Positions 1 to 64,000 of a DNA stretch of 64,000 nt are shown here, piece after piece (positions within the stretch are counted from its first letter, which is position 1; each line of letters starts with the position of its first letter). A model generated the notes under the pieces. That model saw only the letters and a list, made by a program, of their open reading frames with translations. It was not told where the DNA came from and did no database searches. Both the position numbers and the translations under genes were made by a program. The stretch spans positions 1 to 64,000 of the forward strand of contig CALJJZ010000017.1 in the NCBI GenBank assembly GCA_937973635.1. Direction: 5' to 3'. This DNA comes from an uncultured Bacillota bacterium. Lineage in GTDB: Bacteria > Bacillota > Dethiobacteria > DTU022 > UBA8154.

Positions 1-1085
1 AGCCCCGGCAGCAGCCGGCCCTGCTTGACTTTAACGGAGAGTTTCCGTTCTTCATCCCAGCTGTCCATATAGCTTTTGAGGGGGCAGGTGAGCACCACGG
101 GGGAGGCTTCCGTCATGCCGTAGGTGGCCAGGATGTTAATACCGTACCTCTCGGCAAAAGAGGTCACCAAGTTTTTGGAGAGGGCGGCGCCGCCGTTTAA
201 GATATAGCGCAGGCTGCTCAAATCGTGTTTTGCTCCTCCGTCCAGGTATTGCAGGATATTGATCCAGATGGTGGGGACCCCGGCCATGAGCGTTACTTTT
301 TCCTGTTCTACAAGGGAGCAGAGATTTTTGGCGGAGAAATCGCTGCCGCCGAAAACGAGGTTTGACCCCATGAAAGTGGCGGCGAAAGGGAAACCCCAGG
401 AAAACACATGGAACATGGAAACTACCGGCAGAATCACGTCCCGCTCAGAGATGCCGATGGCGTCGGGAAGGCAGAGGGTCAGGGCGTGCAGGTAGGTGGA
501 GCGGTGCGTATAGACCACTCCTTTGGGCAGGCCGGTGGTGGCGGAAGTGTAGCCCATGGCCGCAATGGTATACTCATCCAGGTCGGGGAAACTGAAAGAA
601 GCCGGAGCCTGCGCCAGCAGCTTTTCGTAATAGTAAACGGGAGAAAGGGAAGTCTCCGGCAGCTCGTCTTTACCCGTAAGGATAACGTATTTTTCCACGG
701 TGGTAAGTTTGTCCTGTATCTCCTCTATTTTGGGGATCAGGTCCTCATCGAGGAAGATGATCTTGTCTTCAGCGTTGTTGGCAATATAGATCAGGTGATC
801 GGAGAAAAGGCGCACATTGAGAGGGTGCAAAACAGCGCCGTAACAGGTAATGGCAAAATAAAGTTCCAGGTGACGATGGTTATTCCAGGCAAAGGTGGCT
901 ACCCTGTCCCCCCGTTTGATGCCTAGTTGCTGCAATACATTGGCCAGTTTGCAGACCCTTTGATAAAAATCCCCGTAAGTGTAGCGGAAATCTCCTTCCG
1001 GGCTCCTGGAGATAATTTCTTTTTTAGGAAAAAGCTGGTTGGCCCTGTTGAGCATAGTTTTAATTAAAAGCGGGTATTCCATCAT
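1..1085 (-). CDS. Acyl-CoA synthetase (AMP-binding, AlkK/FadD-like), 3' end cut by window
   Basis: Adenylate-forming ligase that would activate a carboxylic acid to its CoA thioester with ATP. Translating the minus strand from 1085 gives an open frame to the left edge (about 361 residues), beginning MMEYPLLIKTMLNRANQLFP, with the AMP-binding P-loop read as TSATTGLPKG near residue 180 and a downstream YGMTEASP motif. The N-terminus resembles medium-chain ligases of the AlkK type. GGAGG lies about 10 bases before the start at 1085; a second ATG at 1082 is also possible. It is last in a minus-strand set after the TAXI TRAP genes, so its substrate may be the acid that transporter imports (inference). 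The C-terminal domain is outside the window. Confidence 0.88.
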   Translation of the reverse strand, partial: MMEYPLLIKTMLNRANQLFPKKEIISRSPEGDFRYTYGDFYQRVCKLANVLQQLGIKRGDRVATFAWNNHRHLELYFAITCYGAVLHPLNVRLFSDHLIYIANNAEDKIIFLDEDLIPKIEEIQDKLTTVEKYVILTGKDELPETSLSPVYYYEKLLAQAPASFSFPDLDEYTIAAMGYTSATTGLPKGVVYTHRSTYLHALTLCLPDAIGISERDVILPVVSMFHVFSWGFPFAATFMGSNLVFGGSDFSAKNLCSLVEQEKVTLMAGVPTIWINILQYLDGGAKHDLSSLRYILNGGAALSKNLVTSFAERYGINILATYGMTEASPVVLTCPLKSYMDSWDEERKLSVKVKQGRLLPG

Positions 1086-1170
1086 GGTTGCTTTTCCTCC
1101 TTCTTTTCAGGTATAGCATTGGATAGCAGCCCCCGGGTAGTGCCGACCGGGCCTGCTTTGCTGCTGATCT

Positions 1171-3060
1171 TTAAGCCGGTGTTTTAACTTGGGTGGGCAG
1201 AGCTGTCTTGCGGGAAAAATGCAGGACTAAGGCCCCTGCGATAAAGGCTAGTCCTATAAGGTCCGTGCTGAGGCCGACCTTTAGCATCAGTAGGGCGCCG
1301 GCAAGGAGCAGGACCCTTTCCAATTTGCTGGCGGGCTTGGCGAAGTAGCCGATGGAGCTTGCTGCCAGGGCGGTGATGCCGCATAAAGCCGTAAAGGTGG
1401 AAAGGGAGATATGCCAGAGGTCGCCCCTGGCGATGAGGGCGGGGTTAAGGGAAAACAAAAAAGGGACGATAAAGGCTCCCAGCCCCAGCTTGACAGCGGT
1501 AAAGCCAATCTTCATGGGGTCGTCCTTGGCGATGCCCGCCGCGGCGTAGGCAGCCAGGGCAACGGGAGGGGTAATAGCGGAGATAATGGCGAAATAGAAG
1601 ACAAAGAGGTGCGCCGAGAGAGGTAAGAGCCCCATCTGCACCAGTGCCGGTGCTGCCATGGTCCCCACGACGATGTACGCCGCTGTCGTAGGCAGGCCCA
1701 TGCCCATGATTAGTGCCACGATGGCGGTAAGGAAAAGGGCGAGCATTACGTTGCCGCCGGAGATGCTGATAATGAAGGAAGAGATTTTCAGCCCGGTGCC
1801 GGTTAGATTAATGGTGCCGATCACCAACCCCGCCGCGGCGCAGGCCAGAGCCACGGTGATGGTGTTCCTTGCCGCCGCTAAAACCGCCTCCAGGAAACGC
1901 TCCAGGTTAAGCCTTGTTTCTTTGCGGAAAAAGGAGATGGCCACGGCGGTGAGGACGGCGTAAAAACCGGCGCGAACCGGGGTATAACGCAGCACCGCGA
2001 GAAAGATGATCAGGACGACAATGGGGATTAAAAAGTGCCCCCCTTCTTTCAGCACTTTCCAGGTGTTGGGGAGCTGTTCCCGGGGGAGGCCTTTTAAGCC
2101 CAGGCGGCAGGCCTCAAAATGCACGCCAAAAAGGACGCCCAGATAATAGAGGGCGGCGGGGATAATGGCGGCGGCGACAACGCTGAGGTAAGGGATGCCT
2201 AAGAATTCAGCGATGATAAAAGCCGCTGCCCCCATAATGGGAGGCATCAGCTGTCCGCCGGAGGAGGCGCAGGCCTCCACGGCGCCGGCAAAGTGGGCGG
2301 CATAGCCGTTTCGCTTCATCAGGGGGATGGTAAAGGTCCCCGTGCCCACCACGTTGGCCACGGCGCTGCCGGAGAGGGAACCCATGAAGCCGCTTGCCAT
2401 GACAGCCGTTTTAGCGGGGCCGCCTGTATATTTACCCATCACTGCCATAGCCAGCTTCAAGAGGAAATCACCCATGCCGATTTTCTCCAGCATGGAGGTC
2501 AGAAAGATAAAGAGAAAGATATAACTGGCCGATACCCCTAAGGGGACGCCGAAGATCCCCTCTGTGGTTAAATACATCTGGGAGACAACGCGGCTGACGG
2601 AGTAGCCCTTATGTCCCAGGAGACCCGGGATCCATGGTCCCAGAAAGTTATAGAGCAACATTACGCCGGCGATGATTACCAGTACCCAGCCTGTCGCCCG
2701 CCTACAGGCCTCTAAAATAAGCAGGATCATGATTGCCCCAAAGACAATATCTGCGGTGTTGGGCATACCTGCGCGCAGCACGATCTGCTGATAAAAGAGG
2801 ATAATATAGAGGCCTGAGGAGAGGGACAAGAAGATCAGGATCCAGTCCAGCCAGGAAGCCTTCTCCATTTCTCCCCCCCTCCGTAAAGGGAAGATGAGGA
2901 AAACCAGGGCCAGAATCAATGTCAGGTGAATATCGCGCTGAATCCATGCGGCGAACATGGAGATCCCTGCCGTATAAAGGTGAAAAAAGGTGAGGATAAG
3001 CGCGAAGATAACCACAAATAACGAGGTAATTCCTTTTTTGCCCTTATTTAGTGCCATCAT
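1171..3060 (-). CDS. TRAP transporter permease, 4TM/12TM fused subunit (TAXI type)
   Basis: Membrane permease of a sodium-driven TRAP transporter in which the small (DctQ-like, 4 TM) and large (DctM-like, 12 TM) subunits are one protein, as is usual with TAXI receptors. The 629 residues are hydrophobic almost throughout. The large-subunit signature is visible in the stretches around GSLSGSAVANVVGTGTFTIP and GGQLMPPIMGAAAFIIAEF. GGGAGG sits just before tandem ATGs at 3060 and 3057, and the second has the better spacing. It follows the DUF1850 gene by 14 bases and the receptor gene, so the three form one transport operon. The substrate cannot be read from sequence. Confidence 0.92.
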   Translation of the reverse strand: MMALNKGKKGITSLFVVIFALILTFFHLYTAGISMFAAWIQRDIHLTLILALVFLIFPLRRGGEMEKASWLDWILIFLSLSSGLYIILFYQQIVLRAGMPNTADIVFGAIMILLILEACRRATGWVLVIIAGVMLLYNFLGPWIPGLLGHKGYSVSRVVSQMYLTTEGIFGVPLGVSASYIFLFIFLTSMLEKIGMGDFLLKLAMAVMGKYTGGPAKTAVMASGFMGSLSGSAVANVVGTGTFTIPLMKRNGYAAHFAGAVEACASSGGQLMPPIMGAAAFIIAEFLGIPYLSVVAAAIIPAALYYLGVLFGVHFEACRLGLKGLPREQLPNTWKVLKEGGHFLIPIVVLIIFLAVLRYTPVRAGFYAVLTAVAISFFRKETRLNLERFLEAVLAAARNTITVALACAAAGLVIGTINLTGTGLKISSFIISISGGNVMLALFLTAIVALIMGMGLPTTAAYIVVGTMAAPALVQMGLLPLSAHLFVFYFAIISAITPPVALAAYAAAGIAKDDPMKIGFTAVKLGLGAFIVPFLFSLNPALIARGDLWHISLSTFTALCGITALAASSIGYFAKPASKLERVLLLAGALLMLKVGLSTDLIGLAFIAGALVLHFSRKTALPTQVKTPA

Positions 3061-3074
3061 TTTTCCTCCCGGCC

Positions 3075-3599
3075 TTATTCTAGAAAAACCAACTTGCGTT
3101 TTATGCGGATATGCACCAGCGCCTGGGCAGGCACGTGCTCCCGCAGGAGGATCTCCCGGTCACGGTATAAAATGGTATGCTCTGCAATGGTCCCGACCCG
3201 CAGGGGAAGAAGATCTATCCGGCGTTCCAGTTGACGAATTACTGTCCAGCCGTTTTCTTCGGAGATAACGCCTTCGCCTGTATATCCCAGCCCTGCACCC
3301 CAGGTTTTAAACCTGGTCTCCGTCAGGACCAGCCTGCCGCCTTCAAAGGTGTAAACTTCATAAACGGGCAAGAGGTCTACGGAATGGATATAGCGTACCT
3401 GGAACTTTTCGCTCCTTTTTAAAGGAGCCGCCCACAAAGTTTTCTTTGCAGGCGGCTCTTCTACCAGCACACAGGGCACATAAAACAAAGACAAGCTCAG
3501 CAAAAGCGCTGTTGGCAGCAAAAGAGCCGCTAAACCTGCATATTTTTTTAGTTTTCTGTGTTTGTTGTCAGCACCAGGACTTTTGCCTCTTTTAAACAT
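3075..3599 (-). CDS. DUF1850 domain protein, TRAP-associated
   Basis: A 174-residue protein with a basic N-terminus and one transmembrane or signal-anchor segment (about residues 20-45), followed by an extracytoplasmic domain. It contains RYIHSVDLLPVYEVYTFEGG, the typical core of DUF1850, where a His-Ser pair and an acidic YE motif recur. DUF1850 proteins are routinely encoded between TAXI receptors and fused TRAP permeases; their function is unknown. The start at 3599 lies two bases after the receptor stop codon with no clear ribosome site of its own, suggesting translational coupling. Confidence 0.82.
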   Translation of the reverse strand: MFKRGKSPGADNKHRKLKKYAGLAALLLPTALLLSLSLFYVPCVLVEEPPAKKTLWAAPLKRSEKFQVRYIHSVDLLPVYEVYTFEGGRLVLTETRFKTWGAGLGYTGEGVISEENGWTVIRQLERRIDLLPLRVGTIAEHTILYRDREILLREHVPAQALVHIRIKRKLVFLE

Positions 3600-3601
3600 G
3601 C

Positions 3602-4636
3602 CTACTTCATCTCAGGCGGGATAAGCTTGTCGTCCAGCTGCAGGCCGATCTCCCGCAGATAGCGTACTGCACCGGGATGCAGGGGGGCGACGGCGTGGCT
3701 GGCCGTATTTTCTGGTGTTGACGCCTTTGCTCCGGTATAAACGGCGATTAGCTCATCCTGGTTTTCAAAAACGGCTTTGACAATCTGGTAAGCTGCTTCC
3801 TCGGGCATGTCTTTATGGACAACAACGCTGTTCCAGACGGAAGGCCCGGCGATGGTTTCGTTTACACCCTGGTAGGTCCCGCCTTCCAGCTCTATGGCTG
3901 AATAGTAAGGATATTTCGCCTCAATGGCTGCCAGTTGCTGGGGGGTAAAACCGAGGATGCGGATGCGGTGTGTTGTGGCCAGGTCCATAATGGAAGAGGT
4001 GGGGGCCCCCACGGACCAGATCCCGGCGTCGATAACCCGGTCTTTCAGGGCTTCCGCATTTTCGGCAAAGGAAAGGCGGAAAACGTTAAACTGGTCATAA
4101 GTAATCCCCAGGGCTTCCAGGACCTGCTGGGACATGGTTTCCGTGCCGCTGCCCGGCGCGCCCACGGAGACTTTTTTCCCCTTCAGGTCTTCGATGCTGT
4201 TAATGGCGCTCCCCTCCAGGGTCACGACGTGGAAAAAGTGGGGATACATGCAAAAGAGGGTGCGGATCTCCACCACTTTGTCAAAGGCGCCCTCGGCATT
4301 TAGGGCATGGTAAGCCACGTCGTTCATGATCGTCGCCATCTGGGCTTCGCCCCGGTCCAGCAAGCGGACGTTTTCCACGGATGCTCCCGTTACCTCTACC
4401 GTAGCCTCAATCCCCTGGACGTAATTGTTGATGATATTGGCCACTGCTCCCCCGTAGGGATAATAAGTCCCCCCTGTGCCGCCGGTGGCGATGGAGATCC
4501 TGCTCAGCTCCACCCCCGGCTTTGCCGCATCTGGCCCTTTGGCGGGAGAACAGCCAAAAACGGTAAAGCCGAGCAACAACAAAGCCATACCCAAAACAAC
4601 CAGACGACAGAACAACCTCCTGCTTCTTACCGACAT
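3602..4636 (-). CDS. TAXI family TRAP transporter solute receptor (lipoprotein)
   Basis: Extracytoplasmic substrate-binding receptor of 344 residues. The N-terminus has a basic stretch, a hydrophobic core and a lipobox ending FGCSPAKG, so it is probably lipid-anchored. Next comes the TAXI hallmark region ISIATGGTGGTYYPYGGA, and further on the NSIEDLKGKKVSVGAPGSGT segment typical of the family. The start at 4636 has AGGAGGAG eight bases upstream. It is first of the receptor, DUF1850 and permease genes and lies 119 bases after the IclR regulator gene on the same strand. Known TAXI substrates are small acids; here the adjacent acyl-CoA ligase points the same way (inference). Confidence 0.92.
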   Translation of the reverse strand: MSVRSRRLFCRLVVLGMALLLLGFTVFGCSPAKGPDAAKPGVELSRISIATGGTGGTYYPYGGAVANIINNYVQGIEATVEVTGASVENVRLLDRGEAQMATIMNDVAYHALNAEGAFDKVVEIRTLFCMYPHFFHVVTLEGSAINSIEDLKGKKVSVGAPGSGTETMSQQVLEALGITYDQFNVFRLSFAENAEALKDRVIDAGIWSVGAPTSSIMDLATTHRIRILGFTPQQLAAIEAKYPYYSAIELEGGTYQGVNETIAGPSVWNSVVVHKDMPEEAAYQIVKAVFENQDELIAVYTGAKASTPENTASHAVAPLHPGAVRYLREIGLQLDDKLIPPEMK

Positions 4637-4755
4637 TTCATTGACTCCTCCTTCTTTTTATTTTATTGGCTTAAAGGCACCTGCAGGGAAGGGCGTTTTT
4701 AGTCCCCTCTCCGGCAGGATGCCGGGCACCCCTAGGACAAGGCCGGACAAACAGG

Positions 4756-5580
4756 TTAGCTGTGGCTGTCCTCATAATAACCGAGCCGGTTGGAGAGGTT
4801 GAGGGCAGCCTCGCGCAAAGGTTCCAGGTATCCCATCAGGATCTCTTCGCCCAGCCTGACAAAAGGACCGAGGATGTTCAGGGAAAGGTTAACCCTTTTT
4901 TCCGCGTTAAATACGGGCACAGAGAGGCTGGAAACGCCGTCGATGCGCTCGCCGAAGCTGGTCGACCACCCCTGCTTGCGGATTAACATCAGCTCTTTGA
5001 GCAGGACTTCCCTGCTGGTAATGGTTTTGTTTGTGAGCCTGAACATCTCGATCTTTTCCAAGGCTTCCGCCATCTCTTCGGGGGGCATAAAGGCCAGGAG
5101 CAGCTTACCCGGGGAACCGGCGTGCAGCGGCACGGTCACCCCGATGCCGGCCGTATATTTCAGGGGCTGGGGGCTGGGCAGCTCGGCGATGCAGAGGCGG
5201 TCGTACCCTTTGCGCACGTAGAGCGTGATGGTTTCATTGGTAAGTTTCCACAGTTTCTCCATGAAGGGATAGGAGATATTGGCCAGCCCCTGGTCGCGGG
5301 TGAGCATACTAGAAAACATCCCCATAAACCTCCAGTCCAGGGCGTATCTGGCTGAAAGGGGGTCTTTGGAGACAAAACCTTTCCGCTCCAGTGAGACGAG
5401 CATACGCAGCACTGTCGCCTTGTTTAAACCCACTTCTTTGCTGATCTCGCTCAAGGTCCCTTCGCCTTTACCCAGGCAGATGAGAATATCTGCAGCCCGC
5501 TCTACGGCGCGGACGCCTCCGGAGTCATTATCATGGGCCTTGGCGGAAGGGATATTTGTTTTTTTCATCTCCCGCTTCAA
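4756..5580 (-). CDS. IclR family transcriptional regulator
   Basis: DNA-binding regulator of 274 residues. The N-terminal winged helix-turn-helix (about residues 25-85) includes GTLSEISKEVGLNKATVLRM. The C-terminal effector domain carries the usual GKLLLAFMPPEE and SLSVPVFNAE elements. Start is TTG at 5580, with AAAGGAG about seven bases upstream; an ATG four codons later is less well spaced. It is upstream of and co-oriented with the TAXI transporter and acyl-CoA ligase and probably controls them, sensing a small acid. A palindromic candidate operator lies directly upstream of its own gene (5596-5622). Confidence 0.9.
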   Translation of the reverse strand: MKREMKKTNIPSAKAHDNDSGGVRAVERAADILICLGKGEGTLSEISKEVGLNKATVLRMLVSLERKGFVSKDPLSARYALDWRFMGMFSSMLTRDQGLANISYPFMEKLWKLTNETITLYVRKGYDRLCIAELPSPQPLKYTAGIGVTVPLHAGSPGKLLLAFMPPEEMAEALEKIEMFRLTNKTITSREVLLKELMLIRKQGWSTSFGERIDGVSSLSVPVFNAEKRVNLSLNILGPFVRLGEEILMGYLEPLREAALNLSNRLGYYEDSHS

Positions 5581-5595
5581 GGTGAGGCTCCTTTT

Positions 5596-5622
5596 GTTTC
5601 ATTAGATGAAACATAGTTTCAT
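5596..5622. promoter_or_regulatory. Candidate IclR operator: inverted repeat plus third half-site
   Basis: GTTTCAT (5596-5602) and ATGAAAC (5606-5612) form a perfect inverted repeat around TAG. A third copy of GTTTCAT follows at 5616-5622, exactly 20 bases from the first. It sits immediately upstream of the IclR gene. IclR proteins bind such palindromes, often as paired dimers. The rest of the 5581-5883 gap is very AT-rich and should hold the divergent promoters, but I could not fix a -35/-10 pair there. Confidence 0.6.
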
Positions 5623-5883
5623 TTTAGTTGCAAAAATATTATATCAAATTCTGTTATTGCTATCAAGGCCTAATATTTAAAATTTTAAGCAATTATTTTT
5701 ATATTTCATTTTATTTCATTTTATTTTCTTTTTACTGCTCCCATTACTGCCGCGGCCCAAAAATAAAGCCGGCTTCGGGTTGCTCTGTATATTATAAAAA
5801 TGACGGCGCAGACTAGCTTTAGGGGAAAATATGCCAGTTTATTTCCGGAAAAGGGGAGCTGGCTGCGGGAGGTAGATGAAGGT

Positions 5884-6891
5884 ATGGAAGAAACTTTTTT
5901 GTTTAAACTTTGGCTTAAATTTATTGCTGCGGCCCTTGCCCTGCTGCTCCTGCTGGGAGGCAGCACGGGCTGCGGGCGCACCGCACCCATTGAGCCTCCC
6001 GGGGCGGGATCGCCGGAGCCGCCGCCACTTCCTCCCCAGTTGCAGCGGGAAGGTAACGGCGAACCCCGTATCCTGGTATATGTGGCGGAAGAGGGCGTGG
6101 TCAAAGAGATGCCCATGGAGGAATATATCGCCGGGGTCGTTGCCGGGGAGATGGACCCCCGCTGGCCGGTGGAAGCTCTGGCGGCCCAGGCAATTATTGC
6201 CCGTACTTTTACGCTGCAAAAGATAGCCGAGGACGGGGGTGTGCCCGAACGCGGCGCCCACGCCTCCACGGATATTGAAGAGTTCCAGGCCTACAGTGCG
6301 GCGGATATCAACGAGCGGGTGCGCCGGGCGGTGGAGATGACGCGCGGCGAAGTAGTTTATCACCATGGTGAATTTATCCGGGGCTGGTTCAGTGCCTATG
6401 CGGGGCCGCGCACGGCCGAGGCTGATGAAGGTCTGGGTTTTGAGGGAGGCAACCCCCCTTACATCCATATTGTGGAAAGCCCTGCAGCAGGTGTCATCCC
6501 CGAGGAGGAGGCCCGGTGGAGCGCTAGTTTCCCCTTGGAGAAGGTGCGCAGCGTAGTCAAAGAGGTCACGGGCCGGGATCCGGGGCCGGTGGAGCGGGTG
6601 GAGATCAAGGAGTTTGGGCCTTCCGGCCGGGCCGCCGTCTTCCTGGTCAATAATCTGGAGATTAGCGGCCCGGGGCTGCGGCTGGGTCTGGGAAGCATGG
6701 AGATGCGCTCCACCTTTGTGGAGGAGATCAGCCTGGAGGAGGGGTATTTAAAACTCTCGGGCAGCGGCTACGGGCATGGCGTGGGCATGTGCCAGTGGGG
6801 CGCCCGCGTCCTGGCAGAAAGGGGCCGTTCCCCGGAAGACATTGTCCGTTACTTCTACAAGGACATCCATATTGCCAGAGTTTGGGAATAG
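5884..6891 (+). CDS. SpoIID/LytB domain lipoprotein
   Basis: Probable exported peptidoglycan-acting protein of about 335 residues; SpoIID proteins are lytic transglycosylases that remodel septal wall in sporulation. The start at 5884 is preceded by GGGAGGT ten bases away. The N-terminus has a long hydrophobic core and a weak lipobox ending STGCG, then a proline-rich linker. The SpoIID domain shows EEYIAGVVAGEMDPRWPVEA, AAQAIIARTFTL and, near the C-terminus, the family signature GYGHGVGMCQWGA. A longer frame back to 5800 lacks a ribosome site. It precedes yabPQ, but a separate promoter lies between them. It may be a paralogue rather than true spoIID. Confidence 0.85.
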   Translation: MEETFLFKLWLKFIAAALALLLLLGGSTGCGRTAPIEPPGAGSPEPPPLPPQLQREGNGEPRILVYVAEEGVVKEMPMEEYIAGVVAGEMDPRWPVEALAAQAIIARTFTLQKIAEDGGVPERGAHASTDIEEFQAYSAADINERVRRAVEMTRGEVVYHHGEFIRGWFSAYAGPRTAEADEGLGFEGGNPPYIHIVESPAAGVIPEEEARWSASFPLEKVRSVVKEVTGRDPGPVERVEIKEFGPSGRAAVFLVNNLEISGPGLRLGLGSMEMRSTFVEEISLEEGYLKLSGSGYGHGVGMCQWGARVLAERGRSPEDIVRYFYKDIHIARVWE

Positions 6892-6924
6892 AGAACAGCC
6901 CTCTGCTCCTATAAAAAAACTGTG

Positions 6925-6954
6925 GTCATAACTGTCCTTTCCTGCACATATAAT
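6925..6954 (+). promoter_or_regulatory. Candidate sigma-E promoter of yabPQ
   Basis: GTCATAA (6925-6931) and CATATAAT (6947-6954), separated by 15 bases, resemble the sigma-E elements ATATT and CATACAAT. They lie 23 bases upstream of yabP. In Bacillus subtilis yabP and yabQ are mother-cell sporulation genes transcribed by sigma-E, which supports the reading. Confidence 0.5.
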
Positions 6955-6976
6955 GCAGTGGAGGAGTGGATAATTT

Positions 6977-7294
6977 ATGGAAGAAAACAAATATGGCACC
7001 AGGCAGGGGCAGCAGGGGCACCATACCTACCATAAGGTAGTAGTGGATAACCGGGGACGCATAGAGATAAGCGGTGTCCTTAATGTGGACAGTTTTGACG
7101 ACCAGGAAATTGTTCTGGAAACAGAACAGGGGCTTTTGGCCATACGCGGCGAAGAGATGCATATTAAGCACCTTAACCTGGAACAGGGGCAGCTGCTCAT
7201 TGAAGGCTTCCTGCTGGAGCTGGCTTACTCGGAGAAAAAAGGCTTCCTGCGTAAAGAAAGGGGCAAATCCTTTTTTGAGCGGTTGTTTAAATGA
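6977..7294 (+). CDS. yabP: Sporulation protein YabP
   Basis: A 105-residue cytoplasmic protein of the YabP/YqfC family. It shows the family's beta-rich core with NRGRIEISGVLNVDSFDDQE and the short LAIRGEEMHIKHLNLEQGQ segment. YabP is required for spore cortex formation in the mother cell; its biochemical role is not settled. GGAGGAG lies 11 bases before the ATG. The stop overlaps the yabQ start by four bases (ATGA), the conserved arrangement. It follows a candidate sigma-E promoter. Confidence 0.93.
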   Translation: MEENKYGTRQGQQGHHTYHKVVVDNRGRIEISGVLNVDSFDDQEIVLETEQGLLAIRGEEMHIKHLNLEQGQLLIEGFLLELAYSEKKGFLRKERGKSFFERLFK

Positions 7295-7701
7295 ATGTCC
7301 CTCCGCCCTTGAGCCAGCAGCTTTTAGTTTTTGTGGTTATTTTAGCCGGCGGCTGCATTTGCGGGCTATTTTTTGATCTGGCCCGTGCCCTGAAAAAAAC
7401 CCTGCTGTGGCCAAGCAGCGTTCTTTTTCTGGCCGACCTGCTCATCTGCCTCTTTGCCGCCTTTACCCTTTACCAGTTTCTTTTTTCTTTTCACCAGGGA
7501 GAGGTCAGGTTCTATATATACCTCTCTTTTTGTCTAGGCCTTGTCTGTTATTATTATTTTTGCAGTTCTTACCTTTACAAGCAGATGCTGTATATTTTAA
7601 AATATGGAATAAGACTGTGGCGCCGGGCCGAGTATTGCCTGCTCAAGGGAAAAGAGGCCTGCCGCAGTTTCTTAAACAAACTGAGAAACGCCGGGGAGTG
7701 A
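7291..7701 (+). CDS. yabQ: Spore cortex biosynthesis protein YabQ
   Basis: Integral membrane protein of 136 residues with about four hydrophobic segments (roughly residues 9-25, 35-60, 70-90 and 95-110) and a basic C-terminus. YabQ is needed for cortex synthesis and lies directly after yabP in endospore formers. The start overlaps the yabP stop. The segment CICGLFFDLARALKK near the N-terminus, ending the first membrane helix, is typical. Its end is five bases before the divIC start, so the three genes are one operon. Confidence 0.9.
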   Translation: MNVPPPLSQQLLVFVVILAGGCICGLFFDLARALKKTLLWPSSVLFLADLLICLFAAFTLYQFLFSFHQGEVRFYIYLSFCLGLVCYYYFCSSYLYKQMLYILKYGIRLWRRAEYCLLKGKEACRSFLNKLRNAGE

Positions 7702-7706
7702 TTTTG

Positions 7707-8012
7707 ATGCACCGGGTTGTCCCGTACCCGCGGCGCCCCAGGAGGAAGCCGGCCCGCATCCTTTTGACCCTGCTCTTTCTTTTATGTCTGGGTATGGTAG
7801 CCTGCCTCTATGCCGGACAGGCTTTTACTTACTGGCAGACCAGGACAGAGTTAAAAAGGCAGCTGGCCCGCCTGGAACTGCTCAAGGAGGAGAACAAGGC
7901 TCTTCAGGAAGAGATCCTGCTCTTGCAGGACTATGAATACCTGGAGATCAGAGCGCGCAAAGAATTGGGGCTAGTAAGGCCGGGGGAGATTATTTTCAGC
8001 GTAGGGGAATAG
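7707..8012 (+). CDS. divIC: Septum formation initiator, DivIC/FtsB family
   Basis: A short bitopic cell-division protein of 101 residues. It has an arginine/proline-rich cytoplasmic tail, one transmembrane helix (about residues 18-40), then a leucine-rich coiled coil (about residues 45-78) and a C-terminal RARKELGLVRPGEIIFSV element typical of DivIC/FtsB. These proteins form a division complex with FtsL and DivIB/FtsQ. The start at 7707 has GGGGAG eight bases upstream and lies just after yabQ, the conserved order in sporulating Firmicutes. Confidence 0.88.
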   Translation: MHRVVPYPRRPRRKPARILLTLLFLLCLGMVACLYAGQAFTYWQTRTELKRQLARLELLKEENKALQEEILLLQDYEYLEIRARKELGLVRPGEIIFSVGE

Positions 8013-8045
8013 GGAGTGAGATTGCTAAATAAAGGCAAATGGTCA

Positions 8046-8073
8046 TTGACAATTTGTCGAAAGGTAATATAAT
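8046..8073 (+). promoter_or_regulatory. Sigma-A promoter with an embedded Spo0A box
   Basis: TTGACA (8046-8051), a 16-base spacer and TATAAT (8068-8073) form a near-consensus promoter 50 bases upstream of the S1 protein gene. The spacer contains TTTGTCGAA (8053-8061), a perfect Spo0A box. A box between -35 and -10 is a position at which Spo0A represses in known promoters. Confidence 0.7.
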
Positions 8074-8122
8074 TTATCTTGGGTGGGGATCTATTTTTTA
8101 TTAAGGAGGATATTTTTTTATC

Positions 8123-8560
8123 ATGTCTTCGCTGTCAGTAGGAAGTATTGTGGAAGGGGTGGTCACGGGAATTACAAATTTTGGTGCATTCGTCTTATTG
8201 CCAAACGGAGAAACAGGGCTCGTGCATATTTCAGAGGTGGCCGACAGTTACGTCAAGGATATTCATGACCATTTACAAAAAAAGGACAAGGTCAAAGTAA
8301 AAATTCTGTCGGTTAACGGGGACGGTAAAGTAGGGCTTTCCATCAGGCGCGCCCTTAACGAGGGAGAAGGCAGCAACAGGCCCGCGCCGCCGCGCCGCTC
8401 TGGCACCCGTGTGGCTGCCTCCAGTGTTGCCTCCTTTGAAGACAAACTGGCCCGCTTTATTAAGGAAAGCGATGAAAAACAGCAGGACTTGCGGAAAAAC
8501 ACCGATGCCAAAAGGGGCGGGGGCAGGAGTTTTCGGCATTATGACCGGGATTACTTTTAA
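8123..8560 (+). CDS. S1 RNA-binding domain protein (YabR/GSP13-like)
   Basis: A 145-residue cytoplasmic protein with one S1 (OB-fold) domain at about residues 1-75, including VGSIVEGVVTGITNFGAFV and GLVHISEVADSYVKDIHDHL. A basic, low-complexity tail (about residues 80-145) is rich in Arg, Ser and Lys. The family binds RNA and ribosomes; in Bacillus the gene lies in the same yabP-divIC-spoIIE region. A strong ribosome site (AAGGAGG) precedes the ATG by about 12 bases. It has its own promoter with a Spo0A box. Confidence 0.9.
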   Translation: MSSLSVGSIVEGVVTGITNFGAFVLLPNGETGLVHISEVADSYVKDIHDHLQKKDKVKVKILSVNGDGKVGLSIRRALNEGEGSNRPAPPRRSGTRVAASSVASFEDKLARFIKESDEKQQDLRKNTDAKRGGGRSFRHYDRDYF

Positions 8561-8729
8561 GGAACCCGCTGCGCCGGCCGGTCTGGTTACAGGTTTTAAT
8601 GCTCTTATCAGCTAAATATCCCTTCTTAAGCTGCCGGGCCGGAGCGTAGTCTTGTTGATATTTAGTAGCGTTATTTAGGAGGAACAATTTGCCGGGAGAA
8701 GCTTAGTGCTTACCGCCCGGGAAAATATC

Positions 8730-8756
8730 AAAGGCACAGCAGAGTGCCTTTTTTTA
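8730..8756 (+). terminator. Rho-independent terminator
   Basis: AAAGGCAC (8730-8737) pairs perfectly with GTGCCTTT (8744-8751) around a six-base loop, followed by a T tract. It lies 170 bases after the S1 gene and 50 bases before the ppx start, so it could end the S1 transcript or act as an attenuator for ppx. The rest of 8561-8806 holds no gene I can support. Confidence 0.75.
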
Positions 8757-8806
8757 TCTCTATTTCAGGTGTCTTTTTACAGATATGCCGAAGGTGGGAT
8801 CTTGAA

Positions 8807-9742
8807 ATGGCGGGGAGAAAAATCGGCGCCATTGACCTGGGCAGCAATTCCCTGCGGCTGCTTTTGGCCTTTGCAGACGGGCGGCAGCTTCTGCCCCTGC
8901 GCAGTGAACTGGTAGAGACCAGGCTGGGCCAGAAATTGCAGCCCGGCAGGCCCCTTTACCCGCCGGCCAGGGCACGGACACTGGCTGCCCTTGTTCGCCT
9001 CTTTCAGCTCATGGAGCAGGAAGGGGTGGAGGCGGGGGAAGTGGTGGCCACCAGCGCGGTACGGGAGGCGGCGGACGGCAGCGCCTTTCTTCAGGAGACA
9101 GCGGCCCTTTCCCCTTACCCTGTGCGCCTGTTGACGGCCGGGGAGGAGGCATATTATGGCTTTCGGGGCGCGCTCCACGGCACCGGCACTGCTGTGGGGG
9201 CGGAAAAGATCCTGGTCCTTGATTTCGGAGGGCGCAGCAGCGAGTTCTCCTGGCAGCAGGGCGAGAACTTTTGTTACTGCAGCTTGCCCTTTGGCGCTGT
9301 GGGGCTGAATGAAGCTTTTTCTGCCGGTCCCGGGCAGGGAGCTAAGGCTGCCGCCCTGCTGCGGCAGCACATTAAAGAGCTCCTTGAGCGACAGGAGGCG
9401 CTTATGGCGGCAGTTCCCTTCAGGGAACTGGTGGGACTAGGAGGGACGGTTACTACCCTGGCCATGCTGGCCCATGGTCTTCAGCGTTTTGAAACGGGCT
9501 GCGTCCACGGCCTCTCCCTGAGCAGCCCGGTGCTGAGGAACCTGGCAGAGCTGCTGCGGAACTGTACGCCGGCGGAGCGGGCACGCCTGCTGCCTTTTGC
9601 TCCGCAGCGTGCTGATATTATCGTTGCCGGGGCGGCGGCTCTCCTTGTCCTGCTGGAGCAGCTGAATAAAGATGGACTCATAGTTTCGGAAAACGGCCTG
9701 CTCCACGGGCTGCTCCTGGAATTTATGAATATTTATTCATAA
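8807..9742 (+). CDS. Ppx/GppA family phosphatase
   Basis: Exopolyphosphatase or guanosine pentaphosphatase-like enzyme of the actin-like ATPase superfamily, 311 residues. The N-terminal phosphate-binding loop reads IGAIDLGSNSLRLLLAF. The second loop is LDFGGRSSEFSW (about residues 130-141), and GLGGTVTTLAM follows near residue 208. It is the short form without the C-terminal HD domain. I chose ATG 8807, eight bases after a GGTGGG ribosome site, because the family motif begins five residues later. It could degrade polyphosphate or pppGpp; sequence alone does not decide. Confidence 0.88.
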   Translation: MAGRKIGAIDLGSNSLRLLLAFADGRQLLPLRSELVETRLGQKLQPGRPLYPPARARTLAALVRLFQLMEQEGVEAGEVVATSAVREAADGSAFLQETAALSPYPVRLLTAGEEAYYGFRGALHGTGTAVGAEKILVLDFGGRSSEFSWQQGENFCYCSLPFGAVGLNEAFSAGPGQGAKAAALLRQHIKELLERQEALMAAVPFRELVGLGGTVTTLAMLAHGLQRFETGCVHGLSLSSPVLRNLAELLRNCTPAERARLLPFAPQRADIIVAGAAALLVLLEQLNKDGLIVSENGLLHGLLLEFMNIYS

Positions 9743-9792
9743 TCTGTTTTGAACCCCCCGCCCCTCGACGGCAACGAAAAAAAATTTTTGAC

Positions 9793-9819
9793 ATACGCCT
9801 GGGAAAAAGCGTATTTTTT
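9793..9819 (+). terminator. Weak hairpin terminator after ppx
   Basis: ATACGC (9793-9798) and GCGTAT (9809-9814) form a six-base stem followed by a short T run. The same segment starts inside a TTTTTGACAT sequence that also resembles a -35 element or a Spo0A half-site, so its role is uncertain. Confidence 0.4.
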
Positions 9820-9892
9820 AGTTTTACGCGGTATTTTCTTGAGCATTCTGGCCTCTACTGTCACCGGGAAAAATTTCTTTTGCTTCCCTTTT

Positions 9893-9925
9893 TTGACAGA
9901 CATTTCCTGGTGATGCCGCTATAAT
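9893..9925 (+). promoter_or_regulatory. spoIIE promoter with overlong spacer (Spo0A-dependent type)
   Basis: TTGACA (9893-9898) and TATAAT (9920-9925) are both consensus but are 21 bases apart instead of 17. B. subtilis spoIIE and spoIIG promoters show the same overlong spacing and need phosphorylated Spo0A bound at the -35. Here TTTGACA (9892-9898) is a one-mismatch Spo0A box on the reverse strand overlapping the -35, and a similar TTTTGACA lies at 9786-9793. Confidence 0.7.
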
Positions 9926-9958
9926 GGGTAATACTACTCTGAATTGCGGGGGATCAGT

Positions 9959-12136
9959 ATGGAGGAGCACTTTAATGCGGAGAAAATGCCTCTGCGTATG
10001 CCCGGCTGGATGGAGCGGGTGAAGGGGAAAGCTTTCAGGGGAACGATTACAGGCGCAGCGGTAAAATGGAAGAAGATGGATTTTGTCTGGCTCTGCTGGT
10101 TTTTTGTAGCCTTTTTTGTGGGAAGGGCCTCCCTGCTGGGGGAAGTTATGCCCTTTGCCCTGGTTTTCTGGGCGCTGGTGTTGCATAGATCACTGCCCTG
10201 GAGATATGGGGTTACCCTGGGTGTGCTGGCCGGCTGGCTGACCGTTGACACAGGAGTATTCCCCGCCTGGGTATTTCCGGCTACCATGCTGGCGTGGCGT
10301 CTTCTGGATGGCGCCCTGACGGTCTTCTGCCGGCGGGAAGTATCGCCGGGCCTTACTTTGCCCCTTGCCCTGCTGGCTGTACGTCTGCCCTTTTTCGCTT
10401 TTGTTTCCTTTAACAGCTATAAACTTTTTATAACCGGGCTGGAGGTGGGCCTGGCCCTGCTTTTGCCCTCTCTTTTGCTTCCTTTCCTGGAGTCTTTGCG
10501 GGCCAAAAAGGGGACAAGGCCGGTGCCGGAGGTTATTGTGGGCCTCACTTTGCTCCTTTTTCTTGTCCTCCTTGGCCTGACCGACCTTTACCTCCCTGCT
10601 GAAATTGCCCTTGTCCATGTTGCGGCGCCCTTGCTGGTGCTGTGCGGCGCTTACCTCTTTGGCCCTTTCTGGGGGGTGCTCTGGGGCGTGGTTATAGGCC
10701 TCTGTATCAGTTTCTATAACCCGGTGCTGTTGCCTTTTAGCGGTATGCTGGGTCTGGCTGCGCTGGCAGCCGGGGCGCTGCGCGGCCAGAGCCGCATCTT
10801 GGTGGCCGGCGCTTATCTGCTCACCCTACGTTTTCTGGCCTATTTTGCCCTGGAAGGAGGCTTTATTTTTACCCATTTAGGGGAAGATCTGGTTGTAGTT
10901 CTGCTTTTTTTGTGTATCCCCCGTGCTGCCTGGGAACGGATGGAGCAGCTGGGCAGCTTTTTACCCTACCGCCCGGAAGACGAGGAGCGGCTCCGTTCCG
11001 GCATGGCCCTGCGCCTTAAAGATTTTGCCGCGGTTTTTAAAGAGCTGGCGGAAACTTTCCGGCCGGCGGCAGATGCCAACGGAGATAAGGGCGGCGATTT
11101 TACCCCGTTGCTGGATTATTTCAGCCGCAGGCTCTGCCATACCTGCGAGTATTTTGAACGCTGCTGGCATACAGATCTGCACAACCAGTACCGCAGGGTT
11201 GTCTCCATGCTTGCCGAGGTGGAAAAAGGCGGCGTCCTTTCTGAAAAAATCATACCCCTTAAGCTCAGGCGTTATTGTCCCCGGCAGCGTGAAATGGTGC
11301 GGACTATCGGCAACATGCGGGAGATCTGCCGTGTGCACAGCTATTGGGAAGATAAGCTCAAACAGGGACGGGCCCTGGTTTCCCAGCAGCTGGAGGGTAT
11401 TGCTACGTTGATGCACGACCTGGCCCAGGAAATAAAATTGCAGGCCGGTGAAGGGGCGGCGCCGCAGCAGAGGGAGACATTACTTTATGCCCTGGAGATC
11501 GGTGTTGCTCAGGTGGCGCGGGAAGGGCAGAGCGTGAGCGGTGACAGTTATGCCGTCATGCCTTTGAAAGAGGGCAGACAGGCCCTCCTCTTGAGTGACG
11601 GCATGGGCTCGGGCAGAGAGGCGCGCCAGGCCAGCCGTGCCACTGTTAAACTCATGGAGCGCCTGCTCGCCGCCGGACTGCGCCAGGAGGTGGTGCTCAG
11701 TACCATCAATACGCTGTTGCGCCTGCGCTACCCTTCGGAAAAATTTGCCACCCTCGATCTGGCCCTGCTGGACGGCCGTACAGGGGAGCTGGAACTGTAT
11801 AAACTGGGTGCCCCCCCGAGTTTCTTAAAAAACGGGGGGGCGACCAAAGTTTTAGGGTCTGGTTCCTTGCCCGTGGGCATCCTTGAAGAGATAACCCCGG
11901 AAAAACACCATTGCAAACTGGAGCAAGGCGGTATGCTGGTCATGGTTACGGACGGCCTTCTGGAAACCCCTGCCGGTTACGAAGACAGCTGGCTGGTGGA
12001 GGCCCTGGACGGGATCAGACATGACCACCCGCAAATCATCGCTGACCGTCTTATCGAGGAGGCCTGTTACCGTTATGTCAGGGGCGTGCAGGATGATCTT
12101 ACTGTGCTTGTAGGGCGCTTTCGACCCCTTGCTTAG
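9959..12136 (+). CDS. spoIIE: Stage II sporulation protein E
   Basis: Polytopic membrane phosphatase that dephosphorylates SpoIIAA and so activates sigma-F in the forespore; it also acts at the polar septum with FtsZ. About 725 residues: a hydrophobic N-terminal region of about ten membrane helices (to about residue 330), a central regulatory region containing CHTCEYFERCWH, and a C-terminal PP2C-type phosphatase domain (about residues 510-725) with LLSDGMGSGREAR and VMVTDGLLE carrying the metal-binding aspartates. ATG 9959 has GGGGG six bases upstream; an in-frame TTG at 9944 is less likely. Its promoter has the long spacer known for this gene. Confidence 0.95.
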   Translation: MEEHFNAEKMPLRMPGWMERVKGKAFRGTITGAAVKWKKMDFVWLCWFFVAFFVGRASLLGEVMPFALVFWALVLHRSLPWRYGVTLGVLAGWLTVDTGVFPAWVFPATMLAWRLLDGALTVFCRREVSPGLTLPLALLAVRLPFFAFVSFNSYKLFITGLEVGLALLLPSLLLPFLESLRAKKGTRPVPEVIVGLTLLLFLVLLGLTDLYLPAEIALVHVAAPLLVLCGAYLFGPFWGVLWGVVIGLCISFYNPVLLPFSGMLGLAALAAGALRGQSRILVAGAYLLTLRFLAYFALEGGFIFTHLGEDLVVVLLFLCIPRAAWERMEQLGSFLPYRPEDEERLRSGMALRLKDFAAVFKELAETFRPAADANGDKGGDFTPLLDYFSRRLCHTCEYFERCWHTDLHNQYRRVVSMLAEVEKGGVLSEKIIPLKLRRYCPRQREMVRTIGNMREICRVHSYWEDKLKQGRALVSQQLEGIATLMHDLAQEIKLQAGEGAAPQQRETLLYALEIGVAQVAREGQSVSGDSYAVMPLKEGRQALLLSDGMGSGREARQASRATVKLMERLLAAGLRQEVVLSTINTLLRLRYPSEKFATLDLALLDGRTGELELYKLGAPPSFLKNGGATKVLGSGSLPVGILEEITPEKHHCKLEQGGMLVMVTDGLLETPAGYEDSWLVEALDGIRHDHPQIIADRLIEEACYRYVRGVQDDLTVLVGRFRPLA

Positions 12137-12141
12137 GCGGG

Positions 12142-12167
12142 AAACGGCCTGGAACCCCCTGCCGTTT
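12142..12167 (+). terminator. Possible weak terminator after spoIIE
   Basis: AAACGGC (12142-12148) pairs with GCCGTTT (12161-12167) across a 12-base loop, followed by AAATATTTT rather than a clean T tract, just after the spoIIE stop. Confidence 0.35.
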
Positions 12168-12264
12168 AAATATTTTGGCTCCCGGGGAAGGATTTTCCGG
12201 CAAAGATAAAGAAAGTCTAAAATAAAGGGGGCAAATAATAACACCATAACCCGGGAGGTGTTGC

Positions 12265-13740
12265 TTGAAGATGCCCGCCTTTAGCGATAAAGTGCGAGAA
12301 GTTATCCTGCGGGAACAGTTGATTGAAAAAGGGGAGATGGTCATCGTAGCTGTTTCCGGGGGAGCTGATTCCCTTGCTTTATTACACGCCCTTAATGACC
12401 TTAGAAGGGAGGAGAGCCTCCCCTTTTTTATCTATGTGGCCCATCTCAATCACGGCTTGCGGGGCCGGGCTGCCCGGGAAGACGCGGCTTTTGTCCGGGA
12501 GGAGGCGCGCCGCCTGGGCCTGCCCTGTGCCGTTGGTGAAGTGGAAGCCAGGACCTACAGCCTCCGCTGCGGCCTCTCCCTGGAAGACGGGGCCCGGCGG
12601 CTGCGTTACCGTTTCCTTTTACAGCTTGCCCGGCGCACCGGCGCCACACGGGTTGCCGTGGGGCATCACCGCGATGACCAGGTGGAGACACTGCTGCTCC
12701 ATTTTTTAAGGGGGACCGGCCTGGAAGGCCTTGCCGGCATGAAATATAAGCGTCCTCTGGATGAGGGTATTACTCTGATACGGCCCCTGCTCGAGGTCAG
12801 CCGCGAAGAAGTTGAACGGTTTTGCCGGGATAAGGCCCTTACTCCCCGCCTGGATGAAAGCAACCTGGACACGGCTTTTATGCGCAACCGCCTTCGCCTG
12901 GAGCTGCTGCCCCTGCTGGAAAAGGAGTACAACCCGGGGGTGCGCCGCGCCCTGCAGCGCCTCTCCCGCCTCCTCTCCCTGGACCGGGATTTTCTGGAAA
13001 ATCTCTCTACGGCAGCGTTTTCCCGGGTGCTTTTAAAAGAAGGGGAGCATGCTCTTGTCCTGAACGGCAGAGCCCTGTTACTGGAAGATGAGGCTCTGCA
13101 GGGCCGCGTCTTGCGGCTGGCCATCAAACGGCTCCTGGGCACGGTACCGCGGGAAGTGAGCCAGGGTCATGTGCGTGCTGCCTTGAAATTGATGCTGGAG
13201 GGCTCACCCCATGGTCTTTTATCTCTGCCCGGGGGGTTGCGCCTGGCACGCAGTTATGACAGGTTGACCCTCTCCTATGGCGTACCGCCTGCGGCAGGCC
13301 GCTTTGGGCCGTTGAAGCTGACGGTCCCCGGAGAGGTGGCTTTGCCGGGGGGAGAGCTTGTTTTGCAGGCGTGCCTGCTGCCTCCGGAGAGTCTGCAGTG
13401 GCCCCCCGATGTAGAGAAAGAGGCCTTCCTGGACTTTGAGCGGGTGGCGCAGCTGTGCCAGGCCGGTGCCGGGGACGGCAGACAGGTGGAAGAAACGGAG
13501 CTGCTGGTGCGGACGCGCCTGGAAGGGGACCGCTTCCATCCCCTGGGGGCCCCGGGGCGACGCAAGCTGAAAAATTACCTCATCGACCGGAAGGTTCCCC
13601 GGGCTGAGCGGGATGCTCTGCCTCTGGTACTTGCTGGTGAGGAGATCATCTGGGTGGTGGGGCGAGAGGTTTCTCACCGCTGTCGGATCACTCCCCGGAC
13701 AAAACAGGCCCTTCTGTTGCGGCTGACCCGGAGAGAATAA
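12265..13740 (+). CDS. tilS: tRNA(Ile)-lysidine synthase
   Basis: Cytoplasmic enzyme that converts C34 of the CAU-anticodon isoleucine tRNA to lysidine with ATP and lysine; essential for reading AUA. 491 residues: PP-loop ATP pyrophosphatase domain with VAVSGGADSLALLHAL near residue 30 and GHHRDDQVETLLLHFLRGTG near residue 133, a helical middle region, and a C-terminal TilS domain ending FHPLGAPGRRKLKNYLIDRK and onward. Start is TTG 12265, six bases from GGGAGG; ATG 12271 is an alternative. The order spoIIE, tilS, hpt, ftsH is the conserved Firmicute arrangement. Confidence 0.95.
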   Translation: MKMPAFSDKVREVILREQLIEKGEMVIVAVSGGADSLALLHALNDLRREESLPFFIYVAHLNHGLRGRAAREDAAFVREEARRLGLPCAVGEVEARTYSLRCGLSLEDGARRLRYRFLLQLARRTGATRVAVGHHRDDQVETLLLHFLRGTGLEGLAGMKYKRPLDEGITLIRPLLEVSREEVERFCRDKALTPRLDESNLDTAFMRNRLRLELLPLLEKEYNPGVRRALQRLSRLLSLDRDFLENLSTAAFSRVLLKEGEHALVLNGRALLLEDEALQGRVLRLAIKRLLGTVPREVSQGHVRAALKLMLEGSPHGLLSLPGGLRLARSYDRLTLSYGVPPAAGRFGPLKLTVPGEVALPGGELVLQACLLPPESLQWPPDVEKEAFLDFERVAQLCQAGAGDGRQVEETELLVRTRLEGDRFHPLGAPGRRKLKNYLIDRKVPRAERDALPLVLAGEEIIWVVGREVSHRCRITPRTKQALLLRLTRRE

Positions 13741-13863
13741 CGGAGATAACGGCAGGCAGGAGCCTGGGGCCGGTGGAAAAGATTTCTCCGGTATGTTGGC
13801 TTTGTCCTAGAAATTGCAGGAGCAAGATCAAGCATTATTGTTGCCGAAAGGGGCGCTGAAAAA

Positions 13864-14394
13864 ATGACGGGGCGGACGAGGGTTTTACTGAGCAAGGAAG
13901 AGATCCAGGAAAAGGTCAAGGAGCTGGCTGCCATCGTTTCCCGGGATTACCGGGATAAAGATCTGCTTCTGGTCTGTGTGTTAAAGGGAGCGGTTGTTTT
14001 TCTCTGCGACCTTTTGCGTTCTCTGGAGATAGGGGCGGAGATAGATTTTATGGCTGTCTCCAGCTACGGCAATGCCAGCATTTCCTCCGGGGTAGTGCGT
14101 ATTCTTAAAGATCTGGACCGCAGTATCGATCAAAAAGACGTGCTGATTGTGGAAGATATTATCGATACAGGCCTGACCCTGAGCTATTTAAGGGAAAACC
14201 TCCTTTCCCGCAATCCCCTGTCTTTACGCATTATTACCCTGCTGGATAAGCCGGAGCGCCGCATCGCCAAAATTGAACCGGACTACTGCGGCTTTTGTAT
14301 TCCTGATGAATTTGTGGTTGGTTACGGCCTGGATTATCAGGAAAAATTCCGCCATCTGCCGGATCTTTGTGTTTTACTTGAGTTTGAGCCCTAA
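13864..14394 (+). CDS. hpt: Hypoxanthine phosphoribosyltransferase
   Basis: Purine salvage enzyme that converts hypoxanthine (and guanine) with PRPP to IMP or GMP. 176 residues, normal family length. The PRPP-binding loop is VLIVEDIIDTGLTLSYL (about residues 96-112), and VLKGAVVFLCDLLR near residue 42 is the flexible-loop region. The C-terminal VGYGLDYQEKFRHLPD is characteristic. It lies between tilS and ftsH, as in B. subtilis. Confidence 0.95.
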   Translation: MTGRTRVLLSKEEIQEKVKELAAIVSRDYRDKDLLLVCVLKGAVVFLCDLLRSLEIGAEIDFMAVSSYGNASISSGVVRILKDLDRSIDQKDVLIVEDIIDTGLTLSYLRENLLSRNPLSLRIITLLDKPERRIAKIEPDYCGFCIPDEFVVGYGLDYQEKFRHLPDLCVLLEFEP

Positions 14395-14418
14395 GTATGT
14401 TACAATCAAACGGCAACG

Positions 14419-14442
14419 TTGCGCCGCGCCGTGGCGGCGCAA
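14419..14442 (+). terminator. GC-rich hairpin between hpt and ftsH
   Basis: TTGCGCCGC (14419-14427) and GCGGCGCAA (14434-14442) form a perfect nine-base stem with a six-base loop, followed by TATATTTG. It may be a weak terminator or an attenuator ahead of ftsH. Confidence 0.4.
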
Positions 14443-14520
14443 TATATTTGCCCTGGCAGCTGCTTTACCTTTACAAGTACAGGTACAGGGCAATCCCATG
14501 GCAAAGGAGGGCCAGAGGAG

Positions 14521-16461
14521 ATGAACAACCGCTTTCTGCGCCAGGTTACTTTTTATCTGCTCGTTTTTATGATTGTCATTGCCCTGATCCAGACTTTCAG
14601 CCGTGCGCCGGAAACGGTGCGCGATATAAAATATTACCCCGATTTTATCCAGCTGATTGAAAAAAGGCAGCTAGCCGAGGTAAAGATTGTAGGGGACAAT
14701 ATTGAAGCCGTGCTTAAGGAAGGAGGCAGGGTCCGTACCTTCAGGCCCCCGGACGATGAACTGACGGCCAGGCTGATCGCCAACGATATCCCCTTTGAAC
14801 AGCATCCCCAGCCCGAGCCTCCTTGGTGGTCCACGCTGCTTACGTACCTTATTCCCTTTATCCTCATCATCGGACTCTTCTTTTTCTTTATGCAGCAGAC
14901 CCAGGGCGGCGGCAACCGGGTAATGAATTTTGGTAAAAGCCGCGCCCGCCTGCACGACGGGGAACGCAAAAAAGTAACCTTTGAACATGTGGCCGGCGCC
15001 GACGAGGAAAAAGCCGAGCTGCAGGAGATCGTGGATTACCTTAAAGATGCCAAAAAATTTACGGAACTAGGTGCCCGTATTCCCAAAGGCGTGCTGCTGG
15101 TAGGCCCGCCGGGGACGGGCAAGACGCTGCTGGCCCGGGCTGTGGCCGGGGAGGCGGGAGTCCCCTTTTTCAGCATCAGCGGTTCCGATTTCGTGGAGAT
15201 GTTTGTGGGTGTGGGCGCTTCCCGGGTGCGCGACCTTTTCGACAACGCCAAGAAAAATGCCCCCTGTATTGTTTTTATTGACGAGATCGATGCCGTGGGG
15301 CGTCAGCGCGGCGCCGGACTGGGCGGAGGGCACGATGAGCGGGAGCAGACCCTCAACCAGCTCCTGGTAGAGATGGACGGTTTCGATATTAATGAAGGGG
15401 TTATCGTGCTGGCGGCCACAAACAGACCCGACATCCTCGATCCGGCCCTTTTGCGGCCCGGGCGTTTTGACCGGCAAATTACCGTTAATTTCCCCGATGT
15501 AAAGGGGCGGGAGGAGATCCTTAAAGTCCACACTAAGGGCAAGCCTCTGGCCAAAGATGTAGATCTCAAGGTGCTGGCGCGGCGTACACCCGGCTTTACG
15601 GGGGCGGACCTGGAGAACTTGGTCAACGAAGGGGCTTTGCTCGCGGCCAGACGGGGCCGCAAGACCATCTCCATGGTCGAGCTGGAAGAGGCCATTGACC
15701 GTGTGATCGCAGGGACGGAGAAAAAAAGCAGGGTCATCAGCGATTTTGAGAAAAAGATTGTGGCGTATCACGAAGCGGGCCATGCCCTGGTGGGCTATCT
15801 GCTGCCCCATACGGACCCGGTGCACAAAGTTTCCATTATTCCCCGGGGACGGGCCGGAGGTTATACACTTATGTTGCCGGAGGAAGACCGCTATTATATG
15901 ACCCGTTCAGAGCTGCTGGACAGGGTTTCCGCGTTGCTGGCGGGGCGGGTGGCGGAACAGGTGGTCTTTGACGAGATCAGCACCGGGGCCCAGAATGACC
16001 TGGAACGGGCCACCTCCATTGTGCGCCAGATGATTATGGAGTACGGCATGAGCGATGAGCTCGGGCCCATTACCCTTGGACATAAGCACGATCAGGTTTT
16101 CCTGGGCCGGGATCTGGGGCGGGAGCGTGACTTCAGCGAGGAGATTGCCCGGGCCATCGACAAGGAGATCCGGCGGACCATCGACCGTTGCTACCATAAG
16201 AGCGAGGAGCTGATTATGCAGCACCGGGAAAAACTGGACAGGCTGGCGGAGATGCTGCTGGAGAAAGAAACCCTGGATGCGGCAGAGATCGAAGCGCTGA
16301 TCGAGGGTAAGGACCTAGCCGAACTGGAACGGGCCAAAGGAGGGCAGGCCCCGGAAGCGGAAAAAGAACCGGAAAAAAAGAAAAAGACGCGCAGCAGCCG
16401 TGTCAAGGTGATCCTGCGGCCGGAAAAAGGCGACTTCAGCAAACCTAAAGAAGAAATATAA
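14521..16461 (+). CDS. ftsH: ATP-dependent zinc metalloprotease FtsH
   Basis: Membrane-anchored AAA+ protease that removes damaged membrane proteins and short-lived regulators. 646 residues: N-terminal membrane helix (about 7-25), extracytoplasmic domain, second membrane helix (about 104-125), AAA domain with Walker A GPPGTGKT near residue 197 and Walker [11 protein letters not shown], then a zinc protease domain with the HEAGH motif near residue 417. The C-terminus is a Lys/Glu-rich tail. ATG 14521 is preceded by AAAGGAGG and GAGGAG; a frame extending upstream to 14419 has no ribosome site. Confidence 0.97.
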
Positions 16462-16505
16462 AAGGACGGAAAAAGGGAAGCAGACAGGGGGCATTGCCTG
16501 AAAGC

Positions 16506-16538
16506 AAAACCGGGGAAAAATCCCGGTTTTAATTTTTT
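16506..16538 (+). terminator. Rho-independent terminator after ftsH
   Basis: AAAACCGGG (16506-16514) pairs with CCCGGTTTT (16522-16530), followed by AATTTTTT. Directly after it the 18-base unit TTTAATTTTTTCGGGAAA appears twice in tandem (about 16528-16563). Confidence 0.85.
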
Positions 16539-16827
16539 CGGGAAATTTAATTTTTTCGGGAAAATAGACAGAATAGTAAAAATGTATTTTTCCGTGCAAA
16601 TCTTACCTGGAGTTAGCAGGAATTTTATCCTGCATAGAGAATAGGGTATATAGGCCTGAATGGGTTTATAAAGGAATATATATGGTTTTGAGATAAAATC
16701 ATGGCAGGAAAGGGGGGGACTGCCGCAAAAGCAAGGGTTTTCAGACACCGGGTTTGTTGAAAACCGGTAGTTGCCGGCCGGTTATTATAAACAGGCAAAG
16801 ATAAATATTTTTTTAGGAGGTTTTGTA
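16539..16827 (+). other. Long leader of fhs with unassigned RNA structure
   Basis: No gene is visible in this stretch. It holds several inverted repeats: GCAGGA/TCCTGC around 16616-16634, ATGGTTTT/AAAATCAT around 16682-16702, GGCAG/CTGCC (16703-16707 and 16720-16724), and GGTTTTCA/TGAAAACC (16736-16743 and 16758-16765), then GGTAGTTGCCGG. The stacked hairpins suggest a cis-regulatory RNA. I compared it from memory with tetrahydrofolate, ZTP, glycine and c-di-GMP-I consensus features and none fits fully. Confidence 0.4.
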
Positions 16828-18591
16828 ATGCCACTAGATCCGACCAAGCATGCTGACTGGGAAATTGCCGAAGAGGCGGAGTCAAGGATGAAGACAGTTT
16901 ACCAGCTTGGAGAAGAGCTGGGACTAGAAAAAGAAGAGCTTTTGCCCTATGGCCATTACGTGGCCAAGCTGGACTACCAGAAAATCCTGAATCGCCTTAA
17001 GGATCGTCCTGACGGCAAATACATCGATGTTACGGCCATTACCCCCACTCCCCTTGGTGAAGGGAAATCCACCTCCCTTGTGGGCTTGGTCCAGGGGATG
17101 GGCAAGCGGGGCAAGAACGTTATCGCTGCTATCCGGCAGCCTTCCGGCGGGCCCACCATGAACGTGAAAGGCTCGGCCGCCGGCGGCGGGCTGGCCCAGT
17201 GCATCCCCCTCACCGAGTTTTCCCTGGGTCTTACCGGCGACATCAATGCCGTAATGAACGCCCACAACCTGGCCATGGTAGCCCTTACCTCCCGCATGCA
17301 GCATGAATTCAACTACAGCGACAAATTCTTGGCCAAAATGGGTTTGCGGCGCCTGGATATCGACCCGCGCAATGTGGAGATGAAGTGGGTGATGGACTTC
17401 TGCGCCCAGGCCCTGCGCAATATTACCATTGGCAGGGGCGGCAGGCAGGACGGCTTTATGATGGATTCGGGCTTTGCCATTGCCGTTTCTTCCGAAGTTA
17501 TGGCCATTCTCTCCGTAGCCACCGACCTCAAAGATATGCGCGAGCGCATGAGCAGGATCGTCGTTGCCTACGATAAGAAGGGCAACCCCATCACCACCGC
17601 GGACCTGGAGGTGGACGGCGCCATGACCGCCTGGATGGTGCAGGCGATCAAACCCAACCTCATGCAGACCCTGGAAGGACAGCCTTGCCTCGTCCATGCC
17701 GGTCCCTTCGCCAATATTGCCATCGGCCAGAACTCCATCATTGAAGACCGCGTCGGCCTCAAACTGGGCGATTATCTCTGCACCGAGTCAGGTTTTGCTG
17801 CCGATATCGGCTTCGAAAAGTTCTGGAACTTGAAGTGCCGCATCTCCGGCCTGAAACCCCACTGCGCTGTGCTGGTGGCCACGATTAGGGCCCTGAAGTG
17901 CCACGGCGGAGCTCCCATCCCCATCCCCGGACAGCCCCTCGACCCCGGCTACAGCCAGGAAAATGTGGAGTGGGTAGAAAAAGGCTGCGAAAACCTGGTC
18001 CACCTCATCAACGTGATCAAGAAGTCGGGGATGAGCCCTGTGGTCTGCATCAACGCCTTTTATACGGATACAGAAAACGAGATCAAGGCCGTGCGCCGCA
18101 TTGCCGAAGCAGCCGGCGCCAGGGTGGCCCTCTCCAAGCATTGGCAGTACGGCGGCGAAGGTGCCCTGGAGCTGGCCGATGCTGTCATCGAAGCCTGCGA
18201 AGATAAGAACGAGTTCAAGTTCCTCTACGAGTTGAGCGAGCCCCTGGGCCAGCGCATCTACAAGGTCGCCACCGAAGTTTACGGTGCCGACGGTGTAGAT
18301 TATTCGGCCGATGCCATGGCCAAGCTGAAGAGGATGGAAGCGGATCCGGACATCTCCAGCATGGGCGTCTGCATGGTGAAGACACACCTCAGCCTCTCCG
18401 ACAACCCTAACCTCAAGGGTGTACCCAAGGGTTGGAGGCTGTTTGTACGCGATATCCTCACCTTTAAAGGCGCCGGCTTCGTTGTCCCTGTGGCCGGCAC
18501 CATCAACCTCATGCCCGGTACCGGCTCCAACCCGGCCTACCGCCGCATTGACGTTGATGTGGAAACGGGCAAAGTAAAGGGCCTGTTCTAA
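16828..18591 (+). CDS. fhs: Formate-tetrahydrofolate ligase
   Basis: Cytoplasmic enzyme that makes 10-formyltetrahydrofolate from formate, THF and ATP; the entry step of the methyl branch of the Wood-Ljungdahl pathway and also used in purine and serine/glycine metabolism. 587 residues, slightly longer than the usual 555-560. The ATP-binding P-loop is [11 protein letters not shown] near residue 70, and [19 protein letters not shown] is the family's highly conserved region. ATG 16828 follows AGGAGG by seven bases. No other Wood-Ljungdahl genes are nearby, so acetogenesis is not proven. It is followed by a THF-riboswitch-controlled folate transporter gene. Confidence 0.97.
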
Positions 18592-18646
18592 ACCTAAAAC
18601 TTGGGGCTTGTCTAAACCCGAGAAATATTATATGATGATGGTAAAA

Positions 18647-18680
18647 AAGGGAGAGCCGCCCTTGCCGTCGGCTCTCCCTT
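18647..18680 (+). terminator. Strong hairpin after fhs
   Basis: AAGGGAGAGCCG (18647-18658) and CGGCTCTCCCTT (18669-18680) form a perfect 12-base stem with a ten-base loop. There is no long T tract after it, but the position, 56 bases after the fhs stop and before the riboswitch, suits a terminator. Confidence 0.6.
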
Positions 18681-18704
18681 AAACCCGGTTTTCCGGTTGT
18701 TTGA

Positions 18705-18808
18705 TGGCAGAGTAGGTATTATGCGTCAAGTGCTAAGGGATGGGAAGTTGCCCTTAGACGAAAGGCATGGGGTGGTATGCCTGCGACATAATACCGCGTC
18801 CGCTGTTA
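18705..18808 (+). ncRNA. Tetrahydrofolate (THF) riboswitch aptamer
   Basis: The sequence carries the conserved blocks of the THF (folT) riboswitch: CAGAGTAG, GCGTCAAGTG, ACGAAAGGC and CCGCGTCCGCTG. Pairing is consistent. P1 is TGGCAG (18705-18710) with CTGTTA (18803-18808); P2 is GGTATTATG (18715-18723) with CATAATACC (18787-18795). P3 is CTAAGGG (18733-18739) with CCCTTAG (18751-18757), and a further stem is GGCAT (18764-18768) with ATGCC (18777-18781). It lies ahead of a FolT-type transporter gene, the classic target. Confidence 0.92.
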
Positions 18809-18826
18809 CACAAGAGTAAAAGCCAG

Positions 18827-18880
18827 CACCTCTTTTCTCTTGGATGTGGCAGCCCTGCCCATCCTTAGAGAAAGGAGGTG
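18827..18880 (+). promoter_or_regulatory. Ribosome-site-sequestering hairpin, riboswitch expression platform
   Basis: CACCTCTTTTCTCT (18827-18840) can pair with AGAGAAAGGAGGTG (18867-18880) with one G-U pair, extended by GGATG/CATCC. This buries the AAAGGAGG ribosome site of folT. GCTG at the 3' side of aptamer P1 is complementary to CAGC just before this hairpin, offering a possible switch. Control is therefore probably translational. Confidence 0.7.
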
Positions 18881-18887
18881 TATTTTT

Positions 18888-19463
18888 GTGAAGCTCAATA
18901 TAACTACGCAGATGCTGACGCGTATGGCTTTGCTGGTCGCCCTGAATATTATCCTGGCCCGTTTATTAAGCGTACGGGTGCCCATTGGCGGAGCGGAGGG
19001 CCTGCGCATCGGTTTTGGCTCCCTGCCCGTAATCTTTGCTGGGGTTTTTATGGGCCCTCTAGCGGGAGGCATTGTGGGGGCGGTAGGTGACCTCATTGGT
19101 TACTTCATCAACCCCATGGGTGCTTACATGCCTCATTTTACCCTGACAGCGGCCTTGCGGGGCATTATCCCGGGCTTGGTGATCCTACTCTTTGCCCGGG
19201 GCAGGAAAGAAGTGGGGATCTTCCCCCTTTTCCTGGCCGTATGCATTACCCTGGTAGTGGTGGATATATTCCTAATCCCCTACTTTATTGAAACGCTCTT
19301 TGGGGTTTTCCGGGCCGTGCTTGTACCTCCCCGTATTGTTCAGAACATTATTACTATCCCCGCGTATACAGTACTGCTCTTTGCCCTGGGACGGGCCATG
19401 GAAAGGGTTTTGCCCCCTGTGCCGGGGCAGGCCGCCCTGCATTTGACTGCTAAAATATGGTAG
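18888..19463 (+). CDS. folT: ECF transporter S component, folate-type (FolT)
   Basis: Small membrane protein of 191 residues with about six hydrophobic segments, the substrate-binding S component of an energy-coupling-factor vitamin transporter. The segment RIGFGSLPVIFAGVFMGPLA followed by GDLIGYFINPMGAYMPHFTL matches the FolT family. GTG 18888 is seven bases after GGAGGTG. The upstream THF riboswitch supports folate as substrate and feedback by THF. The shared energizing module (EcfAA'T) is not in this window. Confidence 0.9.
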   Translation: MKLNITTQMLTRMALLVALNIILARLLSVRVPIGGAEGLRIGFGSLPVIFAGVFMGPLAGGIVGAVGDLIGYFINPMGAYMPHFTLTAALRGIIPGLVILLFARGRKEVGIFPLFLAVCITLVVVDIFLIPYFIETLFGVFRAVLVPPRIVQNIITIPAYTVLLFALGRAMERVLPPVPGQAALHLTAKIW

Positions 19464-19476
19464 TATGGGTAGCGAC

Positions 19477-19507
19477 AGCGCAGGCCTGGGGCCTGCGCTT
19501 TTTTTTA
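19477..19507 (+). terminator. Rho-independent terminator after folT
   Basis: AGCGCAGGCC (19477-19486) pairs perfectly with GGCCTGCGCT (19490-19499) around a three-base loop, followed by eight T residues. Confidence 0.92.
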
Positions 19508-19591
19508 TGGGACAGCCCCCTACCCGCTGTGTATCAACGCAACGCTGCTTGGTGCGGGGGGGGAGCCACGTGAGGGGTTTTCCCTGTTGCC

Positions 19592-20914
19592 TTAAAAAAC
19601 AAGGAATTCGGGCAGGAAGAGCAAAAGGGCATGGAGCAGGGAAACGCTTAAGAGGTTGCGGCTGCGCTGGTACAGGTAAGCGAGGGTTAGGGCGGTCAGG
19701 GGGTAAAAGAAAAACGCTTCCAGGGCTTTATCTGGGGGAAAAGGAAAACCGTAAGCAAAATAGGATGTTGCCGCCAGGGGCAGGGTAAAAAGGGCGACGG
19801 AGAAGAGCAGGCCCGCCGTCTCTCCCCAGAGGCGTTCCAAAAAGGTCTGCAGATAGCCCCGCCAGAAAAACTCTGCGGCAAAGGCATAAATAAAAAGGAA
19901 AATAAATTGTTGTGCCGCTGTATTAAGGGCGTTAAGGGGGATATTAATCCCGCTGGGAAATTTTAAGGTGGTAAAAATAAAAATGATAAAGAAGACTACA
20001 GGGACGACAAGGATTCCCCGCAAAGATTCCCTTATTTTAAAGCTCAGGAGAAAGTACCGATTTTCCGTAAATTGCTTGAGGTGCAGGAGCAGCAGCGCCA
20101 GTAAAATAAAGTAGTAGATGACGATTGTTTCCGTGCCCACGGAAACAGCTTTAAACGTGGGCAGTCTGCCCCCCCAGCCTGCCGCCACAAGGGCCGCTAG
20201 GGAAAAAGCGGCGGTTAACCTTTCCTTAAAGGTCGGTTTAAGGGCATAAAGGCGTTTTAACCTCTGAGTGGGGTGCAGGTCCATGGTCATGAGGTAGATG
20301 GTGAGCAAAACGGTTAAGATTACCAGGCTGAAAAAAATAAGCAGCCGCCGGTTGGACATATTTACGCTGTAGTCCGAGGGCAGGATGCTCTCTCCGTCCC
20401 CGGTGTAGATACAGACGGCCTCAGGCGGCGGCAGGAAGGTGCGGGGGTAGATGATGCCCTGCAGCTCCGGCAGGCGGATCAGGGGGCGGGCCGCCGCCAG
20501 GATACGGCTCTGCAGAGCGGAATTTTCCATGGGCAGAAAGAGGGTATCGCCCTTAAGCTCGTTGTAGATCTCGCTGTTGAGCGTCAAAAAAAAATCTTCC
20601 AGGTAAAGGCGGCGCGGCGACCCTGCTTCTTTCAGGTAGCCGCCGTTGCTCTGGACAACAACACCTACGAGGCGTTTGTCCAGGTAAACAGGAGCGATGT
20701 AGCTTTCGCCGCGCAGAGAGACGGTGAAGTCGGGGGTCTGGAAAGTCCAGGGCTCACTGCGGTAGATCTCCTTTATGGTAAAGCGCAAAGGAGGCACTCC
20801 CAGAGCGTAACTGCCTCCCGCAGCCAGGTAAAAGGCTGCGACGCTGCTGATGACGATCAGGGAGAAAACAAGCATGAAAACAGCTAGAGGATTTAACTTA
20901 AAGGCATGTCTCAT
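19592..20914 (-). CDS. CPBP family intramembrane protein (CAAX protease-like)
   Basis: Multi-pass membrane protein of about 440 residues. The N-terminal membrane helix is followed by an extracytoplasmic region (to about residue 180), then several membrane helices. The C-terminal part resembles CPBP/Abi intramembrane metalloproteases: EFFWRGYLQTFLERLW in place of EExxxR, and SLLHALLLFLPE in place of the HxxxN/D motif. The first motif has one Glu preceded by Ala (AEFFWR), so activity is doubtful. ATG 20914 is preceded by AGGAGGGAGAGGG. It is convergent with folT and divergent from coaX; no operon partner suggests a role. The 20915-21193 gap holds the two divergent promoters but no other element I can support. 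Confidence 0.75.
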   Translation of the reverse strand: MRHAFKLNPLAVFMLVFSLIVISSVAAFYLAAGGSYALGVPPLRFTIKEIYRSEPWTFQTPDFTVSLRGESYIAPVYLDKRLVGVVVQSNGGYLKEAGSPRRLYLEDFFLTLNSEIYNELKGDTLFLPMENSALQSRILAAARPLIRLPELQGIIYPRTFLPPPEAVCIYTGDGESILPSDYSVNMSNRRLLIFFSLVILTVLLTIYLMTMDLHPTQRLKRLYALKPTFKERLTAAFSLAALVAAGWGGRLPTFKAVSVGTETIVIYYFILLALLLLHLKQFTENRYFLLSFKIRESLRGILVVPVVFFIIFIFTTLKFPSGINIPLNALNTAAQQFIFLFIYAFAAEFFWRGYLQTFLERLWGETAGLLFSVALFTLPLAATSYFAYGFPFPPDKALEAFFFYPLTALTLAYLYQRSRNLLSVSLLHALLLFLPEFLVF

Positions 20915-21193
20915 CCCTCTCCCTCCTGCTTTGCCAAGGTCCCGCCCTTTGTCCTGCTGGCAACCGGGCATGCCGCCCAGATTATTATTCTACATATTTC
21001 CGCAAATTCCTCCCTGCCTTAAGAGATCTTTCCAGGAGATATCGGACGGCAGCTTTGACTTTTAATTGCGGCCCCTAAATTTCTCCTTTTTTCTTTGCAG
21101 GAAATGGTGTAAACTTAATAGCGGAAAAATAGGCGGCTAAATTTTGGCGCCCGGGACCGTAGCTCCATACTTAAATATAAAGAGGTGGTTGGC

Positions 21194-21967
21194 TTGCTTC
21201 TTGTGATGGACGTGGGTAATACGAACATTATGCTGGGGATTTACGAAGGGGAGACGCTGAAGAAATGGTGGCGTATTTCCACGAACAAGGAGCAGACCGA
21301 TGATGAATACGGGGTGATCGTGCGCAATCTTTTTCAGCAGAGCGGCTTGGAAGCAGAAAATATCCGCTCCATCGTCATCTCCTCCGTGGTGCCGCCGCTG
21401 CGTTATCCCCTGGAAAAGATGGCGGAGAAATATTTCCAGATATCGCCCCTTATTGTTGGCCCGGGGATCCGCACCGGCTTGAATATCCTCATGGATAACC
21501 CCCGGGAGCTGGGCGCGGACCGCGTCGTAAATGCCGTAGCAGGCATCGAGCTCTATGGCGGCCCCCTGATTATTGTGGATTTCGGTACAGCAACAACTTT
21601 CTGTGCCATTTCGGAGAAAAATGAATATTTAGGAGGTGCCATTGCGCCCGGTATCGGTATTGCCACAGAAGCCCTCTTCCAGAAAGCGGCCAAGTTGCCC
21701 CGGGTGGAATTCGTCAAGCCGCAGCGTGTCATCGGCAAGGATACGGTTACGAGCATGCAGTCAGGCATCTATTACGGTTTTGTGGGGCAAGTGGATGGCA
21801 TTGTGAGGCGCATGATCCGGGAGTTTGGGCGTAAACCCTTTGTGGTAGCCACGGGGGGGCTGGCTGGCCTTATCTCCCGGGAATCGGAGACAATTGAGGA
21901 AGTGAACTATTTCCTCACGTTGGAGGGGCTGCGCATCATTCACGAGCGGAATAATCCCCAGACTTGA
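21194..21967 (+). CDS. coaX: Type III pantothenate kinase
   Basis: Catalyses ATP-dependent phosphorylation of pantothenate, the first step of CoA synthesis. 257 residues. ASKHA-fold phosphate loop [11 protein letters not shown] at the N-terminus, [14 protein letters not shown] near residue 97 and [14 protein letters not shown] near residue 125 are family signatures. TTG 21194 is five bases after AGAGGTGG and gives the usual N-terminus; an in-frame GTG at 21185 lies inside that ribosome site. Monocistronic here. Confidence 0.95.
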
Positions 21968-22156
21968 GGACCGTTTTTTATATTTTATTTTAAAGCAAGC
22001 AGGAAAAAGGAATAAGAGAAAGAACTACTTTATATGTATGTTAAAATAGCGGAATTATGGCTGAAAATAAATGTATATCGAAATAATTGCAATGAATCGA
22101 AGTTTTTATAGATTGCGAAATGTATAAACAATAAGTTGACAAGGGGGTGAGGCGCG

Positions 22157-22558
22157 GTGGATGATTATATTACGAAGATTGTTTTCCGCTACATCCTGCT
22201 GGTAATCCTGCTCTATGGTTTTTACATTGTGCTGCACGGGCACCTCTCGCCCGGAGGAGGATTTGCCGGTGGTATGGTCATAGGTATGGGCTTATTGTTG
22301 TATTTCCTCATTTTCGGCTTCGAGGCGAAAGCCAAGCTGCGTCGCCTGCCCATTGATGTGGCTACGATCATGATTGTGGTAGGAGGAACCATTGAAGGAT
22401 TAAAGTTCCTCCTTCCGAAGGAACTCGTAGGCCAGGTGGGAGCCCCCGGCACGCTTTTCAGCGTCGGCATTATCAGTGTTGTCAACTTTGGTATCGGTCT
22501 GCTGGTGGCCAGCACTATCCTCAGCATCTTTTACCTGCTCGTGGAGGGGGAATTTTGA
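22157..22558 (+). CDS. mrpB: Mrp-type Na+/H+ antiporter subunit B
   Basis: 133-residue membrane protein with four hydrophobic segments and the MrpB/MnhB signature HLSPGGGFAGGMVIG near residue 27. Mrp complexes exchange Na+ for H+ across the membrane and are related to the membrane arm of complex I. GTG 22157 is preceded by AGGGGGTGAGG. The stop overlaps the mrpC start by four bases. No mrpA gene precedes it, as would be usual; MrpA-like parts occur later in the cluster. Confidence 0.92.
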   Translation: MDDYITKIVFRYILLVILLYGFYIVLHGHLSPGGGFAGGMVIGMGLLLYFLIFGFEAKAKLRRLPIDVATIMIVVGGTIEGLKFLLPKELVGQVGAPGTLFSVGIISVVNFGIGLLVASTILSIFYLLVEGEF

Positions 22559-22920
22559 TGGATTTTTCCAGGCTCATGCTTAATTATCCCTATTTTATCT
22601 CTATCATCCTTTTTTGCCTGGGCTGCCTCTGTATCCTGACGCAGCATAACCTGATCAAGAAAGTGATCGGCATTAACATCATGGAAACGGGGATCTTCCT
22701 CTTTTTTATCGCCGTGGGCAATATTGAGGGAGGCGTGGCTCCTATTTACGATCCGGCCCTGCCGCAGGAGATTATCTATATAAATCCCCTGCCTTCTGCC
22801 CTCATGCTTACCGGGATTGTAGTAAGTTTCAGCGTTACTGCCTTTGCTTTGGCAATTATTGTTAAACTTTATCAGTTTTACGGTACAGTGTATGCGCCGG
22901 ATATTATGCGAATGAGGTGA
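22555..22920 (+). CDS. mrpC: Mrp antiporter subunit C (NuoK-like)
   Basis: 121-residue membrane protein with three hydrophobic helices, homologous to NuoK. LTQHNLIKKVIGINIMETGI is the conserved helix-2 region with the buried Glu, and the C-terminal helix ALMLTGIVVSFSVTAFALAI is typical of MrpC/MnhC. It overlaps mrpB by four bases and is followed closely by mrpD. Confidence 0.92.
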   Translation: MMDFSRLMLNYPYFISIILFCLGCLCILTQHNLIKKVIGINIMETGIFLFFIAVGNIEGGVAPIYDPALPQEIIYINPLPSALMLTGIVVSFSVTAFALAIIVKLYQFYGTVYAPDIMRMR

Positions 22921-22927
22921 GGGTGCC

Positions 22928-24418
22928 GTGGAGCATTTCCAGAAACTTATGCCCTTTAGCGTTGTTATTGTTCCTTTATTGGTCGGCTTCACCCTGGCAC
23001 TGTTCGCCCGTTGGAAGAGGGAGGTTTGCGGTTATCTCGCCCTGGGTGGGGTGGCCTATGCCTTTATCATCAGCCTTGTGCTTACAGGCCGTGTCTTTCA
23101 AGGAGAGCTTATCCACTATCACGTGAGCAACTGGCTACCGCCCTGGGGCATTGAGCTCTTAATCGACGAGCTGGGGACCATGATGCTCTTACTTCTGACG
23201 GGCTGCTCCCTTTTAATCCTGCTTTTCAGCCTCAAGTCGCTGTCCAAAGAAATCCCCGAGGAGGCCACGGGGTGGTATTATACGCTCTACCTTTTGACCC
23301 TTACGGCCATGATCGGCATGGTTGTGACCAATGACCTCTTTAACCTGTACGTCATGGTAGAGGTGACAGGGTTGGGGGCTTGCGGCTTGGTGGTGGCAAA
23401 GGGCGAAAAGCTTTCGACGGAAGCAAGCCTGCGTTACCTCATGCTGGCAACGCTGGGCTCGGGCTTTCTCCTTTTTGCCATCGGTTTTCTCTACCAGGTC
23501 ACGGGCAATTTGAACATCTCTTATGTGGCAGCGGAGCTGGTAAGGGTGAGGGAGCAATACCCTTTTCTGATGTGGGCCACCATGAGTTTTATCACCGTGG
23601 GCCTTGGTGTAAAATCAGCCCTCTTCCCCCTTCATATCTGGCTCCCCGACGCCCATTCCTCTGCCCCTGCACCCTCTAGCGCTGCCCTCTCCGGGCTGGT
23701 AGTAAAGGTTTATATTGTGGCCATGCTGCGTATCTACTTCATGGTTTTTGGCTTTGAAGTTTTTCATGAAACCTACATGCGCTATCTTATCTTACTCCTC
23801 GCCTCCCTGGCCATCCTGGGCGGCTCTCTTTTCGCCTTCGTCCAGCTCAACCTAAAACGGCGCCTTGCCTACTCTACGGTGGCACAAATTGGTTATATTT
23901 TCCTGGGGTTTAGCCTGGGCACAAAATGGGGTGTCGTAGCGGCGCTGCTCCATATTATCATCCATGCGTTTATGAAGTGCTGTCTCTTCCTTGCGGCGGG
24001 GGCAATCTACTACCAGACTGGCCGCAAGAAGGTGACGCATTTTAGCGGCCTGGGCTATAGTATGCCTGTTACAATGGCTGCCTTTACGGTGGCCTCCCTC
24101 TCCATGGTGGGTATCCCCCTTTTTGGTGGGTTTATTACCAAGTATGGCCTGGCTATGGGCAGCCTGGAAGCAGGTAATCCCTATTTTATCATCTTGATCG
24201 TCATCAGCGGCCTGCTCAACGCCGCTTATTATTTCCCCATCGTCTGGCAGGCCTATTTTACCTCTGGCCATAATGTGAAGCTTGAGCTGGATAAGGTGCC
24301 TGTGGTTATGCTCATACCCGTCTTCTTAATGGCCCTGGGGATCCTGTACATGGGCATTTTCCCCGGCGGTACCCTAGAATTTCTGGAGAGGGCCGTCAAT
24401 AGGTTAATAATTATGTAA
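22928..24418 (+). CDS. mrpD: Mrp antiporter subunit D (proton-conducting, NuoN/NuoM-like)
   Basis: 496-residue polytopic membrane protein of the proton-conducting complex I family (about 14 helices). The conserved Glu-helix reads NLYVMVEVTGLGACGLVVAK, and the Lys-helix and following loop read GVKSALFPLHIWLPDAHSSA. A second conserved Lys is in LSGLVVKVYIVAM. These are the charged residues of the ion path in the family. It is the first of three antiporter-type subunits in the cluster. Confidence 0.92.
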   Translation: MEHFQKLMPFSVVIVPLLVGFTLALFARWKREVCGYLALGGVAYAFIISLVLTGRVFQGELIHYHVSNWLPPWGIELLIDELGTMMLLLLTGCSLLILLFSLKSLSKEIPEEATGWYYTLYLLTLTAMIGMVVTNDLFNLYVMVEVTGLGACGLVVAKGEKLSTEASLRYLMLATLGSGFLLFAIGFLYQVTGNLNISYVAAELVRVREQYPFLMWATMSFITVGLGVKSALFPLHIWLPDAHSSAPAPSSAALSGLVVKVYIVAMLRIYFMVFGFEVFHETYMRYLILLLASLAILGGSLFAFVQLNLKRRLAYSTVAQIGYIFLGFSLGTKWGVVAALLHIIIHAFMKCCLFLAAGAIYYQTGRKKVTHFSGLGYSMPVTMAAFTVASLSMVGIPLFGGFITKYGLAMGSLEAGNPYFIILIVISGLLNAAYYFPIVWQAYFTSGHNVKLELDKVPVVMLIPVFLMALGILYMGIFPGGTLEFLERAVNRLIIM

Positions 24419-24442
24419 CCAATCTTGATCCGGGGTGATTCA

Positions 24443-24973
24443 ATGTTAAACCGTCTTTTATTCAAACGCTTCACCAGGGATTTACCCGGCTCTATGCTGA
24501 TTATGTCCATGCTGATGGGGCTCTGGCTCCTTATCTCCGGCAGCTTTGACTGGCAGCATTTTGTTACCGGGATATTTCTCATGGGGCTGCTCACCCTGTT
24601 CTGGGCCCAGATGACCGTTGAGGAGGTGGGCAAAACCCGTTTTAGCTGGCACCAGTTAAAACTGCTGCTCCGCTACGTGGCCTTTCTGGAGCTGGAGATA
24701 TTAAAGGCGAACTTTATTGTGGCCTATATTGTGCTCAGTCCTAAGATGCCTATCTCTCCTGGGCTAATCGTCCTCCAGTGCAACTTAAAGAAAGACCTGA
24801 CGCGGGTGCTCTACGCCAACTCCATTACCATGACGCCGGGGACGATTACCGTTGACCTGGAGGGAGACCGCCTGCTGGTGCACGGCATGACCAAGCACCA
24901 TGCCTTTGGGGTGCGCAGCTGGTACCTGTATGATATCATTAAAGATCTGGAGGAGAGTGCTGTAGATGATTGA
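24443..24973 (+). CDS. mrpE: Mrp antiporter subunit E
   Basis: 176-residue membrane protein with two N-terminal hydrophobic helices and a soluble C-terminal domain. It contains the MrpE signature LYANSITMTPGTITVDLEGD, and the His-rich MTKHHAFG further on. I chose ATG 24443, preceded by GGGGTG, over the in-frame TTG at 24425. The stop overlaps the mrpF start. Confidence 0.92.
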   Translation: MLNRLLFKRFTRDLPGSMLIMSMLMGLWLLISGSFDWQHFVTGIFLMGLLTLFWAQMTVEEVGKTRFSWHQLKLLLRYVAFLELEILKANFIVAYIVLSPKMPISPGLIVLQCNLKKDLTRVLYANSITMTPGTITVDLEGDRLLVHGMTKHHAFGVRSWYLYDIIKDLEESAVDD

Positions 24974-25232
24974 TACGTCTTTGAACGTCATCGTAGTCTG
25001 CCTGGCTTTGCTGGGCGTCCTTTCCCTCTATCGTGCGCTGAAAGGGCCTACGGCCATGGATCGCGTTGTGGCCATGAATATGATTGTGACCATGGTAGTC
25101 TGCTATACGATCATTTTTTCTTACCAGAACCGCAATTATCTTTACCTGGATATTGCCCTAGTCTTTATCCTGGCCGCCTTTATCGGCACCCTTTGCGTCT
25201 TGAAGTTCCTGCGGGAAGGGCGGCTGCTCTAA
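24966..25232 (+). CDS. mrpF: Mrp antiporter subunit F
   Basis: 88-residue protein with three membrane helices. The conserved segment RALKGPTAMDRVVAMNMIVT near residue 20 identifies MrpF/MnhF. It overlaps the end of mrpE by eight bases, as expected for a tightly coupled operon. Confidence 0.92.
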   Translation: MIDTSLNVIVVCLALLGVLSLYRALKGPTAMDRVVAMNMIVTMVVCYTIIFSYQNRNYLYLDIALVFILAAFIGTLCVLKFLREGRLL

Positions 25233-25309
25233 ATTTGTCAGGCTTGAAACGTGTCAGGGGGAAGTGGGCCTTGCGGTTTTAGAATGTTAGAGAATAGAGG
25301 AGTGGACCT

Positions 25310-25687
25310 ATGCTTTCTCTGCTAAGAGATATCCTGGTGCTTGTCTTGTTGTTCGGCGGGCTGTTTTTCCTTGTGGTCGGTGTCATCGGGCTGATCCGCC
25401 TGCCCGATATTTACAACCGTCTTCATGCCCTGGGCAAGTGCGATACCATGGGCGCCGGTCTTATCGTTCTAGCCATGATCCTCATTGTCCCGGGCATGAC
25501 CAATGTGATCAAGTTAATCCTGATGGAGATCTTCATCCTGGTAATTAACCCTGTGGTTACGCACCTAACAACAAAGACTGCTTATGTGAGGGGTACCCCG
25601 CTGGTGGAAAACAGCTTTGTTATTAATGCCTACTATGAAGAAGATGAAGATGAAGGGGAGCTTTTCCGGGGAGGGGATGGTGTTTAA
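25310..25687 (+). CDS. mrpG: Mrp antiporter subunit G
   Basis: 125-residue membrane protein with three helices and the MrpG signature GLIRLPDIYNRLHALGKCDT near residue 27. The C-terminal tail is acidic (YYEEDEDEGE), which is not a usual family feature. A 77-base gap separates it from mrpF, and its stop abuts the next gene. Confidence 0.92.
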   Translation: MLSLLRDILVLVLLFGGLFFLVVGVIGLIRLPDIYNRLHALGKCDTMGAGLIVLAMILIVPGMTNVIKLILMEIFILVINPVVTHLTTKTAYVRGTPLVENSFVINAYYEEDEDEGELFRGGDGV

Positions 25688-25936
25688 ATGGTAGTCTTTA
25701 ATGAAATAATGCTTTTTGTCCTGCTTTTGCTGCTGGTCCTGGCAGCCCTCTCCGTTTTTATCTTTGAAGACCTCCTTTATGTGGTAATCATCTTCAGTGG
25801 TTACAGTACCATCATGTCCCTGGTTTGGCAGCAGCTCAACGCTCCTGATATTGCCATAACGGAGGCAGCTGTAGGCGTCGGCGTTTCCATATTAATGATT
25901 ACCGTGGTAACCAAGGTGGGGAGGCGGCCGAAATGA
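25688..25936 (+). CDS. DUF4040 / MbhD-like subunit (split MrpA domain)
   Basis: 82-residue protein with three membrane helices, matching the DUF4040 family that forms part of the C-terminal region of MrpA and a separate subunit (MbhD) in archaeal membrane-bound hydrogenases. The conserved segment is QQLNAPDIAITEAAVGVGVS near residue 44. It starts on the base after the mrpG stop and overlaps the next gene by four bases. Confidence 0.85.
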   Translation: MVVFNEIMLFVLLLLLVLAALSVFIFEDLLYVVIIFSGYSTIMSLVWQQLNAPDIAITEAAVGVGVSILMITVVTKVGRRPK

Positions 25937-26241
25937 CAGTTAACTGGCAAGAAGTCATCTATGTGGGTATGATCGTCCTGTTGGTCGTGGTCGTGGCTAT
26001 GGTCCTGTTTATGACCGTGCTGGAGATGCCGGCTTACGGCGTGCTGGAAAATCCTACCAATAATTATGTGATGCGCCGGTATGTGGACGTGGGGGTGGCA
26101 GAAAGTGGCGGTTACAATTATGTAACCAATATTCTCCTCGATTACCGGGGCTATGATACGCTGCTTGAAACGACAGTGATCTTTACCGCCGTCATGTGCA
26201 TTATGGTTGTCTGGGGCGTAAAAAGCGGCGGGAAACATTAG
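25933..26241 (+). CDS. MbhE-like subunit (NuoJ-like, split MrpA domain)
   Basis: 102-residue protein with two membrane helices flanking a soluble loop that contains ESGGYNYVTNILLDYRGYDT and a final ETTVIFTAVM helix, a combination characteristic of the MbhE/MrpA C-terminal segment related to NuoJ. In classic Mrp operons this domain is fused into MrpA; here it is a free subunit, as in Mbh-type complexes. Confidence 0.82.
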   Translation: MTVNWQEVIYVGMIVLLVVVVAMVLFMTVLEMPAYGVLENPTNNYVMRRYVDVGVAESGGYNYVTNILLDYRGYDTLLETTVIFTAVMCIMVVWGVKSGGKH

Positions 26242-26273
26242 GAAGGAAGCAAAAGAAGCAAGGGGTGTTGGCC

Positions 26274-27746
26274 TTGGAGATCTTTTCAAATTTGCCGTTG
26301 CTGGCAGTGCTTATTCCTGTGCTGGGTTCTATCTTACTGCTTTTTGTCCCTGAAAAAAACGATTACGTGCGAAACCCCCTGGCCTTTGCGGTTAGCTTTG
26401 TAACGGCCCTTGTTGTCGTCTCCGTGGTGCGGCTAGTGCTGCAGGGGCATATCGTCTGCCACAGGCTTGTGGAGATATTGCCCGGTCTGGAGCTTTCTTT
26501 CCGCGTGGACCCGCTGGCTGCCCTCTTTGGCGGGGCTGCATCGGTCCTCTGGGTTTTTGCCGTCCTCTATTCCACTGGCTATATGGCCCACGAGCATAAC
26601 CGCAGGCGTTATTTCATCTATTATTTGCTATCTCTGGGCATTACCATGGGCATTGCTTTCGCTGCCAACCTTTTTACTCTCTATCTCTTTTATGAATTGC
26701 TGACCCTTGCCACTTACCCTCTGGTGGTGCATGAAGGCAATGAGGAGGCCCAGAAGGCCGGTATCCGCTACATCATCTACAGCTTCTTCGGAGCCGGGCT
26801 GATCCTCTACTCCCTCTTTATTACCTACGGCCTGGTAGGCACCCTTTCCTTTACCCAGGGCGGGATCATGGCCGAGGTCGCCCGCACCGCCCCGCTCTTG
26901 CTTACAACTGTTTTTGTGGCCTATATCCTTGGTTTTGGTGTCAAGGCGGCCATTATGCCCCTCCATTCCTGGCTTCCTTCTGCCATGGCGGCCCCTACCC
27001 CCGTCAGCGCCCTGCTCCATGCCGTTGCCGTGGTGAAGTCAGGTGTCTACGGCATCTTAAGAGTAATGTATTCTATCTTTGGCACGGAAACCATGGCAGA
27101 GCTCAACCTGGGGATTATCGTGGCGGTACTGGTTTCTTTTACCATTATCCTCTCGTCCATTATTGCCTTGCGCCAGGATGTCTTAAAAAGAAGGCTTGCT
27201 TACTCCACGATCAGCCAGCTGGGGTATATTACGCTGGGGGCCGGCCTCCTTACGCCGCTAGGCCTAAGCGGCGGCCTGCTCCATATTATCAACCATGCCC
27301 TGCTTAAGATTACCCTCTTTTTCTGCGCTGGGGCCATTATTACCGTTACGGGGAAAAAATATATCAGCGAGCTGAAGGGTGTAGGCAGGCGTATGCCCAT
27401 TACCATGCTTGCTTTTACCGTGGGTGCCGTGGGGATGGTGGGCATTCTGCCGGTAAACGGCTTTATTTCCAAGTGGTACCTTATGGGCGGCAGCCTGGAA
27501 GCGGGTATGCCCATCTTTATTATTATTTTGATTGCCAGCGCACTTTTGAACGCCGCCTATTTTTTCCCCATTGTGACGGCCGCTTTCTTTAAAAAAGGAG
27601 ATTTCGAGGCGCCGCCGCAAAGAGGCGAGGCACCCCTCTCGATGCTGGTGCCCATAGCCCTCCTCGCCGTGCTCTCGTTGGTGGTTGGTTTCAAACTCGA
27701 TCTGACCGTACCCTTTGTGGAGATGGTAGTGCAGTACCTTTATTAA
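26274..27746 (+). CDS. Second MrpD-type proton-conducting subunit (NuoM/MbhH-like)
   Basis: About 490 residues with 14 predicted helices. Conserved ion-path elements are visible: the Glu-helix LYLFYELLTLATYPLVVHEG, the Lys/His region GVKAAIMPLHSWLPSAMAA and the second Lys-helix AVAVVKSGVYGILRV. TTG 26274 is eight bases after AAGGGG; GTG 26265 and TTG 26268 are alternatives. It is clearly a paralogue of mrpD in the same operon. Confidence 0.85.
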   Translation: MEIFSNLPLLAVLIPVLGSILLLFVPEKNDYVRNPLAFAVSFVTALVVVSVVRLVLQGHIVCHRLVEILPGLELSFRVDPLAALFGGAASVLWVFAVLYSTGYMAHEHNRRRYFIYYLLSLGITMGIAFAANLFTLYLFYELLTLATYPLVVHEGNEEAQKAGIRYIIYSFFGAGLILYSLFITYGLVGTLSFTQGGIMAEVARTAPLLLTTVFVAYILGFGVKAAIMPLHSWLPSAMAAPTPVSALLHAVAVVKSGVYGILRVMYSIFGTETMAELNLGIIVAVLVSFTIILSSIIALRQDVLKRRLAYSTISQLGYITLGAGLLTPLGLSGGLLHIINHALLKITLFFCAGAIITVTGKKYISELKGVGRRMPITMLAFTVGAVGMVGILPVNGFISKWYLMGGSLEAGMPIFIIILIASALLNAAYFFPIVTAAFFKKGDFEAPPQRGEAPLSMLVPIALLAVLSLVVGFKLDLTVPFVEMVVQYLY

Positions 27747-27772
27747 GCATAAAGCTCAATGTTTGGGGGCTG

Positions 27773-27933
27773 GAATTCAGCAGTCAGGGTTCATAAGAAG
27801 AAAAAGATATATCTTTGTAGCAGGTTAGGTCGAAGTATAGTGAGAGTTGGGCATCTAGCAGGTTAAACGGAGCATTTCTGGCAAATTAAACGCAGCATTT
27901 TACCAGGCATTCTGAATTCTGACTGCTGAATTC
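27773..27933. repeat. MITE-like element bounded by 15-base inverted repeats
   Basis: GAATTCAGCAGTCAG (27773-27787) and its exact complement CTGACTGCTGAATTC (27919-27933) bound a 131-base non-coding interior. The interior has short internal repeats (AGCAGGTTA twice, and AAACGGAGCATTT with AAACGCAGCATTT). It separates the last antiporter gene from the rest of the cluster. No transposase is encoded and I see no clear target duplication. Confidence 0.55.
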
Positions 27934-27974
27934 TGAATACCTAAACTATCCGCGTATGGACTGGGGGGATGTAT

Positions 27975-29996
27975 ATGACACAAGGTTATGATCTTTCCGT
28001 GTTGCCGTTACTGGCGGTGCTGCTTCCTGCCTGCGGCGCCGGCGTCACTGCTCTTGTCTCCTTTTACTCGGCATGGTGGCGCAACTTCACGGCTACGGTG
28101 GTTACGGCTGCCACCCTTGTGGCCGTGGCGGCTATGTACCCGGCGGTTGTGGTGCAGGGGCGCGTCCTGGAGTACCAGCTGCTGAACATCGTTTCGCCTC
28201 TTAATCTTACCTTCCGTGTCGATAGCTTTAGCTTTATTGTGGCCGTAATCGCTTCTTTCGTCTGGCTGGCGGCGACCATCTACGCCCTGGCGTACATGGA
28301 ACATGAAGAAAACAGGCCCCGCTTTTTCACCCTGCTGCTCCTGACCATGTCCGGAACAATTGGTGTCCCCCTGGCTGGCGATTTCTTGAGCCTGCTCCTC
28401 TTCTTTGAGGTTATGTCTCTGGCCTCCTATGTGCTGGTGGTGCATACGCAGACGGAGGAAGCCTACAGCGCAGGGGATCTTTACCTCTACCTGGGTGTGG
28501 CAGGGGGCATGAGCATCCTTGCCGGGCTGGCCTTTTTATACTTCCGCAACGGTACCCTGGCCATTATGCCTGCGACCCTGGTGGTGCAGGGTATGGACGT
28601 GGTCATACCCCTGGCCGCCATCCTGATGATTGTCGGTTTTGGCATCAAGGCGGGCATGGCGCCCCTGCATATTTGGCTGCCCCGGGCCCACCCGGTGGCT
28701 CCGGCTCCTGCAAGCGCGCTCCTTTCCGGGATTATGATTAAAACCGGCGCTTACGGGATTATCCGCGTGATCAACGTCCTCCTTGTCCCTGCGGCAGGGG
28801 CCGGTGCTCTGGAATCGATCAAGGGGATGTATCAAGAGTTCTGGTCTATGGTTTCAAATATGGGTTACGTTATTATCTGGATCGGCATCATAACCATGTT
28901 TATGGGTGTAATCCTAGCTGTTATCCAGGAAAATATCAAAAAAATGCTTGCCTGCAGTAGCATCAGCCAGATGGGCTTTATCCTTGTGGGCATCGGCGTG
29001 GCCGGCTACCTCAAGTATGAAGGGGCCATGGGTATGGCTGGCGCTTCCTACCATATTATCAACCACGCCCTTTTCAAGTCATGCCTCTTCTTGGCCGCTG
29101 GCGTCATTGCCTACAAGCTGGGAGAATTAAATATGTACAACCTGGGGGGGTTATGGAAAAAGCTGCCCTTTACCACCCTGGTAGTCATCATTGCTTCCCT
29201 GGGTATCGCCGGTTTTCCCTTTTTCAACGGTTATGCCAGCAAGACCCTCTTGCACCACGCCATGGTGGAAGCCTACGAGCATTACGGTGTCAAGGCGCTC
29301 CTGGAGGCGGAACGTATTTTTATGCTCAGCGCGGCAGGGACGGTGCTCTATTACCTCAAGTTTATCTACCTGGTTTTTCTGCGCCGCCCCCCTGACGAGA
29401 TGGCGGCGAAGATCGAGGGGATCAAGGGCGAGCCCCGGGCCATGAAGCTTGGTATGGCCATGCTGGCGGTGATGATCGTCTTTATCGGCATAAACCCGGG
29501 GTTTTTGCTCAGTGAGCTGATTGTTCCCACGGTATATTCCTTTGCTTTTGCCCCGTCCTTTATTGAGCACCATGTGGTGGGCATAAATTTCTTTACGGCA
29601 GGCGATATCCTCTCCTCTCTGGTGGTCATCGGCCTGGGCAGTATCGCTTTTGCCATCGGCGTAAAAACAGGGTTGTTCAAGACATCCATCCCGGCCTGGC
29701 TGGGACAGGAGTTTTTCGCCACGCAGTTGGGCAAACTGCTGGCTGCATGCTGGAACGGGCTGAGCAATGCCGTGATGAAGGTCCTTGCCTTTGGCGGCGC
29801 TATTTTCCGCCGTATTTTCCGCTCAAGCTTCACGGCCCTGCAGTCATTGGATTACCGTCCCGGCAGTTCCGGTGCGTTCCGGACCTTTAACCTCACCAAC
29901 TTGGATTTTGACGTTATTCTCATTATGGGTATTCTAGCCGCGGCCCTGGGGGTGTTATTTTACCTGCAGTTCAGGGTCTTGGGCATAGGCTTCTAA
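27975..29996 (+). CDS. Third proton-conducting subunit (NuoL/HyfB/MrpA N-terminal-like)
   Basis: About 674 residues, with 14 or more helices plus a C-terminal extension that includes a further membrane helix at the very end. The Glu-helix reads SLLLFFEVMSLASYVLVVHT, the Lys region GIKAGMAPLHIWLPRAHPVA and the second Lys-helix GIMIKTGAYGIIRV. It most resembles HyfB/NuoL-type subunits and may stand in for the antiporter half of MrpA. ATG 27975 is six bases after GGGGGG; ATG 27969 directly abuts it. It is separated from the preceding gene by the 15-base inverted-repeat element. Confidence 0.85.
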   Translation: MTQGYDLSVLPLLAVLLPACGAGVTALVSFYSAWWRNFTATVVTAATLVAVAAMYPAVVVQGRVLEYQLLNIVSPLNLTFRVDSFSFIVAVIASFVWLAATIYALAYMEHEENRPRFFTLLLLTMSGTIGVPLAGDFLSLLLFFEVMSLASYVLVVHTQTEEAYSAGDLYLYLGVAGGMSILAGLAFLYFRNGTLAIMPATLVVQGMDVVIPLAAILMIVGFGIKAGMAPLHIWLPRAHPVAPAPASALLSGIMIKTGAYGIIRVINVLLVPAAGAGALESIKGMYQEFWSMVSNMGYVIIWIGIITMFMGVILAVIQENIKKMLACSSISQMGFILVGIGVAGYLKYEGAMGMAGASYHIINHALFKSCLFLAAGVIAYKLGELNMYNLGGLWKKLPFTTLVVIIASLGIAGFPFFNGYASKTLLHHAMVEAYEHYGVKALLEAERIFMLSAAGTVLYYLKFIYLVFLRRPPDEMAAKIEGIKGEPRAMKLGMAMLAVMIVFIGINPGFLLSELIVPTVYSFAFAPSFIEHHVVGINFFTAGDILSSLVVIGLGSIAFAIGVKTGLFKTSIPAWLGQEFFATQLGKLLAACWNGLSNAVMKVLAFGGAIFRRIFRSSFTALQSLDYRPGSSGAFRTFNLTNLDFDVILIMGILAAALGVLFYLQFRVLGIGF

Positions 29997-30053
29997 GGCC
30001 TTTTACAGGACTGTATTTAAGTAAACTTTAAGTTTTAAGTTAGGAAAGGCAAC

Positions 30054-30090
30054 CCGGCCTGGCCGCATTGGCGGCCAGGCCGGATATTTT
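30054..30090. terminator. Strong hairpin terminator between convergent genes
   Basis: CCGGCCTGGCCGC (30054-30066) and GCGGCCAGGCCGG (30071-30083) form a perfect 13-base stem with an ATTG loop, followed by ATATTTT on the plus strand. It separates the antiporter cluster from the convergent clpB gene. Confidence 0.8.
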
Positions 30091-30107
30091 CAGACTGCCC
30101 TAAAGTC

Positions 30108-32711
30108 TCAGGAAGCCTTGCTAAAATGAAGGCCGTTTTCTCCGGCAGTGACAACGACATGGTCCCCTGCACCAAAGTCCCCCCGCAGCAAACGGTGGGC
30201 CAGGGGCGTCTCCAGTTCTTTTTGGATGGCACGTTTTAAGGGCCTGGCCCCGTAAACAGGGTCATAACCCACCGTGGCCAGGTATTCCTTGGCCTCATCT
30301 GTAATCTCCAGGCTGATATTCTGTTCCTGCAGGCGCTTGAGCAGGCGCTCTGCCTGGATCTCCACGATCTTTTGCAGATGTGATTTGTTTAAAGGATGGA
30401 AAATCACGATTTCATCCACGCGGTTTAGAAATTCCGGCCGGAAGAAGGCGCGCACGCGGGCCATGATCTGCTCCCGAGCCTGCACCATGGCTTTTTCTCC
30501 CCTGGCAGCGGCTTCCATAATAATCTCGCTGCCCAGGTTGGAAGTCATGATGATCACCGTGTTGCGGAAGTCAACGGTCCGGCCCTGGGAGTCGGTCAGG
30601 CGCCCGTCGTCTAAGATCTGCAGCAGGGTGTTAAAGACGTCCTGGTGTGCCTTCTCGATCTCGTCAAAAAGGATCACGGAGAAGGGCCGACGCCGCACCG
30701 CGTTGGTAAGCTGCCCCCCTTCCTCGTAGCCCACATAACCGGGCGGTGCGCCGATAAGGCGGGCTACGGAATGTTTCTCCATATACTCGGACATATCCAG
30801 GCGGATGAGGGCATTGGCGTCGTCGAAGAGGACGGCGGCCAGGGAGCGGGCAAGCTCTGTTTTCCCTACGCCGGTGGGACCCAAAAAGATGAAGGAGCCG
30901 ATAGGGCGATCCGGGTCCTTGATGCCGGAGCGGGCGCGCAAAACGGCCTCGCTGACGGCGTTAACTCCTTCCTCTTGCCCCACCACCCGCTCGTGCAGCC
31001 GCTTGGCCAGGTGTAGTATTTTTTGCCGCTCTCCTTCCAGCAGTTTGCTCACCGGGATGCCGGTCCAGCGGCTCACCACCAGGGCGATATCCTCTTCATC
31101 CACTTCTTCTTTGAGTAGGCGTAAGCTCCGTTGTTCCTGCAACGCCCTTTCTTCTGCCTGCAGCTGCTGCTCCAGCCGGGCCATCTTGCCGTAGCGGAGC
31201 TCGGCCAAGCGGTTTAAGTCGTACTCCTGTTCTGCTTTTTCCATGGCTAGGCGGGTCTCTTCGATCTCTTCCTTGATGCGGCGCAGGCGGGAGATGGCTT
31301 CCTTCTCTTCTTCCCAGCGGCTTCTCAGGGCTGCTGCTTCTTCCTTCAGGTTAGCCAGCTCTTCCTCCACTTTGGCCAGCCGCCCCTTGGAGGCCTCGTC
31401 CGTTTCCTTTTTGAGGGCCTCCCGCTCAATCTCCAGCTGTAAAATACGCCGCGTAACCTCATCCAGTTCTGTGGGCATGCTGTCGATCTCCGCTCGGATC
31501 AGGGCTGCTGCTTCGTCTACCAGGTCGATAGCCTTATCCGGCAGGAAACGGTCGCTGATATAGCGCTGGCTTAAAGTAACAGCGGCCACCAGCGCTGAAT
31601 CCTTGATGCGCACGCCGTGGTGCAGCTCATAGCGCTCCTTGAGCCCGCGCAGGATGGAAATAGAGTCCTCCACGCTGGGCTCGTTTACCAGCACAGGCTG
31701 GAAACGCCGTTCCAAAGCTGCATCCTTTTCTATGTGTTTGCGGTATTCGGCCAGGGTCGTGGCCCCGATGCAGTGCAGTTCGCCCCGGGCCAGCATAGGC
31801 TTTAAGAGGTTGCTCGCGTCCACGGCCCCTTCTGCTGCTCCTGCTCCTACCACCGTATGCAGCTCGTCGATAAAGAGAATAATATTACCGCCTGCATCCT
31901 GGATCTCCTTGAGCACAGCTTTCAAGCGTTCTTCAAATTCGCCCCGGTATTTGGCCCCTGCCAGCAGGGCCCCCATATCCAGAGCAAAGATGCGCCTGTT
32001 TTTTAACCCCTCGGGCACATCATTTTTAACAATGCGCTGGGCCAGACCCTCTACGATAGCTGTCTTGCCTACCCCGGGTTCGCCAATGAGTACAGGGTTA
32101 TTTTTAGTGCGCCGGGATAAGACCTGGATCACCCGGCGGATTTCTTCGTCGCGTCCAATCACAGGGTCAAGTTTCCCTTCTGCTGCCATCTCTGTCAGGT
32201 CGCGCCCGTATTTGGAGAGGGCTTCAAAGGTGGCTTCGGGATCTTCGCTGGTAATGCGCTGGTTGCCGCGGATTGTCTGCAGGGCCTGCAGGATGCTGCT
32301 CCTGCTTAAACCGGCACGCTGCAGGATGCGCACCCCTTCCCCTTTGTCTGTTTCCAGCAGGGCCAGAAGCAGGTGCTCCACGCTGATATATTCATCCTTA
32401 AATGCCGCCGCTTCCTTTTTGGCCTGTTCCAGGACACGGGCAAGGCGGGGGCTTAAGTATATCTGCTCGCTGCTGCCCTGTCCGGCATAAACTTTCGGCT
32501 GCCGGGAAAGGTAGCTTTCCAGCTCGCTTTTTAGCAGGCTGCTTTCGGCGCCGGCGCGGGAAAGGAGACGCGGTACGGTCCCCTGTTCCTGTTCCAACAG
32601 GGCCAAAAGCAGGTGTTCGGGGTCGATCTGCTGGTGGTGAAAACGGGCCGCCCCGCTCTGGGCGGCGGCGATAGCTTCCCGGGCTTTGATGGTAAAACGG
32701 TTTAAGTCCAT
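30108..32711 (-). CDS. clpB: ATP-dependent chaperone ClpB
   Basis: Hsp100 disaggregase that works with DnaK to rescue aggregated proteins. 867 residues: N-terminal Clp repeats (about 1-145), first AAA domain with Walker A GEPGVGKT near residue 207, long coiled-coil middle domain (about 410-525) that distinguishes ClpB from ClpA/C, second AAA domain with GPTGVGKT near residue 608, and a C-terminal domain. The N-terminus [18 protein letters not shown] is typical. The only plausible start, ATG 32711, is 28 bases from AGGAGG, with a perfect palindrome between them. No CIRCE or CtsR site was recognised upstream. Confidence 0.96.
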
Positions 32712-32716
32712 ATTTT

Positions 32717-32746
32717 ACCTGGTCTTAAGACCAGGTTCACCTCCTT
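32717..32746 (-). promoter_or_regulatory. clpB ribosome site separated from start by a 20-base palindrome
   Basis: On the minus strand AAGGAGGTGA (32746-32737) is followed by the perfect palindrome ACCTGGTCTTAAGACCAGGT (32736-32717), then AAAAT and the ATG at 32711. The linear distance is far too long for initiation. If the palindrome folds as an RNA hairpin, the effective spacing becomes about eight bases. It could alternatively be a protein operator. Confidence 0.75.
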
Positions 32747-32811
32747 AAAATTTATTTTTGTTTGCTCGTCATATTTTTAAAATTATAGTTCCGTAAAAGG
32801 TTGGCAAAGGA

Positions 32812-33219
32812 TCAGTTGTTTTCCTTGTTTTCCTGGAAAAATCTTAGGGCCGCTTCGGGGTTAAAGCCGTGCCCGGTGCTGATCAGGTAGCCCTTTTCCC
32901 AGAACGAGCCATACAGGGCATAATATTTTTTCAGTTCGGGAAAAAGCTGTAAAAGTTTTACCGTGCACAGGCTTTTTAAGGTGCGCGCCGCGTCGGCAGG
33001 GGCCACGATGGGACGCGCCGAGAGGGAAACATAGATAAAATGGGGCCGCGCTTCCATGGAGACCAGTTCATAATGATTTGCCCGGCAGATCTCGCCGATG
33101 ATCTGTGGCAACGCCCAGCCATATATCTCCTCCTTCAGCCTCAGGCCTTTTTTGCAACGCCAGAGCAGATGGTAATACAGGGCGTATTTACCTTCTCCGT
33201 AGCTGCGGTAATCATGCAT
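32812..33219 (-). CDS. IS200/IS605 TnpA-like protein, catalytic residues lost
   Basis: 135 residues with the overall TnpA (Y1 transposase) layout: ALYYHLLWRCKKGLRLKEEI at the N-terminus, ELVSMEARPHFIYVSL where the metal-binding HUH motif belongs, and FWEKGYLISTGHG before the last helix. The HUH is changed to H60-F61-I62, and the last helix reads ALRFFQENK where IS608 TnpA has its nucleophile in KQYIENQ, so the tyrosine is Phe127. Both essential elements are lost. The gene overlaps an upstream ribbon-helix-helix gene. No TnpB and no hairpin IS ends are visible. I infer a domesticated or decayed protein; the intact frame and operon favour domestication. Confidence 0.75.
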   Translation of the reverse strand: MHDYRSYGEGKYALYYHLLWRCKKGLRLKEEIYGWALPQIIGEICRANHYELVSMEARPHFIYVSLSARPIVAPADAARTLKSLCTVKLLQLFPELKKYYALYGSFWEKGYLISTGHGFNPEAALRFFQENKENN

Positions 33220-33373
33220 CTTCTGTCAACCCGTACTTTTCTTGAATGGCCCTGCGGATGAGATCGAGATAGGTGAGGCTCTGCTCCTCCTCCACGGCAT
33301 AGATGCGCGCCAGGTTTTCCAGTTCCGTTTTCCAGGCAAGGGGAATAGAAATATTAACCTGTACGTTCTTCAT
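33212..33373 (-). CDS. Small ribbon-helix-helix (CopG/Arc-like) protein
   Basis: 53 residues. It begins MKNVQVNISIPLAWKTELEN, the beta strand and helix of a ribbon-helix-helix DNA-binding fold, followed by a second helix (TYLDLIRRAIQEKYGL). GGAGGTG lies ten bases before ATG 33373. Its stop codon overlaps the TnpA-like start (ATGCATGA), so the two proteins are co-translated. Such proteins act as repressors or antitoxins; its target is unknown. Confidence 0.75.
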   Translation of the reverse strand: MKNVQVNISIPLAWKTELENLARIYAVEEEQSLTYLDLIRRAIQEKYGLTEDA

Positions 33374-33573
33374 CTACGGACACCTCCGACGTATTCATTC
33401 TACTACAGTAGATAGCATGTTGTCAAGGGCCGCCGAGGCCGGTACAGAATTAAGCAGGCATAAGGCAGGAATTTGCTTCCACAGGGATGAATATTTAAAT
33501 ATCTTCAAAGCTACGGCCCCCGGACATGGGGCAGTTCATGGCCATTCCAGGGGACAAAGGGGCAAAGAACCCA

Positions 33574-34530
33574 ATGTTTAACGAATTCCGCCTGGCCTGG
33601 TACCGTTTTACCCTTGTGGCAGGGGAAAAAGGGCTTATCCTGCCCCCCCTTAAGGGCGCTCTTTTTTTAAAGCCCACCTTTATGGAGCTGTTGCGCCGCT
33701 TTTGCTGTATCCACGGGAGGAAAGAATGTACGCCAAGTTGCCTTCTGGCAGAGGACTGTGCTTATGCCCATCTTTACCGGGCAAATACGAACTCCTTTAA
33801 GAAGAAGAGCCGTATGTTTATCCCCCTGTCGCCTCCTCTGGCCTGGCAGATGCCCCTGGAGAAGAAAACTGACTACGTCCCGGGAGAACAGCTTTATTTC
33901 CACCTTACGCTGGTGGGTCGGGCCATCTCCTTTCTGCCCCGGCTGGTTGAGGCCCTGGCTGCCCTGGGTCGGGACGGACTTACAGGGGAAGGGAGTTATC
34001 TTTTGAAAAGTGTGCACGCCCTTGCGCCCCTTGGTGGTTTTGAACAGCTGGTTTTCCAGGCGGGAGACGGAAAGGTTGCTCAAACGGAAGTTGTACTCAG
34101 CGGCGCCCAGGTGCAGGCCTGGGCGGCAAGCCAGCTGCTCTCCAAGTATTTTAAAATCCTTTTTCTGACGCCCACCTGCCTTCTAGAGGGGGATGAATGC
34201 TTGGAAGTGCCCCATTTTCCCGTGATCCTTAAAGCATTGTTTCGCAGGGTCTCTTCCCTTTATTACTATTTTCATGGCCGTAAAGAGGCAGATGTGGATT
34301 ACAGGGAGCTGATGAAAAAAGGGGAGCGCGTCGGACTGGCCAGGGATTATACTCGTTTTTCTGTAAACAGGCAGAGGAAAGACGCCTCTTTGGAGCTGGC
34401 GGGCCTGCTGGGGGAAGTAACCTTTACAGAGCTGCCGCCTGAAATACTGCCCCTTTTGAAGCTGGGCGAGTTCCTCAATCTGGGACAGTACGCCGCCTAT
34501 GGATTGGGACGTTACCGGCTGAAGTTATAG
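33574..34530 (+). CDS. Cas6-like CRISPR pre-crRNA endoribonuclease (RAMP), orphan
   Basis: About 318 residues matching the Cas6 family with the conserved C-terminal RAMP domain. Visible features are the N-terminal FRLAWYRFTLVAGEKG, a Cys-rich segment (CCIHGRKECTPSCLLAEDC) typical of Firmicute Cas6, a central LAALGRDGLTGEGSY and the C-terminal glycine-rich LNLGQYAAYGLGRYRL loop. Cas6 cuts repeat RNA in type I and III systems. No array or other cas gene lies in this window. ATG 33574 starts at the conserved domain; in-frame ATGs at 33538 and 33526 are possible and none has a strong ribosome site. Confidence 0.82.
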   Translation: MFNEFRLAWYRFTLVAGEKGLILPPLKGALFLKPTFMELLRRFCCIHGRKECTPSCLLAEDCAYAHLYRANTNSFKKKSRMFIPLSPPLAWQMPLEKKTDYVPGEQLYFHLTLVGRAISFLPRLVEALAALGRDGLTGEGSYLLKSVHALAPLGGFEQLVFQAGDGKVAQTEVVLSGAQVQAWAASQLLSKYFKILFLTPTCLLEGDECLEVPHFPVILKALFRRVSSLYYYFHGRKEADVDYRELMKKGERVGLARDYTRFSVNRQRKDASLELAGLLGEVTFTELPPEILPLLKLGEFLNLGQYAAYGLGRYRLKL

Positions 34531-34542
34531 TCGGCCTCTCTT

Positions 34543-34752
34543 GTGCTCTGCGCTGCCAGGGCATTGGCCTGTCTTCTCGTGCAGGGAACTGGTAAGGGGC
34601 AAAAGGTGCGCCTCACCGAAGAAGGTCGGAATGCCGTCCTCCTCCGGCAAAAAAAGGGGAAGGCCCTGCCTGATCTCTTTGGGGAAACGTTACAGATTGT
34701 TCTCTTTTCAGCAGAGAGGTTAGAAATTAAAGGGCTGATAGAGAAACAATAA
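34543..34752 (+). CDS. Small ORF of unknown function after cas6
   Basis: A 69-codon frame whose C-terminal half looks protein-like (KVRLTEEGRNAVLL, DLFGETLQIVLFSAERLEIK), while the first 20 codons do not. A GTG at 34606 preceded by AAGGGG would give 48 residues. No family recognised. It may be a real small gene or the remnant of a larger one. The remainder of 34531-34793 shows nothing else. Confidence 0.3.
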   Translation: MLCAARALACLLVQGTGKGQKVRLTEEGRNAVLLRQKKGKALPDLFGETLQIVLFSAERLEIKGLIEKQ

Positions 34753-34793
34753 ATAAAGAGGAAGCCTGAAGACCTGCAAAAGGGTATTTTTTA

Positions 34794-35600
34794 ATGAAAG
34801 GAGGCAGGTGCGGCCGCAGGCCGTACCACAAAGTGATGAAAATCGTTTTCCATGATGCTTTCCTGCAGCGCTATACCAGCGACCCCGCCGCAGCTGAGGG
34901 CAGGCTGGATCAAGCCCTGGCCAGGGCAAAGGAGCGCTATGAGCTGGTTACCCCTTCCCCTTGTACAGAGGAGGAGCTGCGCCGCGTCCATACGGCCTAC
35001 CATATTGAGTATGTGCGCCAGGATATGTCTGTTTACCCAGTGGCTTTGCTGGCGGCCGGGGCGGCCCTGGAGGCTGCCCGCCTGGCCGTCTCCGGCGAGC
35101 CGGCCTTTGCCCTTTGCCGTCCTCCCGGGCATCATGCCAGCCCCGATTCCTGCTGGGGTTTTTGCTATTTCAACAATGTGGCGGTAGCTGTAAAAGACCT
35201 GCTGGAGCGGGAAATGGTCAAGCAAGTGTTAATTGTAGATTTTGATCTCCATTTTGGTGACGGTACGGCCAACACTTTTAAAGACGTGGCAGCCGTGACT
35301 TACCTGCATCCCGGGGGGGCAAACAGCCGGAAATTCCTGGAGCACCTGCAGGATTTTCTGGCGAAAGAAGAGGCCGACTTGGTAGCTGTTTCCGCCGGTT
35401 TTGACCGGCATCTGGACGACTGGGGAGGGCTTTTGTCCACCGGAGATTACGAAGAGATTGGCCGCCTCCTGGGAAGCTTTGCCCGGGCCCGTTGCCGCGG
35501 GCGTATTTTTGCCGCCCTGGAGGGGGGTTACAACCATCGTTCCCTGGCCGAGGCTTTCGCCGCCTTTTGTGCCGGCGTGGAAGCAGGCCTCGGCTCCTGA
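34794..35600 (+). CDS. Histone-deacetylase superfamily hydrolase (AcuC/AphA-like)
   Basis: Zinc-dependent deacetylase or amidohydrolase of 268 residues. Signatures are LCRPPGHHASPDSCWGFCYF near residue 107 with the catalytic His pair, VDFDLHFGDGT near residue 149 with the Asp/His metal ligands, and ALEGGYNHRSLAEA near the C-terminus. Bacterial members act on acetylpolyamines, acetoin-related or other small acyl-amides; the substrate here is unknown. The homologous part starts at MKIVFHD (34836). ATG 34794 has AAAAGGG upstream and is used here, but an AAAGGAGG just inside the frame makes the start uncertain. Confidence 0.87.
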   Translation: MKGGRCGRRPYHKVMKIVFHDAFLQRYTSDPAAAEGRLDQALARAKERYELVTPSPCTEEELRRVHTAYHIEYVRQDMSVYPVALLAAGAALEAARLAVSGEPAFALCRPPGHHASPDSCWGFCYFNNVAVAVKDLLEREMVKQVLIVDFDLHFGDGTANTFKDVAAVTYLHPGGANSRKFLEHLQDFLAKEEADLVAVSAGFDRHLDDWGGLLSTGDYEEIGRLLGSFARARCRGRIFAALEGGYNHRSLAEAFAAFCAGVEAGLGS

Positions 35601-35704
35601 GTTTTGCTTTGAGCAAATTTAACTATGCGTTTTTCTTTATTTGTGTTATTATGTTTTTAAAAGTATAACGAAAAAGGATCAATCGGGAAGGAAGAGGGCA
35701 AAAT

Positions 35705-36577
35705 ATGGATAAACTCGTACTCGGACTGCCGGCGGGCAGCCTGCAGCAAACAACGATGGAGATTTTTAAAAAAGCAGGCTTTAATATTTACGTCCATGAC
35801 CGTTCCTATTTCCCCTATATTGACGACGAGGAGATAGAGTGCATCCTCATCAGGGCGCAGGAGATCCCCCGCTATGTGCAGGGCGGGGTGCTTGATGCCG
35901 GTATCTCGGGCAAAGACTGGATTATGGAGACAAAGGCGGACGTGCTGGAGGTGGCCGAATTCCGTTATTCCCGCCAGGGGATGCGCCCGGTAAGACTGGT
36001 GCTGGCCGTGCCTGACAGCTCCCCCATCAAGAGCGTCAAAGATCTGCAGGGCAAAAAGATTGCCACGGAGCTGGTAGAGGTAACAAAGCAGTTTCTACAT
36101 AAAAACAATGTTCAGGCCGAAGTGGAGTTTTCCTGGGGCGCCACCGAGGTCAAACCACCGGTGCTGGTTGACGCCATTGCCGAACTAACGGAGACGGGCC
36201 GTTCCCTTAAAGCCAACAACCTGCGTATTCTGGAGACCGTTCTCGAATCGACGCCGCGGTTTATCGTTAACCGGGAAAGCTGGCAAGTGCGCTGGAAGAA
36301 AAATAAGATTGAACAGGTTGTTACCCTGCTGCGCGGGGCCATGCTGGCGGAAGAAAAGGTGGGGCTGAAGATGAATATCCATAAGGACAACCTGCAGCGT
36401 GTCCTTTATCTGCTGCCGGCCCTGCGCAAGCCTACGATCTCGTCCCTGCAGGACGAGGAGTGGGTGGCGGTGGAGACGGTGATCGACGAAAAACTGGTGC
36501 GGGATCTGGTGCACAGGCTCAAGGAGGCAGGGGCGGAAGGGATTATCGAATACTCCCTAAATAAAATTATTCCCTGA
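35705..36577 (+). CDS. hisG: ATP phosphoribosyltransferase, long form
   Basis: First enzyme of histidine synthesis, joining ATP and PRPP to phosphoribosyl-ATP. 290 residues with two periplasmic-binding-protein-like catalytic lobes, the PRPP loop [16 protein letters not shown] near residue 160, and a C-terminal regulatory domain (about residues 215-290), so it is the long, histidine-inhibited form that needs no HisZ. GGAAGGAAGAGGG precedes ATG 35705. No other histidine gene is near; it stands ahead of the molybdenum hydroxylase maturation genes, a link I cannot explain. Confidence 0.88.
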
Positions 36578-36648
36578 TGAGGCCGGGAGCTAACCGCGGT
36601 AAAGCATATTATTGATTCAAGGCTCTAAAGGGAGAGGGTGGAGAGGAG

Positions 36649-37479
36649 ATGGCCTTGCCGAACCGGGTAATGATCAAAGGAGCCGGAGATCTGGCCAGCG
36701 GTGTGGCCCACCGCCTGCATCGCTCTGGCTTTAATATTGCCATGCTGGAGCTGCCCCGGCCCCTGGTGGTGCGTACTACCGTGGCCTTTGCCAGCAGCGT
36801 TTACCAGGGGGAGATGGAAGTGGAGGGAGTAAGGGCCCGTCTGGCCCCGCGTACAGACGAGCCGGATCTTTACTGGAAGGAGGGTGTGATTCCTGTTTAT
36901 GTGGATCCGCAAGGGGAGCTGATCTCCCGCCTTTGCCCCCACGTGCTTATCGATGCTACTATGGCCAAGCGCAATGTGACGGGGACACGCCTTGATGACG
37001 CCCCTATTGTGATCGGCCTGGGTCCCGGCTTTACGGCACCTCGGGACGTCCATGCCGTGGTGGAGACAAAACGGGGGCACGACCTGGGGAGGGTAATCTT
37101 TGAAGGGACAGCGGCGCCAAATACGGGCGTGCCCGGCGAGGTTGCCGGTTATGCGGCGGAACGGCTGCTGCGTGCCCCCGCCGCCGGGATTTTCAGGCCG
37201 CAGCGTGCCATTGGCGAGCTGGTGCAGGCCGGAGAGACAGTGGCTTTTGTCAACGGTAATGCGGTGGTGGCGGCCATTGATGGCATGGTGCGGGGAATGC
37301 TTTTTCCCGGCCTGACGGTGGAAAAGGGGATGAAAGTGGGGGATATCGACCCCCGCGGCCGGGAAGTGGATTGTTATACCATCTCTGATAAAGCCAGGGC
37401 AGTGGCCGGGGGAGTGCTGGAGGCGATCCTCTATCTCTGGTTTAAAGGGGGCAGCTCCCGGCGGCGCCCTTTGGACTAG
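36649..37479 (+). CDS. yqeB: YqeB/EF2563-family selenium-dependent molybdenum hydroxylase accessory protein
   Basis: 276 residues. Begins with a dinucleotide-binding-like VMIKGAGDLASGVAHRLHRS and contains ATMAKRNVTGTRLDDAPIVI and GLGPGFTAPRDVHAVVETKR, the pattern of the YqeB family (EF2563). In genomes this family marks molybdenum hydroxylases with a labile selenium at the molybdenum, such as nicotinate dehydrogenase and selenium-dependent xanthine dehydrogenase. Its exact step in maturation is unknown. ATG 36649 has GGAGAGGAG upstream. It opens a set of four maturation or regulatory genes and fits the nicotinate dehydrogenase operon encoded 6 kb downstream. Confidence 0.85.
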   Translation: MALPNRVMIKGAGDLASGVAHRLHRSGFNIAMLELPRPLVVRTTVAFASSVYQGEMEVEGVRARLAPRTDEPDLYWKEGVIPVYVDPQGELISRLCPHVLIDATMAKRNVTGTRLDDAPIVIGLGPGFTAPRDVHAVVETKRGHDLGRVIFEGTAAPNTGVPGEVAGYAAERLLRAPAAGIFRPQRAIGELVQAGETVAFVNGNAVVAAIDGMVRGMLFPGLTVEKGMKVGDIDPRGREVDCYTISDKARAVAGGVLEAILYLWFKGGSSRRRPLD

Positions 37480-37547
37480 ACCCCGGCAGGAGGCAAATAC
37501 TGCGGTTTTTAACCTGCGCCTTTTGCCTGGAAGGAGTGTTTTTGCTG

Positions 37548-38585
37548 ATGAAAATGTACCATCTGGAAACGGAAAAAGCTGTAGGCCGTATCATCTGCCA
37601 CGACATTACCAAGATAGAAAAGGGAGTCTTTAAGGGGGCCCTTTTTAAAAAAGGGCACCGTATCCGCAGCGAGGATGTGGAACCGCTCCTCTGTCTGGGT
37701 AAAAAACATATCTATGCCCTGGAGCTGGAAGCAGGGGAGCTGCATGAAGACGACGCAAGCAGGCGCATTGCCTGCGCCCTGGCCGGCCCCGGCCTGGAGG
37801 TCGGAGATCCGTCTGAAGGGCGCCTGGACCTCAGCGCAGCCCGGGACGGCCTTTTAAAAATAGACGTGGAGCGGCTGCAGCGCATCAACTCTGTGCCTGA
37901 CGTGGTTGTAGCCACTTTGCATAGCGGCACTCCCGTAAAGGCGGGGGAAAAGGTAGCCGGTGCCAAGGTTATCCCTCTGGTAGTCCGTGAAGAAACGGTG
38001 GAGGCTGTGGAAAGGATATGTCAGGAAAGGGAGCTGCCGCCTCTCCAGGTGCGGCCTTACCTGCCGCTGAAACTGGGTGGCGTGATTACGGGGAGAGAAG
38101 TGGTGGAGGGCCGGGTCAAAGATGGTTTTGCCCCGGTGCTGGCCCAGAAAGCTGCTGCCTTTAACCTGGCTCCGCCCCTTATCCGCTTTGCCGGCGACGA
38201 TGCGGACCTCATTGCCGCAGCCATAGGGGAACTTTTGCAGGAGGGGTGCGAGCTGGTAATTGTTACCGGCGGCATGTCCGTGGATCCCGATGATGTGACC
38301 CCTGCGGGGATTAAAAAAACGGGGGCGCGTGTGGTGAAGTACGGGGCACCGGCTCTGCCCGGGGCCATGTTCCTTTTGGCCTACAGGGAGGGGGTACCCC
38401 TCATCGGCCTGCCTGCCTGCGCCATGTATTTTCAAAATACGGTGCTGGATCTCCTACTGCCCCGCCTGTTGGCCGGAGAGGAGGTCACCGCCGCGGAGAT
38501 TGCGGCCCTGGGACACGGCGGGCTCTGCCGCCGCTGCGACACCTGCTTCTTCCCCCATTGTTCATTTGGTAAAGGAGGGTCTTGA
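37548..38585 (+). CDS. MoeA/MoaB-like molybdopterin-binding protein
   Basis: About 345 residues. An N-terminal MoeA-like region (KMYHLETEKAVGRIICHDIT) precedes a MoaB/Mog-like molybdopterin-binding domain with ELVIVTGGMSVDPDDVTPAG near residue 240 and GVPLIGLPACAMYFQNTVLD near residue 290. It ends with a Cys cluster, CRRCDTCFFPHC, that may bind a metal. The protein probably acts late in cofactor processing for molybdenum hydroxylases. AAGGAG precedes the start region: ATG 37548 is used, TTG 37542 has tighter spacing. The stop overlaps the xdhC start (TGATG). Confidence 0.83.
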   Translation: MKMYHLETEKAVGRIICHDITKIEKGVFKGALFKKGHRIRSEDVEPLLCLGKKHIYALELEAGELHEDDASRRIACALAGPGLEVGDPSEGRLDLSAARDGLLKIDVERLQRINSVPDVVVATLHSGTPVKAGEKVAGAKVIPLVVREETVEAVERICQERELPPLQVRPYLPLKLGGVITGREVVEGRVKDGFAPVLAQKAAAFNLAPPLIRFAGDDADLIAAAIGELLQEGCELVIVTGGMSVDPDDVTPAGIKKTGARVVKYGAPALPGAMFLLAYREGVPLIGLPACAMYFQNTVLDLLLPRLLAGEEVTAAEIAALGHGGLCRRCDTCFFPHCSFGKGGS

Positions 38586-39400
38586 TGTTTTGCGGCCATC
38601 TGTATGCGGAATTGTTGAACAGAGTAGAACGGGAGGAGACGGTGGCCCTGGTCACGGTGCTGGAAACAAAGGGCTCCGCCCCGGGCAAAGCTGGTTTTAA
38701 GATGCTTGTGGACGCCGACGGCCAGACCCTGGGCACCGTAGGCGGTGGGCTACTAGAAGCGACGGTGATCAAGGATGCCATGGAAGCGATGCAAGAAAGG
38801 AAATCACGCCTTTTAAGCTATACTTTGGACCGGGACAGGGCAGGAGGGCTGGGGATGATCTGCGGCGGAGAAGCAAAGGTATTTATCGACGTAATCGCTG
38901 CGCCGGAAACCCTGCTCATTGCCGGTGCGGGGCATGTAGCCCAGCCCCTGGCCGCCATGGGCGCCATTTTGGGCTTTAAAGTGGTTGTGGTGGATGACCG
39001 GGAGGATTTTTGCAACAGCGAACGTTTCCCCACGGCCTCCCGGTGCCTGGTGGGGGATATAGGGGAGCTGCTGGCGGCAGAGAAGATCACCGCCCGCACC
39101 TACATTGTGATTATTACGCGGGGGCATCTCTACGACCAGGTGGCCCTGGAAAAAACCATCAACTCCCCGGCAAGCTACATCGGCATGATCGGCAGCAGGA
39201 AAAAAGTGAAGACCATCTTTAACGAATTGCGGCAAAAAGGCGTTGCCGAGGAGAAAATTGCCCGGGTCTATGCCCCTATCGGTCTAGAAATCGGTGCCAA
39301 AACGGCGGAAGAGATCGCCGTGAGCATCCTGGCGGAAATCATCGCCCATAAGTACGGCAAAACTAATAAAAAGAAGGACGCCGCGCCGGTGCCGTCCTGA
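38585..39400 (+). CDS. XdhC/CoxI family molybdenum hydroxylase maturation protein
   Basis: 271 residues. XdhC proteins bind the molybdenum cofactor, assist its sulfuration (or selenation in related systems) and insert it into xanthine-dehydrogenase-type enzymes. The N-terminal domain has TVLETKGSAPGKAGFKMLVD and GTVGGGLLEA; the C-terminal Rossmann domain has LLIAGAGHVAQPLAAMGAI and YIGMIGSRKKVKTIF. ATG 38585 is six bases after AAAGGAGGG and overlaps the previous stop. It is a likely maturation partner of the Ndh enzyme. Confidence 0.9.
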   Translation: MFCGHLYAELLNRVEREETVALVTVLETKGSAPGKAGFKMLVDADGQTLGTVGGGLLEATVIKDAMEAMQERKSRLLSYTLDRDRAGGLGMICGGEAKVFIDVIAAPETLLIAGAGHVAQPLAAMGAILGFKVVVVDDREDFCNSERFPTASRCLVGDIGELLAAEKITARTYIVIITRGHLYDQVALEKTINSPASYIGMIGSRKKVKTIFNELRQKGVAEEKIARVYAPIGLEIGAKTAEEIAVSILAEIIAHKYGKTNKKKDAAPVPS

Positions 39401-39460
39401 GCAGCGTCTCTCATGCCGGAGCCGTTTTAGTCCTCTGATCGGGGGAAGGCGGGAATTATT

Positions 39461-39850
39461 TTGAAACAGATTGATTACAATTATAAATTATGGCTGGAGG
39501 TTAAAGGGGAAAAAGTTTTTGGCGACGGCCCCCTGGATATCCTGCAGCGGGTGGAGAAAACCGGGTCGCTGCGCCAGGCCGCAGCGGAGATAAATATGTC
39601 CTACAGCCAGGCCTGGCGGCTGCTCCGTTCCCTGGAAAAGGGGCTGGGTTGCACCCTGCTGATTAAAAGAGCGGGGGGAGAAAAAGGAGGCGGTTCTCTG
39701 CTCACGGAGGAAGCCCGGGAGCTGATGCAGCGCTACCTTTCCTTTCGCCACGGCGCCCGGGCCGCCCTGCAGGCCGTGTTTGAGCAGCACTTTTTAAAAA
39801 GCCGTTACCCTGGGGAAGGCCCGGGGAGCAGTGAAGACAATTACAGCTGA
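39461..39850 (+). CDS. ModE-like winged-helix regulator (no molybdate-binding domain)
   Basis: 129 residues consisting of the LysR/ModE-type winged helix: DILQRVEKTGSLRQAAAEIN followed by MSYSQAWRLLRSLEKGLGCT, the N-terminal half of ModE. The C-terminal TOBE/MOP molybdate sensor of full ModE is absent, which is common in the COG2005 short family. Start is TTG 39461 with a weak upstream GGGGGAAGG. Its place beside molybdenum hydroxylase maturation genes suggests it controls them. Confidence 0.82.
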   Translation: MKQIDYNYKLWLEVKGEKVFGDGPLDILQRVEKTGSLRQAAAEINMSYSQAWRLLRSLEKGLGCTLLIKRAGGEKGGGSLLTEEARELMQRYLSFRHGARAALQAVFEQHFLKSRYPGEGPGSSEDNYS

Positions 39851-39855
39851 AAGAT

Positions 39856-41862
39856 GTGAAACCGTTGTTTCCTGTAGAAAACCCGGTTTATATTTTTGCC
39901 ATTGCCGTTACGGTTTTTTCCCTGGCGCCCAAACTTACGCGGTTGTTCAGGGTGCCGGACATTATTGGCCTCATCCTGGCGGGTGTCCTCCTTGGCCCCC
40001 ATGCCCTCAATGTCCTGGCGCTGGATTCCAGCATTATCCTCCTGGGCACGGTGGGGACGCTCTACATCATGTTCCTCTCAGGCCTGAGCCTGAGTTTCAG
40101 CGATTTTAAACGGGCGGCGAAACGCAGCCTCACCTTTGGCCTCTTGACTTTTGCCATCCCTCAATCCCTCGGTATTTTAACGGCCCTTGTTATTTTAAAG
40201 CAGGACTGGCCCGCTGCCATCCTGCTGGCGAGTATGTATGCCTCCCATACCCTTCTGGCCTACCCTATTGTCAGCAGGCTGGGGCTGAAAAAATCGGAGC
40301 CGGTGGTTGTTGCCGTGGGGGGCACTCTGATCACAAACTTCCTGGCCCTTTCTGTCCTTTCGTTCATTGCCGCCTCCGTGGGGGGGGAGTTAAACCTTTA
40401 TTTCTGGGTCAGGATTATCGGCTCCTACCTTTTTTTTGTGCTGATTATGTTTTTGCTTATGCCCCTGGCCGGGCGGTGGCTTTTCAGCAGGGTGGAGAAC
40501 GAAGGGGTGGCCCAGTTTTTACTGGTCCTGGCCTGGCTCTTTATTTCTGCCAGTATGGCCCAGTTGCTGGGAATTGAACCTGTGATCGGCGCTTTTTTTG
40601 CAGGACTTTCCCTTAACCGTTTTGTCCTCCAGGGCTCCCCCCTGCAAAACCGCATTGATTTTGTAGGCAATATCCTCTTTATACCTTATTTTTTAATTTA
40701 TGTGGGGATGATTGTGGACCTGCGCGTATTATCCGGCGGCGGGGAAGCGTGGCTCTTTGTCATTACATTAGCAGGGACGGCTACGGCGGCCAAATGGCTG
40801 GCAGCCTTTTTTACGCAGCAGCTTTTCCGCTATACCCCGGCACAGAGGGACGTGATCTTTGGCCTCAGCAATGCCCAGGCGGTCAATACCCTGGCGGCGG
40901 TGCTGGTGGGCTACAAGATCGGGCTTTTCGGAGAACATATTTTAAACGGGACAATCGTGATGATCTTGTTTACCTGTGTTGTCAGCGCTTATATGGTTGA
41001 AAGCCGGGGCCGGGTGATGGCGCTGCAGGAGGAGATAAAGGGGGATGGGGGCCTCGGGGTGATGCGGCCGGACCATATTCTTATCCCTGTAGCCTATCCC
41101 GAGCTTGTGCCCCGCCTGGTGGAGCTGGCCCATCTGCTTAAAAAAGAAGACCGGGAAACCATCCTTTACCCCCTGTCGGTGGTCAAGGATCTGGAGGACG
41201 CAGAGGTGGAGCTCGTCCGGGCCAGGAAAATGTTGGATTATGTCATGGAATATGCAGGGGGCACCGATTCCTGTGCCCAGGCCATTGCCAGGATCGACGC
41301 CGATGTCCCCAGCGGCATTATTAGGACGGCCAGGGAGATTGGGGCCACAAAAGTCGTGATCGGCTGGTCCAATGAAAAAAGGAAATATGACTCTTCTTTC
41401 AATAAAATTGCCGAGAAGTTAATCGAAGAGTGCCCGGCAAGCATCGTGGTGGGGAACCTGCTGGCACCCCTTAACGTGGTTAAAAAGGTGCGCCTCTTTA
41501 TGCCCCTGCATGCGGAAAGGGAAAACGGCTTTGCGGCCTGCCTTGCTGCCTGGGCGAATTTAATTAACAGGCTGCGGGTCCCGGCAAGGATTTATAGCTT
41601 TGCCACCACGCTGGCCGTCGCCAAGGAGTACCTCCAGCACTATGGAATCAAAGAGCCCCTTTTCTACTGCGTGGAAGAGGACCTCGCTTCTGCCTGGCAG
41701 AATTTCCAGGAAGCCCTGGAGAAAGACGAGATGCTCACCCTTTTTGGCGCCAGGCCCGGCAGCATCTCCTGGGCTAATTCCCAATTCAGGATTACCTCCA
41801 GCGCCGTCCGCGCTTTGCCTAAAATTAGTTTTGTCTTCTTTTACCCGGAAAGAAGCGCCTGA
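39856..41862 (+). CDS. CPA2-type cation:proton antiporter with C-terminal cytosolic domain
   Basis: 668 residues. The first 390 or so form about 12 membrane helices of the Na+(K+)/H+ exchanger family: IIGLILAGVLLGPHALNVL near residue 35, ALVILKQDWPAAILLASMYA near residue 110 and GIEPVIGAFFAGLSLNRFVL near residue 240. The remaining part is cytosolic with two universal-stress-like repeats (PDHILIPVAYPELVPRLVEL; KVVIGWSNEKRKYDSSFNKI). GTG 39856 gives the full N-terminus but has only a weak ribosome site (GAAAG). It ends six bases from the convergent fxsA gene. Ion specificity cannot be read. Confidence 0.85.
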   Translation: MKPLFPVENPVYIFAIAVTVFSLAPKLTRLFRVPDIIGLILAGVLLGPHALNVLALDSSIILLGTVGTLYIMFLSGLSLSFSDFKRAAKRSLTFGLLTFAIPQSLGILTALVILKQDWPAAILLASMYASHTLLAYPIVSRLGLKKSEPVVVAVGGTLITNFLALSVLSFIAASVGGELNLYFWVRIIGSYLFFVLIMFLLMPLAGRWLFSRVENEGVAQFLLVLAWLFISASMAQLLGIEPVIGAFFAGLSLNRFVLQGSPLQNRIDFVGNILFIPYFLIYVGMIVDLRVLSGGGEAWLFVITLAGTATAAKWLAAFFTQQLFRYTPAQRDVIFGLSNAQAVNTLAAVLVGYKIGLFGEHILNGTIVMILFTCVVSAYMVESRGRVMALQEEIKGDGGLGVMRPDHILIPVAYPELVPRLVELAHLLKKEDRETILYPLSVVKDLEDAEVELVRARKMLDYVMEYAGGTDSCAQAIARIDADVPSGIIRTAREIGATKVVIGWSNEKRKYDSSFNKIAEKLIEECPASIVVGNLLAPLNVVKKVRLFMPLHAERENGFAACLAAWANLINRLRVPARIYSFATTLAVAKEYLQHYGIKEPLFYCVEEDLASAWQNFQEALEKDEMLTLFGARPGSISWANSQFRITSSAVRALPKISFVFFYPERSA

Positions 41863-41868
41863 GGCTGC

Positions 41869-42264
41869 TTAAAAATGGTGGAAAAAATAAACATCTCCCC
41901 CCTCCAGCTTTGTTCTAAGGAAACGCAAAACTATTTTTTTGTACAGCTTACGCGTGCAAGGCAGCAGCAGAGAGAACCCCAGGGCGTCCGTAATCAAGCC
42001 GGGGGTAAGGAGCAGGGCGCCGCCCACGAGGATACAGGCGCCGTCCAGAATTTCTTCTGTTGGGAGTCGGCCCGCCGTAAGTTCCCGCTGCATCCGTGCC
42101 AGGACCTGCAGACCCTGGGAGCGGGCCAGGATTACGCCCAAAAAACCTGTGGCCGCTACCAGGAAGATGGTGGGCCAGGTGCCGATCAGTTTACCTGCTT
42201 CAATCAGGAGCAACAGCTCCAGGAGCGGGACAAGGGTAAATAAAAGCAACAGTTGTATTAGCAT
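41869..42264 (-). CDS. fxsA: FxsA family membrane protein
   Basis: 131 residues with an N-terminal helix VPLLELLLLIEAGKLIGTWP, a second helix with GFLGVILARSQGLQVLARMQ, and a third (GALLLTPGLITDALGFSLLL), the layout of FxsA. E. coli FxsA overproduction relieves exclusion of phage T7 by the F plasmid; its normal role is unknown. Convergent with the antiporter gene and divergent from the IclR gene. The 42265-42526 gap otherwise holds an IclR-type operator. Confidence 0.9.
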   Translation of the reverse strand: MLIQLLLLFTLVPLLELLLLIEAGKLIGTWPTIFLVAATGFLGVILARSQGLQVLARMQRELTAGRLPTEEILDGACILVGGALLLTPGLITDALGFSLLLPCTRKLYKKIVLRFLRTKLEGGDVYFFHHF

Positions 42265-42478
42265 TTTTTAACCCTTTCTCAAAGCGGTATTATGGGGGCG
42301 GTGCGCCGCCCGCCAGGGTATTATAGCAAAAATCTCCCCTGTATGCCACCTATACCTCCGTGTTGCTGCTCTGACCGTCCTGCCATAGGGTCGGCGGGGT
42401 GCGGCAAAAATTTTTTTCTTTCAGGCAGGAATATTGAACAGGCCGGAGAAATATTTAAAACAAAGATTATAAACCAGT

Positions 42479-42495
42479 GGTTCAATATATGAACC
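42479..42495. promoter_or_regulatory. Candidate operator for the nicotinate-cluster IclR regulator
   Basis: GGTTCA (42479-42484) and TGAACC (42490-42495) form a perfect inverted repeat around five A/T bases, 31 bases upstream of the IclR start. The form and place fit an IclR autoregulatory operator. I did not find an obvious second copy before the aldehyde dehydrogenase gene. Confidence 0.55.
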
Positions 42496-42526
42496 ATAAT
42501 TGGGCGCATAGGGGTGAGGGGTAGCT

Positions 42527-43306
42527 ATGCAAGAAGGAAAGGGCACAAAATCTCTGGCCGTTGCCCTAGGCCTGCTGGATTATTTTACAGAGGAGCGGCT
42601 GCAGCTCGGCCTCTCCGCCCTGGCCAGGCTGTCCGGACTCCCCAAAGCCAATGTCTTCAGGCACCTCCTTGCCCTGGAGGAGAAGGGTTACATCAAGCAG
42701 GACGCGGCGACCAAGAAATACCAGCTCGGTTTTAAGCCCCTGGAGCTGGCCTACCTTGTGAACAAGCAATTCAGTTTGAGGGACGTCGTGCTCCCGTACA
42801 TGAAAAGACTCAAAGAAGAAACAAACGAGACGGTATGCCTGCAGGTGGAGGACAGTGGCCGGGGGATCTGCATTGAGCGCCTCGAGTCCAACAACAGGCT
42901 CCTTTACCTGCCGCCCCTGGGCAGCCGGGAATACCTTCATGCGGGGGCCTCCCGCAAGGTGCTGCTGGCTTTCCTGCCGGAAGAGCGCATCGCGGAGATC
43001 ATCGACGCCGGTTTGCCTGCGGTCACGGCGAAAACGGTAACGGATCCGGAGCAGCTGCGCCGCGATCTTAAGCTCATCCGGGAAAAAGGCTATGCCGTCA
43101 CGGAGGAAGAACATGTGGAGGGGGTGAGTGCCATCTCCGCCCCTGTGCGGGGCAGGGACGGCAAAGTGGTGGCCAGCCTCTCCATCGTGGGGCCGGCCTT
43201 CCGTTTTAACCGCGAAAAGAAAGAAAAGTACCTGGAAAAGCTGCTGCAAACGGTAAGGGAAATTTCCAGGGAACTCGGTTATCTGCCCGCTGAGCAAAGG
43301 AACTAA
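42527..43306 (+). CDS. IclR family transcriptional regulator of the nicotinate cluster
   Basis: 259 residues. N-terminal winged helix with LSALARLSGLPKANVFRHLL (about residues 25-45), then an effector domain with ASRKVLLAFLPEERIAEII and GVSAISAPVRGRDGKVVASL. It is the first gene of the plus-strand set encoding nicotinate dehydrogenase, reductase, enamidase and transporter, so it likely responds to nicotinate or a pathway intermediate (inference). ATG 42527 is preceded by GAGGGG. It is a paralogue, not a copy, of the IclR at 4.8-5.6 kb. Confidence 0.9.
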   Translation: MQEGKGTKSLAVALGLLDYFTEERLQLGLSALARLSGLPKANVFRHLLALEEKGYIKQDAATKKYQLGFKPLELAYLVNKQFSLRDVVLPYMKRLKEETNETVCLQVEDSGRGICIERLESNNRLLYLPPLGSREYLHAGASRKVLLAFLPEERIAEIIDAGLPAVTAKTVTDPEQLRRDLKLIREKGYAVTEEEHVEGVSAISAPVRGRDGKVVASLSIVGPAFRFNREKKEKYLEKLLQTVREISRELGYLPAEQRN

Positions 43307-43356
43307 AATTTACATTTTAATTATTTTGTGTGGAAAGAAAGGGGAAGAAGCAGAAG

Positions 43357-44841
43357 ATGCCATTATTACCGGAAGTCAAAAAGTATTACGGCAAACAGAA
43401 ACTTTTCATTGACGGCCAGTGGGTGGAGTCGGCCTCTACGGTAGTGCAGGAGAACACCAACCCTGCCACGGACGAGGTCATCTCCCATTTTCCCGCCGCC
43501 ACGGCGGCGGAAGCCCGCGCTGCGGTGGAAGCGGCGGCCAGGGCTTTTGTTACCTGGCAGGATGTGCCCATGCGGGAAAGGGCGCGCATGCTCTTTGATA
43601 TGCGTGCCAAGTTTGAAGAGCATTTTGACGAGCTGTGCCGCGTCCTCACCCAGGATCATGGCAGGACCATCGGCGAGTCTGAAGGTTCGGTGCGCCGCGT
43701 GATTGAAAATATCGAATCAGCCTGTTCGGCTATCTACGGCCTGGCCAAGCAGAATGAACATATGATGCAGCTGGCCAAGGGCATTGACCAGTACCTCACC
43801 TGGGAACCCCTTGGCCCCTTTTTAATTATCACCCCCGGCAATATCCCCATGCACGCCTGGTCCTCCTTTGTCCCCTATGCCCTGGCTGCAGGCTGTACAG
43901 TAGTGGTAAGCCCGAGCCGGCAGGACCCGGTGGCTGCAGAATATATTTGCAGGGCGGCCCAGGAAACGGGTTTCCCCCCCGGTGTGATCAATATGGTGCA
44001 CGGGGGCAGGGAGATCAACAAAGAGATCCTCTCCCAGCCCGAAATTAAAGGAGTGGGCTTTATTGGTTCCAACCGGGCCGGCCACGAGCTTTTCGAGCTC
44101 TGCGGCAGGCTGCGCAAGACTTCTTCCATTAACGGTAACGGCAAGAACCACGTGGTAGTCATGCCCGATGCCAACCTGAAAGAAGGGGTGCAGTGGCTGC
44201 TTAGGGCCTGCTTCGGCATGGGCGGGCAGCGCTGCCTGGGCGTGGATAACGTAGTCATTATTGGTGACATCTATAAAGAATTTAAACAAAAATTCAAGGA
44301 AGCGGCGGCGGCCATGAAACTTGGTTACGGCCTGGATACGGAGACAGAGCTGGGCCCCATGACCACCCGCGCCGGTATAGAGAGCGTGGAAAAATGGATC
44401 GAGCTTTCCCTCTCCGAAGGGGCGAAGCTGGTCCTGGACGGGCGCCGGCCCAAAGTGGAGGGCTATCCCAGGGGCTATTTCCTGGCCCCCACCATCCTGG
44501 AAGACGTGCATGTGGACATGGAGAGCGCCAAGCAGGAGGCCTTTGGCCCTGTAGCAGCCTTGATCCGGGGCGAGAGCCTGGAGCAGGCCATCGAGTGGAT
44601 CAATACCAAGACCTACCTGGGCCACTCTGCCTGCATTCTTACCAGCAGCGGCGTGGCGGCGCGCAAATTCATCAGGGAGGTCAACGTGGGCAACGTAGGT
44701 GTAAATGTGGGGGTGGCCCAGCCCTACGCTTTCTTCCCCCTGGGGTCTCGCCGGGATTCCTTTGTGGGGTCGGCCAAGTCCAGGATGGCCTCCATGCGCC
44801 TCTTTATGGACGAAAAGACGGTCTGTGCGCGTTGGGTCTAG
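43357..44841 (+). CDS. Aldehyde dehydrogenase, methylmalonate-semialdehyde dehydrogenase-like (CoA-acylating)
   Basis: About 494 residues, NAD-dependent aldehyde dehydrogenase fold. The catalytic Cys is in FGMGGQRCLGVDN (Cys293). The general-base Glu of hydrolytic family members is replaced: the site reads SINGNGKNHVVVMPDAN, the pattern of methylmalonate-semialdehyde dehydrogenase (MMSDH), which releases an acyl-CoA with loss of CO2. The two Arg that hold the substrate carboxylate in MMSDH have counterparts in GSVRRVIEN and GQRC. The adjacent enamidase makes 2-formylglutarate, a substituted malonate semialdehyde, so glutaryl-CoA is the expected product (inference). ATG 43357 follows AAAGGGG; GTG 43330 has no ribosome site. 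The next gene starts five bases after its stop. Confidence 0.88.
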   Translation: MPLLPEVKKYYGKQKLFIDGQWVESASTVVQENTNPATDEVISHFPAATAAEARAAVEAAARAFVTWQDVPMRERARMLFDMRAKFEEHFDELCRVLTQDHGRTIGESEGSVRRVIENIESACSAIYGLAKQNEHMMQLAKGIDQYLTWEPLGPFLIITPGNIPMHAWSSFVPYALAAGCTVVVSPSRQDPVAAEYICRAAQETGFPPGVINMVHGGREINKEILSQPEIKGVGFIGSNRAGHELFELCGRLRKTSSINGNGKNHVVVMPDANLKEGVQWLLRACFGMGGQRCLGVDNVVIIGDIYKEFKQKFKEAAAAMKLGYGLDTETELGPMTTRAGIESVEKWIELSLSEGAKLVLDGRRPKVEGYPRGYFLAPTILEDVHVDMESAKQEAFGPVAALIRGESLEQAIEWINTKTYLGHSACILTSSGVAARKFIREVNVGNVGVNVGVAQPYAFFPLGSRRDSFVGSAKSRMASMRLFMDEKTVCARWV

Positions 44842-44845
44842 CAGC

Positions 44846-45460
44846 ATGAGAAGGGAAGAGGTGGATGCATTGGTGGAAAAACCTGAAGTGCGTAAAATTT
44901 ATACCATTATGGAGGAGACCTACAGTGACGGCGCGGCCAGGCTTAAGAAGCCTGTGCGTAAAGCGGCGGCTGCTGTGGTCTTCAAGAACCCTTTTGTGGA
45001 TAGGTTCCAGGAAAACCTGGAGCTGCTCTACGCCTGGAGCGAAGAGCTAGGGGAGCTCCTTACTAAAAAAGCGGTGACAGCTCTAGACATTGCCCCGGCA
45101 GATGTCCATAGCTACGGTAAGGCAGCCATGGTGGGCGAAAGGGGAGAGCTGGAGCATTGCGCCGCTGTGCTGCACCCCGCCCTGGGCAAGCCCATACGTG
45201 ACCATGTAGGCGGCGGAAAGGCGATTATCCCCTCGACCAAAAAGCTGGGCTACCCCGGCGCGGCCATAGATGTGCCTCTCCATTATAAGGATGCGGCCTT
45301 TGTGCGCAGCCATTTCGACGCCATGGAGGTACGCCTGCCCGACGCCCCCAGGGCCGATGAACTTGTGCTTATCGTCGTTGTCACGGACGCAGGCCGGCCC
45401 TTCCCCAGGATCGGCGGCCTCAGCCTTGAGGAAGTCAAAGGAGAGGACGGGCTGCGCTAG
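44846..45460 (+). CDS. AA_synth (DUF1185) family protein of unknown function
   Basis: 204 residues; family PF06684, called 'amino acid synthesis' without an established reaction. Characteristic segments are FKNPFVDRFQENLELLYAWS, SYGKAAMVGERGELEHCAAV and DHVGGGKAIIPSTKKLGYPG. ATG 44846 lies five bases after the aldehyde dehydrogenase stop with no separate ribosome site, suggesting coupling. In my knowledge the family occurs in catabolic clusters with amidohydrolases, which fits this place between the aldehyde dehydrogenase and enamidase genes. Its role here could be ring-opening, isomerisation or disposal of a reactive intermediate; none is shown. Confidence 0.8.
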   Translation: MRREEVDALVEKPEVRKIYTIMEETYSDGAARLKKPVRKAAAAVVFKNPFVDRFQENLELLYAWSEELGELLTKKAVTALDIAPADVHSYGKAAMVGERGELEHCAAVLHPALGKPIRDHVGGGKAIIPSTKKLGYPGAAIDVPLHYKDAAFVRSHFDAMEVRLPDAPRADELVLIVVVTDAGRPFPRIGGLSLEEVKGEDGLR

Positions 45461-45517
45461 GGCACCTTGGGGAGCAGACTTGGCTATGTTCATAACTTGA
45501 AAAAGGGAGGGTGAAAG

Positions 45518-46681
45518 ATGGGCGTCAGCGCTCTGGTAAATATTGGTACAATTGTCAGCGGCGATATTCATGAACCTCTCTGCCGTGGCAATACGCTTAT
45601 TGTGGTGGACGGTAAGATCGCCGCCGTGGGAGGAGAAGAGCTGTTAAAGGAGTACGGGCCGACACAGGTATTTGATGTGCACGGCGCCACCGTTACGCCG
45701 GGCCTCATCGATTCCCATGTCCATCCTGTGCTGGGTGATTTTACGCCGCGGCAGAAAACGCTGGATTACCTGGACAGCTCCCTGCATGGAGGCGTTACTA
45801 CTATGATCTCCGCTGGTGAGCCCCACACGCCGGGCCGTCCCAGGGATCCTGCCGGGACTAAAGCCCTCGCCATCCTGGCCCATAAATCTTTTAAAAACTT
45901 CCGCCCGGGAGGCATGAAGATCCACGGCGGTGCCGTGATCCTGGAGAAGGGCCTTACGGAGAAGGACTTTGCCGAAATGGCGGCCGAAGGGGTCTGGCTT
46001 GTGGGCGAGGTTGGGCTGGGCAGCGTGAAGACGCCGCAGGAGGCGGTGCCTATGGTGGCCTGGGCTAAAAAATACGGCATGAAGGTCGCCGTCCATAGCG
46101 GCGGCACCTCCATCCCCGGCAGTTCGGCCATGACCGCCGCAATGGTAATGTCCATCGGACCTACGGTGGTTTCCCACACCAACGGTGGTCCCACGGCCCT
46201 GGCCCCTGCCGAAATTGACGCCCTCATTGAACAGACCTCCCTGCCCCTGGAGATTGTGCAGTGCGGCAATCTCAAGGCGGCAGACTATATTGCCCGGCGG
46301 CTGCAGGAAAGAAACCAGCTCGACCGGATTATTATCGGCAATGACTCTCCTTCGGGCAGCGGCATTATCCCTCTGGGCATCCTGCGCACCATTACCCAGC
46401 TGGCTGCCCTCTCCGGTATTGAGCCGGCCCGGGCCGTGGCCATGGCCACGGGCAACACGGCGGCCGTTTACGGGCTGCCTACTTCGTTGATTGCCCCGGG
46501 GCGGGAAGCGGACCTGGTGGTTATGGATGCGCCCATCGGCTCAGTGGGCCAAGACGCCCTGGGGGCTATGGCCGCCGGCGACCTCCCCGGCATTGCCATG
46601 GTGATGATCGACGGAGAGGTAAGGGTATGGGTAAGCAGGAACACGCCGCCACCGGTACGTCAGGTAAAAGTTAGCACATAA
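45518..46681 (+). CDS. ena: Enamidase (6-oxo-1,4,5,6-tetrahydronicotinate amidohydrolase)
   Basis: 387-residue metal-dependent amidohydrolase. In Eubacterium barkeri enamidase, a Fe-Zn enzyme, hydrolyses 1,4,5,6-tetrahydro-6-oxonicotinate to ammonia and (S)-2-formylglutarate. The sequence parallels that enzyme along its length: DSHVHP with His67 and His69, LHGGVTTMISAG, KIHGGAVILEKGLTE, GEVGLG with Glu164, HSGGTSIPGSS with His193, SHTNGGPTA with His220 and IGNDSPSG with Asp276, all expected metal or active-site positions. GGGAGG precedes ATG 45518. The next gene, 6-hydroxynicotinate reductase, makes its substrate and starts ten bases after its stop. Confidence 0.93.
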   Translation: MGVSALVNIGTIVSGDIHEPLCRGNTLIVVDGKIAAVGGEELLKEYGPTQVFDVHGATVTPGLIDSHVHPVLGDFTPRQKTLDYLDSSLHGGVTTMISAGEPHTPGRPRDPAGTKALAILAHKSFKNFRPGGMKIHGGAVILEKGLTEKDFAEMAAEGVWLVGEVGLGSVKTPQEAVPMVAWAKKYGMKVAVHSGGTSIPGSSAMTAAMVMSIGPTVVSHTNGGPTALAPAEIDALIEQTSLPLEIVQCGNLKAADYIARRLQERNQLDRIIIGNDSPSGSGIIPLGILRTITQLAALSGIEPARAVAMATGNTAAVYGLPTSLIAPGREADLVVMDAPIGSVGQDALGAMAAGDLPGIAMVMIDGEVRVWVSRNTPPPVRQVKVST

Positions 46682-46691
46682 GGTGATGGTC

Positions 46692-48221
46692 ATGGTTGTT
46701 ATAGAAAGGGAAAAATGTACGGGATGCGGCCGGTGCGCCAGGGATTGCCCCGTTGCCGCCATCGAAGTTAAAGCAAAAAAGGCTGTGGCAGCAGAGCACT
46801 GCGTACATTGCGGCGTCTGCCTGCGTGTCTGCCCGGAGGCGGCCCTTGCTCTTCCCGCCGCCATCCAGACGGAGGCCCTTACCTGTACCGCCTGCCCGGT
46901 ACGGTGTGCCATCCTGCCGGGCTATTTTGGCGCCTGCCGCCGCTACCTCAACCGGGGAGGAGAGCTGGTGCGGGAGCGGGAGCTGGTCTTTGACCTGCCG
47001 GAAAGCAGACCCCGGGAAAAGGCCATCGAACGCCCCCTGCTCACGGGGGTGGGCGCAGGCACTGCTTATCCCTGCTGCCGCCCCGCTCCCTATATCGTGC
47101 AGGACATGGTGGACGGCGTGGAGGTGGTGACGGTGGTGACGGAAGCCCCTCTGAGCTACAGCGGCGTCAAGCTCAAGATCGATACCAATTTCTTCATCGG
47201 GGTAGAAGGGGCCGTGGTGCGGCGCCGCGGCCGCGTCGTGGGCAGAGTAGAGACGGAGGAATACGGTTCCAAGATGCTCAGCATCGGCGGGGCCAACCTG
47301 CTCACGGGCAAAGACGGTTTTCTGGCAGCCCGCACCATCGTAGAGATCTGTAACGGAGAGAAAGTAACCCTTAAAGTTGAAGGGGGAGCGACCCTGGAGC
47401 TGCAGGTGGGCAAAAAGCCTGTGATTAACGGTATTGAAGACCAGAAGATGCGCGTTGGTTGCGGCAGCGCTACAGTGGGCATGTTTGCCGCGGCCCTCGC
47501 TCGGGTGGTGGACGAAGCCATTGTGCTGGACCACCACGTAGTGGGTCTCTTATCGGAACATTTTGCCGGGGAGTACGTGGGCCTGAAGTGGAGCGGCGTA
47601 GTCCCCAACGCCCGCAGGAGCACGCGGGGCCGCTATTTTGGCGCACACGGCACGGGCTGGGGCGGGACAAATATCCACGATCCCCGGGCGGCCATCCTGG
47701 AGATTAAGCGGGAGCTGGCCTGGCCGGGGATGAAAATCCTAGTTACGGAGACCACGGGGCAGCAGGCCGCCCTCTTTGTCCTCGACGATGCCTTGGAGCC
47801 GGTGGCAGCAGAGCTGACTCCGGAGATAAAAGAAGTGGTCGCCCTCATTTCTGCTTCCTGCCAGGAGGCCAGGGTTTCCGCCGTCTATACCGGCGGTACG
47901 GGGGGAAGCGCCCGGGCCGGGGTTACCCGGTACCCCCTCAGGCTTACAGAAGCGGTCCATGCAGGGGAGGCTACCCTGACCATTGGAGGCGCGCCCACTT
48001 TTATCTTGCCCGGGGGAGGAATTAATTTCCTTGTAGACGTGGAGAAGGTAGTCCCCAGGGCTTTTACTTGGGTGCCGACCCCTGCTACTGTGGCACCCGT
48101 GGAATATACCATGACCAGGGAGAAATACCGGGAGATGGGCGGCCATCTGGAGCAGATTGTCGATCTCTCCCGTTTAAAAAAAGAAAAGAGAAAGCAAGCA
48201 AAAGAAGCGGGAAAAAGGTGA
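46692..48221 (+). CDS. hnr: 6-Hydroxynicotinate reductase
   Basis: 509 residues. Reduces 6-hydroxynicotinate to 1,4,5,6-tetrahydro-6-oxonicotinate using reduced ferredoxin; the E. barkeri enzyme has one [2Fe-2S], two [4Fe-4S] clusters and a covalent flavin. Here the N-terminus holds a two-cluster ferredoxin domain (CTGCGRCARDCP and CVHCGVCLRVCP), then extra Cys in CTACPVRC and FGACRRY suited to the [2Fe-2S] cluster, then a long catalytic region containing TEAPLSYSGVKLKIDTNFFI. A GCGSATVG motif near Thr261 resembles sites flavinylated by ApbE. ATG 46692 is six bases after AAGGTG; GTG 46683 lies inside that site. It is coupled to ena. Confidence 0.9.
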   Translation: MVVIEREKCTGCGRCARDCPVAAIEVKAKKAVAAEHCVHCGVCLRVCPEAALALPAAIQTEALTCTACPVRCAILPGYFGACRRYLNRGGELVRERELVFDLPESRPREKAIERPLLTGVGAGTAYPCCRPAPYIVQDMVDGVEVVTVVTEAPLSYSGVKLKIDTNFFIGVEGAVVRRRGRVVGRVETEEYGSKMLSIGGANLLTGKDGFLAARTIVEICNGEKVTLKVEGGATLELQVGKKPVINGIEDQKMRVGCGSATVGMFAAALARVVDEAIVLDHHVVGLLSEHFAGEYVGLKWSGVVPNARRSTRGRYFGAHGTGWGGTNIHDPRAAILEIKRELAWPGMKILVTETTGQQAALFVLDDALEPVAAELTPEIKEVVALISASCQEARVSAVYTGGTGGSARAGVTRYPLRLTEAVHAGEATLTIGGAPTFILPGGGINFLVDVEKVVPRAFTWVPTPATVAPVEYTMTREKYREMGGHLEQIVDLSRLKKEKRKQAKEAGKR

Positions 48222-48228
48222 AAAGAAA

Positions 48229-49125
48229 ATGCTGCAAAAACTAGGCCCGGGCAGGTTTTACCTGGATTACGGGCCGGTGCAGATGGCTGTTTCCGCCTTT
48301 GCCGGCCGCCGGCCCCTTGAGGAAGCGCTCCAAAAGGTTGAAGTATATGTACAGGGCCTTCTGCAGGAGCTGACAGACTGCCTTGCCCTGGCCAGACAGC
48401 TGCCGCGAGAAATGTCTTTATCACCATCACCCCCTGTGCTGGAGAGCCTGCCGCCGGTCCTGCAGGAGATGATCGGCGCCGTAAGCTTAAGCGGCGACCC
48501 TGACCTGACCCCCATGGCGGCAGTGGCCGGTGCTTTTGCCGACTCTGTGGCCGATTTCCTGGTGGAGCAGGGTGCCACCAGGGTGATCGTAAACAACGGG
48601 GGAGATATTGCCCTCAGGCTGGAGGCGGGGGAAGAGCCCGTTGTTGTGGGGCTTAAACCGGACCTGGCACAGGGGGGCTGCAGCCACACCTTTCAGCTTA
48701 GGGCAGAAAGCGGCCTGCAGGGTATTGCCACCAGCGGGCTGGGCGGCAGGGGCTTTACCCTGGGCATAGCCTCAGCTGTAACCGTGGTGGCGGGAAAAGC
48801 CAGCGTGGCTGATGCTTGTGCCACCTCCCTGGCCAACAGCACCAACTTGGATCACCCCGCCATCGTCAGGCTGCCGGCGGAAAAGCTGGATCCCCGGACA
48901 GACATCAGGGGGCAGCTGGTAACAGTGCGCGTTGCCGGCCTTGAGCCCCGGGCGTACCGGCAGGCCCTGCAGGCCGGTATCGGAGCTGCCCGGCAGCTTT
49001 TGGAGAGGGGAGTTATCGGCGGTGTAGCCATCTGCGCCGGCCCATACATCTCCGTGCTGCCTTCCTCCTTTGCAGCTCAGTTCTGCTGCAGGGAGAGCAG
49101 CCTGCCGGGAGCTGTGCCGGGATAA
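48229..49125 (+). CDS. UPF0280 family protein (ApbE superfamily), candidate flavin transferase
   Basis: 298 residues of the UPF0280 family (COG2122), which belongs to the ApbE superfamily. ApbE enzymes attach FMN covalently to Thr or Ser. ApbE-like elements are visible: AAVAGAFADSVADFLVEQGA, VNNGGDIALRL near residue 125, IATSGLGGRGFTLG and SVADACATSLANST near residue 188, matching the ApbE metal-binding DA-x-AT region. It starts seven bases after hnr and follows it in the operon. Because the reductase carries a covalent flavin in E. barkeri, this may be its dedicated transferase (inference). AAAAGGTG precedes ATG 48229. Confidence 0.88.
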   Translation: MLQKLGPGRFYLDYGPVQMAVSAFAGRRPLEEALQKVEVYVQGLLQELTDCLALARQLPREMSLSPSPPVLESLPPVLQEMIGAVSLSGDPDLTPMAAVAGAFADSVADFLVEQGATRVIVNNGGDIALRLEAGEEPVVVGLKPDLAQGGCSHTFQLRAESGLQGIATSGLGGRGFTLGIASAVTVVAGKASVADACATSLANSTNLDHPAIVRLPAEKLDPRTDIRGQLVTVRVAGLEPRAYRQALQAGIGAARQLLERGVIGGVAICAGPYISVLPSSFAAQFCCRESSLPGAVPG

Positions 49126-49158
49126 AGGTATAAACAGTTACAAAAAGGAGGAGCAAAC

Positions 49159-50415
49159 TTGTCCCCAGATCATGCCATTGGTAAATCCCTGCCGCGGCTG
49201 GAGGGCTGGGAAAAAGTTACGGGCCAGTGCCGCTTTACCGACGACCTCAGTATGCCTGGGATGCTCTATGCCGGGGTGCTGCGCAGCACTGTGCCTCACG
49301 CTGAGCTGCTGGCCCTGGAGACGGAGGCAGCGTGCCGGCTGCCGGGGGTGGTGGCGGTGCTGACGGCCCGTGATGTGCCTGGCCATAATGCCGTAGGGAT
49401 TATCGTCCGTGATGAGCCAGTCCTTGTGGAAGATAAGATCAGGCGCGTCGGCGATCCCCTTGCCCTTGTGGCAGCGGAGAGCAAGAAAGCTGTGGCCGAG
49501 GCTCTGGCTGCCATAAAGGTATCTTTGCGCGAGCTGCCTGCTGTTTTTTCCCCGCGGGAAGCTATGGCCCCGGGAGCCCCCCTTTTAAGGGGCAAGACCA
49601 ATCTCTTGCTGCACCGTAAAATTCGCAAAGGGAATGTGGAGGAAGCCCTGGCCCGGGCGCACGTGGTGGTGGAAAACACCTATACGACCCCTTTTGTGGA
49701 GCACGCTGCCCTGGAACCAGAGGCCAGCCTTGCCTTGAGGGAAGGAAACAGCATTACGGTCTGGACCTCTACCCAGAACCCCCATTTCGACAGAGGAGAG
49801 ATAGCCTCTGTCCTGGGGCTGGAGCAGAATAGGGTCAGGGTAGTCCAGCAGGCTACGGGCGGCGGTTTTGGCGGCAAGCTGGATATCTCCACCCAGTGCC
49901 ATGCAGCCCTGTTGGCCTGGCATACGGGTCGTCCCGTCAAGCTCGTTTACAGCCGGGAAGAGTCTTTTATCGCTTCGGGGAAACGGCACCCTTATACAAT
50001 TAAATACCTTAGCGCCGCTAATCGGGAAGGGAAGCTGCTGGGGATTAAAGTAGAGATCCTGGCTGATACAGGCGCCTATGCCTCCTATGGGCCGGGGGTG
50101 CTTACCAGGGCCGCTGTCCATGCCACAGGACCATACTATGTTCCCCATGTGCATGTCGATGCCTACGCCGTTTATACAAACAACCCCTACTGCGGCGCCA
50201 TGCGCGGCTTTGGTGTGCCCCAAGTCGGCTTTGCCCACGAGATCCAGATGGATATACTGGCAGAGAAATTGGGCCTTGATGCCTGGGAGATCCGCAGCAA
50301 GAATTTCTTGCAGCCTGGCATGGAGACGGCCACGAACCAGCTTCTTAGACAAAGCGTGGGCATTGGGGAAACACTGCGCCGGGTCAAGGCAGAGGTAACG
50401 GAAACTGCTATTTAA
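49159..50415 (+). CDS. ndhL: Nicotinate dehydrogenase large molybdopterin subunit
   Basis: 418 residues covering the N-terminal half of a xanthine-dehydrogenase-type molybdenum subunit. It has the a/b hammerhead domain at the start (GKSLPRLEGWEKVTGQCRFT) and molybdopterin motifs QATGGGFGGKLDIS near residue 237 and GAMRGFGVPQVGFAHE near residue 350. It ends at VGIGETLRRVK, where a one-piece enzyme would continue. In E. barkeri the same cofactor subunit is uniquely divided into NdhL and NdhM. Nicotinate dehydrogenase hydroxylates nicotinate at C6, passing electrons to NADP via FeS and FAD subunits. TTG 49159 is preceded by AAAGGAGGAG. The NdhM part follows after 124 bases. Confidence 0.92.
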   Translation: MSPDHAIGKSLPRLEGWEKVTGQCRFTDDLSMPGMLYAGVLRSTVPHAELLALETEAACRLPGVVAVLTARDVPGHNAVGIIVRDEPVLVEDKIRRVGDPLALVAAESKKAVAEALAAIKVSLRELPAVFSPREAMAPGAPLLRGKTNLLLHRKIRKGNVEEALARAHVVVENTYTTPFVEHAALEPEASLALREGNSITVWTSTQNPHFDRGEIASVLGLEQNRVRVVQQATGGGFGGKLDISTQCHAALLAWHTGRPVKLVYSREESFIASGKRHPYTIKYLSAANREGKLLGIKVEILADTGAYASYGPGVLTRAAVHATGPYYVPHVHVDAYAVYTNNPYCGAMRGFGVPQVGFAHEIQMDILAEKLGLDAWEIRSKNFLQPGMETATNQLLRQSVGIGETLRRVKAEVTETAI

Positions 50416-50539
50416 CAATAATTATTAATAATTAGGGATAATTAAGAAAAGGTAATGGGCCACGGATGGCGAATCCTTAAACATAAAGGCAAAGGGAAAA
50501 GGCTGTAGCTTAGATTAAACCAAGGGAAGGAGGACGCCT

Positions 50540-51550
50540 GTGAAAAAAAGAGGCTGGGGCCTGGGCTGCATGTGGTATGGTATTGGCAATACGGGGCTGG
50601 CCAATCCCTCCGGCGCATTTATCGACCTGCTCAACGACGGGACGGTCATCCTGCTGACGGGCTGCGCCGATATAGGGCAGGGTTCCAGCACGGTGCTGGC
50701 CCAGATAGCTGCCGAAGTGCTAGGGGTGGAGCCCGGGAAGGTGCGGGTTATTGCCGGCGATACGGGGGTGACGCCGGAAGGGGGCGCCACTTCGGCCAGC
50801 AGGCAAACATATATTTCGGGCATGGCCGTCAAGGCGGCAGCGCAGCAGGCGCAGCAGCCGCTCCTAAGAAAAGCGGCGCAGCTCCTCGGCGTCCCTAAGG
50901 AGGAGCTGGTGTGCCGGGATTATAAAATATTCCCTTTTTTTGACCCGCAGCGCAGCGTGCCCTTACAGGAGATGATCAGGCAATGCCGCCGTGCCGGCGA
51001 GATGACGCTGGGACACGGTTGGTTCAATCCGTTTACCACCGGCCTGGATGAAGAGACTGGTAGGGGCAGCCCCTACGCCACCTATGCCTATGCCACCCAG
51101 TGGGCGGAGGTGGAGGTGGATACAGAGACGGGGGAAGTAACGGTCTTAAGGTTAATAGCTGCCCATGATGTGGGGAAGGCCATCAACCCTATGGCAGTAG
51201 AGGGCCAGATTGAAGGCGGCTGTGCCATGGGCCTAGGCTATGCTTTAATGGAAGAACTTATTGTAGAGGATGGTGTTATCCTCAATGCGGGCTTTGCCCA
51301 TTACCTTATTCCTACTATGGAAGACCTGCCGGAGATAAGGGCGATTATTGTAGAAGAAGCAGAGGAGACAGGACCTTTCGGCGCAAAAGGTGTGGGGGAA
51401 CCGCCCCTTATACCTACGGCGCCGGCTATTATTAACGCCGTAAGTAACGCCCTGGGGGTGCGCTTCTTTTCTCTACCCCTTACCCCAGAGAAGATCCTGG
51501 CGGCCCTGGCAAAAAAAGAAGGGCAGCAGGGAAGGAGGGAGGCAACTTAA
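50540..51550 (+). CDS. ndhM: Nicotinate dehydrogenase medium molybdopterin subunit
   Basis: 336 residues covering the C-terminal half of the molybdenum subunit. It starts KKRGWGLGCMWYGIGNTG and has GCADIGQGSSTVLAQIAAEV near residue 42, GDTGVTPEGGATSASRQTYI near residue 73 and, near the end, GPFGAKGVGEPPLIPTAPAI with the active-site Glu of the family. GTG 50540 has AAGGAGG nine bases upstream. The 124-base gap from ndhL is AT-rich with short A/T palindromes and no other signal. With NdhL it should form the complete Mo site, probably with labile selenium as in E. barkeri (inference). Confidence 0.92.
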   Translation: MKKRGWGLGCMWYGIGNTGLANPSGAFIDLLNDGTVILLTGCADIGQGSSTVLAQIAAEVLGVEPGKVRVIAGDTGVTPEGGATSASRQTYISGMAVKAAAQQAQQPLLRKAAQLLGVPKEELVCRDYKIFPFFDPQRSVPLQEMIRQCRRAGEMTLGHGWFNPFTTGLDEETGRGSPYATYAYATQWAEVEVDTETGEVTVLRLIAAHDVGKAINPMAVEGQIEGGCAMGLGYALMEELIVEDGVILNAGFAHYLIPTMEDLPEIRAIIVEEAEETGPFGAKGVGEPPLIPTAPAIINAVSNALGVRFFSLPLTPEKILAALAKKEGQQGRREAT

Positions 51551-51626
51551 GCATTAAGCTGTAATTCCTGTTAAAGAGCTGGTAAAACAAGGAACCAAAA
51601 AGAACAAAAAAGAGGAGGGTTTTACC

Positions 51627-52742
51627 TTGGTAAAGAAAAAGTTGGGGCAAAAATTTTTGCTTGTAGGATTGGTTTTGTTAATGGTAGCGGTACTGGCAGG
51701 CTGCGCGAGCAAACCGGCACCGCCTGCTGCTCCCGCCCCCGGTGAAGCTCCCGCCCCTGCTCCCGCCCCCGGACCGAAAGTGGAACTTAAATTCAGCACC
51801 TGGCACGTTCCGGCTAGCGCCGAGTGTACCACTGTCTGGGAGCCTATGCTGAAGGAGCTGGAAAAAAGGAGCAACGGCCGCATTACCACCACGCCTTATT
51901 TTGGCGGCGCCCTTGGAGCGGGGCCGGACCATTTCGACATCGTGGCCGACGGCCTCTCAGATATGGGGTACTTCACGGCGACCTGGACGCCCGGGCGCTT
52001 CCCCTTGAGTGATGTCCTCTCCATGCCTGTTTTTGTCGGCGGTAAAGAGGTGGCTGTGGACGTAGGCAATGCCATGTACGAAAAGATCTTGCACCAGGAA
52101 TTCCAAGAGGTAAAGCTCCTCAGCCTCAACGGCTGCATCCAGGCCTATTTTTGGACCACGAAGCCGGTGCGCACCCTCGAGGATGTTAAAGGCCTGCGCA
52201 TGAGGTCGCCGGGCGGCTTGCAGACCTATATGATCCAGGCCCTGGGTGCAGAGCCTGTCTTTATGCCCCTCGGTGATGTCTACCTCTCCATGGAAACAGG
52301 CGTGATCGACGGCATCGTTACCTGCCCGCAGCTTTTCTATGCCTTCAAGCTGTACGAAGTGGCGGACCACGCGGTGGTAGCTTCTTTTGGCTGTGTGACA
52401 GAAGGGGTAGCCATGAACTTGGATACTTGGAACAAGCTGCCCGACGACCTGAAAACAATCGTGGAAGAAGTAGTTTCCAACCCCTTCCGTTTAACGGGCG
52501 GCCTCAATGTGGACGCCATTAACGGCATTATGCAAAAGCTTGCTGATGCGGGCGTTAATTTCTACGAGCTGCCTGCGGCAGAAGCGGAGCGCTGGAACAA
52601 TATCTTTGCCCAAGAAGTAGTGATTAAATGGGTGGAGCAGATGGAAGCCAAGGGCCTGCCCGGCAAGGAGACCCTGCTTATGTATAAAGCGGAGCTGGAT
52701 AAGCATGGTGTCCCCTTCCCCGCGTTCCCCAAAGGATGGTAA
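51627..52742 (+). CDS. TRAP transporter substrate-binding protein DctP-type
   Basis: 371-residue extracytoplasmic receptor. Signal peptide with lipobox LAGCASKP, then an Ala/Pro linker (PAPPAAPAPGEAPAPAPAPG) and a DctP domain beginning VELKFSTWHVPASAE. The family segment TLEDVKGLRMRSPGGLQTYM carries the conserved Arg that binds a substrate carboxylate. Start is TTG 51627 after GAGGAGGG. It sits in the nicotinate operon with DctQ and DctM genes, so nicotinate, a carboxylic acid, is the most likely cargo (inference). Confidence 0.9.
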   Translation: MVKKKLGQKFLLVGLVLLMVAVLAGCASKPAPPAAPAPGEAPAPAPAPGPKVELKFSTWHVPASAECTTVWEPMLKELEKRSNGRITTTPYFGGALGAGPDHFDIVADGLSDMGYFTATWTPGRFPLSDVLSMPVFVGGKEVAVDVGNAMYEKILHQEFQEVKLLSLNGCIQAYFWTTKPVRTLEDVKGLRMRSPGGLQTYMIQALGAEPVFMPLGDVYLSMETGVIDGIVTCPQLFYAFKLYEVADHAVVASFGCVTEGVAMNLDTWNKLPDDLKTIVEEVVSNPFRLTGGLNVDAINGIMQKLADAGVNFYELPAAEAERWNNIFAQEVVIKWVEQMEAKGLPGKETLLMYKAELDKHGVPFPAFPKGW

Positions 52743-52792
52743 AAGCTTTTACGGCTGCTGCTTAACCGATCATACTGAAAGGAAAAACGCCC

Positions 52793-53311
52793 ATGCAACT
52801 GTTTGCTAGCACCAAAAAAGTGATTCAGCGTTTGACCTTTTATGTCTGCGCGGCAAGCATGTTTATGCTGGTCCCCATGATGTTTCTTACTACCATCGAT
52901 GTGATTGGCCGGGCATTTTTTGCCCGGCCTGTCCCGGGGGCCGTGGAGTTATCCGAGTACATGCTTGCCGTGGTCATACTGCTGGGCCTGGCGTATACGC
53001 AGCAGGTAAAAGGGCACCCGCGGGTTACCCTCATTGTCTCCCGCCTGCCCTGGCGCCTGCAGGCGCTCCTGGAGATAATCATGAACCTCCTGGGCATGTT
53101 TATTATTTTCATCGTCATCTGGCAGGGCTATCTCCTGGCTACAGGGCGCATGTCCACCGTTGTCTCCGATGTGCTGAGGATTCCCCAGCTTCCTTTCCGG
53201 CTCCTGGTATCTGTGGGAGGCGCGCTCCTTTTCCTGGAGCTGCTGGTGGACCTGGCTACGGCTGCAGGCAACCTGTTTAAAGGGCCACAGGGGGGAAAAG
53301 TGAAGATGTAA
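52793..53311 (+). CDS. TRAP transporter small permease DctQ-type
   Basis: 172-residue membrane protein with four helices and the DctQ signature DVIGRAFFARPVPGAVELSE near residue 40, followed by the conserved helix LAVVILLGLAYTQQVKGHPR. It forms the permease with the DctM protein. GAAAGGAAAAAC precedes ATG 52793, 50 bases after the receptor gene. Confidence 0.9.
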   Translation: MQLFASTKKVIQRLTFYVCAASMFMLVPMMFLTTIDVIGRAFFARPVPGAVELSEYMLAVVILLGLAYTQQVKGHPRVTLIVSRLPWRLQALLEIIMNLLGMFIIFIVIWQGYLLATGRMSTVVSDVLRIPQLPFRLLVSVGGALLFLELLVDLATAAGNLFKGPQGGKVKM

Positions 53312-53408
53312 ACCAGAGCAGCGGCAGGGCTCTGTCCTTGCCGCCGCGCCGGGTTTTTGCGTTAAGGAATTTTTTTAATGCCTGGTATGAAGGTAGGGAG
53401 GAGTAGAC

Positions 53409-54716
53409 GTGGATCCCATCATTGTCGGTATAATCGGAACGCTTTTTGCCTTTCTCCTGTTGTTTCTGAGTATGCCCATTGCCCTGGCCTTAATGCTCAC
53501 AGGTTTCCTGGGGATCTGGCACCTGGCTTCCCTCAATGCGGCCTATCCTGTGGCTGCCAGGGTTATCTATGCCGTTTCCAGCCAGTATGCCTATATGGTC
53601 ATCCCCCTTTTCCTGCTGATGGGGGCTTTTGCCAGCAGCAGCGGCCTGATTGAAAACCTTTACCGCTCCTTTGATAAATGGCTGCGCCGCTTTCCCGGGG
53701 GGCTGGGTGCGGCAACCATTGCCGCCTGTGCCGGTTTTGCCGCCGTCTCTGGTTCGGCTGTGGCTACGGCAGCGGCCATGGGGACGATAGCGTATCCGGA
53801 GATGAAGAAATTCAATTACTCGCCAAGGCTGGCCACAGGCACCATCGCCGCCGGGGGCACCCTCGGCTTCCTCATTCCCCCCAGTATTGGTTTTGTCGTT
53901 TACGGTATGCTCGTGGAGCAGTCCATCGGCAAGCTGCTGGTTGCCGGGATCTTTCCCGGCCTGGCTCTGGCGGCGACCTTTATTGCCATTATTGTCATCC
54001 AGGTAAAGTTAAATCCAAGTCTGGCCCCCGCCAGTCCGGGCTCTGTCAGCTGGAAAGAAAAAATCCTTGCTCTTAACGGGGTTTGGGAGATACTGCTGGT
54101 CTTCCTCATTGTCATGGGAGGTATCTACCTGGGCTGGTTCAGCCCTACGGAAGCCGGAGCCACTGGTGCTACGCTCCTTTTCTTCGTTGCCCTCTTCAAG
54201 CGGAAGCTCAATTTTCAAAACCTTTTTAAGGGTATGCAAGAAGCGGTCCGTGTTTCCGTAATGGTGCTTTTTCTGGTAGCGGGGGCCTCGGTCTTCAGTT
54301 ATTTCCTGGCCCTCTCCACCATACCGGCCCAGCTGGCCAACTGGGTCGTGGGTCTGGACGTCTCGCCCTATGTTGTACTTACCATTATCTTGCTTATTTA
54401 TTTCTTCCTGGGTTGCTTTATCGATGCCGTCTCCATGATGGTCCTGACTCTGCCGGTAATCTTTCCCCTTATTCTCAGGCTGGGTTTTGACCCCATTTTG
54501 TTTGGTGTTTTGTGCGTGCTGATGATGCAGGTGGGCCTTATTACGCCGCCCATGGGCCTTAACCTCTATACCATTGCCGGTTCGGCCAAGGACGTGAAGC
54601 TGGAAGATATCTTTGCCGGAGCCATACCTTTTGTCATCCCCATTCTGGTTATCGTTGTGCTCATTATCATCTTTCCAGAGATCGCCCTCTACCTGCCTGA
54701 AAGGATGTTTAAATAG
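53409..54716 (+). CDS. TRAP transporter large permease DctM-type
   Basis: 435-residue membrane protein with about 12 helices. Family motifs are GFAAVSGSAVATAAAMGTIA near residue 118, TIAAGGTLGFLIPPSIGFVV near residue 144 and QVGLITPPMGLNLYTIAGSA near the C-terminus. GTG 53409 has GGGAGGAG upstream. Its stop is immediately followed by the ndhF start, tying the transporter to the dehydrogenase genes. Confidence 0.92.
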   Translation: MDPIIVGIIGTLFAFLLLFLSMPIALALMLTGFLGIWHLASLNAAYPVAARVIYAVSSQYAYMVIPLFLLMGAFASSSGLIENLYRSFDKWLRRFPGGLGAATIAACAGFAAVSGSAVATAAAMGTIAYPEMKKFNYSPRLATGTIAAGGTLGFLIPPSIGFVVYGMLVEQSIGKLLVAGIFPGLALAATFIAIIVIQVKLNPSLAPASPGSVSWKEKILALNGVWEILLVFLIVMGGIYLGWFSPTEAGATGATLLFFVALFKRKLNFQNLFKGMQEAVRVSVMVLFLVAGASVFSYFLALSTIPAQLANWVVGLDVSPYVVLTIILLIYFFLGCFIDAVSMMVLTLPVIFPLILRLGFDPILFGVLCVLMMQVGLITPPMGLNLYTIAGSAKDVKLEDIFAGAIPFVIPILVIVVLIIIFPEIALYLPERMFK

Positions 54717-55601
54717 ATGTACAGGGCCTACTACAGACCGAAAAGTGTGGCGGAAGCCCTGGCGTTGCTGCAGGAAGGGGGAGGACGAGCCAGGGTCCTG
54801 GCCGGGGGCACCGACCTGATGCTGCAGTTAAAAAAAGGGGAGCTCTCCTGCGATGCAGTTGTGGATATCAGCGGGGTTAAAGACTTGCGTTATATCAGGG
54901 AGGAAGGGGGACGGCTTTATATTGGGGCCCTCAGTACCCATACAGATCTGGCTGAGTCTGCTCTTTTGGAAAAAGAAGCTCCCCTGCTGGCCGCGGCGGC
55001 CAGAAGCGTGGGTTCCCTGCAGATCCGCAATGTGGGAACAGTGGGGGGTAATGTGGTAAACGCCCAGCCGGCGGCTGATACGGCCGTCCCCCTTATGGCC
55101 CTCAAGGCCGTGGCCACAATTGTCTCTCCCGCCGGGGTAAGGCAGGTTTTTCTGGATGACCTCTACCGTCCGGAGGGAGGGGTAAAGCTCGATCCCACTT
55201 GTGAGCTATTAACGGAGTTTTCCTTTGTTTCACCCCGGGCGGCAGGAGCGGGCGCCGCTTTTGGCCGGGTGGCCCGGCGCAGGGCCCTGGCCCTGCCTGT
55301 TTTCAATACAGCCGTGCTGCTTGTGCCCGGCGCAGGCCGTGCCTTCCTGACAGAAGCCCGCATTGTCATGGGTCCGGTGGCCCGTTTGCCTTTGCGGGCC
55401 AGGCAGGGGGAGAGGGTATTGCTGGAGCAGGGGGCCGGCGAGGAGATTTTTCTGCAGGCGGCGGCAGCCGCCTCTTTGGAAGCTGCACCCCGGGACAGCG
55501 TTTTCCGCGGTAGTGCCCGCTACCGTAAAAAACTGGCCCGGGTAATAGTTTACCGCACCCTGCTGCAGGCCTGGGAAAACGCTTGTTCCCGCGTGGATTA
55601 A
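54717..55601 (+). CDS. ndhF: Nicotinate dehydrogenase FAD subunit
   Basis: 294 residues of the CoxM/XdhB FAD-binding family. FAD-contact motifs are VLAGGTDLMLQLKKGEL near residue 27 and SLQIRNVGTVGGNVVNAQPA near residue 100; the C-terminal CO-dehydrogenase-flavoprotein domain follows. It passes electrons from the FeS subunit to NAD(P). ATG 54717 directly follows the DctM stop codon. The NdhF and NdhS genes are separated from ndhLM by the transporter genes and from each other by an unknown gene. Confidence 0.92.
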   Translation: MYRAYYRPKSVAEALALLQEGGGRARVLAGGTDLMLQLKKGELSCDAVVDISGVKDLRYIREEGGRLYIGALSTHTDLAESALLEKEAPLLAAAARSVGSLQIRNVGTVGGNVVNAQPAADTAVPLMALKAVATIVSPAGVRQVFLDDLYRPEGGVKLDPTCELLTEFSFVSPRAAGAGAAFGRVARRRALALPVFNTAVLLVPGAGRAFLTEARIVMGPVARLPLRARQGERVLLEQGAGEEIFLQAAAAASLEAAPRDSVFRGSARYRKKLARVIVYRTLLQAWENACSRVD

Positions 55602-55693
55602 ACTTGAGTCCCCCGGGGCCGGGAGCCATTTCCCCATTCCGGCGGCGGATGCTGGAACTGCCATAAACTTTTTAAGAAAAAGGTGAAAATATT

Positions 55694-56368
55694 TTGGAGG
55701 GTAAACTAAAGAGCGTTACAGGCAGGCAGGCCCTGCCGAAGAGGGCCTGCCGCCCGTTCCTGGCCCTGGTGTTATGCTTGTTATGCGTGGCGGTCTCCCT
55801 GGCGCTGCTGCAGCCTGCAGCCCTGGCCTGCAGCGGTTGTGCCTTTAACTATCCCTGGCTGCACAGCTTCCCTACCGACGAGGAGCTGGCCCAGGCTACG
55901 GCGGAATTTTTCCGGGAATATGCCACCAGGCAGGCAGGAAGCGGCGCAGCGTTTGGCTGGACCGATTACTGGCATCTCAGGCTGGAAAGGCCGGGGGTCG
56001 AAGAACAGTATAAGATCGTCGAAGTGATCCTCTGTTTTAAAGAGGAACCGGCCGCCGGCAGCGCTACAGGGAGCGCAAGCTACCATTTTACTACCCTGGC
56101 TTTTGACCGAGAGAAGGGCTATTTTTTCTGGCCCCACAGTATGGGCTCCTTCGACGACAGGGGAAAATTGGAAGCCTATCTGGATGAGTATGTGATCAAC
56201 AGGCTTGCGGCTACAGAGGTGAGGGAAGCCGGCAAACCGGCCGCTGCAGCGCCGCCGCGGCAGACCCCGGGGAACGAGCTGCTCCTCGTGCTTCTGGCTG
56301 TTGTCCTGGGGGTCCTGTTGCTGACTTCCAGGGCGAGGCATAAAGCCGGCCAGGGTCAGGGCAGATAA
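55694..56368 (+). CDS. Secreted membrane-anchored protein of unknown function
   Basis: 224 residues, not recognised. A basic start and hydrophobic segment (about residues 24-44) end at LACSGCAFN, which could be a signal cleavage site or the start of a CxxC pair. The middle region is soluble (TDYWHLRLERPGVEEQYKIV, FDREKGYFFWPHSMGSFDDR). A linker rich in Ala and Pro leads to a C-terminal membrane helix (LLLVLLAVVLGVLLL) and basic tail. TTG 55694 has AAAGGTG upstream. It stands between ndhF and ndhS in the same direction, so it is presumably expressed with the dehydrogenase. Nothing in the sequence assigns a function. Confidence 0.7.
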   Translation: MEGKLKSVTGRQALPKRACRPFLALVLCLLCVAVSLALLQPAALACSGCAFNYPWLHSFPTDEELAQATAEFFREYATRQAGSGAAFGWTDYWHLRLERPGVEEQYKIVEVILCFKEEPAAGSATGSASYHFTTLAFDREKGYFFWPHSMGSFDDRGKLEAYLDEYVINRLAATEVREAGKPAAAAPPRQTPGNELLLVLLAVVLGVLLLTSRARHKAGQGQGR

Positions 56369-56397
56369 CGGCGATTTTGAGGAGGGGTGCCTCAGTG

Positions 56398-56871
56398 ATG
56401 AAGAAACAGCTGACTTTTGTGTTAAACGGCAAAAAAATCTCTGTAGAGGCGGAAGCCGACACCCTTTTGCTCGACTTGCTGCGGGAAACCCTGGGCCTCA
56501 CAGGGACCAAACGCGGCTGTGGCGAAGGTGAATGCGGGGCCTGCACGGTACTCGTCAATGGAGAGACCGTCAATTCCTGCATTTATCCTGCCTGGAAAGC
56601 GGAGCACAGCGAGCTGCTTACGGTAGAAGGGCTGGGTGACAGGGAAAACCCCCATCCCCTGCAGGAAGCTTTCCTGGAGCAGGGGGCGGTGCAGTGCGGC
56701 TTCTGCACGCCGGGCATGCTTGTCTCCGCCTACGGGCTGCTGCAAAAGACGCCGACTCCCGGCACGGAGGAGATTAAGAGCGCCCTGGCGGGCAATCTCT
56801 GCCGCTGCACCGGGTATAAAAAGATTATCGCAGCTGTCAAGGCGGCCTCCTTAAAGATCTCCCAGCCCTAG
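56398..56871 (+). CDS. ndhS: Nicotinate dehydrogenase small [2Fe-2S] subunit
   Basis: 157 residues of the CoxS/XdhC-type two-cluster FeS family. The plant-type ferredoxin site is KRGCGEGECGACTVLVNGE with a fourth Cys in VNSCIYP; the second, all-helical cluster uses CGFCTPGM and CRCTGYKK. It carries electrons from the molybdenum site to FAD. ATG 56398 is ten bases after GAGGAGGGG; TTG 56377 is an unlikely earlier start. It is the last gene of the nicotinate operon, convergent with the cysteine desulfurase gene. Confidence 0.93.
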   Translation: MKKQLTFVLNGKKISVEAEADTLLLDLLRETLGLTGTKRGCGEGECGACTVLVNGETVNSCIYPAWKAEHSELLTVEGLGDRENPHPLQEAFLEQGAVQCGFCTPGMLVSAYGLLQKTPTPGTEEIKSALAGNLCRCTGYKKIIAAVKAASLKISQP

Positions 56872-56890
56872 ACCTAAAACCAAGGGAGCT

Positions 56891-58057
56891 TCAGGACAGC
56901 TCCTGGACGACCCTGATTAATTTTGCCGCGGCATAATCGATCTGTTCCAGGGTATTTTGTAGGGACAAACTGATGCGGATAGCCCCCTCCAGATGGGGCT
57001 GGTCTAGCTTGAGGGCCTGCAGCACGTGGCTGGGTCCTTTTTTATGGGCATGGCAGGCAGAAGCAGTGGAGATGTAAACATGAGCTTCTTCCAGGGCGTG
57101 AAGGATTAGTTCCCCCTTCAGGCCGGGGAAAGAGAGATTGAGGATATGGGGCGCCGCTTCTTTGCCGTTGCGCGGGCCGTTTACCTTTACCTGAGGATGG
57201 GCCTGCTCCACGGCGGCAAGGAACCTTGCTTTAAGGAAGCTCAGCCTTTCTGTTTTCTGCTGCTGCTCCTCATGGCAGAGGCGGGCCGCCAGGGCCATTC
57301 CGGCAACTCCCGGCGTATTCTCTGTCCCGGCGCGCAGGCCCCTTTCCTGCCCGCCGCCTCTGGACAGGGGCTCAAGCTTGATCCCCCGGCGCAGGTAAAG
57401 GGCGCCTACGCCCCGGGGCCCGTGGAACTTATGGGCGCTGAGGCTAAGGGCATCGACACCCGCTTCGCCCGGCAAAAGGGGTATTTTGCCGAAGGATTGC
57501 ACGGCGTCAACATGGAAAATGAGGCGGGGGTTACGGGATTTCAGGGCCCTGGAGAGGCGGTGGATGGGCTGTAGGGAACCGATCTCGTTGTTAATATGCA
57601 TAATACTGGCCAGGATTGTTTCCGGGGTAACGGCCTCCGCCGCGGTTTCAGGGTCGATGAGGCCCCTCTCGTCGGGCGGCAGGTAGGTGACGTGGAAACC
57701 CTCGTTTTCCAGCTGCTGGAATGGTTCCAGGACGGAAGGATGTTCAATTAAAGAGGTAATAAGGTGGTTGCCGCGCCGCCGGTGGCGCCGGGCTAGGCCC
57801 AGCACCGCCAGGTTGTTTGCTTCCGTACCGCCCGAGGTAAAGATAATCTCCTCACTGGAGACGCAGAGCAGCCCGGCAAGGGTCTGCCGTGCCCCTTCCA
57901 TGATCCTGTGCGCCCCGCTGCCGCGCCGGTGTAAAGAAGAAGGATTACCGTATTCTTCCTGCATGACCTTCTCCATGAGGCGGAGAACCTCGGGAAAAAC
58001 GGGGGAGGTGGCGCTGTTATCCAGGTAAACTTCCGTAATTTGGGGGAGACGCGTCAT
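56891..58057 (-). CDS. Cysteine desulfurase (NifS/IscS family)
   Basis: PLP enzyme of 388 residues that takes sulfur (or selenium) from cysteine for FeS clusters and tRNA thiolation. The PLP Lys is in LSLSAHKFHGPRGVGALYL near residue 203 and the catalytic Cys in STASACHAHKKGPSH near residue 333. ATG 58057 is seven bases from GGAGG; TTG 58060 is too close. It is upstream of and co-oriented with thiI, a common pairing in which the desulfurase supplies sulfur for 4-thiouridine. Confidence 0.92.
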   Translation of the reverse strand: MTRLPQITEVYLDNSATSPVFPEVLRLMEKVMQEEYGNPSSLHRRGSGAHRIMEGARQTLAGLLCVSSEEIIFTSGGTEANNLAVLGLARRHRRRGNHLITSLIEHPSVLEPFQQLENEGFHVTYLPPDERGLIDPETAAEAVTPETILASIMHINNEIGSLQPIHRLSRALKSRNPRLIFHVDAVQSFGKIPLLPGEAGVDALSLSAHKFHGPRGVGALYLRRGIKLEPLSRGGGQERGLRAGTENTPGVAGMALAARLCHEEQQQKTERLSFLKARFLAAVEQAHPQVKVNGPRNGKEAAPHILNLSFPGLKGELILHALEEAHVYISTASACHAHKKGPSHVLQALKLDQPHLEGAIRISLSLQNTLEQIDYAAAKLIRVVQELS

Positions 58058-58155
58058 CAATGAACCTCCGTTAACAACCGGTGCCGCTGCAGTCCCATGC
58101 CCTATTCATGCCCTATTGAAGGGGGCGGCCCGGTGGCGGCAGCTCCTGGCCGCCT

Positions 58156-59358
58156 TTAAAAATATGTCTCTTGAGCGCTGCCCATGACCCTTGTTTCTAT
58201 CTTTTCCAGGGCTTCTTCCTGCAATGCAGGGAGGGGGAGTTTTTTTTCCGCTGCCTCCAGGGCGGCTGCATGGGGTCTGGTCACAGGATGGGGCGGCACA
58301 AAGAGGGTACAGCAGTCGTCAAAGGGCCGGATCGATACGGCGTAGGTGCCGATTTTTTGTGCCTGGGCCGTGATTTCGGCCTTGTCGAAGCCGATGAGGG
58401 GGCGCAGAACCGGCAGGCTCACGACGGCATTGGTTACTGTAAGGTTCTCCAGGGTCTGGCTGGCGACCTGGCCCAGGCTCTCGCCTGTGTAGATGACCCC
58501 CAGCCCCCGCTTCCGGGCCAGTTTTTCGGCGATGCGGAACATGGCGCGGCGCATCAGGGTGATCAACATAGCTTCGGGGCAAGAGCGGCGGAGCTTCTGC
58601 TGGATTTCCGCAAACGGTACCAGGTGCAGAATAATCTCTCCTCCGTAAGCGGCTAGGATGCGGCAGAGTTCCAACACTTTGTTCACCGCTCCTTCCCCTG
58701 TAAAAGGGGGGCTATGAAAATGGAGCGCTTCGAGCTGCACGCCCCTTTTCAGGGCAAACCAGCCTGCCACGGGGCTGTCGATGCCGCCTGAAAGCAGGAG
58801 CAGCCCCCGTCCCGTCACTCCTACGGGCAGACCGCCGGGGCCGGGCAGAGAACGGGAAAAAAGGTATGCCTCTTTCTCCCTGATCTCAATATTTATAACC
58901 ACCTGGGGGTGGTGCAGGTCCACCTTTGTTTCCAGACCGTCGGCAAGGAGGGCTTCGCCCACCCTGCGGTTGATCTCCGGCGAGGTAAAGGGGAAACGCT
59001 TGTTGGCCCGGCGCGCCGCCACCTTGAAGGTGAACCCCGGTCCTGTGTACTGCTCCTGCAGCAACAGGTAGGCCTGCTGGCAGATCGCTTCCAGTTCCAG
59101 AGGGGCGGTTTGCACCGGGCTCAGGGAAACAATGCCAAAGACCTTCTGCAGCCTCTGCATGGCGGCATAAGTATGCTGCGGCGGCACCTGAACAAAATAA
59201 CGGCCCCGCTGGAAGGCGACGTTAAAAGGGCCCAAGCCACCCAGGGCTTCCTTAATGTTGTGCCCGAGCTTTTTTTCAAAAAAGGGCCTGTTTTTACCCT
59301 TCAAGGCGATTTCTCCGTAACGGACCATAAGCAAGCTCTGCACCTGCTCACCCCTCAT
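58156..59358 (-). CDS. thiI: tRNA 4-thiouridine synthase ThiI
   Basis: 400 residues: N-terminal ferredoxin-like domain and THUMP domain (about residues 60-165), then a PP-loop pyrophosphatase domain with LLLSGGIDSPVAGWFALKRG near residue 180. No C-terminal rhodanese domain, as usual in Firmicutes. ThiI puts sulfur at U8 of tRNA and can serve thiazole synthesis. GGAG is seven bases before ATG 59358. The gene is transcribed before the desulfurase gene would be expected in a head-to-tail pair: here the desulfurase lies downstream of thiI on the minus strand. Confidence 0.94.
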   Translation of the reverse strand: MRGEQVQSLLMVRYGEIALKGKNRPFFEKKLGHNIKEALGGLGPFNVAFQRGRYFVQVPPQHTYAAMQRLQKVFGIVSLSPVQTAPLELEAICQQAYLLLQEQYTGPGFTFKVAARRANKRFPFTSPEINRRVGEALLADGLETKVDLHHPQVVINIEIREKEAYLFSRSLPGPGGLPVGVTGRGLLLLSGGIDSPVAGWFALKRGVQLEALHFHSPPFTGEGAVNKVLELCRILAAYGGEIILHLVPFAEIQQKLRRSCPEAMLITLMRRAMFRIAEKLARKRGLGVIYTGESLGQVASQTLENLTVTNAVVSLPVLRPLIGFDKAEITAQAQKIGTYAVSIRPFDDCCTLFVPPHPVTRPHAAALEAAEKKLPLPALQEEALEKIETRVMGSAQETYF

Positions 59359-59483
59359 TATTTTACTCCCCAGCGGGTGTACAGCAGAGATGATCGCCAG
59401 GGGACAAGGTTATAAAAAAAGCATCTGCCCAACCTGCGCCACAGGAAAATAGCATGAGCAGTAACGGGGTAAGACGCCTACAC

Positions 59484-59511
59484 AAAAAGCCGGTTTCGTT
59501 TTAACCGGCTT
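59484..59511 (-). terminator. Terminator after the NifU-like gene
   Basis: AAGCCGGTT (59487-59495) and AACCGGCTT (59503-59511) form a nine-base stem; on the minus strand it is followed by a short T run. It lies between the NifU-like gene and thiI. Confidence 0.75.
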
Positions 59512-59539
59512 CTGCAAGCGGAAAAGAAACCAAAAGGGA

Positions 59540-59761
59540 CTAGACCTGGACCACTTCTTTAATTTCCGGGATCTCCTGTTTAAGCAGCCTTTCAATACCA
59601 TTTTTCAGTGTCATGATGGACATGGGACAACTGCCGCAGGCTCCCATGAGCTTGACTTTGACCGTACCATCATCGTCCACAGCGATAAGCGTTACGTCTC
59701 CGCCATCGGCTTGCAGCATGGGACGAATTTTTTCCAGGACTGTTTGCACCTTTTCTTTCAC
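59540..59761 (-). CDS. NifU-like iron-sulfur scaffold protein (Nfu domain)
   Basis: 73 residues making a single Nfu domain: VLEKIRPMLQADGGDVTLI and the cluster-binding Cys pair in MGACGSCPMSIMTLKNGIE. Such proteins carry [4Fe-4S] clusters to target enzymes. GTG 59761 has AAAGGAGG nine bases upstream; a longer frame from 59821 lacks one. The ribosome site lies in a small palindrome, GGAGGTTCCTCC (59764-59775), that could hide it. Confidence 0.88.
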   Translation of the reverse strand: MKEKVQTVLEKIRPMLQADGGDVTLIAVDDDGTVKVKLMGACGSCPMSIMTLKNGIERLLKQEIPEIKEVVQV

Positions 59762-59879
59762 AGGGAGGAACCTCCTTTTTATGGGCCGGGATCCGGCCGC
59801 CAATTTCCCCCATTGTATCACAACAATGCCTTTTTGTCGAATAAACCGGAGCTGTTTTTTTCATGAGCAGCCGTACCCC

Positions 59880-62800
59880 TTATACCCGTACCTGCTGTAC
59901 CCGCGCCAGGACAGCTTCTTTAAGGGCTGCCAGCCTGCCGGCAGCGGCTGCCGCGCTGCTGGCCCGCACGGCAAAATAGAGCTTTATTTTAGGCTCGGTG
60001 CCGGAGGGGCGGATAGCAAACCAGGAACCGTCGGCCAGGGTAAAATGGAGCACGTCGGAGGCCGGCAGAGAAAGGGCGTACTCCTTTTGTGAGCGGTAGT
60101 TCCAGGCTTTGCCTACCCGGTAATCCCTCTTCTCCTCGATTTTTATGCCCGCGATCTCTTGTAAAGCCGGGTCGCTGAAAAGCTGCAGCAGCTTTGCTGT
60201 AAGCTGTTGCTCCGCCAGCTCCACGGAAAAAAGATCCTCTTTGAAGTAACCGTAACGCCGGTACAGATCTTCCAGCACCTCCAGGAGACTCTGGCCCCTT
60301 TGCCGGTAAAAGGAGGCCATCTCCGCAATCAGGGCCGAGGCGATAACGGCGTCTTTGTCCCGGACAAAAGTACCGGCGAGGTAGCCGTAGCTTTCCTCGT
60401 AGCCGAAGATAAAGCGGTAATCCTTTTTTTGCTCAAATTCCTCGATTTTTTCGGCGATAAACTTGAACCCTGTCAGCGTCTCCACCGTGGGGATACCGTA
60501 GGAGGCGGCAATCTCCCGCCCCATATTGCCGGTAACGATGGTTTTAATAATCACCCCGTTGGGAGGAAGGGCCTGCTTTTGCCGCAGCGCTTCCAGCAGA
60601 TAAGCCACGAGCAGGGCGCCTACCTGGTTGCCGCTTAACAGCTCGTAGCCTCCCTCACTATTGCGCACGGCGCAGCCAACACGATCCGCGTCGGGATCCG
60701 TAGCCAGGATCAGTTCTGCCTGCCGCGCTGCGGCCAGCTCCAGGGCCAGGTTGAAAGATTCCCTCTCCTCGGGGTTAGGGACCCGGACAGTGGAGAAAAG
60801 GGGATCGGGCTCGGCCTGGCTTTCCACCACGTGTACCTTTGTATAACCCATTTCTTTGAACAGGCGGGGGATAAGGTAGATGCCCGTACCGTGCAGGGGG
60901 GTATAGACAATACCCAGCTCCGGATCGCCCCTGTTCAGGGAGAGGGATCTGATACGCTCCAGGTAACGGCGGTCCATTTCCTCTCCCAGGTAAACCAGCA
61001 GCCCTTTCTGCTCTGCTTCCTCCCTGGAAATTAGCTTTACATCATTAAAAAAATGAATTTTTTTAATGGCGGCCGTTACTTCTTTGGCTTGCTCCGACAC
61101 CAGCTGCCCCCCGTCTGCGCCGTAAACTTTGTAGCCGTTATATTCAGGCGGGTTGTGGCTGGCGGTAATAATAATCCCTCCCTGGCAGCCCAGCTCGCGG
61201 ACACTGAAAGAGAGCTGGGGCGTGGGGCGCATCTGACGAAAAAGAAAAGCTTTAATCCCGTTGGCGGCCAGGACCAGGGACGCTTCCAGGGCAAACTCCC
61301 GGGAAAAACGGCGGGAATCGTAGGCGATAACGGCTTTTTTCTCCGGGAAAGAGGCAAACTTTTCCTTGAGGTAGTCGGCCAACCCCTGGGTGGCCCGCCG
61401 CACCACGTAGATATTCATACGCCTGGTGCCGGCGCCGAGCACACCGCGCATCCCGCCTGTACCGAAGGAAAGCTCCCCGCCAAAACGGTCTTCGATCTCC
61501 GCCGCTTTGCCGGCCAGAGAATGGAGCTCCTCTTTGGTGGCGCTGTCCACCAGATCGCTGCTGAGCCAGCTTTGGTAAAGGGCTTCTGCCTCAGTTGTGC
61601 GGGAGTGCCCCGTTTCTTCCGGCGGGAGCTGATCCGCCCCGGCAGCGGGAGGTTGAGGCCCGCCGGCGGCTTCTCCCGGCACACGGCCATAATCGTCAGC
61701 AAAACGCTCGATATCATCCTCGCCCAGGTAATCGCCGTATTGCACCTCGATAAAACGGAGCGTCTTCTCCCCTGTATTTTCCACCCGGTGCCGGGCCTGG
61801 CGGGGAATGGTTATGCTCTCCCCTGCTTTTAGATTATACTCCTGGTCCTCCACTGTTACCAGGGCCCGGCCCTGTACCACCGTCCACTGTTCGGCGCGGC
61901 GATGGTGCCGCTGCAGGCTCAGCCGCTTGCCCGGGTGGACATTGATCTGCTTCACCTTGTAGTTGTCTCCTTCCAAAAGGACAATAAAGTTCCCCCAGGG
62001 GCGTTCTTCCCCGGGAGGGGAAAGACATTCCCTGCTGTTTTCCTTGTGCAGCTGCTCCACAACCCTGCGCACCTCCTGGGCGCGGCTGCGGGGGCAGACG
62101 AGCAGGGCGTCGTCGGTGTCGATAATGGCCATCTCCTGCACGCCCAGAGTGCAGACGAGGCGGGATGGGGCCAAAACCAGGGAATTGACCGTGTCTATGG
62201 CCGTGACCCTGCCGCTAAAGTGATTGCCGTTTGCGTCTTTTGGGGAGACCTGGTAATAAGCCTCCCAGCTGCCCAGGTCGCTCCAGGTAAATGCCGCCGG
62301 CAGCACAACGATCTCTTCTGCCCTTTCCATAATACCGTAATCAATGGAGATCCCGGGCATGGAGCTGTAAGCCTGCTCCAGGGCTGCCCCGTCTCCGTAG
62401 TCGGCAATGCCGTCCAGGAGGCGGACCACTTCAGGTAGCAGGCGGCGGTACTCGGCCTGCAGCCGCTCCAGCTTAAAAACGAAGATGCCGCTGTTCCAGA
62501 GGTAGCCGCCTGCGGCCAGGTATTCCTGCGCTTTTTTTAGGTCCGGTTTTTCCACAAAGGCGGCCACCCGGCAAGCATCTGTGCCGGGCAGGAGAGGACC
62601 GCATTTTATGTAACCGTAACCCGTTTCCGGGGAGGAGGGCCGGATCCCGAAGGTAACGAGGCCGTACTTTTCTGCCAGGTGGCCTGCCGTGCGCAGCGCT
62701 TCCTGAAAAGCCTGGGGCGGCGCAATGTAGTGGTCGGAAGGAAGGACAGCCATAACCGCTGCCGGATCTCTCCTTGCCAGGTACCAGGCCGCCAGGCCGA

Positions 62801-63074
62801 TGGCCGGGGCGGTGTTCCGGGCCAGGGGTTCTTCCAGAATAACCGCTTTTTCCAGCTTTAATTCGGCCAGCTGCAGGGCGATATGCTCTTTCTGCTCCCG
62901 GTGCGTAACTACAAGCAGGTTGCCCGGCTCCACTATACCCTGCAGACGCCCTACCGCTTCCTGAAAAAGGCTGAGCCCGCTGCTCCCGGCTTTAATACAT
63001 TGTTTGGGAAAACGCTCCCGGCTGAGCGGCCAGAGGCGTGTGCCGCTTCCGCCGGCGAGGATAACTCCATACAT
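59880..63074 (-). CDS. Fusion: mannose-1-phosphate guanylyltransferase, cupin isomerase and phosphohexomutase
   Basis: 1064 residues joining three activities of nucleotide-sugar synthesis. Residues 1 to about 345 are a nucleotidyltransferase (MYGVILAGGSGTRLWPLSRE). Residues about 350-460 form a cupin of type II mannose-6-phosphate isomerase (EERPWGNFIV, HPGKRLSLQRHHRRAEQWT). After a Pro/Ala-rich linker, residues about 485-1064 are a phosphoglucomutase/phosphomannomutase with the phosphoserine loop ITASHNPPEYNGYK, metal loop DPDADRVG, sugar loop FGYEESYGY and RPSGTEPKIKLYF. Together they would turn mannose-6-phosphate into GDP-mannose, with a possible glucose-phosphate role for the mutase. AAGGGA precedes ATG 63074. 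AlgA-like two-domain proteins are common; the added mutase is unusual. Confidence 0.9.
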   Translation of the reverse strand: MYGVILAGGSGTRLWPLSRERFPKQCIKAGSSGLSLFQEAVGRLQGIVEPGNLLVVTHREQKEHIALQLAELKLEKAVILEEPLARNTAPAIGLAAWYLARRDPAAVMAVLPSDHYIAPPQAFQEALRTAGHLAEKYGLVTFGIRPSSPETGYGYIKCGPLLPGTDACRVAAFVEKPDLKKAQEYLAAGGYLWNSGIFVFKLERLQAEYRRLLPEVVRLLDGIADYGDGAALEQAYSSMPGISIDYGIMERAEEIVVLPAAFTWSDLGSWEAYYQVSPKDANGNHFSGRVTAIDTVNSLVLAPSRLVCTLGVQEMAIIDTDDALLVCPRSRAQEVRRVVEQLHKENSRECLSPPGEERPWGNFIVLLEGDNYKVKQINVHPGKRLSLQRHHRRAEQWTVVQGRALVTVEDQEYNLKAGESITIPRQARHRVENTGEKTLRFIEVQYGDYLGEDDIERFADDYGRVPGEAAGGPQPPAAGADQLPPEETGHSRTTEAEALYQSWLSSDLVDSATKEELHSLAGKAAEIEDRFGGELSFGTGGMRGVLGAGTRRMNIYVVRRATQGLADYLKEKFASFPEKKAVIAYDSRRFSREFALEASLVLAANGIKAFLFRQMRPTPQLSFSVRELGCQGGIIITASHNPPEYNGYKVYGADGGQLVSEQAKEVTAAIKKIHFFNDVKLISREEAEQKGLLVYLGEEMDRRYLERIRSLSLNRGDPELGIVYTPLHGTGIYLIPRLFKEMGYTKVHVVESQAEPDPLFSTVRVPNPEERESFNLALELAAARQAELILATDPDADRVGCAVRNSEGGYELLSGNQVGALLVAYLLEALRQKQALPPNGVIIKTIVTGNMGREIAASYGIPTVETLTGFKFIAEKIEEFEQKKDYRFIFGYEESYGYLAGTFVRDKDAVIASALIAEMASFYRQRGQSLLEVLEDLYRRYGYFKEDLFSVELAEQQLTAKLLQLFSDPALQEIAGIKIEEKRDYRVGKAWNYRSQKEYALSLPASDVLHFTLADGSWFAIRPSGTEPKIKLYFAVRASSAAAAAGRLAALKEAVLARVQQVRV

Positions 63075-63118
63075 GCGATCACTTCCCTTGCAGAGTTTCG
63101 CTTATGCTTATCTTGTTG

Positions 63119-64000
63119 TTAACCCGTGTGATCCAGGTCTGCCGCTGCTTCCAGGCGGAAAATATCCTGCTGCTCCAGGCCCTTGTGGGAAATCAGGTGC
63201 ATGCGGTGCAGGGCCATGAGGTAGCTGAGGGTGGACTCGGCGCCTTGGTTCTGGTTGAGCCCCGTGGGATGGATCCCGTCGAAACAGGCCCCCGTGGTAT
63301 AATCGATCAAGGGGAGATTGAGATCATTATACCCCAGAAACCAGCGGAAAACCCTCTCCATCTCCTGGTGCCAGAATTCTTCCCCCGAAGCCAGAAAAGC
63401 CTGAAAACAGGCCTCGATCAGGGCCGCCGCATCAAGGGGCTGCTGGTCAAAATGTGCCTTTGTGCCGCCCCGTACCAGCCAGCCTTTATTGCCGATCAGG
63501 GAAAGGTGCCCGCCGGCCGGGTTGGTCTGGACGGCCAGCAGCCATTTCAGGGCGGTCAGGGCATACTCCAGGCACCGCTCTTTTTCTTCTCCTTCCCCGT
63601 ATTGTCCTGCCAGGAGCAGGGCCTGGGGCAGACGGGCATTGTCATAGGAGACGATCTCCTCAAACCAGGGCCACTGGGGCGAAGCCACCTGCTGGAACAG
63701 TTCCAGCAGGTGGCGGCTCAAGCGGGAAGCGATGCCGCGCACCTCCGTGTCTCCGCCAAAACGCTTCAGGTAGGAGGAGCAGCCCAGGATAATAAAGGCC
63801 CAGGCCCGGGGCGAGGTAAAAGAATGAACCGGGACAAGGGCCTGTTTAAAGAGGCGCAGACCTAAACCTAGTATGGATTCCGTGGGGGCAAAGGCGATGG
63901 TATAACCAAGGGCCCAGAGCAGGCGCCCGTGGCTGTCTTCCGACCCGCTTTCCTCCAGCCACTGCCGGTCAAAGGAGAGGAAATTGCGCGCCCTGCCCGT
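63119..64000 (-). CDS. Alpha/alpha-barrel (six-hairpin) glycosidase-like protein, 5' end cut by window
   Basis: Open from the right edge to a TAA at 63119, about 293 residues visible. The edge-proximal part reads RNFLSFDRQWLEESGSEDSH and GRLLWALGYTIAFAP, a pattern I associate with six-hairpin glycosidase-like domains found next to or fused with glycosyltransferases. Further on are FTSPRAWAFIILGCSSYLKR and YDNARLPQALLLAGQYG. The N-terminus, possibly a glycosyltransferase domain, is outside the window. It precedes the GDP-mannose synthesis fusion on the same strand by 44 bases, suggesting a joint role in a mannose-containing glycan (inference). Confidence 0.65.
   Translation of the reverse strand, partial: TGRARNFLSFDRQWLEESGSEDSHGRLLWALGYTIAFAPTESILGLGLRLFKQALVPVHSFTSPRAWAFIILGCSSYLKRFGGDTEVRGIASRLSRHLLELFQQVASPQWPWFEEIVSYDNARLPQALLLAGQYGEGEEKERCLEYALTALKWLLAVQTNPAGGHLSLIGNKGWLVRGGTKAHFDQQPLDAAALIEACFQAFLASGEEFWHQEMERVFRWFLGYNDLNLPLIDYTTGACFDGIHPTGLNQNQGAESTLSYLMALHRMHLISHKGLEQQDIFRLEAAADLDHTG

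Follow-up and report, generated by a model that had tools for sequence, protein, structure and literature searches.

How is 2-formylglutarate disposed of in a nicotinate operon without the B12-dependent lower branch known from Eubacterium barkeri? The question is raised by a locus of an uncultured Bacillota bacterium, lying within a stretch of 64,000 nucleotides (the window). A nicotinate fermentation cluster is known from E. barkeri (Alhapel et al. 2006). For the present locus, it had been predicted that an aldehyde dehydrogenase (ALDH) of the methylmalonate-semialdehyde dehydrogenase (MMSDH) family gives glutaryl-CoA directly, in a different, B12-free nicotinate fermentation. The glutaryl-CoA exit is probably the correct reading, as a variant of a known pathway. 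The route is not a balanced fermentation.

The operon and its upper pathway

The operon was confirmed over 42527–56871 with 12 parts, and all the genes named earlier were found at their positions (Table 1). Nicotinate dehydrogenase (NdhL/M/F/S), 6-hydroxynicotinate reductase and enamidase are encoded as originally predicted, which is backed by domains and by matches to E. barkeri proteins. The enamidase aligns over its full length with that of E. barkeri (2VUN), and the best match of NdhL is the large subunit of the E. barkeri nicotinate dehydrogenase (3HRD), with 1RM6 far behind at 228 bits. As in E. barkeri, the molybdopterin subunit is split into NdhL and NdhM.

Table 1. Features of the nicotinate operon and accessory genes in the window
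Feature	Position	Strand	Evidence
YqeB, selenium-dependent molybdenum hydroxylase maturation (accessory)	36649..37476	+	TIGR03309, 369 bits (cut-off 220)
XdhC-family molybdenum enzyme maturation factor (accessory)	38582..39400	+	NF045664, 307 bits (below cut-off 350)
IclR-family regulator, likely of the operon	42527..43306	+	PF01614, PF09339
MMSDH-family, predicted CoA-acylating ALDH; proposed 2-formylglutarate dehydrogenase (decarboxylating, glutaryl-CoA forming)	43357..44841	+	Best PDB matches are MMSDH
AA_synth/DUF1185 protein	44846..45460	+	PF06684, 3e-69; 2QTP, 216 bits
Enamidase (1,4,5,6-tetrahydro-6-oxonicotinate to 2-formylglutarate and NH3)	45518..46681	+	2VUN, 536 bits, full length
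6-Hydroxynicotinate reductase	46683..48221	+	Fe-S domains; alignment; plasmid homologues annotated so
UPF0280/ApbE-like protein	48229..49125	+	NF003322, 225 bits; ApbE match sub-threshold
NdhL, large molybdopterin subunit of nicotinate dehydrogenase	49159..50415	+	3HRD chain A, 431 bits
NdhM, medium molybdopterin subunit	50540..51550	+	PF20256, 7e-86
TRAP transporter: binding protein, small and large membrane subunits	51627..54716	+	Three ORFs
NdhF, FAD subunit of nicotinate dehydrogenase	54717..55601	+	PF00941, PF03450
Hypothetical protein	55694..56368	+	ORF; signal-like N-terminal and hydrophobic C-terminal segments
NdhS, [2Fe-2S] subunit of nicotinate dehydrogenase	56377..56871	+	PF01799, PF00111

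Several other genes recur in related clusters. A Dethiobacter nicotinate cluster (L086) also opens with an IclR gene, whose product is 68% identical to that of the window, and a 42% identical relative of the hypothetical protein follows NdhF in L087. Homologous TRAP genes are present in the nicotinate clusters L087, L120, L141, L144 and L150; the transporter probably serves in nicotinate uptake. The TRAP genes, AA_synth and UPF0280 had been omitted from the original prediction. The latter two are core genes: AA_synth is found at most 6-hydroxynicotinate reductase loci, and UPF0280 adjoins the reductase at most of them. It is possible, though speculative, that the UPF0280 protein is a flavin transferase for the reductase.

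A divergent member of the MMSDH family

The start of the ALDH gene at 43357 agrees with several orthologues, which share the length of 494 amino acids. Its product is, by sequence, a divergent member of the MMSDH family, because its TIGR01722 score (388 bits) falls below the curated cut-off of 448.5, and its substrate may therefore differ from methylmalonate semialdehyde. The ALDHs of two other loci, L055 and L056, exceed this cut-off, at 462 and 494. The MMSDH signature proposed earlier is indeed there: Asn259 stands at the position of the general-base Glu (Glu268), and Arg114, Arg292 and Cys293 are present. Among 22 nicotinate ALDHs, the general base is absent from all, being replaced by Asn in the clade of the window and by Gln in the other clade, and the Cys and both carboxylate-binding Arg are always kept.

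These residues bear on two other readings of the enzyme. It could be a hydrolytic dehydrogenase giving glutarate, which a CoA-transferase activates later, and such chemistry is known, according to PMC3511419, in aerobes sharing the upper pathway. The loss of the general-base Glu throughout argues against hydrolysis, no such ALDH lies within 12 kb of the reductase in the alphaproteobacterial and betaproteobacterial clusters examined; this reading is highly improbable. The operon itself holds no CoA-transferase.

Alternatively, 2-formylglutarate may first lose CO2, spontaneously or through another enzyme such as the AA_synth protein, and the ALDH would then acylate CoA with glutarate semialdehyde; the product would still be glutaryl-CoA, and the ALDH would not be the decarboxylating step. 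Beta-aldehydo acids do lose CO2 readily, AA_synth is nearly always close by, and decarboxylation is reported to precede oxidation in Azorhizobium. However, invariance of both carboxylate-binding Arg is what would be expected if the alpha-carboxylate were still there, and AA_synth is just as common in Barkeri-type clusters, for which no decarboxylation at the 2-formylglutarate step is known. Decarboxylation ahead of the ALDH is thus unlikely. A role of AA_synth confined to the glutaryl-CoA exit was rejected, since with UPF0280 it accompanies the reductase in both cluster types and in Proteobacteria.

Other positions set the nicotinate ALDHs apart from MMSDH/IolA/ALDH6, with which they share the family, the Cys, the two Arg and the missing general base. 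In all 22, residue 465 is Arg or Lys, 476 is Arg and 423 is His, whereas in 12 other MMSDHs residue 465 (Trp or other) is never Arg or Lys, 476 is never Arg, and 423 is Asn. An AlphaFold model (pLDDT 84) is poor in the 454–476 loop, so it carries no distance claim for Arg465 and Arg476. The window enzyme is about 34–42% identical to the Bacillota MMSDHs compared and differs from them in its nicotinate context.

Mutual exclusion with the B12-dependent branch

Public genomes were surveyed for loci with 6-hydroxynicotinate reductase, giving 80. An MMSDH-family ALDH occurs at 21 and lower genes of the Barkeri type (mutase/isomerase/dehydratase) at 30, the two never together (Fisher p 1e-5, with kinship ignored). 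An ALDH of any kind gave no match at the 30 Barkeri-type loci. Orthologues of the window enzyme (68–79% identity) sit in nicotinate clusters without mutase, isomerase or dehydratase. In a set of 399 genomes from the phylum, no ALDH located elsewhere than in such clusters comes closer than 42% identity. The association with loci that lack the Barkeri-type genes holds likewise for a second ALDH clade, which has 35–39% identity to the window enzyme.

Within the operon, as had been claimed, the lower genes are missing: 2-(hydroxymethyl)glutarate dehydrogenase and dehydratase, the B12 mutase, the isomerase, and dimethylmalate dehydratase and lyase. The host genome, a draft of 98 contigs and 96% complete, was searched family by family for the mutase, the isomerase and the HgD-type dehydrogenase of this branch. 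Neither the 2-methyleneglutarate mutase (B12-domain matches only, of at most 36 bits) nor a PrpF-type methylitaconate isomerase was found in it. The HgD-type 2-(hydroxymethyl)glutarate dehydrogenase of the HIBADH family was likewise not found in the draft; the best score was 36 bits, where real HgD-like proteins reach about 170–190. A 593-amino-acid ORF with a B12 domain (C65) was rejected as a mutase, since its sequence looks like radical SAM and the mutase query misses it.

The ALDH might instead act on some other aldehyde, such as malonate semialdehyde, with 2-formylglutarate being reduced by a dispersed or undetected pathway. The draft state of the genome leaves room for this, and HgD-like genes accompany the ALDH at two loci, L086 and L101. 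The absence of mutase and isomerase from the draft, the exclusion over 80 loci and the failure to find a close orthologue outside nicotinate clusters speak against it and make it very unlikely.

Proposed route and redox balance

It is likely, judging from the comparison of genes, that the MMSDH-type ALDH replaces the B12-dependent lower pathway and turns 2-formylglutarate directly into glutaryl-CoA. This proposal gains strong comparative support from the mutual exclusion, the conserved signature residues and the co-occurrence of glutaryl-CoA dehydrogenase described below; for the biochemistry, we infer the substrate, the use of CoA, the decarboxylation and the flux. Nicotinate would be hydroxylated to 6-hydroxynicotinate by NdhLMFS and reduced by the reductase to 1,4,5,6-tetrahydro-6-oxonicotinate, from which enamidase would release ammonia and 2-formylglutarate. 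The latter is a carboxyethyl-substituted malonate semialdehyde, and the ALDH would oxidise it to an enzyme thioester. The beta-carboxylate would then be lost as CO2 and CoA would release glutaryl-CoA, with one NADH formed. Further, glutaryl-CoA would be converted via crotonyl-CoA to two acetyl-CoA by an acyl-CoA dehydrogenase whose gene lies elsewhere in the genome, acting together with crotonase, hydroxybutyryl-CoA dehydrogenase and thiolase.

A candidate for the dehydrogenase was found outside the operon, adjoining genes for these three enzymes. It carries the glutaryl-CoA-binding Arg, and both this and the Glu of the Desulfococcus Gdh (3MPI) are conserved. Its scores are nevertheless below the cut-offs, and acryloyl-CoA reductase (404 bits) is ahead of glutaryl-CoA dehydrogenase (372 bits). 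The comparison with Gdh is compatible with a decarboxylating or a non-decarboxylating enzyme. Possible components of a glutaconyl-CoA decarboxylase in the host genome are a single carboxyltransferase, which matches mmdA at 837 bits and so falls short of the cut-off of 999, and a single OAD_beta whose neighbour is a small biotin-carrier-like ORF. An Arg-bearing glutaryl-CoA dehydrogenase is present in 16 of 21 ALDH-type genomes as against 4 of 28 of the Barkeri type, an association confounded by taxonomy.

The stoichiometry of the route is 2 acetyl-CoA, 2 CO2 and NH3, with a net release of 6 electrons. Therefore it is not a redox-balanced fermentation, contrary to what had been proposed, and an electron acceptor or partner is needed.

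Relation to known systems

E. barkeri shares the upper pathway, and Barkeri-type clusters also have AA_synth and UPF0280; where E. barkeri has lower-branch genes and forms propionate and pyruvate, the window operon has the ALDH, and its products would be acetyl-CoA and CO2. In Azorhizobium, glutarate is reportedly a free intermediate that is activated with succinyl-CoA. A reductive, B12-free 6-hydroxynicotinate route ending in glutaryl-CoA and crotonyl-CoA would be shared with Azorhizobium caulinodans (Kitts 1989, 1992) and the Bradyrhizobiaceae SG-6C cluster, an aerobic system with an ABC transporter in place of TRAP. The plasmid-borne proteobacterial relatives have the same reductase–UPF0280–AA_synth order, and those examined, unlike the window operon, lack an MMSDH-type ALDH. 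B12-free breakdown via glutarate was already reported for A. caulinodans (Kitts 1992, as cited in PMC3511419), and the claim of novelty narrows to the direct, CoA-acylating, one-gene exit in anaerobes. A literature search combining MMSDH with nicotinate degradation found nothing.

Meaning of the proposed glutaryl-CoA exit

We lean towards a wider view, in which a distinct family of CoA-acylating 2-formylglutarate dehydrogenases would define an oxidative route for nicotinate that is widespread among sulfate-reducing, syntrophic and related anaerobes from several phyla. It and the B12-dependent fermentative lower branch would be modules exchanged for one another, and the extra Arg (465 and/or 476) would read the second, distal carboxylate. 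An ALDH subfamily present in genomes of several phyla would thereby receive a probable substrate, and complete nicotinate oxidation by anaerobes without the B12 branch a gene-level account. The redox mode of the nicotinate pathway, fermentative or oxidative, would be tied to one swappable gene.

Organization of the nicotinate operon

The nicotinate operon begins with an IclR gene and ends with the gene for NdhS, and all its intergenic gaps are shorter than 130 bases. Every gene that the original prediction had named in it was borne out by domain and structure searches, which also added an AA_synth/DUF1185 gene, a UPF0280 gene and a three-gene TRAP transporter. Among proteins of known structure, those of E. 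barkeri are by far the best matches for the enamidase and NdhL. A YqeB gene (TIGR03309) and an XdhC-family gene neighbour the operon, consistent with a selenium-containing molybdenum hydroxylase, as in E. barkeri.

Coordinates of the operon, its genes and features of compared loci
Feature	Sequence	Position	Strand	Remark
Nicotinate operon	window	42527-56871	+	IclR gene to NdhS
MMSDH-family aldehyde dehydrogenase (ALDH)	window	43357-44841
AA_synth/DUF1185	window	44846-45460
6-Hydroxynicotinate reductase	window	46683-48221
UPF0280	window	48229-49125		weak ApbE similarity
Hypothetical protein	window	55694-56368		between NdhF and NdhS; CSGCAFNYPW motif; relative after NdhF in locus L087
HgD-like gene	locus L086	9317-9985
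HgD-like gene	locus L101	12210-13112
Split ALDH gene of nicotinate cluster	locus L102	383-4490		Acididesulfobacillus acetoxydans; insertion with transposase-like ORF

Probable replacement of the B12-dependent branch

In methylmalonate-semialdehyde dehydrogenase (MMSDH), the aldehyde is oxidised to an enzyme thioester, the beta-carboxylate is lost as CO2, and the acyl group is released by CoA. By this type of chemistry, 2-formylglutarate would be converted to glutaryl-CoA, CO2 and NADH. The lack of the E. barkeri lower genes, noted for the operon, extended to the host genome (2.56 Mb in 98 contigs, 96% complete) for the three that were sought there. In it, no PrpF-type isomerase was matched, the sole matches for 2-methyleneglutarate mutase were B12-binding domains (at most 36 bits), and no 2-(hydroxymethyl)glutarate dehydrogenase (HgD) was found, the top NAD_binding_2 match scoring 36 bits as against about 170-190 for HgD-type proteins.

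When 399 genomes of the host's phylum were searched for enamidase and the regions around the matches were read, many clusters were found to carry the upper genes followed by HgD, a serine-dehydratase-like enzyme, a 620-aa B12 mutase and a PrpF-type isomerase (gene types checked in locus L054). In genomes G112 (L055) and G280 (L056), an MMSDH-family ALDH replaces these lower-branch genes. A scan of GTDB genomes with a reductase alignment yielded 80 named loci, of which 21 hold such an ALDH, 30 a mutase, isomerase or dehydratase, and 29, many of them short contigs, neither. The two never occur together (0/80; Fisher p 1e-5, a guide only, as it ignores kinship). No ALDH of whatever type was matched in those 30 loci, and mean locus length is about equal in both sets. 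An HgD-like gene is retained in two of the 21 ALDH loci (L086 and L101), perhaps as a relic of the replaced branch.

UPF0280 adjoins the reductase in most loci. The E. barkeri reductase reportedly holds a covalent flavin, and a GCGSAT motif (residues 259-264) is invariant in the aligned Bacillota reductases; UPF0280 may be the flavin transferase of this enzyme. AA_synth/DUF1185 belongs to the core genes of nicotinate clusters with either exit, and some Proteobacteria have two copies. Because its fold resembles that of RidA, it could possibly hydrolyse the enamine arising after ring opening. The fold is described as chorismate-mutase-like (PMC2954203). Proteobacterial plasmid clusters with the reductase have the order reductase-UPF0280-AA_synth, with no MMSDH-type ALDH within 12 kb. 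Some Alphaproteobacterial reductase clusters (plasmids L165, L166 and L168) have no enamidase match nearby and contain gene pairs resembling hydantoinase/acetophenone carboxylase, which may encode a different enzyme for ring opening.

Signature and relatives of the aldehyde dehydrogenase

The catalytic Cys and both carboxylate-binding Arg are present, and the general-base Glu is absent, in all 22 nicotinate ALDHs. The proposed signature of Asn for Glu holds for the window protein and its clade but fails as a family-wide rule, since a second nicotinate clade has Gln, and Leu, Gln or Met stands there in other MMSDHs. All 22 nicotinate ALDHs share Arg at position 476, versus 0/12 other MMSDHs; at position 465 they have Arg (20) or Lys (2), where the 12 others show Trp, His, Tyr, Met or Thr, and at position 423 His rather than Asn. 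A substrate bearing a second carboxylate would call for such additional positive charge, and these residues may contact it, although the structure model is unreliable in the loop holding the extra positive residue.

Eleven near-complete orthologues share 68-79% identity with the window enzyme; they come from nicotinate clusters in Bacillota, Thermodesulfobacteriota, further deltaproteobacterial MAGs and one MAG of the Armatimonadetes. In these loci, mean identity to the window is higher for the ALDH (75%) than for enamidase (61%) and reductase (57%), which suggests that the gene was transferred separately or is under stronger constraint. The second clade, with 35-39% identity to the window enzyme, is found in further nicotinate clusters, some of them from Actinomycetota MAGs, and is predicted to have the same role. 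In the tree, a supported branch parts both clades from ten other Firmicutes MMSDHs; as the window clade is long-branched, recruitment may have occurred once or twice. Across the 399 genomes, the closest ALDH encoded away from such clusters shares 42% identity, with no nicotinate genes apparent around it.

Predicted fate of glutaryl-CoA and redox balance

A candidate glutaryl-CoA dehydrogenase, sought elsewhere in the genome as originally proposed, was found among the three host acyl-CoA dehydrogenases. This protein, C58, has Desulfococcus glutaryl-CoA dehydrogenase (3MPI) as its top match among solved structures and carries the glutaryl-binding Arg missing from the other two; its gene adjoins crotonase, 3-hydroxybutyryl-CoA dehydrogenase and thiolase genes. 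NCBIfam, however, scores it higher as acryloyl-CoA reductase, every score being below cut-off. With 3MPI as query against 49 genomes, matches at E <= 1e-95 were obtained in 17 of 21 ALDH-type versus 4 of 28 Barkeri-type genomes, those four being Desulfosporosinus; Arg-bearing matches number 16 versus 4 genomes (Fisher p 2e-5, confounded by taxonomy).

The B12-free exit is in itself not new: PMC3511419, citing Kitts 1992, gives one via glutarate in Azorhizobium. Within the openly accessible literature, no paper linking MMSDH with nicotinate degradation was found. The exit to glutaryl-CoA, as read from the genes, is probably correct and a new variant of the known pathway.

The term fermentation, used in the original prediction, does not fit the electron count. 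Nicotinate carries 22 electrons and two acetates 16, and six are thus left over, so the pathway would be oxidative and require an acceptor or partner; the E. barkeri products, propionate and acetate, are balanced at 22. Such a need is consistent with the fact that many of the relatives belong to sulfate-reducing or syntrophic groups, although Desulfosporosinus has the Barkeri type.

Follow-up and report, generated by a model that had tools for sequence, protein, structure and literature searches.

The 6-hydroxynicotinate reductase (Hnr) of Eubacterium barkeri reportedly carries a covalently bound flavin. The canonical flavin transferases of the ApbE/FmnB/Ftp family (PF02424) provide one model for such an attachment, and the ApbE target motif is D-x-x-[S/T]-G-A-[S/T] (PMC12052999). 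In Klebsiella pneumoniae, a cytoplasmic ApbE is combined with a soluble fumarate reductase; this resembles the pair discussed here in having a cytosolic transferase and a soluble reductase, and differs from it in that a canonical ApbE acts on a canonical motif (PMC12052999). UPF0280 (COG2122) is known from another pathway. In Desulfovibrio, genetics has shown that homocysteine synthesis needs COG2122, along with DUF39 and a NIL/ferredoxin protein, and a part for COG2122 in persulfide modification has been suggested (PMC5764234). The term sulfur-trafficking proteins has been applied to relatives of UPF0280 (PMC5764234, PMC12068725), and the homology between COG2122 and ApbE seems not to extend into the flavin-binding region (PMC5764234). 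The label of a family of unknown function, which an earlier note on this locus had used, is therefore to be corrected. None of the papers in the literature searched connects UPF0280 with Hnr.

The hnr-UPF0280 locus and its gene cluster

We analysed a stretch of 64,000 nucleotides from an uncultured Bacillota bacterium, here called the window. The following genes are considered.

42527-43306, + strand: IclR-family regulator (profile match)
43330-44841, + strand: aldehyde dehydrogenase, matched best over its full length by methylmalonate-semialdehyde dehydrogenase (TIGR01722) with a score under the cut-off
44846-45460, + strand: PF06684 (AA_synth) protein, adjoining ena
45518-46681, + strand: enamidase (ena), matched to 2vun with E=3.3e-160; a pathway gene that confirms the context
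46692-48221, + strand: 6-hydroxynicotinate reductase (hnr), 509 aa from ATG 46692; GTG 46683 is also open
48229-49125, + strand: UPF0280 gene, 298 aa, ATG start; candidate for a cytosolic enzyme that flavinylates or otherwise matures Hnr
49159-50415, + strand: molybdenum hydroxylase large fragment, NdhL-like (profile match)
50540-51550, + strand: presumably the second molybdenum hydroxylase fragment, NdhM-like (open reading frame and family knowledge)
54717-56871, + strand: what we take, from family knowledge, to be the hydroxylase FAD subunit (54717-55601) and 2Fe-2S subunit (56377-56871), NdhF/NdhS-like

This cluster, which also holds a TRAP transporter and in which the molybdenum hydroxylase is split, is by its sequence an anaerobic nicotinate cluster for vitamin B3 breakdown. 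The family alignment places the start of Hnr at ATG 46692, so that the Thr261 numbering of the earlier note is right; counted from GTG 46683, the same residue is Thr264. Hnr contains 12 invariant cysteines, corresponding to three putative [4Fe-4S] clusters, and then the body of the protein. The predicted model has a mean pLDDT of 93.5 over the whole protein. For the body (47000-48190), the fold search returned no convincing PDB match, and the ferredoxin part alone matches. A glycine-cleavage T-protein-like piece is faintly visible in the body, and 7 of 59 relatives give a faint match to GCV_T_C.

The best comparison is provided by genome G438, whose Hnr is 54.8% identical to the window protein over 502 aa. 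The Hgd of G438 (L214/L216) is identical in 218 of 218 residues to 3cky, which we take to be the E. barkeri 2-(hydroxymethyl)glutarate dehydrogenase (Hgd), and G438 is thus either E. barkeri itself or a strain very close to it. Given this Hnr identity and the adjacent enamidase, the gene upstream of UPF0280 is, judged by sequence, a genuine hnr. The gene order in G438 is hnr-UPF0280-hgd-ndhF-ndhS-ndhL-ndhM, with ena further along. Hence, the organism of the reported covalent flavin has a UPF0280 gene in the same cluster. Enamidase, molybdenum hydroxylase and a UPF0280 gene directly downstream of hnr are common to both clusters. A PF06684-like gene adjoins ena in G438 too (L216:1900-2496). The two clusters differ in that hgd follows UPF0280 in G438, while no hgd is seen in the window cluster, where the methylmalonate-semialdehyde-dehydrogenase-like gene is present beside ena. 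Since 2-formylglutarate is a 2-substituted malonate semialdehyde, it is conceivable that this aldehyde dehydrogenase could convert it directly to glutaryl-CoA, with decarboxylation and CoA acylation, in place of the route used by E. barkeri.

The UPF0280 gene lies 7 nt past hnr, as the earlier note had stated. The hnr TGA ends at 48221 and the spacer reads AAAGAAA; a Shine-Dalgarno-like AAGGTGA ahead of the UPF0280 ATG overlaps the hnr stop. The family assignment given there is likewise confirmed, both by the UPF0280/PRK04334 models and by the solved family member 2o34. NF003322 matches residues 3-270, which is most of the length, with E=1.3e-66, at a score that, like those of all but one match in a scan of 399 genomes, does not reach the equivalog cut-off of 290 bits. 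By sequence, 2o34 is matched with E=6e-9. It is also the top Foldseek match (E=3e-11, probability 1.00) of the predicted model, which has a mean pLDDT of 95. The fold begins at once at the N-terminus, with no lipoprotein signal.

Co-occurrence of UPF0280 and hnr

The earlier note proposed a dedicated pair of UPF0280 and Hnr. This is supported by the distribution of the two genes, which occur together genome-wide almost without exception, E. barkeri included. Among 399 genomes of the phylum, Hnr was found in 15. UPF0280 matches in these 399 genomes fall into two non-overlapping score classes, one of 190-325 bits and one of up to 92 bits. The high-scoring class comprises 16 matches, which are confined to exactly the 15 hnr genomes (Fisher p=1.7e-27, a nominal value as the genomes are related). 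In the family of Acetobacterium bakii, hnr is present in 5 of 40 genomes, G438 among them, and UPF0280 is directly downstream in all five.

The same picture is obtained for 80 further named hnr loci from Bacillota, Desulfobacterota, Actinomycetota, Spirochaetota and other groups, some of which belong to genomes that were also reached in the other samples, so that the sets are not fully independent. UPF0280 is found within the locus DNA in 71 of the 80, directly after hnr in 62 and within about 4 kb in 9. For seven of the remaining nine, UPF0280 is encoded elsewhere in the genome. The hnr copy lies near a contig end in three of them (L025, L036, L085), is followed by other cluster genes in two (L027 and L029, the latter with UPF0280 on the same contig just past the stretch examined) and is non-adjacent to UPF0280 in two Actinomycetota (L100, L101). 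The two genomes without UPF0280 (L040, L069) are MAGs whose hnr contigs are 3.7 and 3.1 kb long. The pairing of UPF0280 with hnr is far beyond chance. Mirror-tree analysis was dropped as evidence for the pairing: Hnr-UPF0280 distances correlate with r=0.76, no higher than Hnr-enamidase distances (r=0.79), and co-evolution beyond the shared cluster is thus not supported.

Six loci (L068, L069, L070, L071, L076, L103) encode an Hnr-like subfamily with GCGGACC or GCGGANI in place of GCGSAT. Where neighbours could be read, these reductases are found near a molybdenum hydroxylase, some of them near dihydropyrimidinase-like or OYE-like genes, and UPF0280 is close by in all except L069. They may reduce other N-heterocycles.

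UPF0280 as candidate flavin transferase and its possible target site

The earlier note had also placed UPF0280 in the ApbE superfamily. Profile comparison, fold and residue mapping agree with this, and most catalytic residues are kept. Against PF02424, the window protein scores 24.6 bits with a cut-off of 25.6, and close relatives in G318, G047 and G438 score above it (31.3, 28.7 and 30.8 bits). PF02424 is matched at E<=0.01 by 53 of 63 aligned Hnr-linked UPF0280 proteins. With hhalign, the Hnr-linked proteins align to ApbE over residues 97-209 with E=6.4e-10. In the fold search, 2o34 is followed by 39 ApbE/FmnB/Ftp chains with E from 6.5e-6 to 7.2e-4 and TM of about 0.43-0.59.

The active-site residues of FmnB (PMC8906456) map, by alignment and predicted model, to A100, N122, T168/S169, R174, D195 and T199 of the window protein, all of which are kept in the UPF0280 protein of G438. 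The conserved positions of the Hnr-linked proteins are A100-G101, N122/N123-GGD126, T168-S169, R174, D195-x3-T199 and D225, the last of which is invariant solely in this class. D195, S169, T199 and R174, which correspond to the Mg2+/diphosphate set of FmnB (Asp301, Ser257, Thr305 and Arg262), are each found in 63 of 63 proteins. UPF0280 thus shares with ApbE/FmnB/Ftp the fold and the A, N, T-S, R, D and T at matching positions. It differs in that the segment with the general-base histidine (V. cholerae His257, FmnB His273) is absent, with no equivalent His in the alignment, in that the lipoprotein signal is missing, and in that its partner lacks the target motif.

From sequence and predicted structure, we consider UPF0280 the best candidate flavin transferase for Hnr, a reading that we hold to be reasonably probable, because 12 of the 36 hnr genomes examined encode no canonical ApbE and the ApbE of the window organism is apparently exported. 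A dedicated, soluble and cytosolic member of the ApbE superfamily would then mature Hnr. It would most likely bind FAD, or another flavin diphosphate, with Mg2+ and transfer FMN to a Ser or Thr of the ferredoxin-dependent Hnr as a phosphoester, leaving AMP. Like ApbE/FmnB/Ftp, it would thereby transfer FMN to a partner encoded nearby. The missing histidine could be replaced by the target residue or by the invariant Asp225, although a role of Asp225 is a guess. UPF0280 may turn out to be a transferase of the ApbE type that needs no histidine base and recognises a different target motif.

The following codons of hnr are relevant for the attachment site.

47154-47156, + strand: Ser155 (TEAPLSYSG), invariant; alternative attachment candidate by conservation only
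47457-47480, + strand: GCGSATVG (Gly256-Gly263), the target proposed earlier; Cys257 is invariant, Ser259 and Thr261 are not
48108-48110, + strand: Thr473 (APVEYT), the other invariant Ser/Thr

The earlier note regarded GCGSATVG around Thr261 as resembling an ApbE target site. The sequence is present and correctly numbered, but it does not fit D-x-x-[S/T]-G-A-[S/T], a motif found in 0 of 109 reductases. Thr261 itself was rejected as the flavin site on conservation. Of 111 distinct reductases, 100 have Thr at this position, six Cys, two Ala and one each Ser, Asn and Val. Most of the 11 reductases with a replacement have UPF0280 nearby, and in three it is intact and directly downstream (Ala in L015, Cys in L103, Asn in L071). 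Thr261 is not universal and is thus not the site if the modification is family-wide. In L015, hnr lies beside both enamidase and UPF0280, which makes it a counter-example even if true Hnr alone is modified. Ser259 is replaced by Gly in seven reductases. Thr261 is therefore unlikely to be the attachment site. Only two Ser/Thr residues, Ser155 and Thr473, are invariant in 111 of 111 reductases, and Cys257 is invariant in the same set.

The DUF39-linked class and alternative functions

UPF0280/COG2122 is widespread in anaerobes and methanogens. All 133 genomes with DUF39 (PF01837) in the 399-genome sample also have UPF0280. Among genomes lacking both DUF39 and hnr, only 6 of 257 have a UPF0280 match, and in four of these the gene is broken or short. 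The UPF0280 genes of such genomes are mostly broken (L201, L203, L204). The window organism carries both kinds, as a second UPF0280 gene is found beside NIL/ferredoxin and DUF39 on contig C47 (L004, G000:C47). The homocysteine-synthesis trio of DUF39, NIL/ferredoxin and UPF0280 is present at L023 and L004 of the same genome.

The COG2122 proteins of homocysteine synthesis (MA1715, DvMF_0044; solved relative 2o34) belong to the same family as the Hnr-linked proteins (hhalign E=2.5e-26) and are likewise associated with a metabolic partner and a ferredoxin domain. They differ in the partner, DUF39 with NIL/ferredoxin, in the lack of R174 and D225, and in their position in the tree. The DUF39-linked proteins form one clade with 100/100 support and a branch of 3.1; the Hnr-linked proteins make up the rest of the tree, and a clade of their own is not supported.

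This second class suggests the strongest alternative to the transferase reading. By analogy with the role proposed for MA1715/COG2122, UPF0280 could be a sulfur/persulfide handling or Fe-S assembly factor for Hnr, with the flavin attached in another way. Besides the need for COG2122 in homocysteine synthesis, the suggested persulfide modification and the presence of UPF0280 in every DUF39 genome, the 12 cluster cysteines and invariant Cys257 of Hnr are in line with such a role, as is the link of both Hnr and DUF39 to a 2[4Fe-4S] ferredoxin domain. We nevertheless consider it rather unlikely. The ApbE arginine at position 174 is kept in 63 of 63 Hnr-linked proteins and 12 of 13 ApbE proteins, in contrast to 0 of 46 DUF39-linked proteins, which have Pro or His. 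The Hnr-linked class is also nearer to ApbE by profile distance (6e-10 versus 4e-6 for the DUF39-linked class), and it contains no invariant Cys, a residue that a sulfur carrier usually needs.

A broader reading, which we regard as quite improbable, would have all UPF0280 proteins load flavin, in the cytosol, onto reductive enzymes driven by ferredoxin, with one set acting on Hnr and the other on the DUF39 homocysteine synthase, at a new target site. If true, the DUF39 synthase would itself be a covalent flavoprotein, which would explain one-electron ferredoxin reduction at the thioaldehyde step. The Ser155 region of Hnr, TEAPLSYSG, is weakly similar to TGTFGPMCSSG of DUF39, a likeness not significant alone. 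Homology between Hnr and DUF39, which would unify both partners, was rejected: the profile match covers 26 residues with P=0.05-0.08, and 1 of 20 shuffled controls scored higher. A sequence search of the PDB gave no DUF39 structure at E<=1.

Alternatively, the flavin could become attached autocatalytically, with Cys257 or another nucleophile as a possible partner in an 8-alpha or C6 bond, and UPF0280 would be otherwise engaged or act as an accessory chaperone. Flavinylation of both types is self-catalytic in other covalent flavoproteins (PMC12052999), and Cys257 is available in all 111 reductases. We find this doubtful to a still greater degree, as it leaves the near-obligatory UPF0280 partner and its conserved Mg2+/diphosphate site unexplained.

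Flavinylation of Hnr by a canonical ApbE encoded elsewhere, with UPF0280 merely assisting, is highly improbable: of two sets of 15 and 21 hnr genomes, 10 and 14 have ApbE (PF02424), G438 included, but it is missing from 5 and 7, respectively, among them the single-contig G238 and G391 and Acididesulfobacillus acetoxydans, which led us to reject it as the sole Hnr transferase; its target motif is in no reductase; and 7 of 13 ApbE proteins examined, including that of the window organism, carry a lipobox-like signal, so that their activity would lie outside the cytosol. For the candidate transferase reading, Hnr is a second, independent UPF0280 partner, reportedly with a covalent flavin, and the COG2122 question becomes a simple two-protein test.
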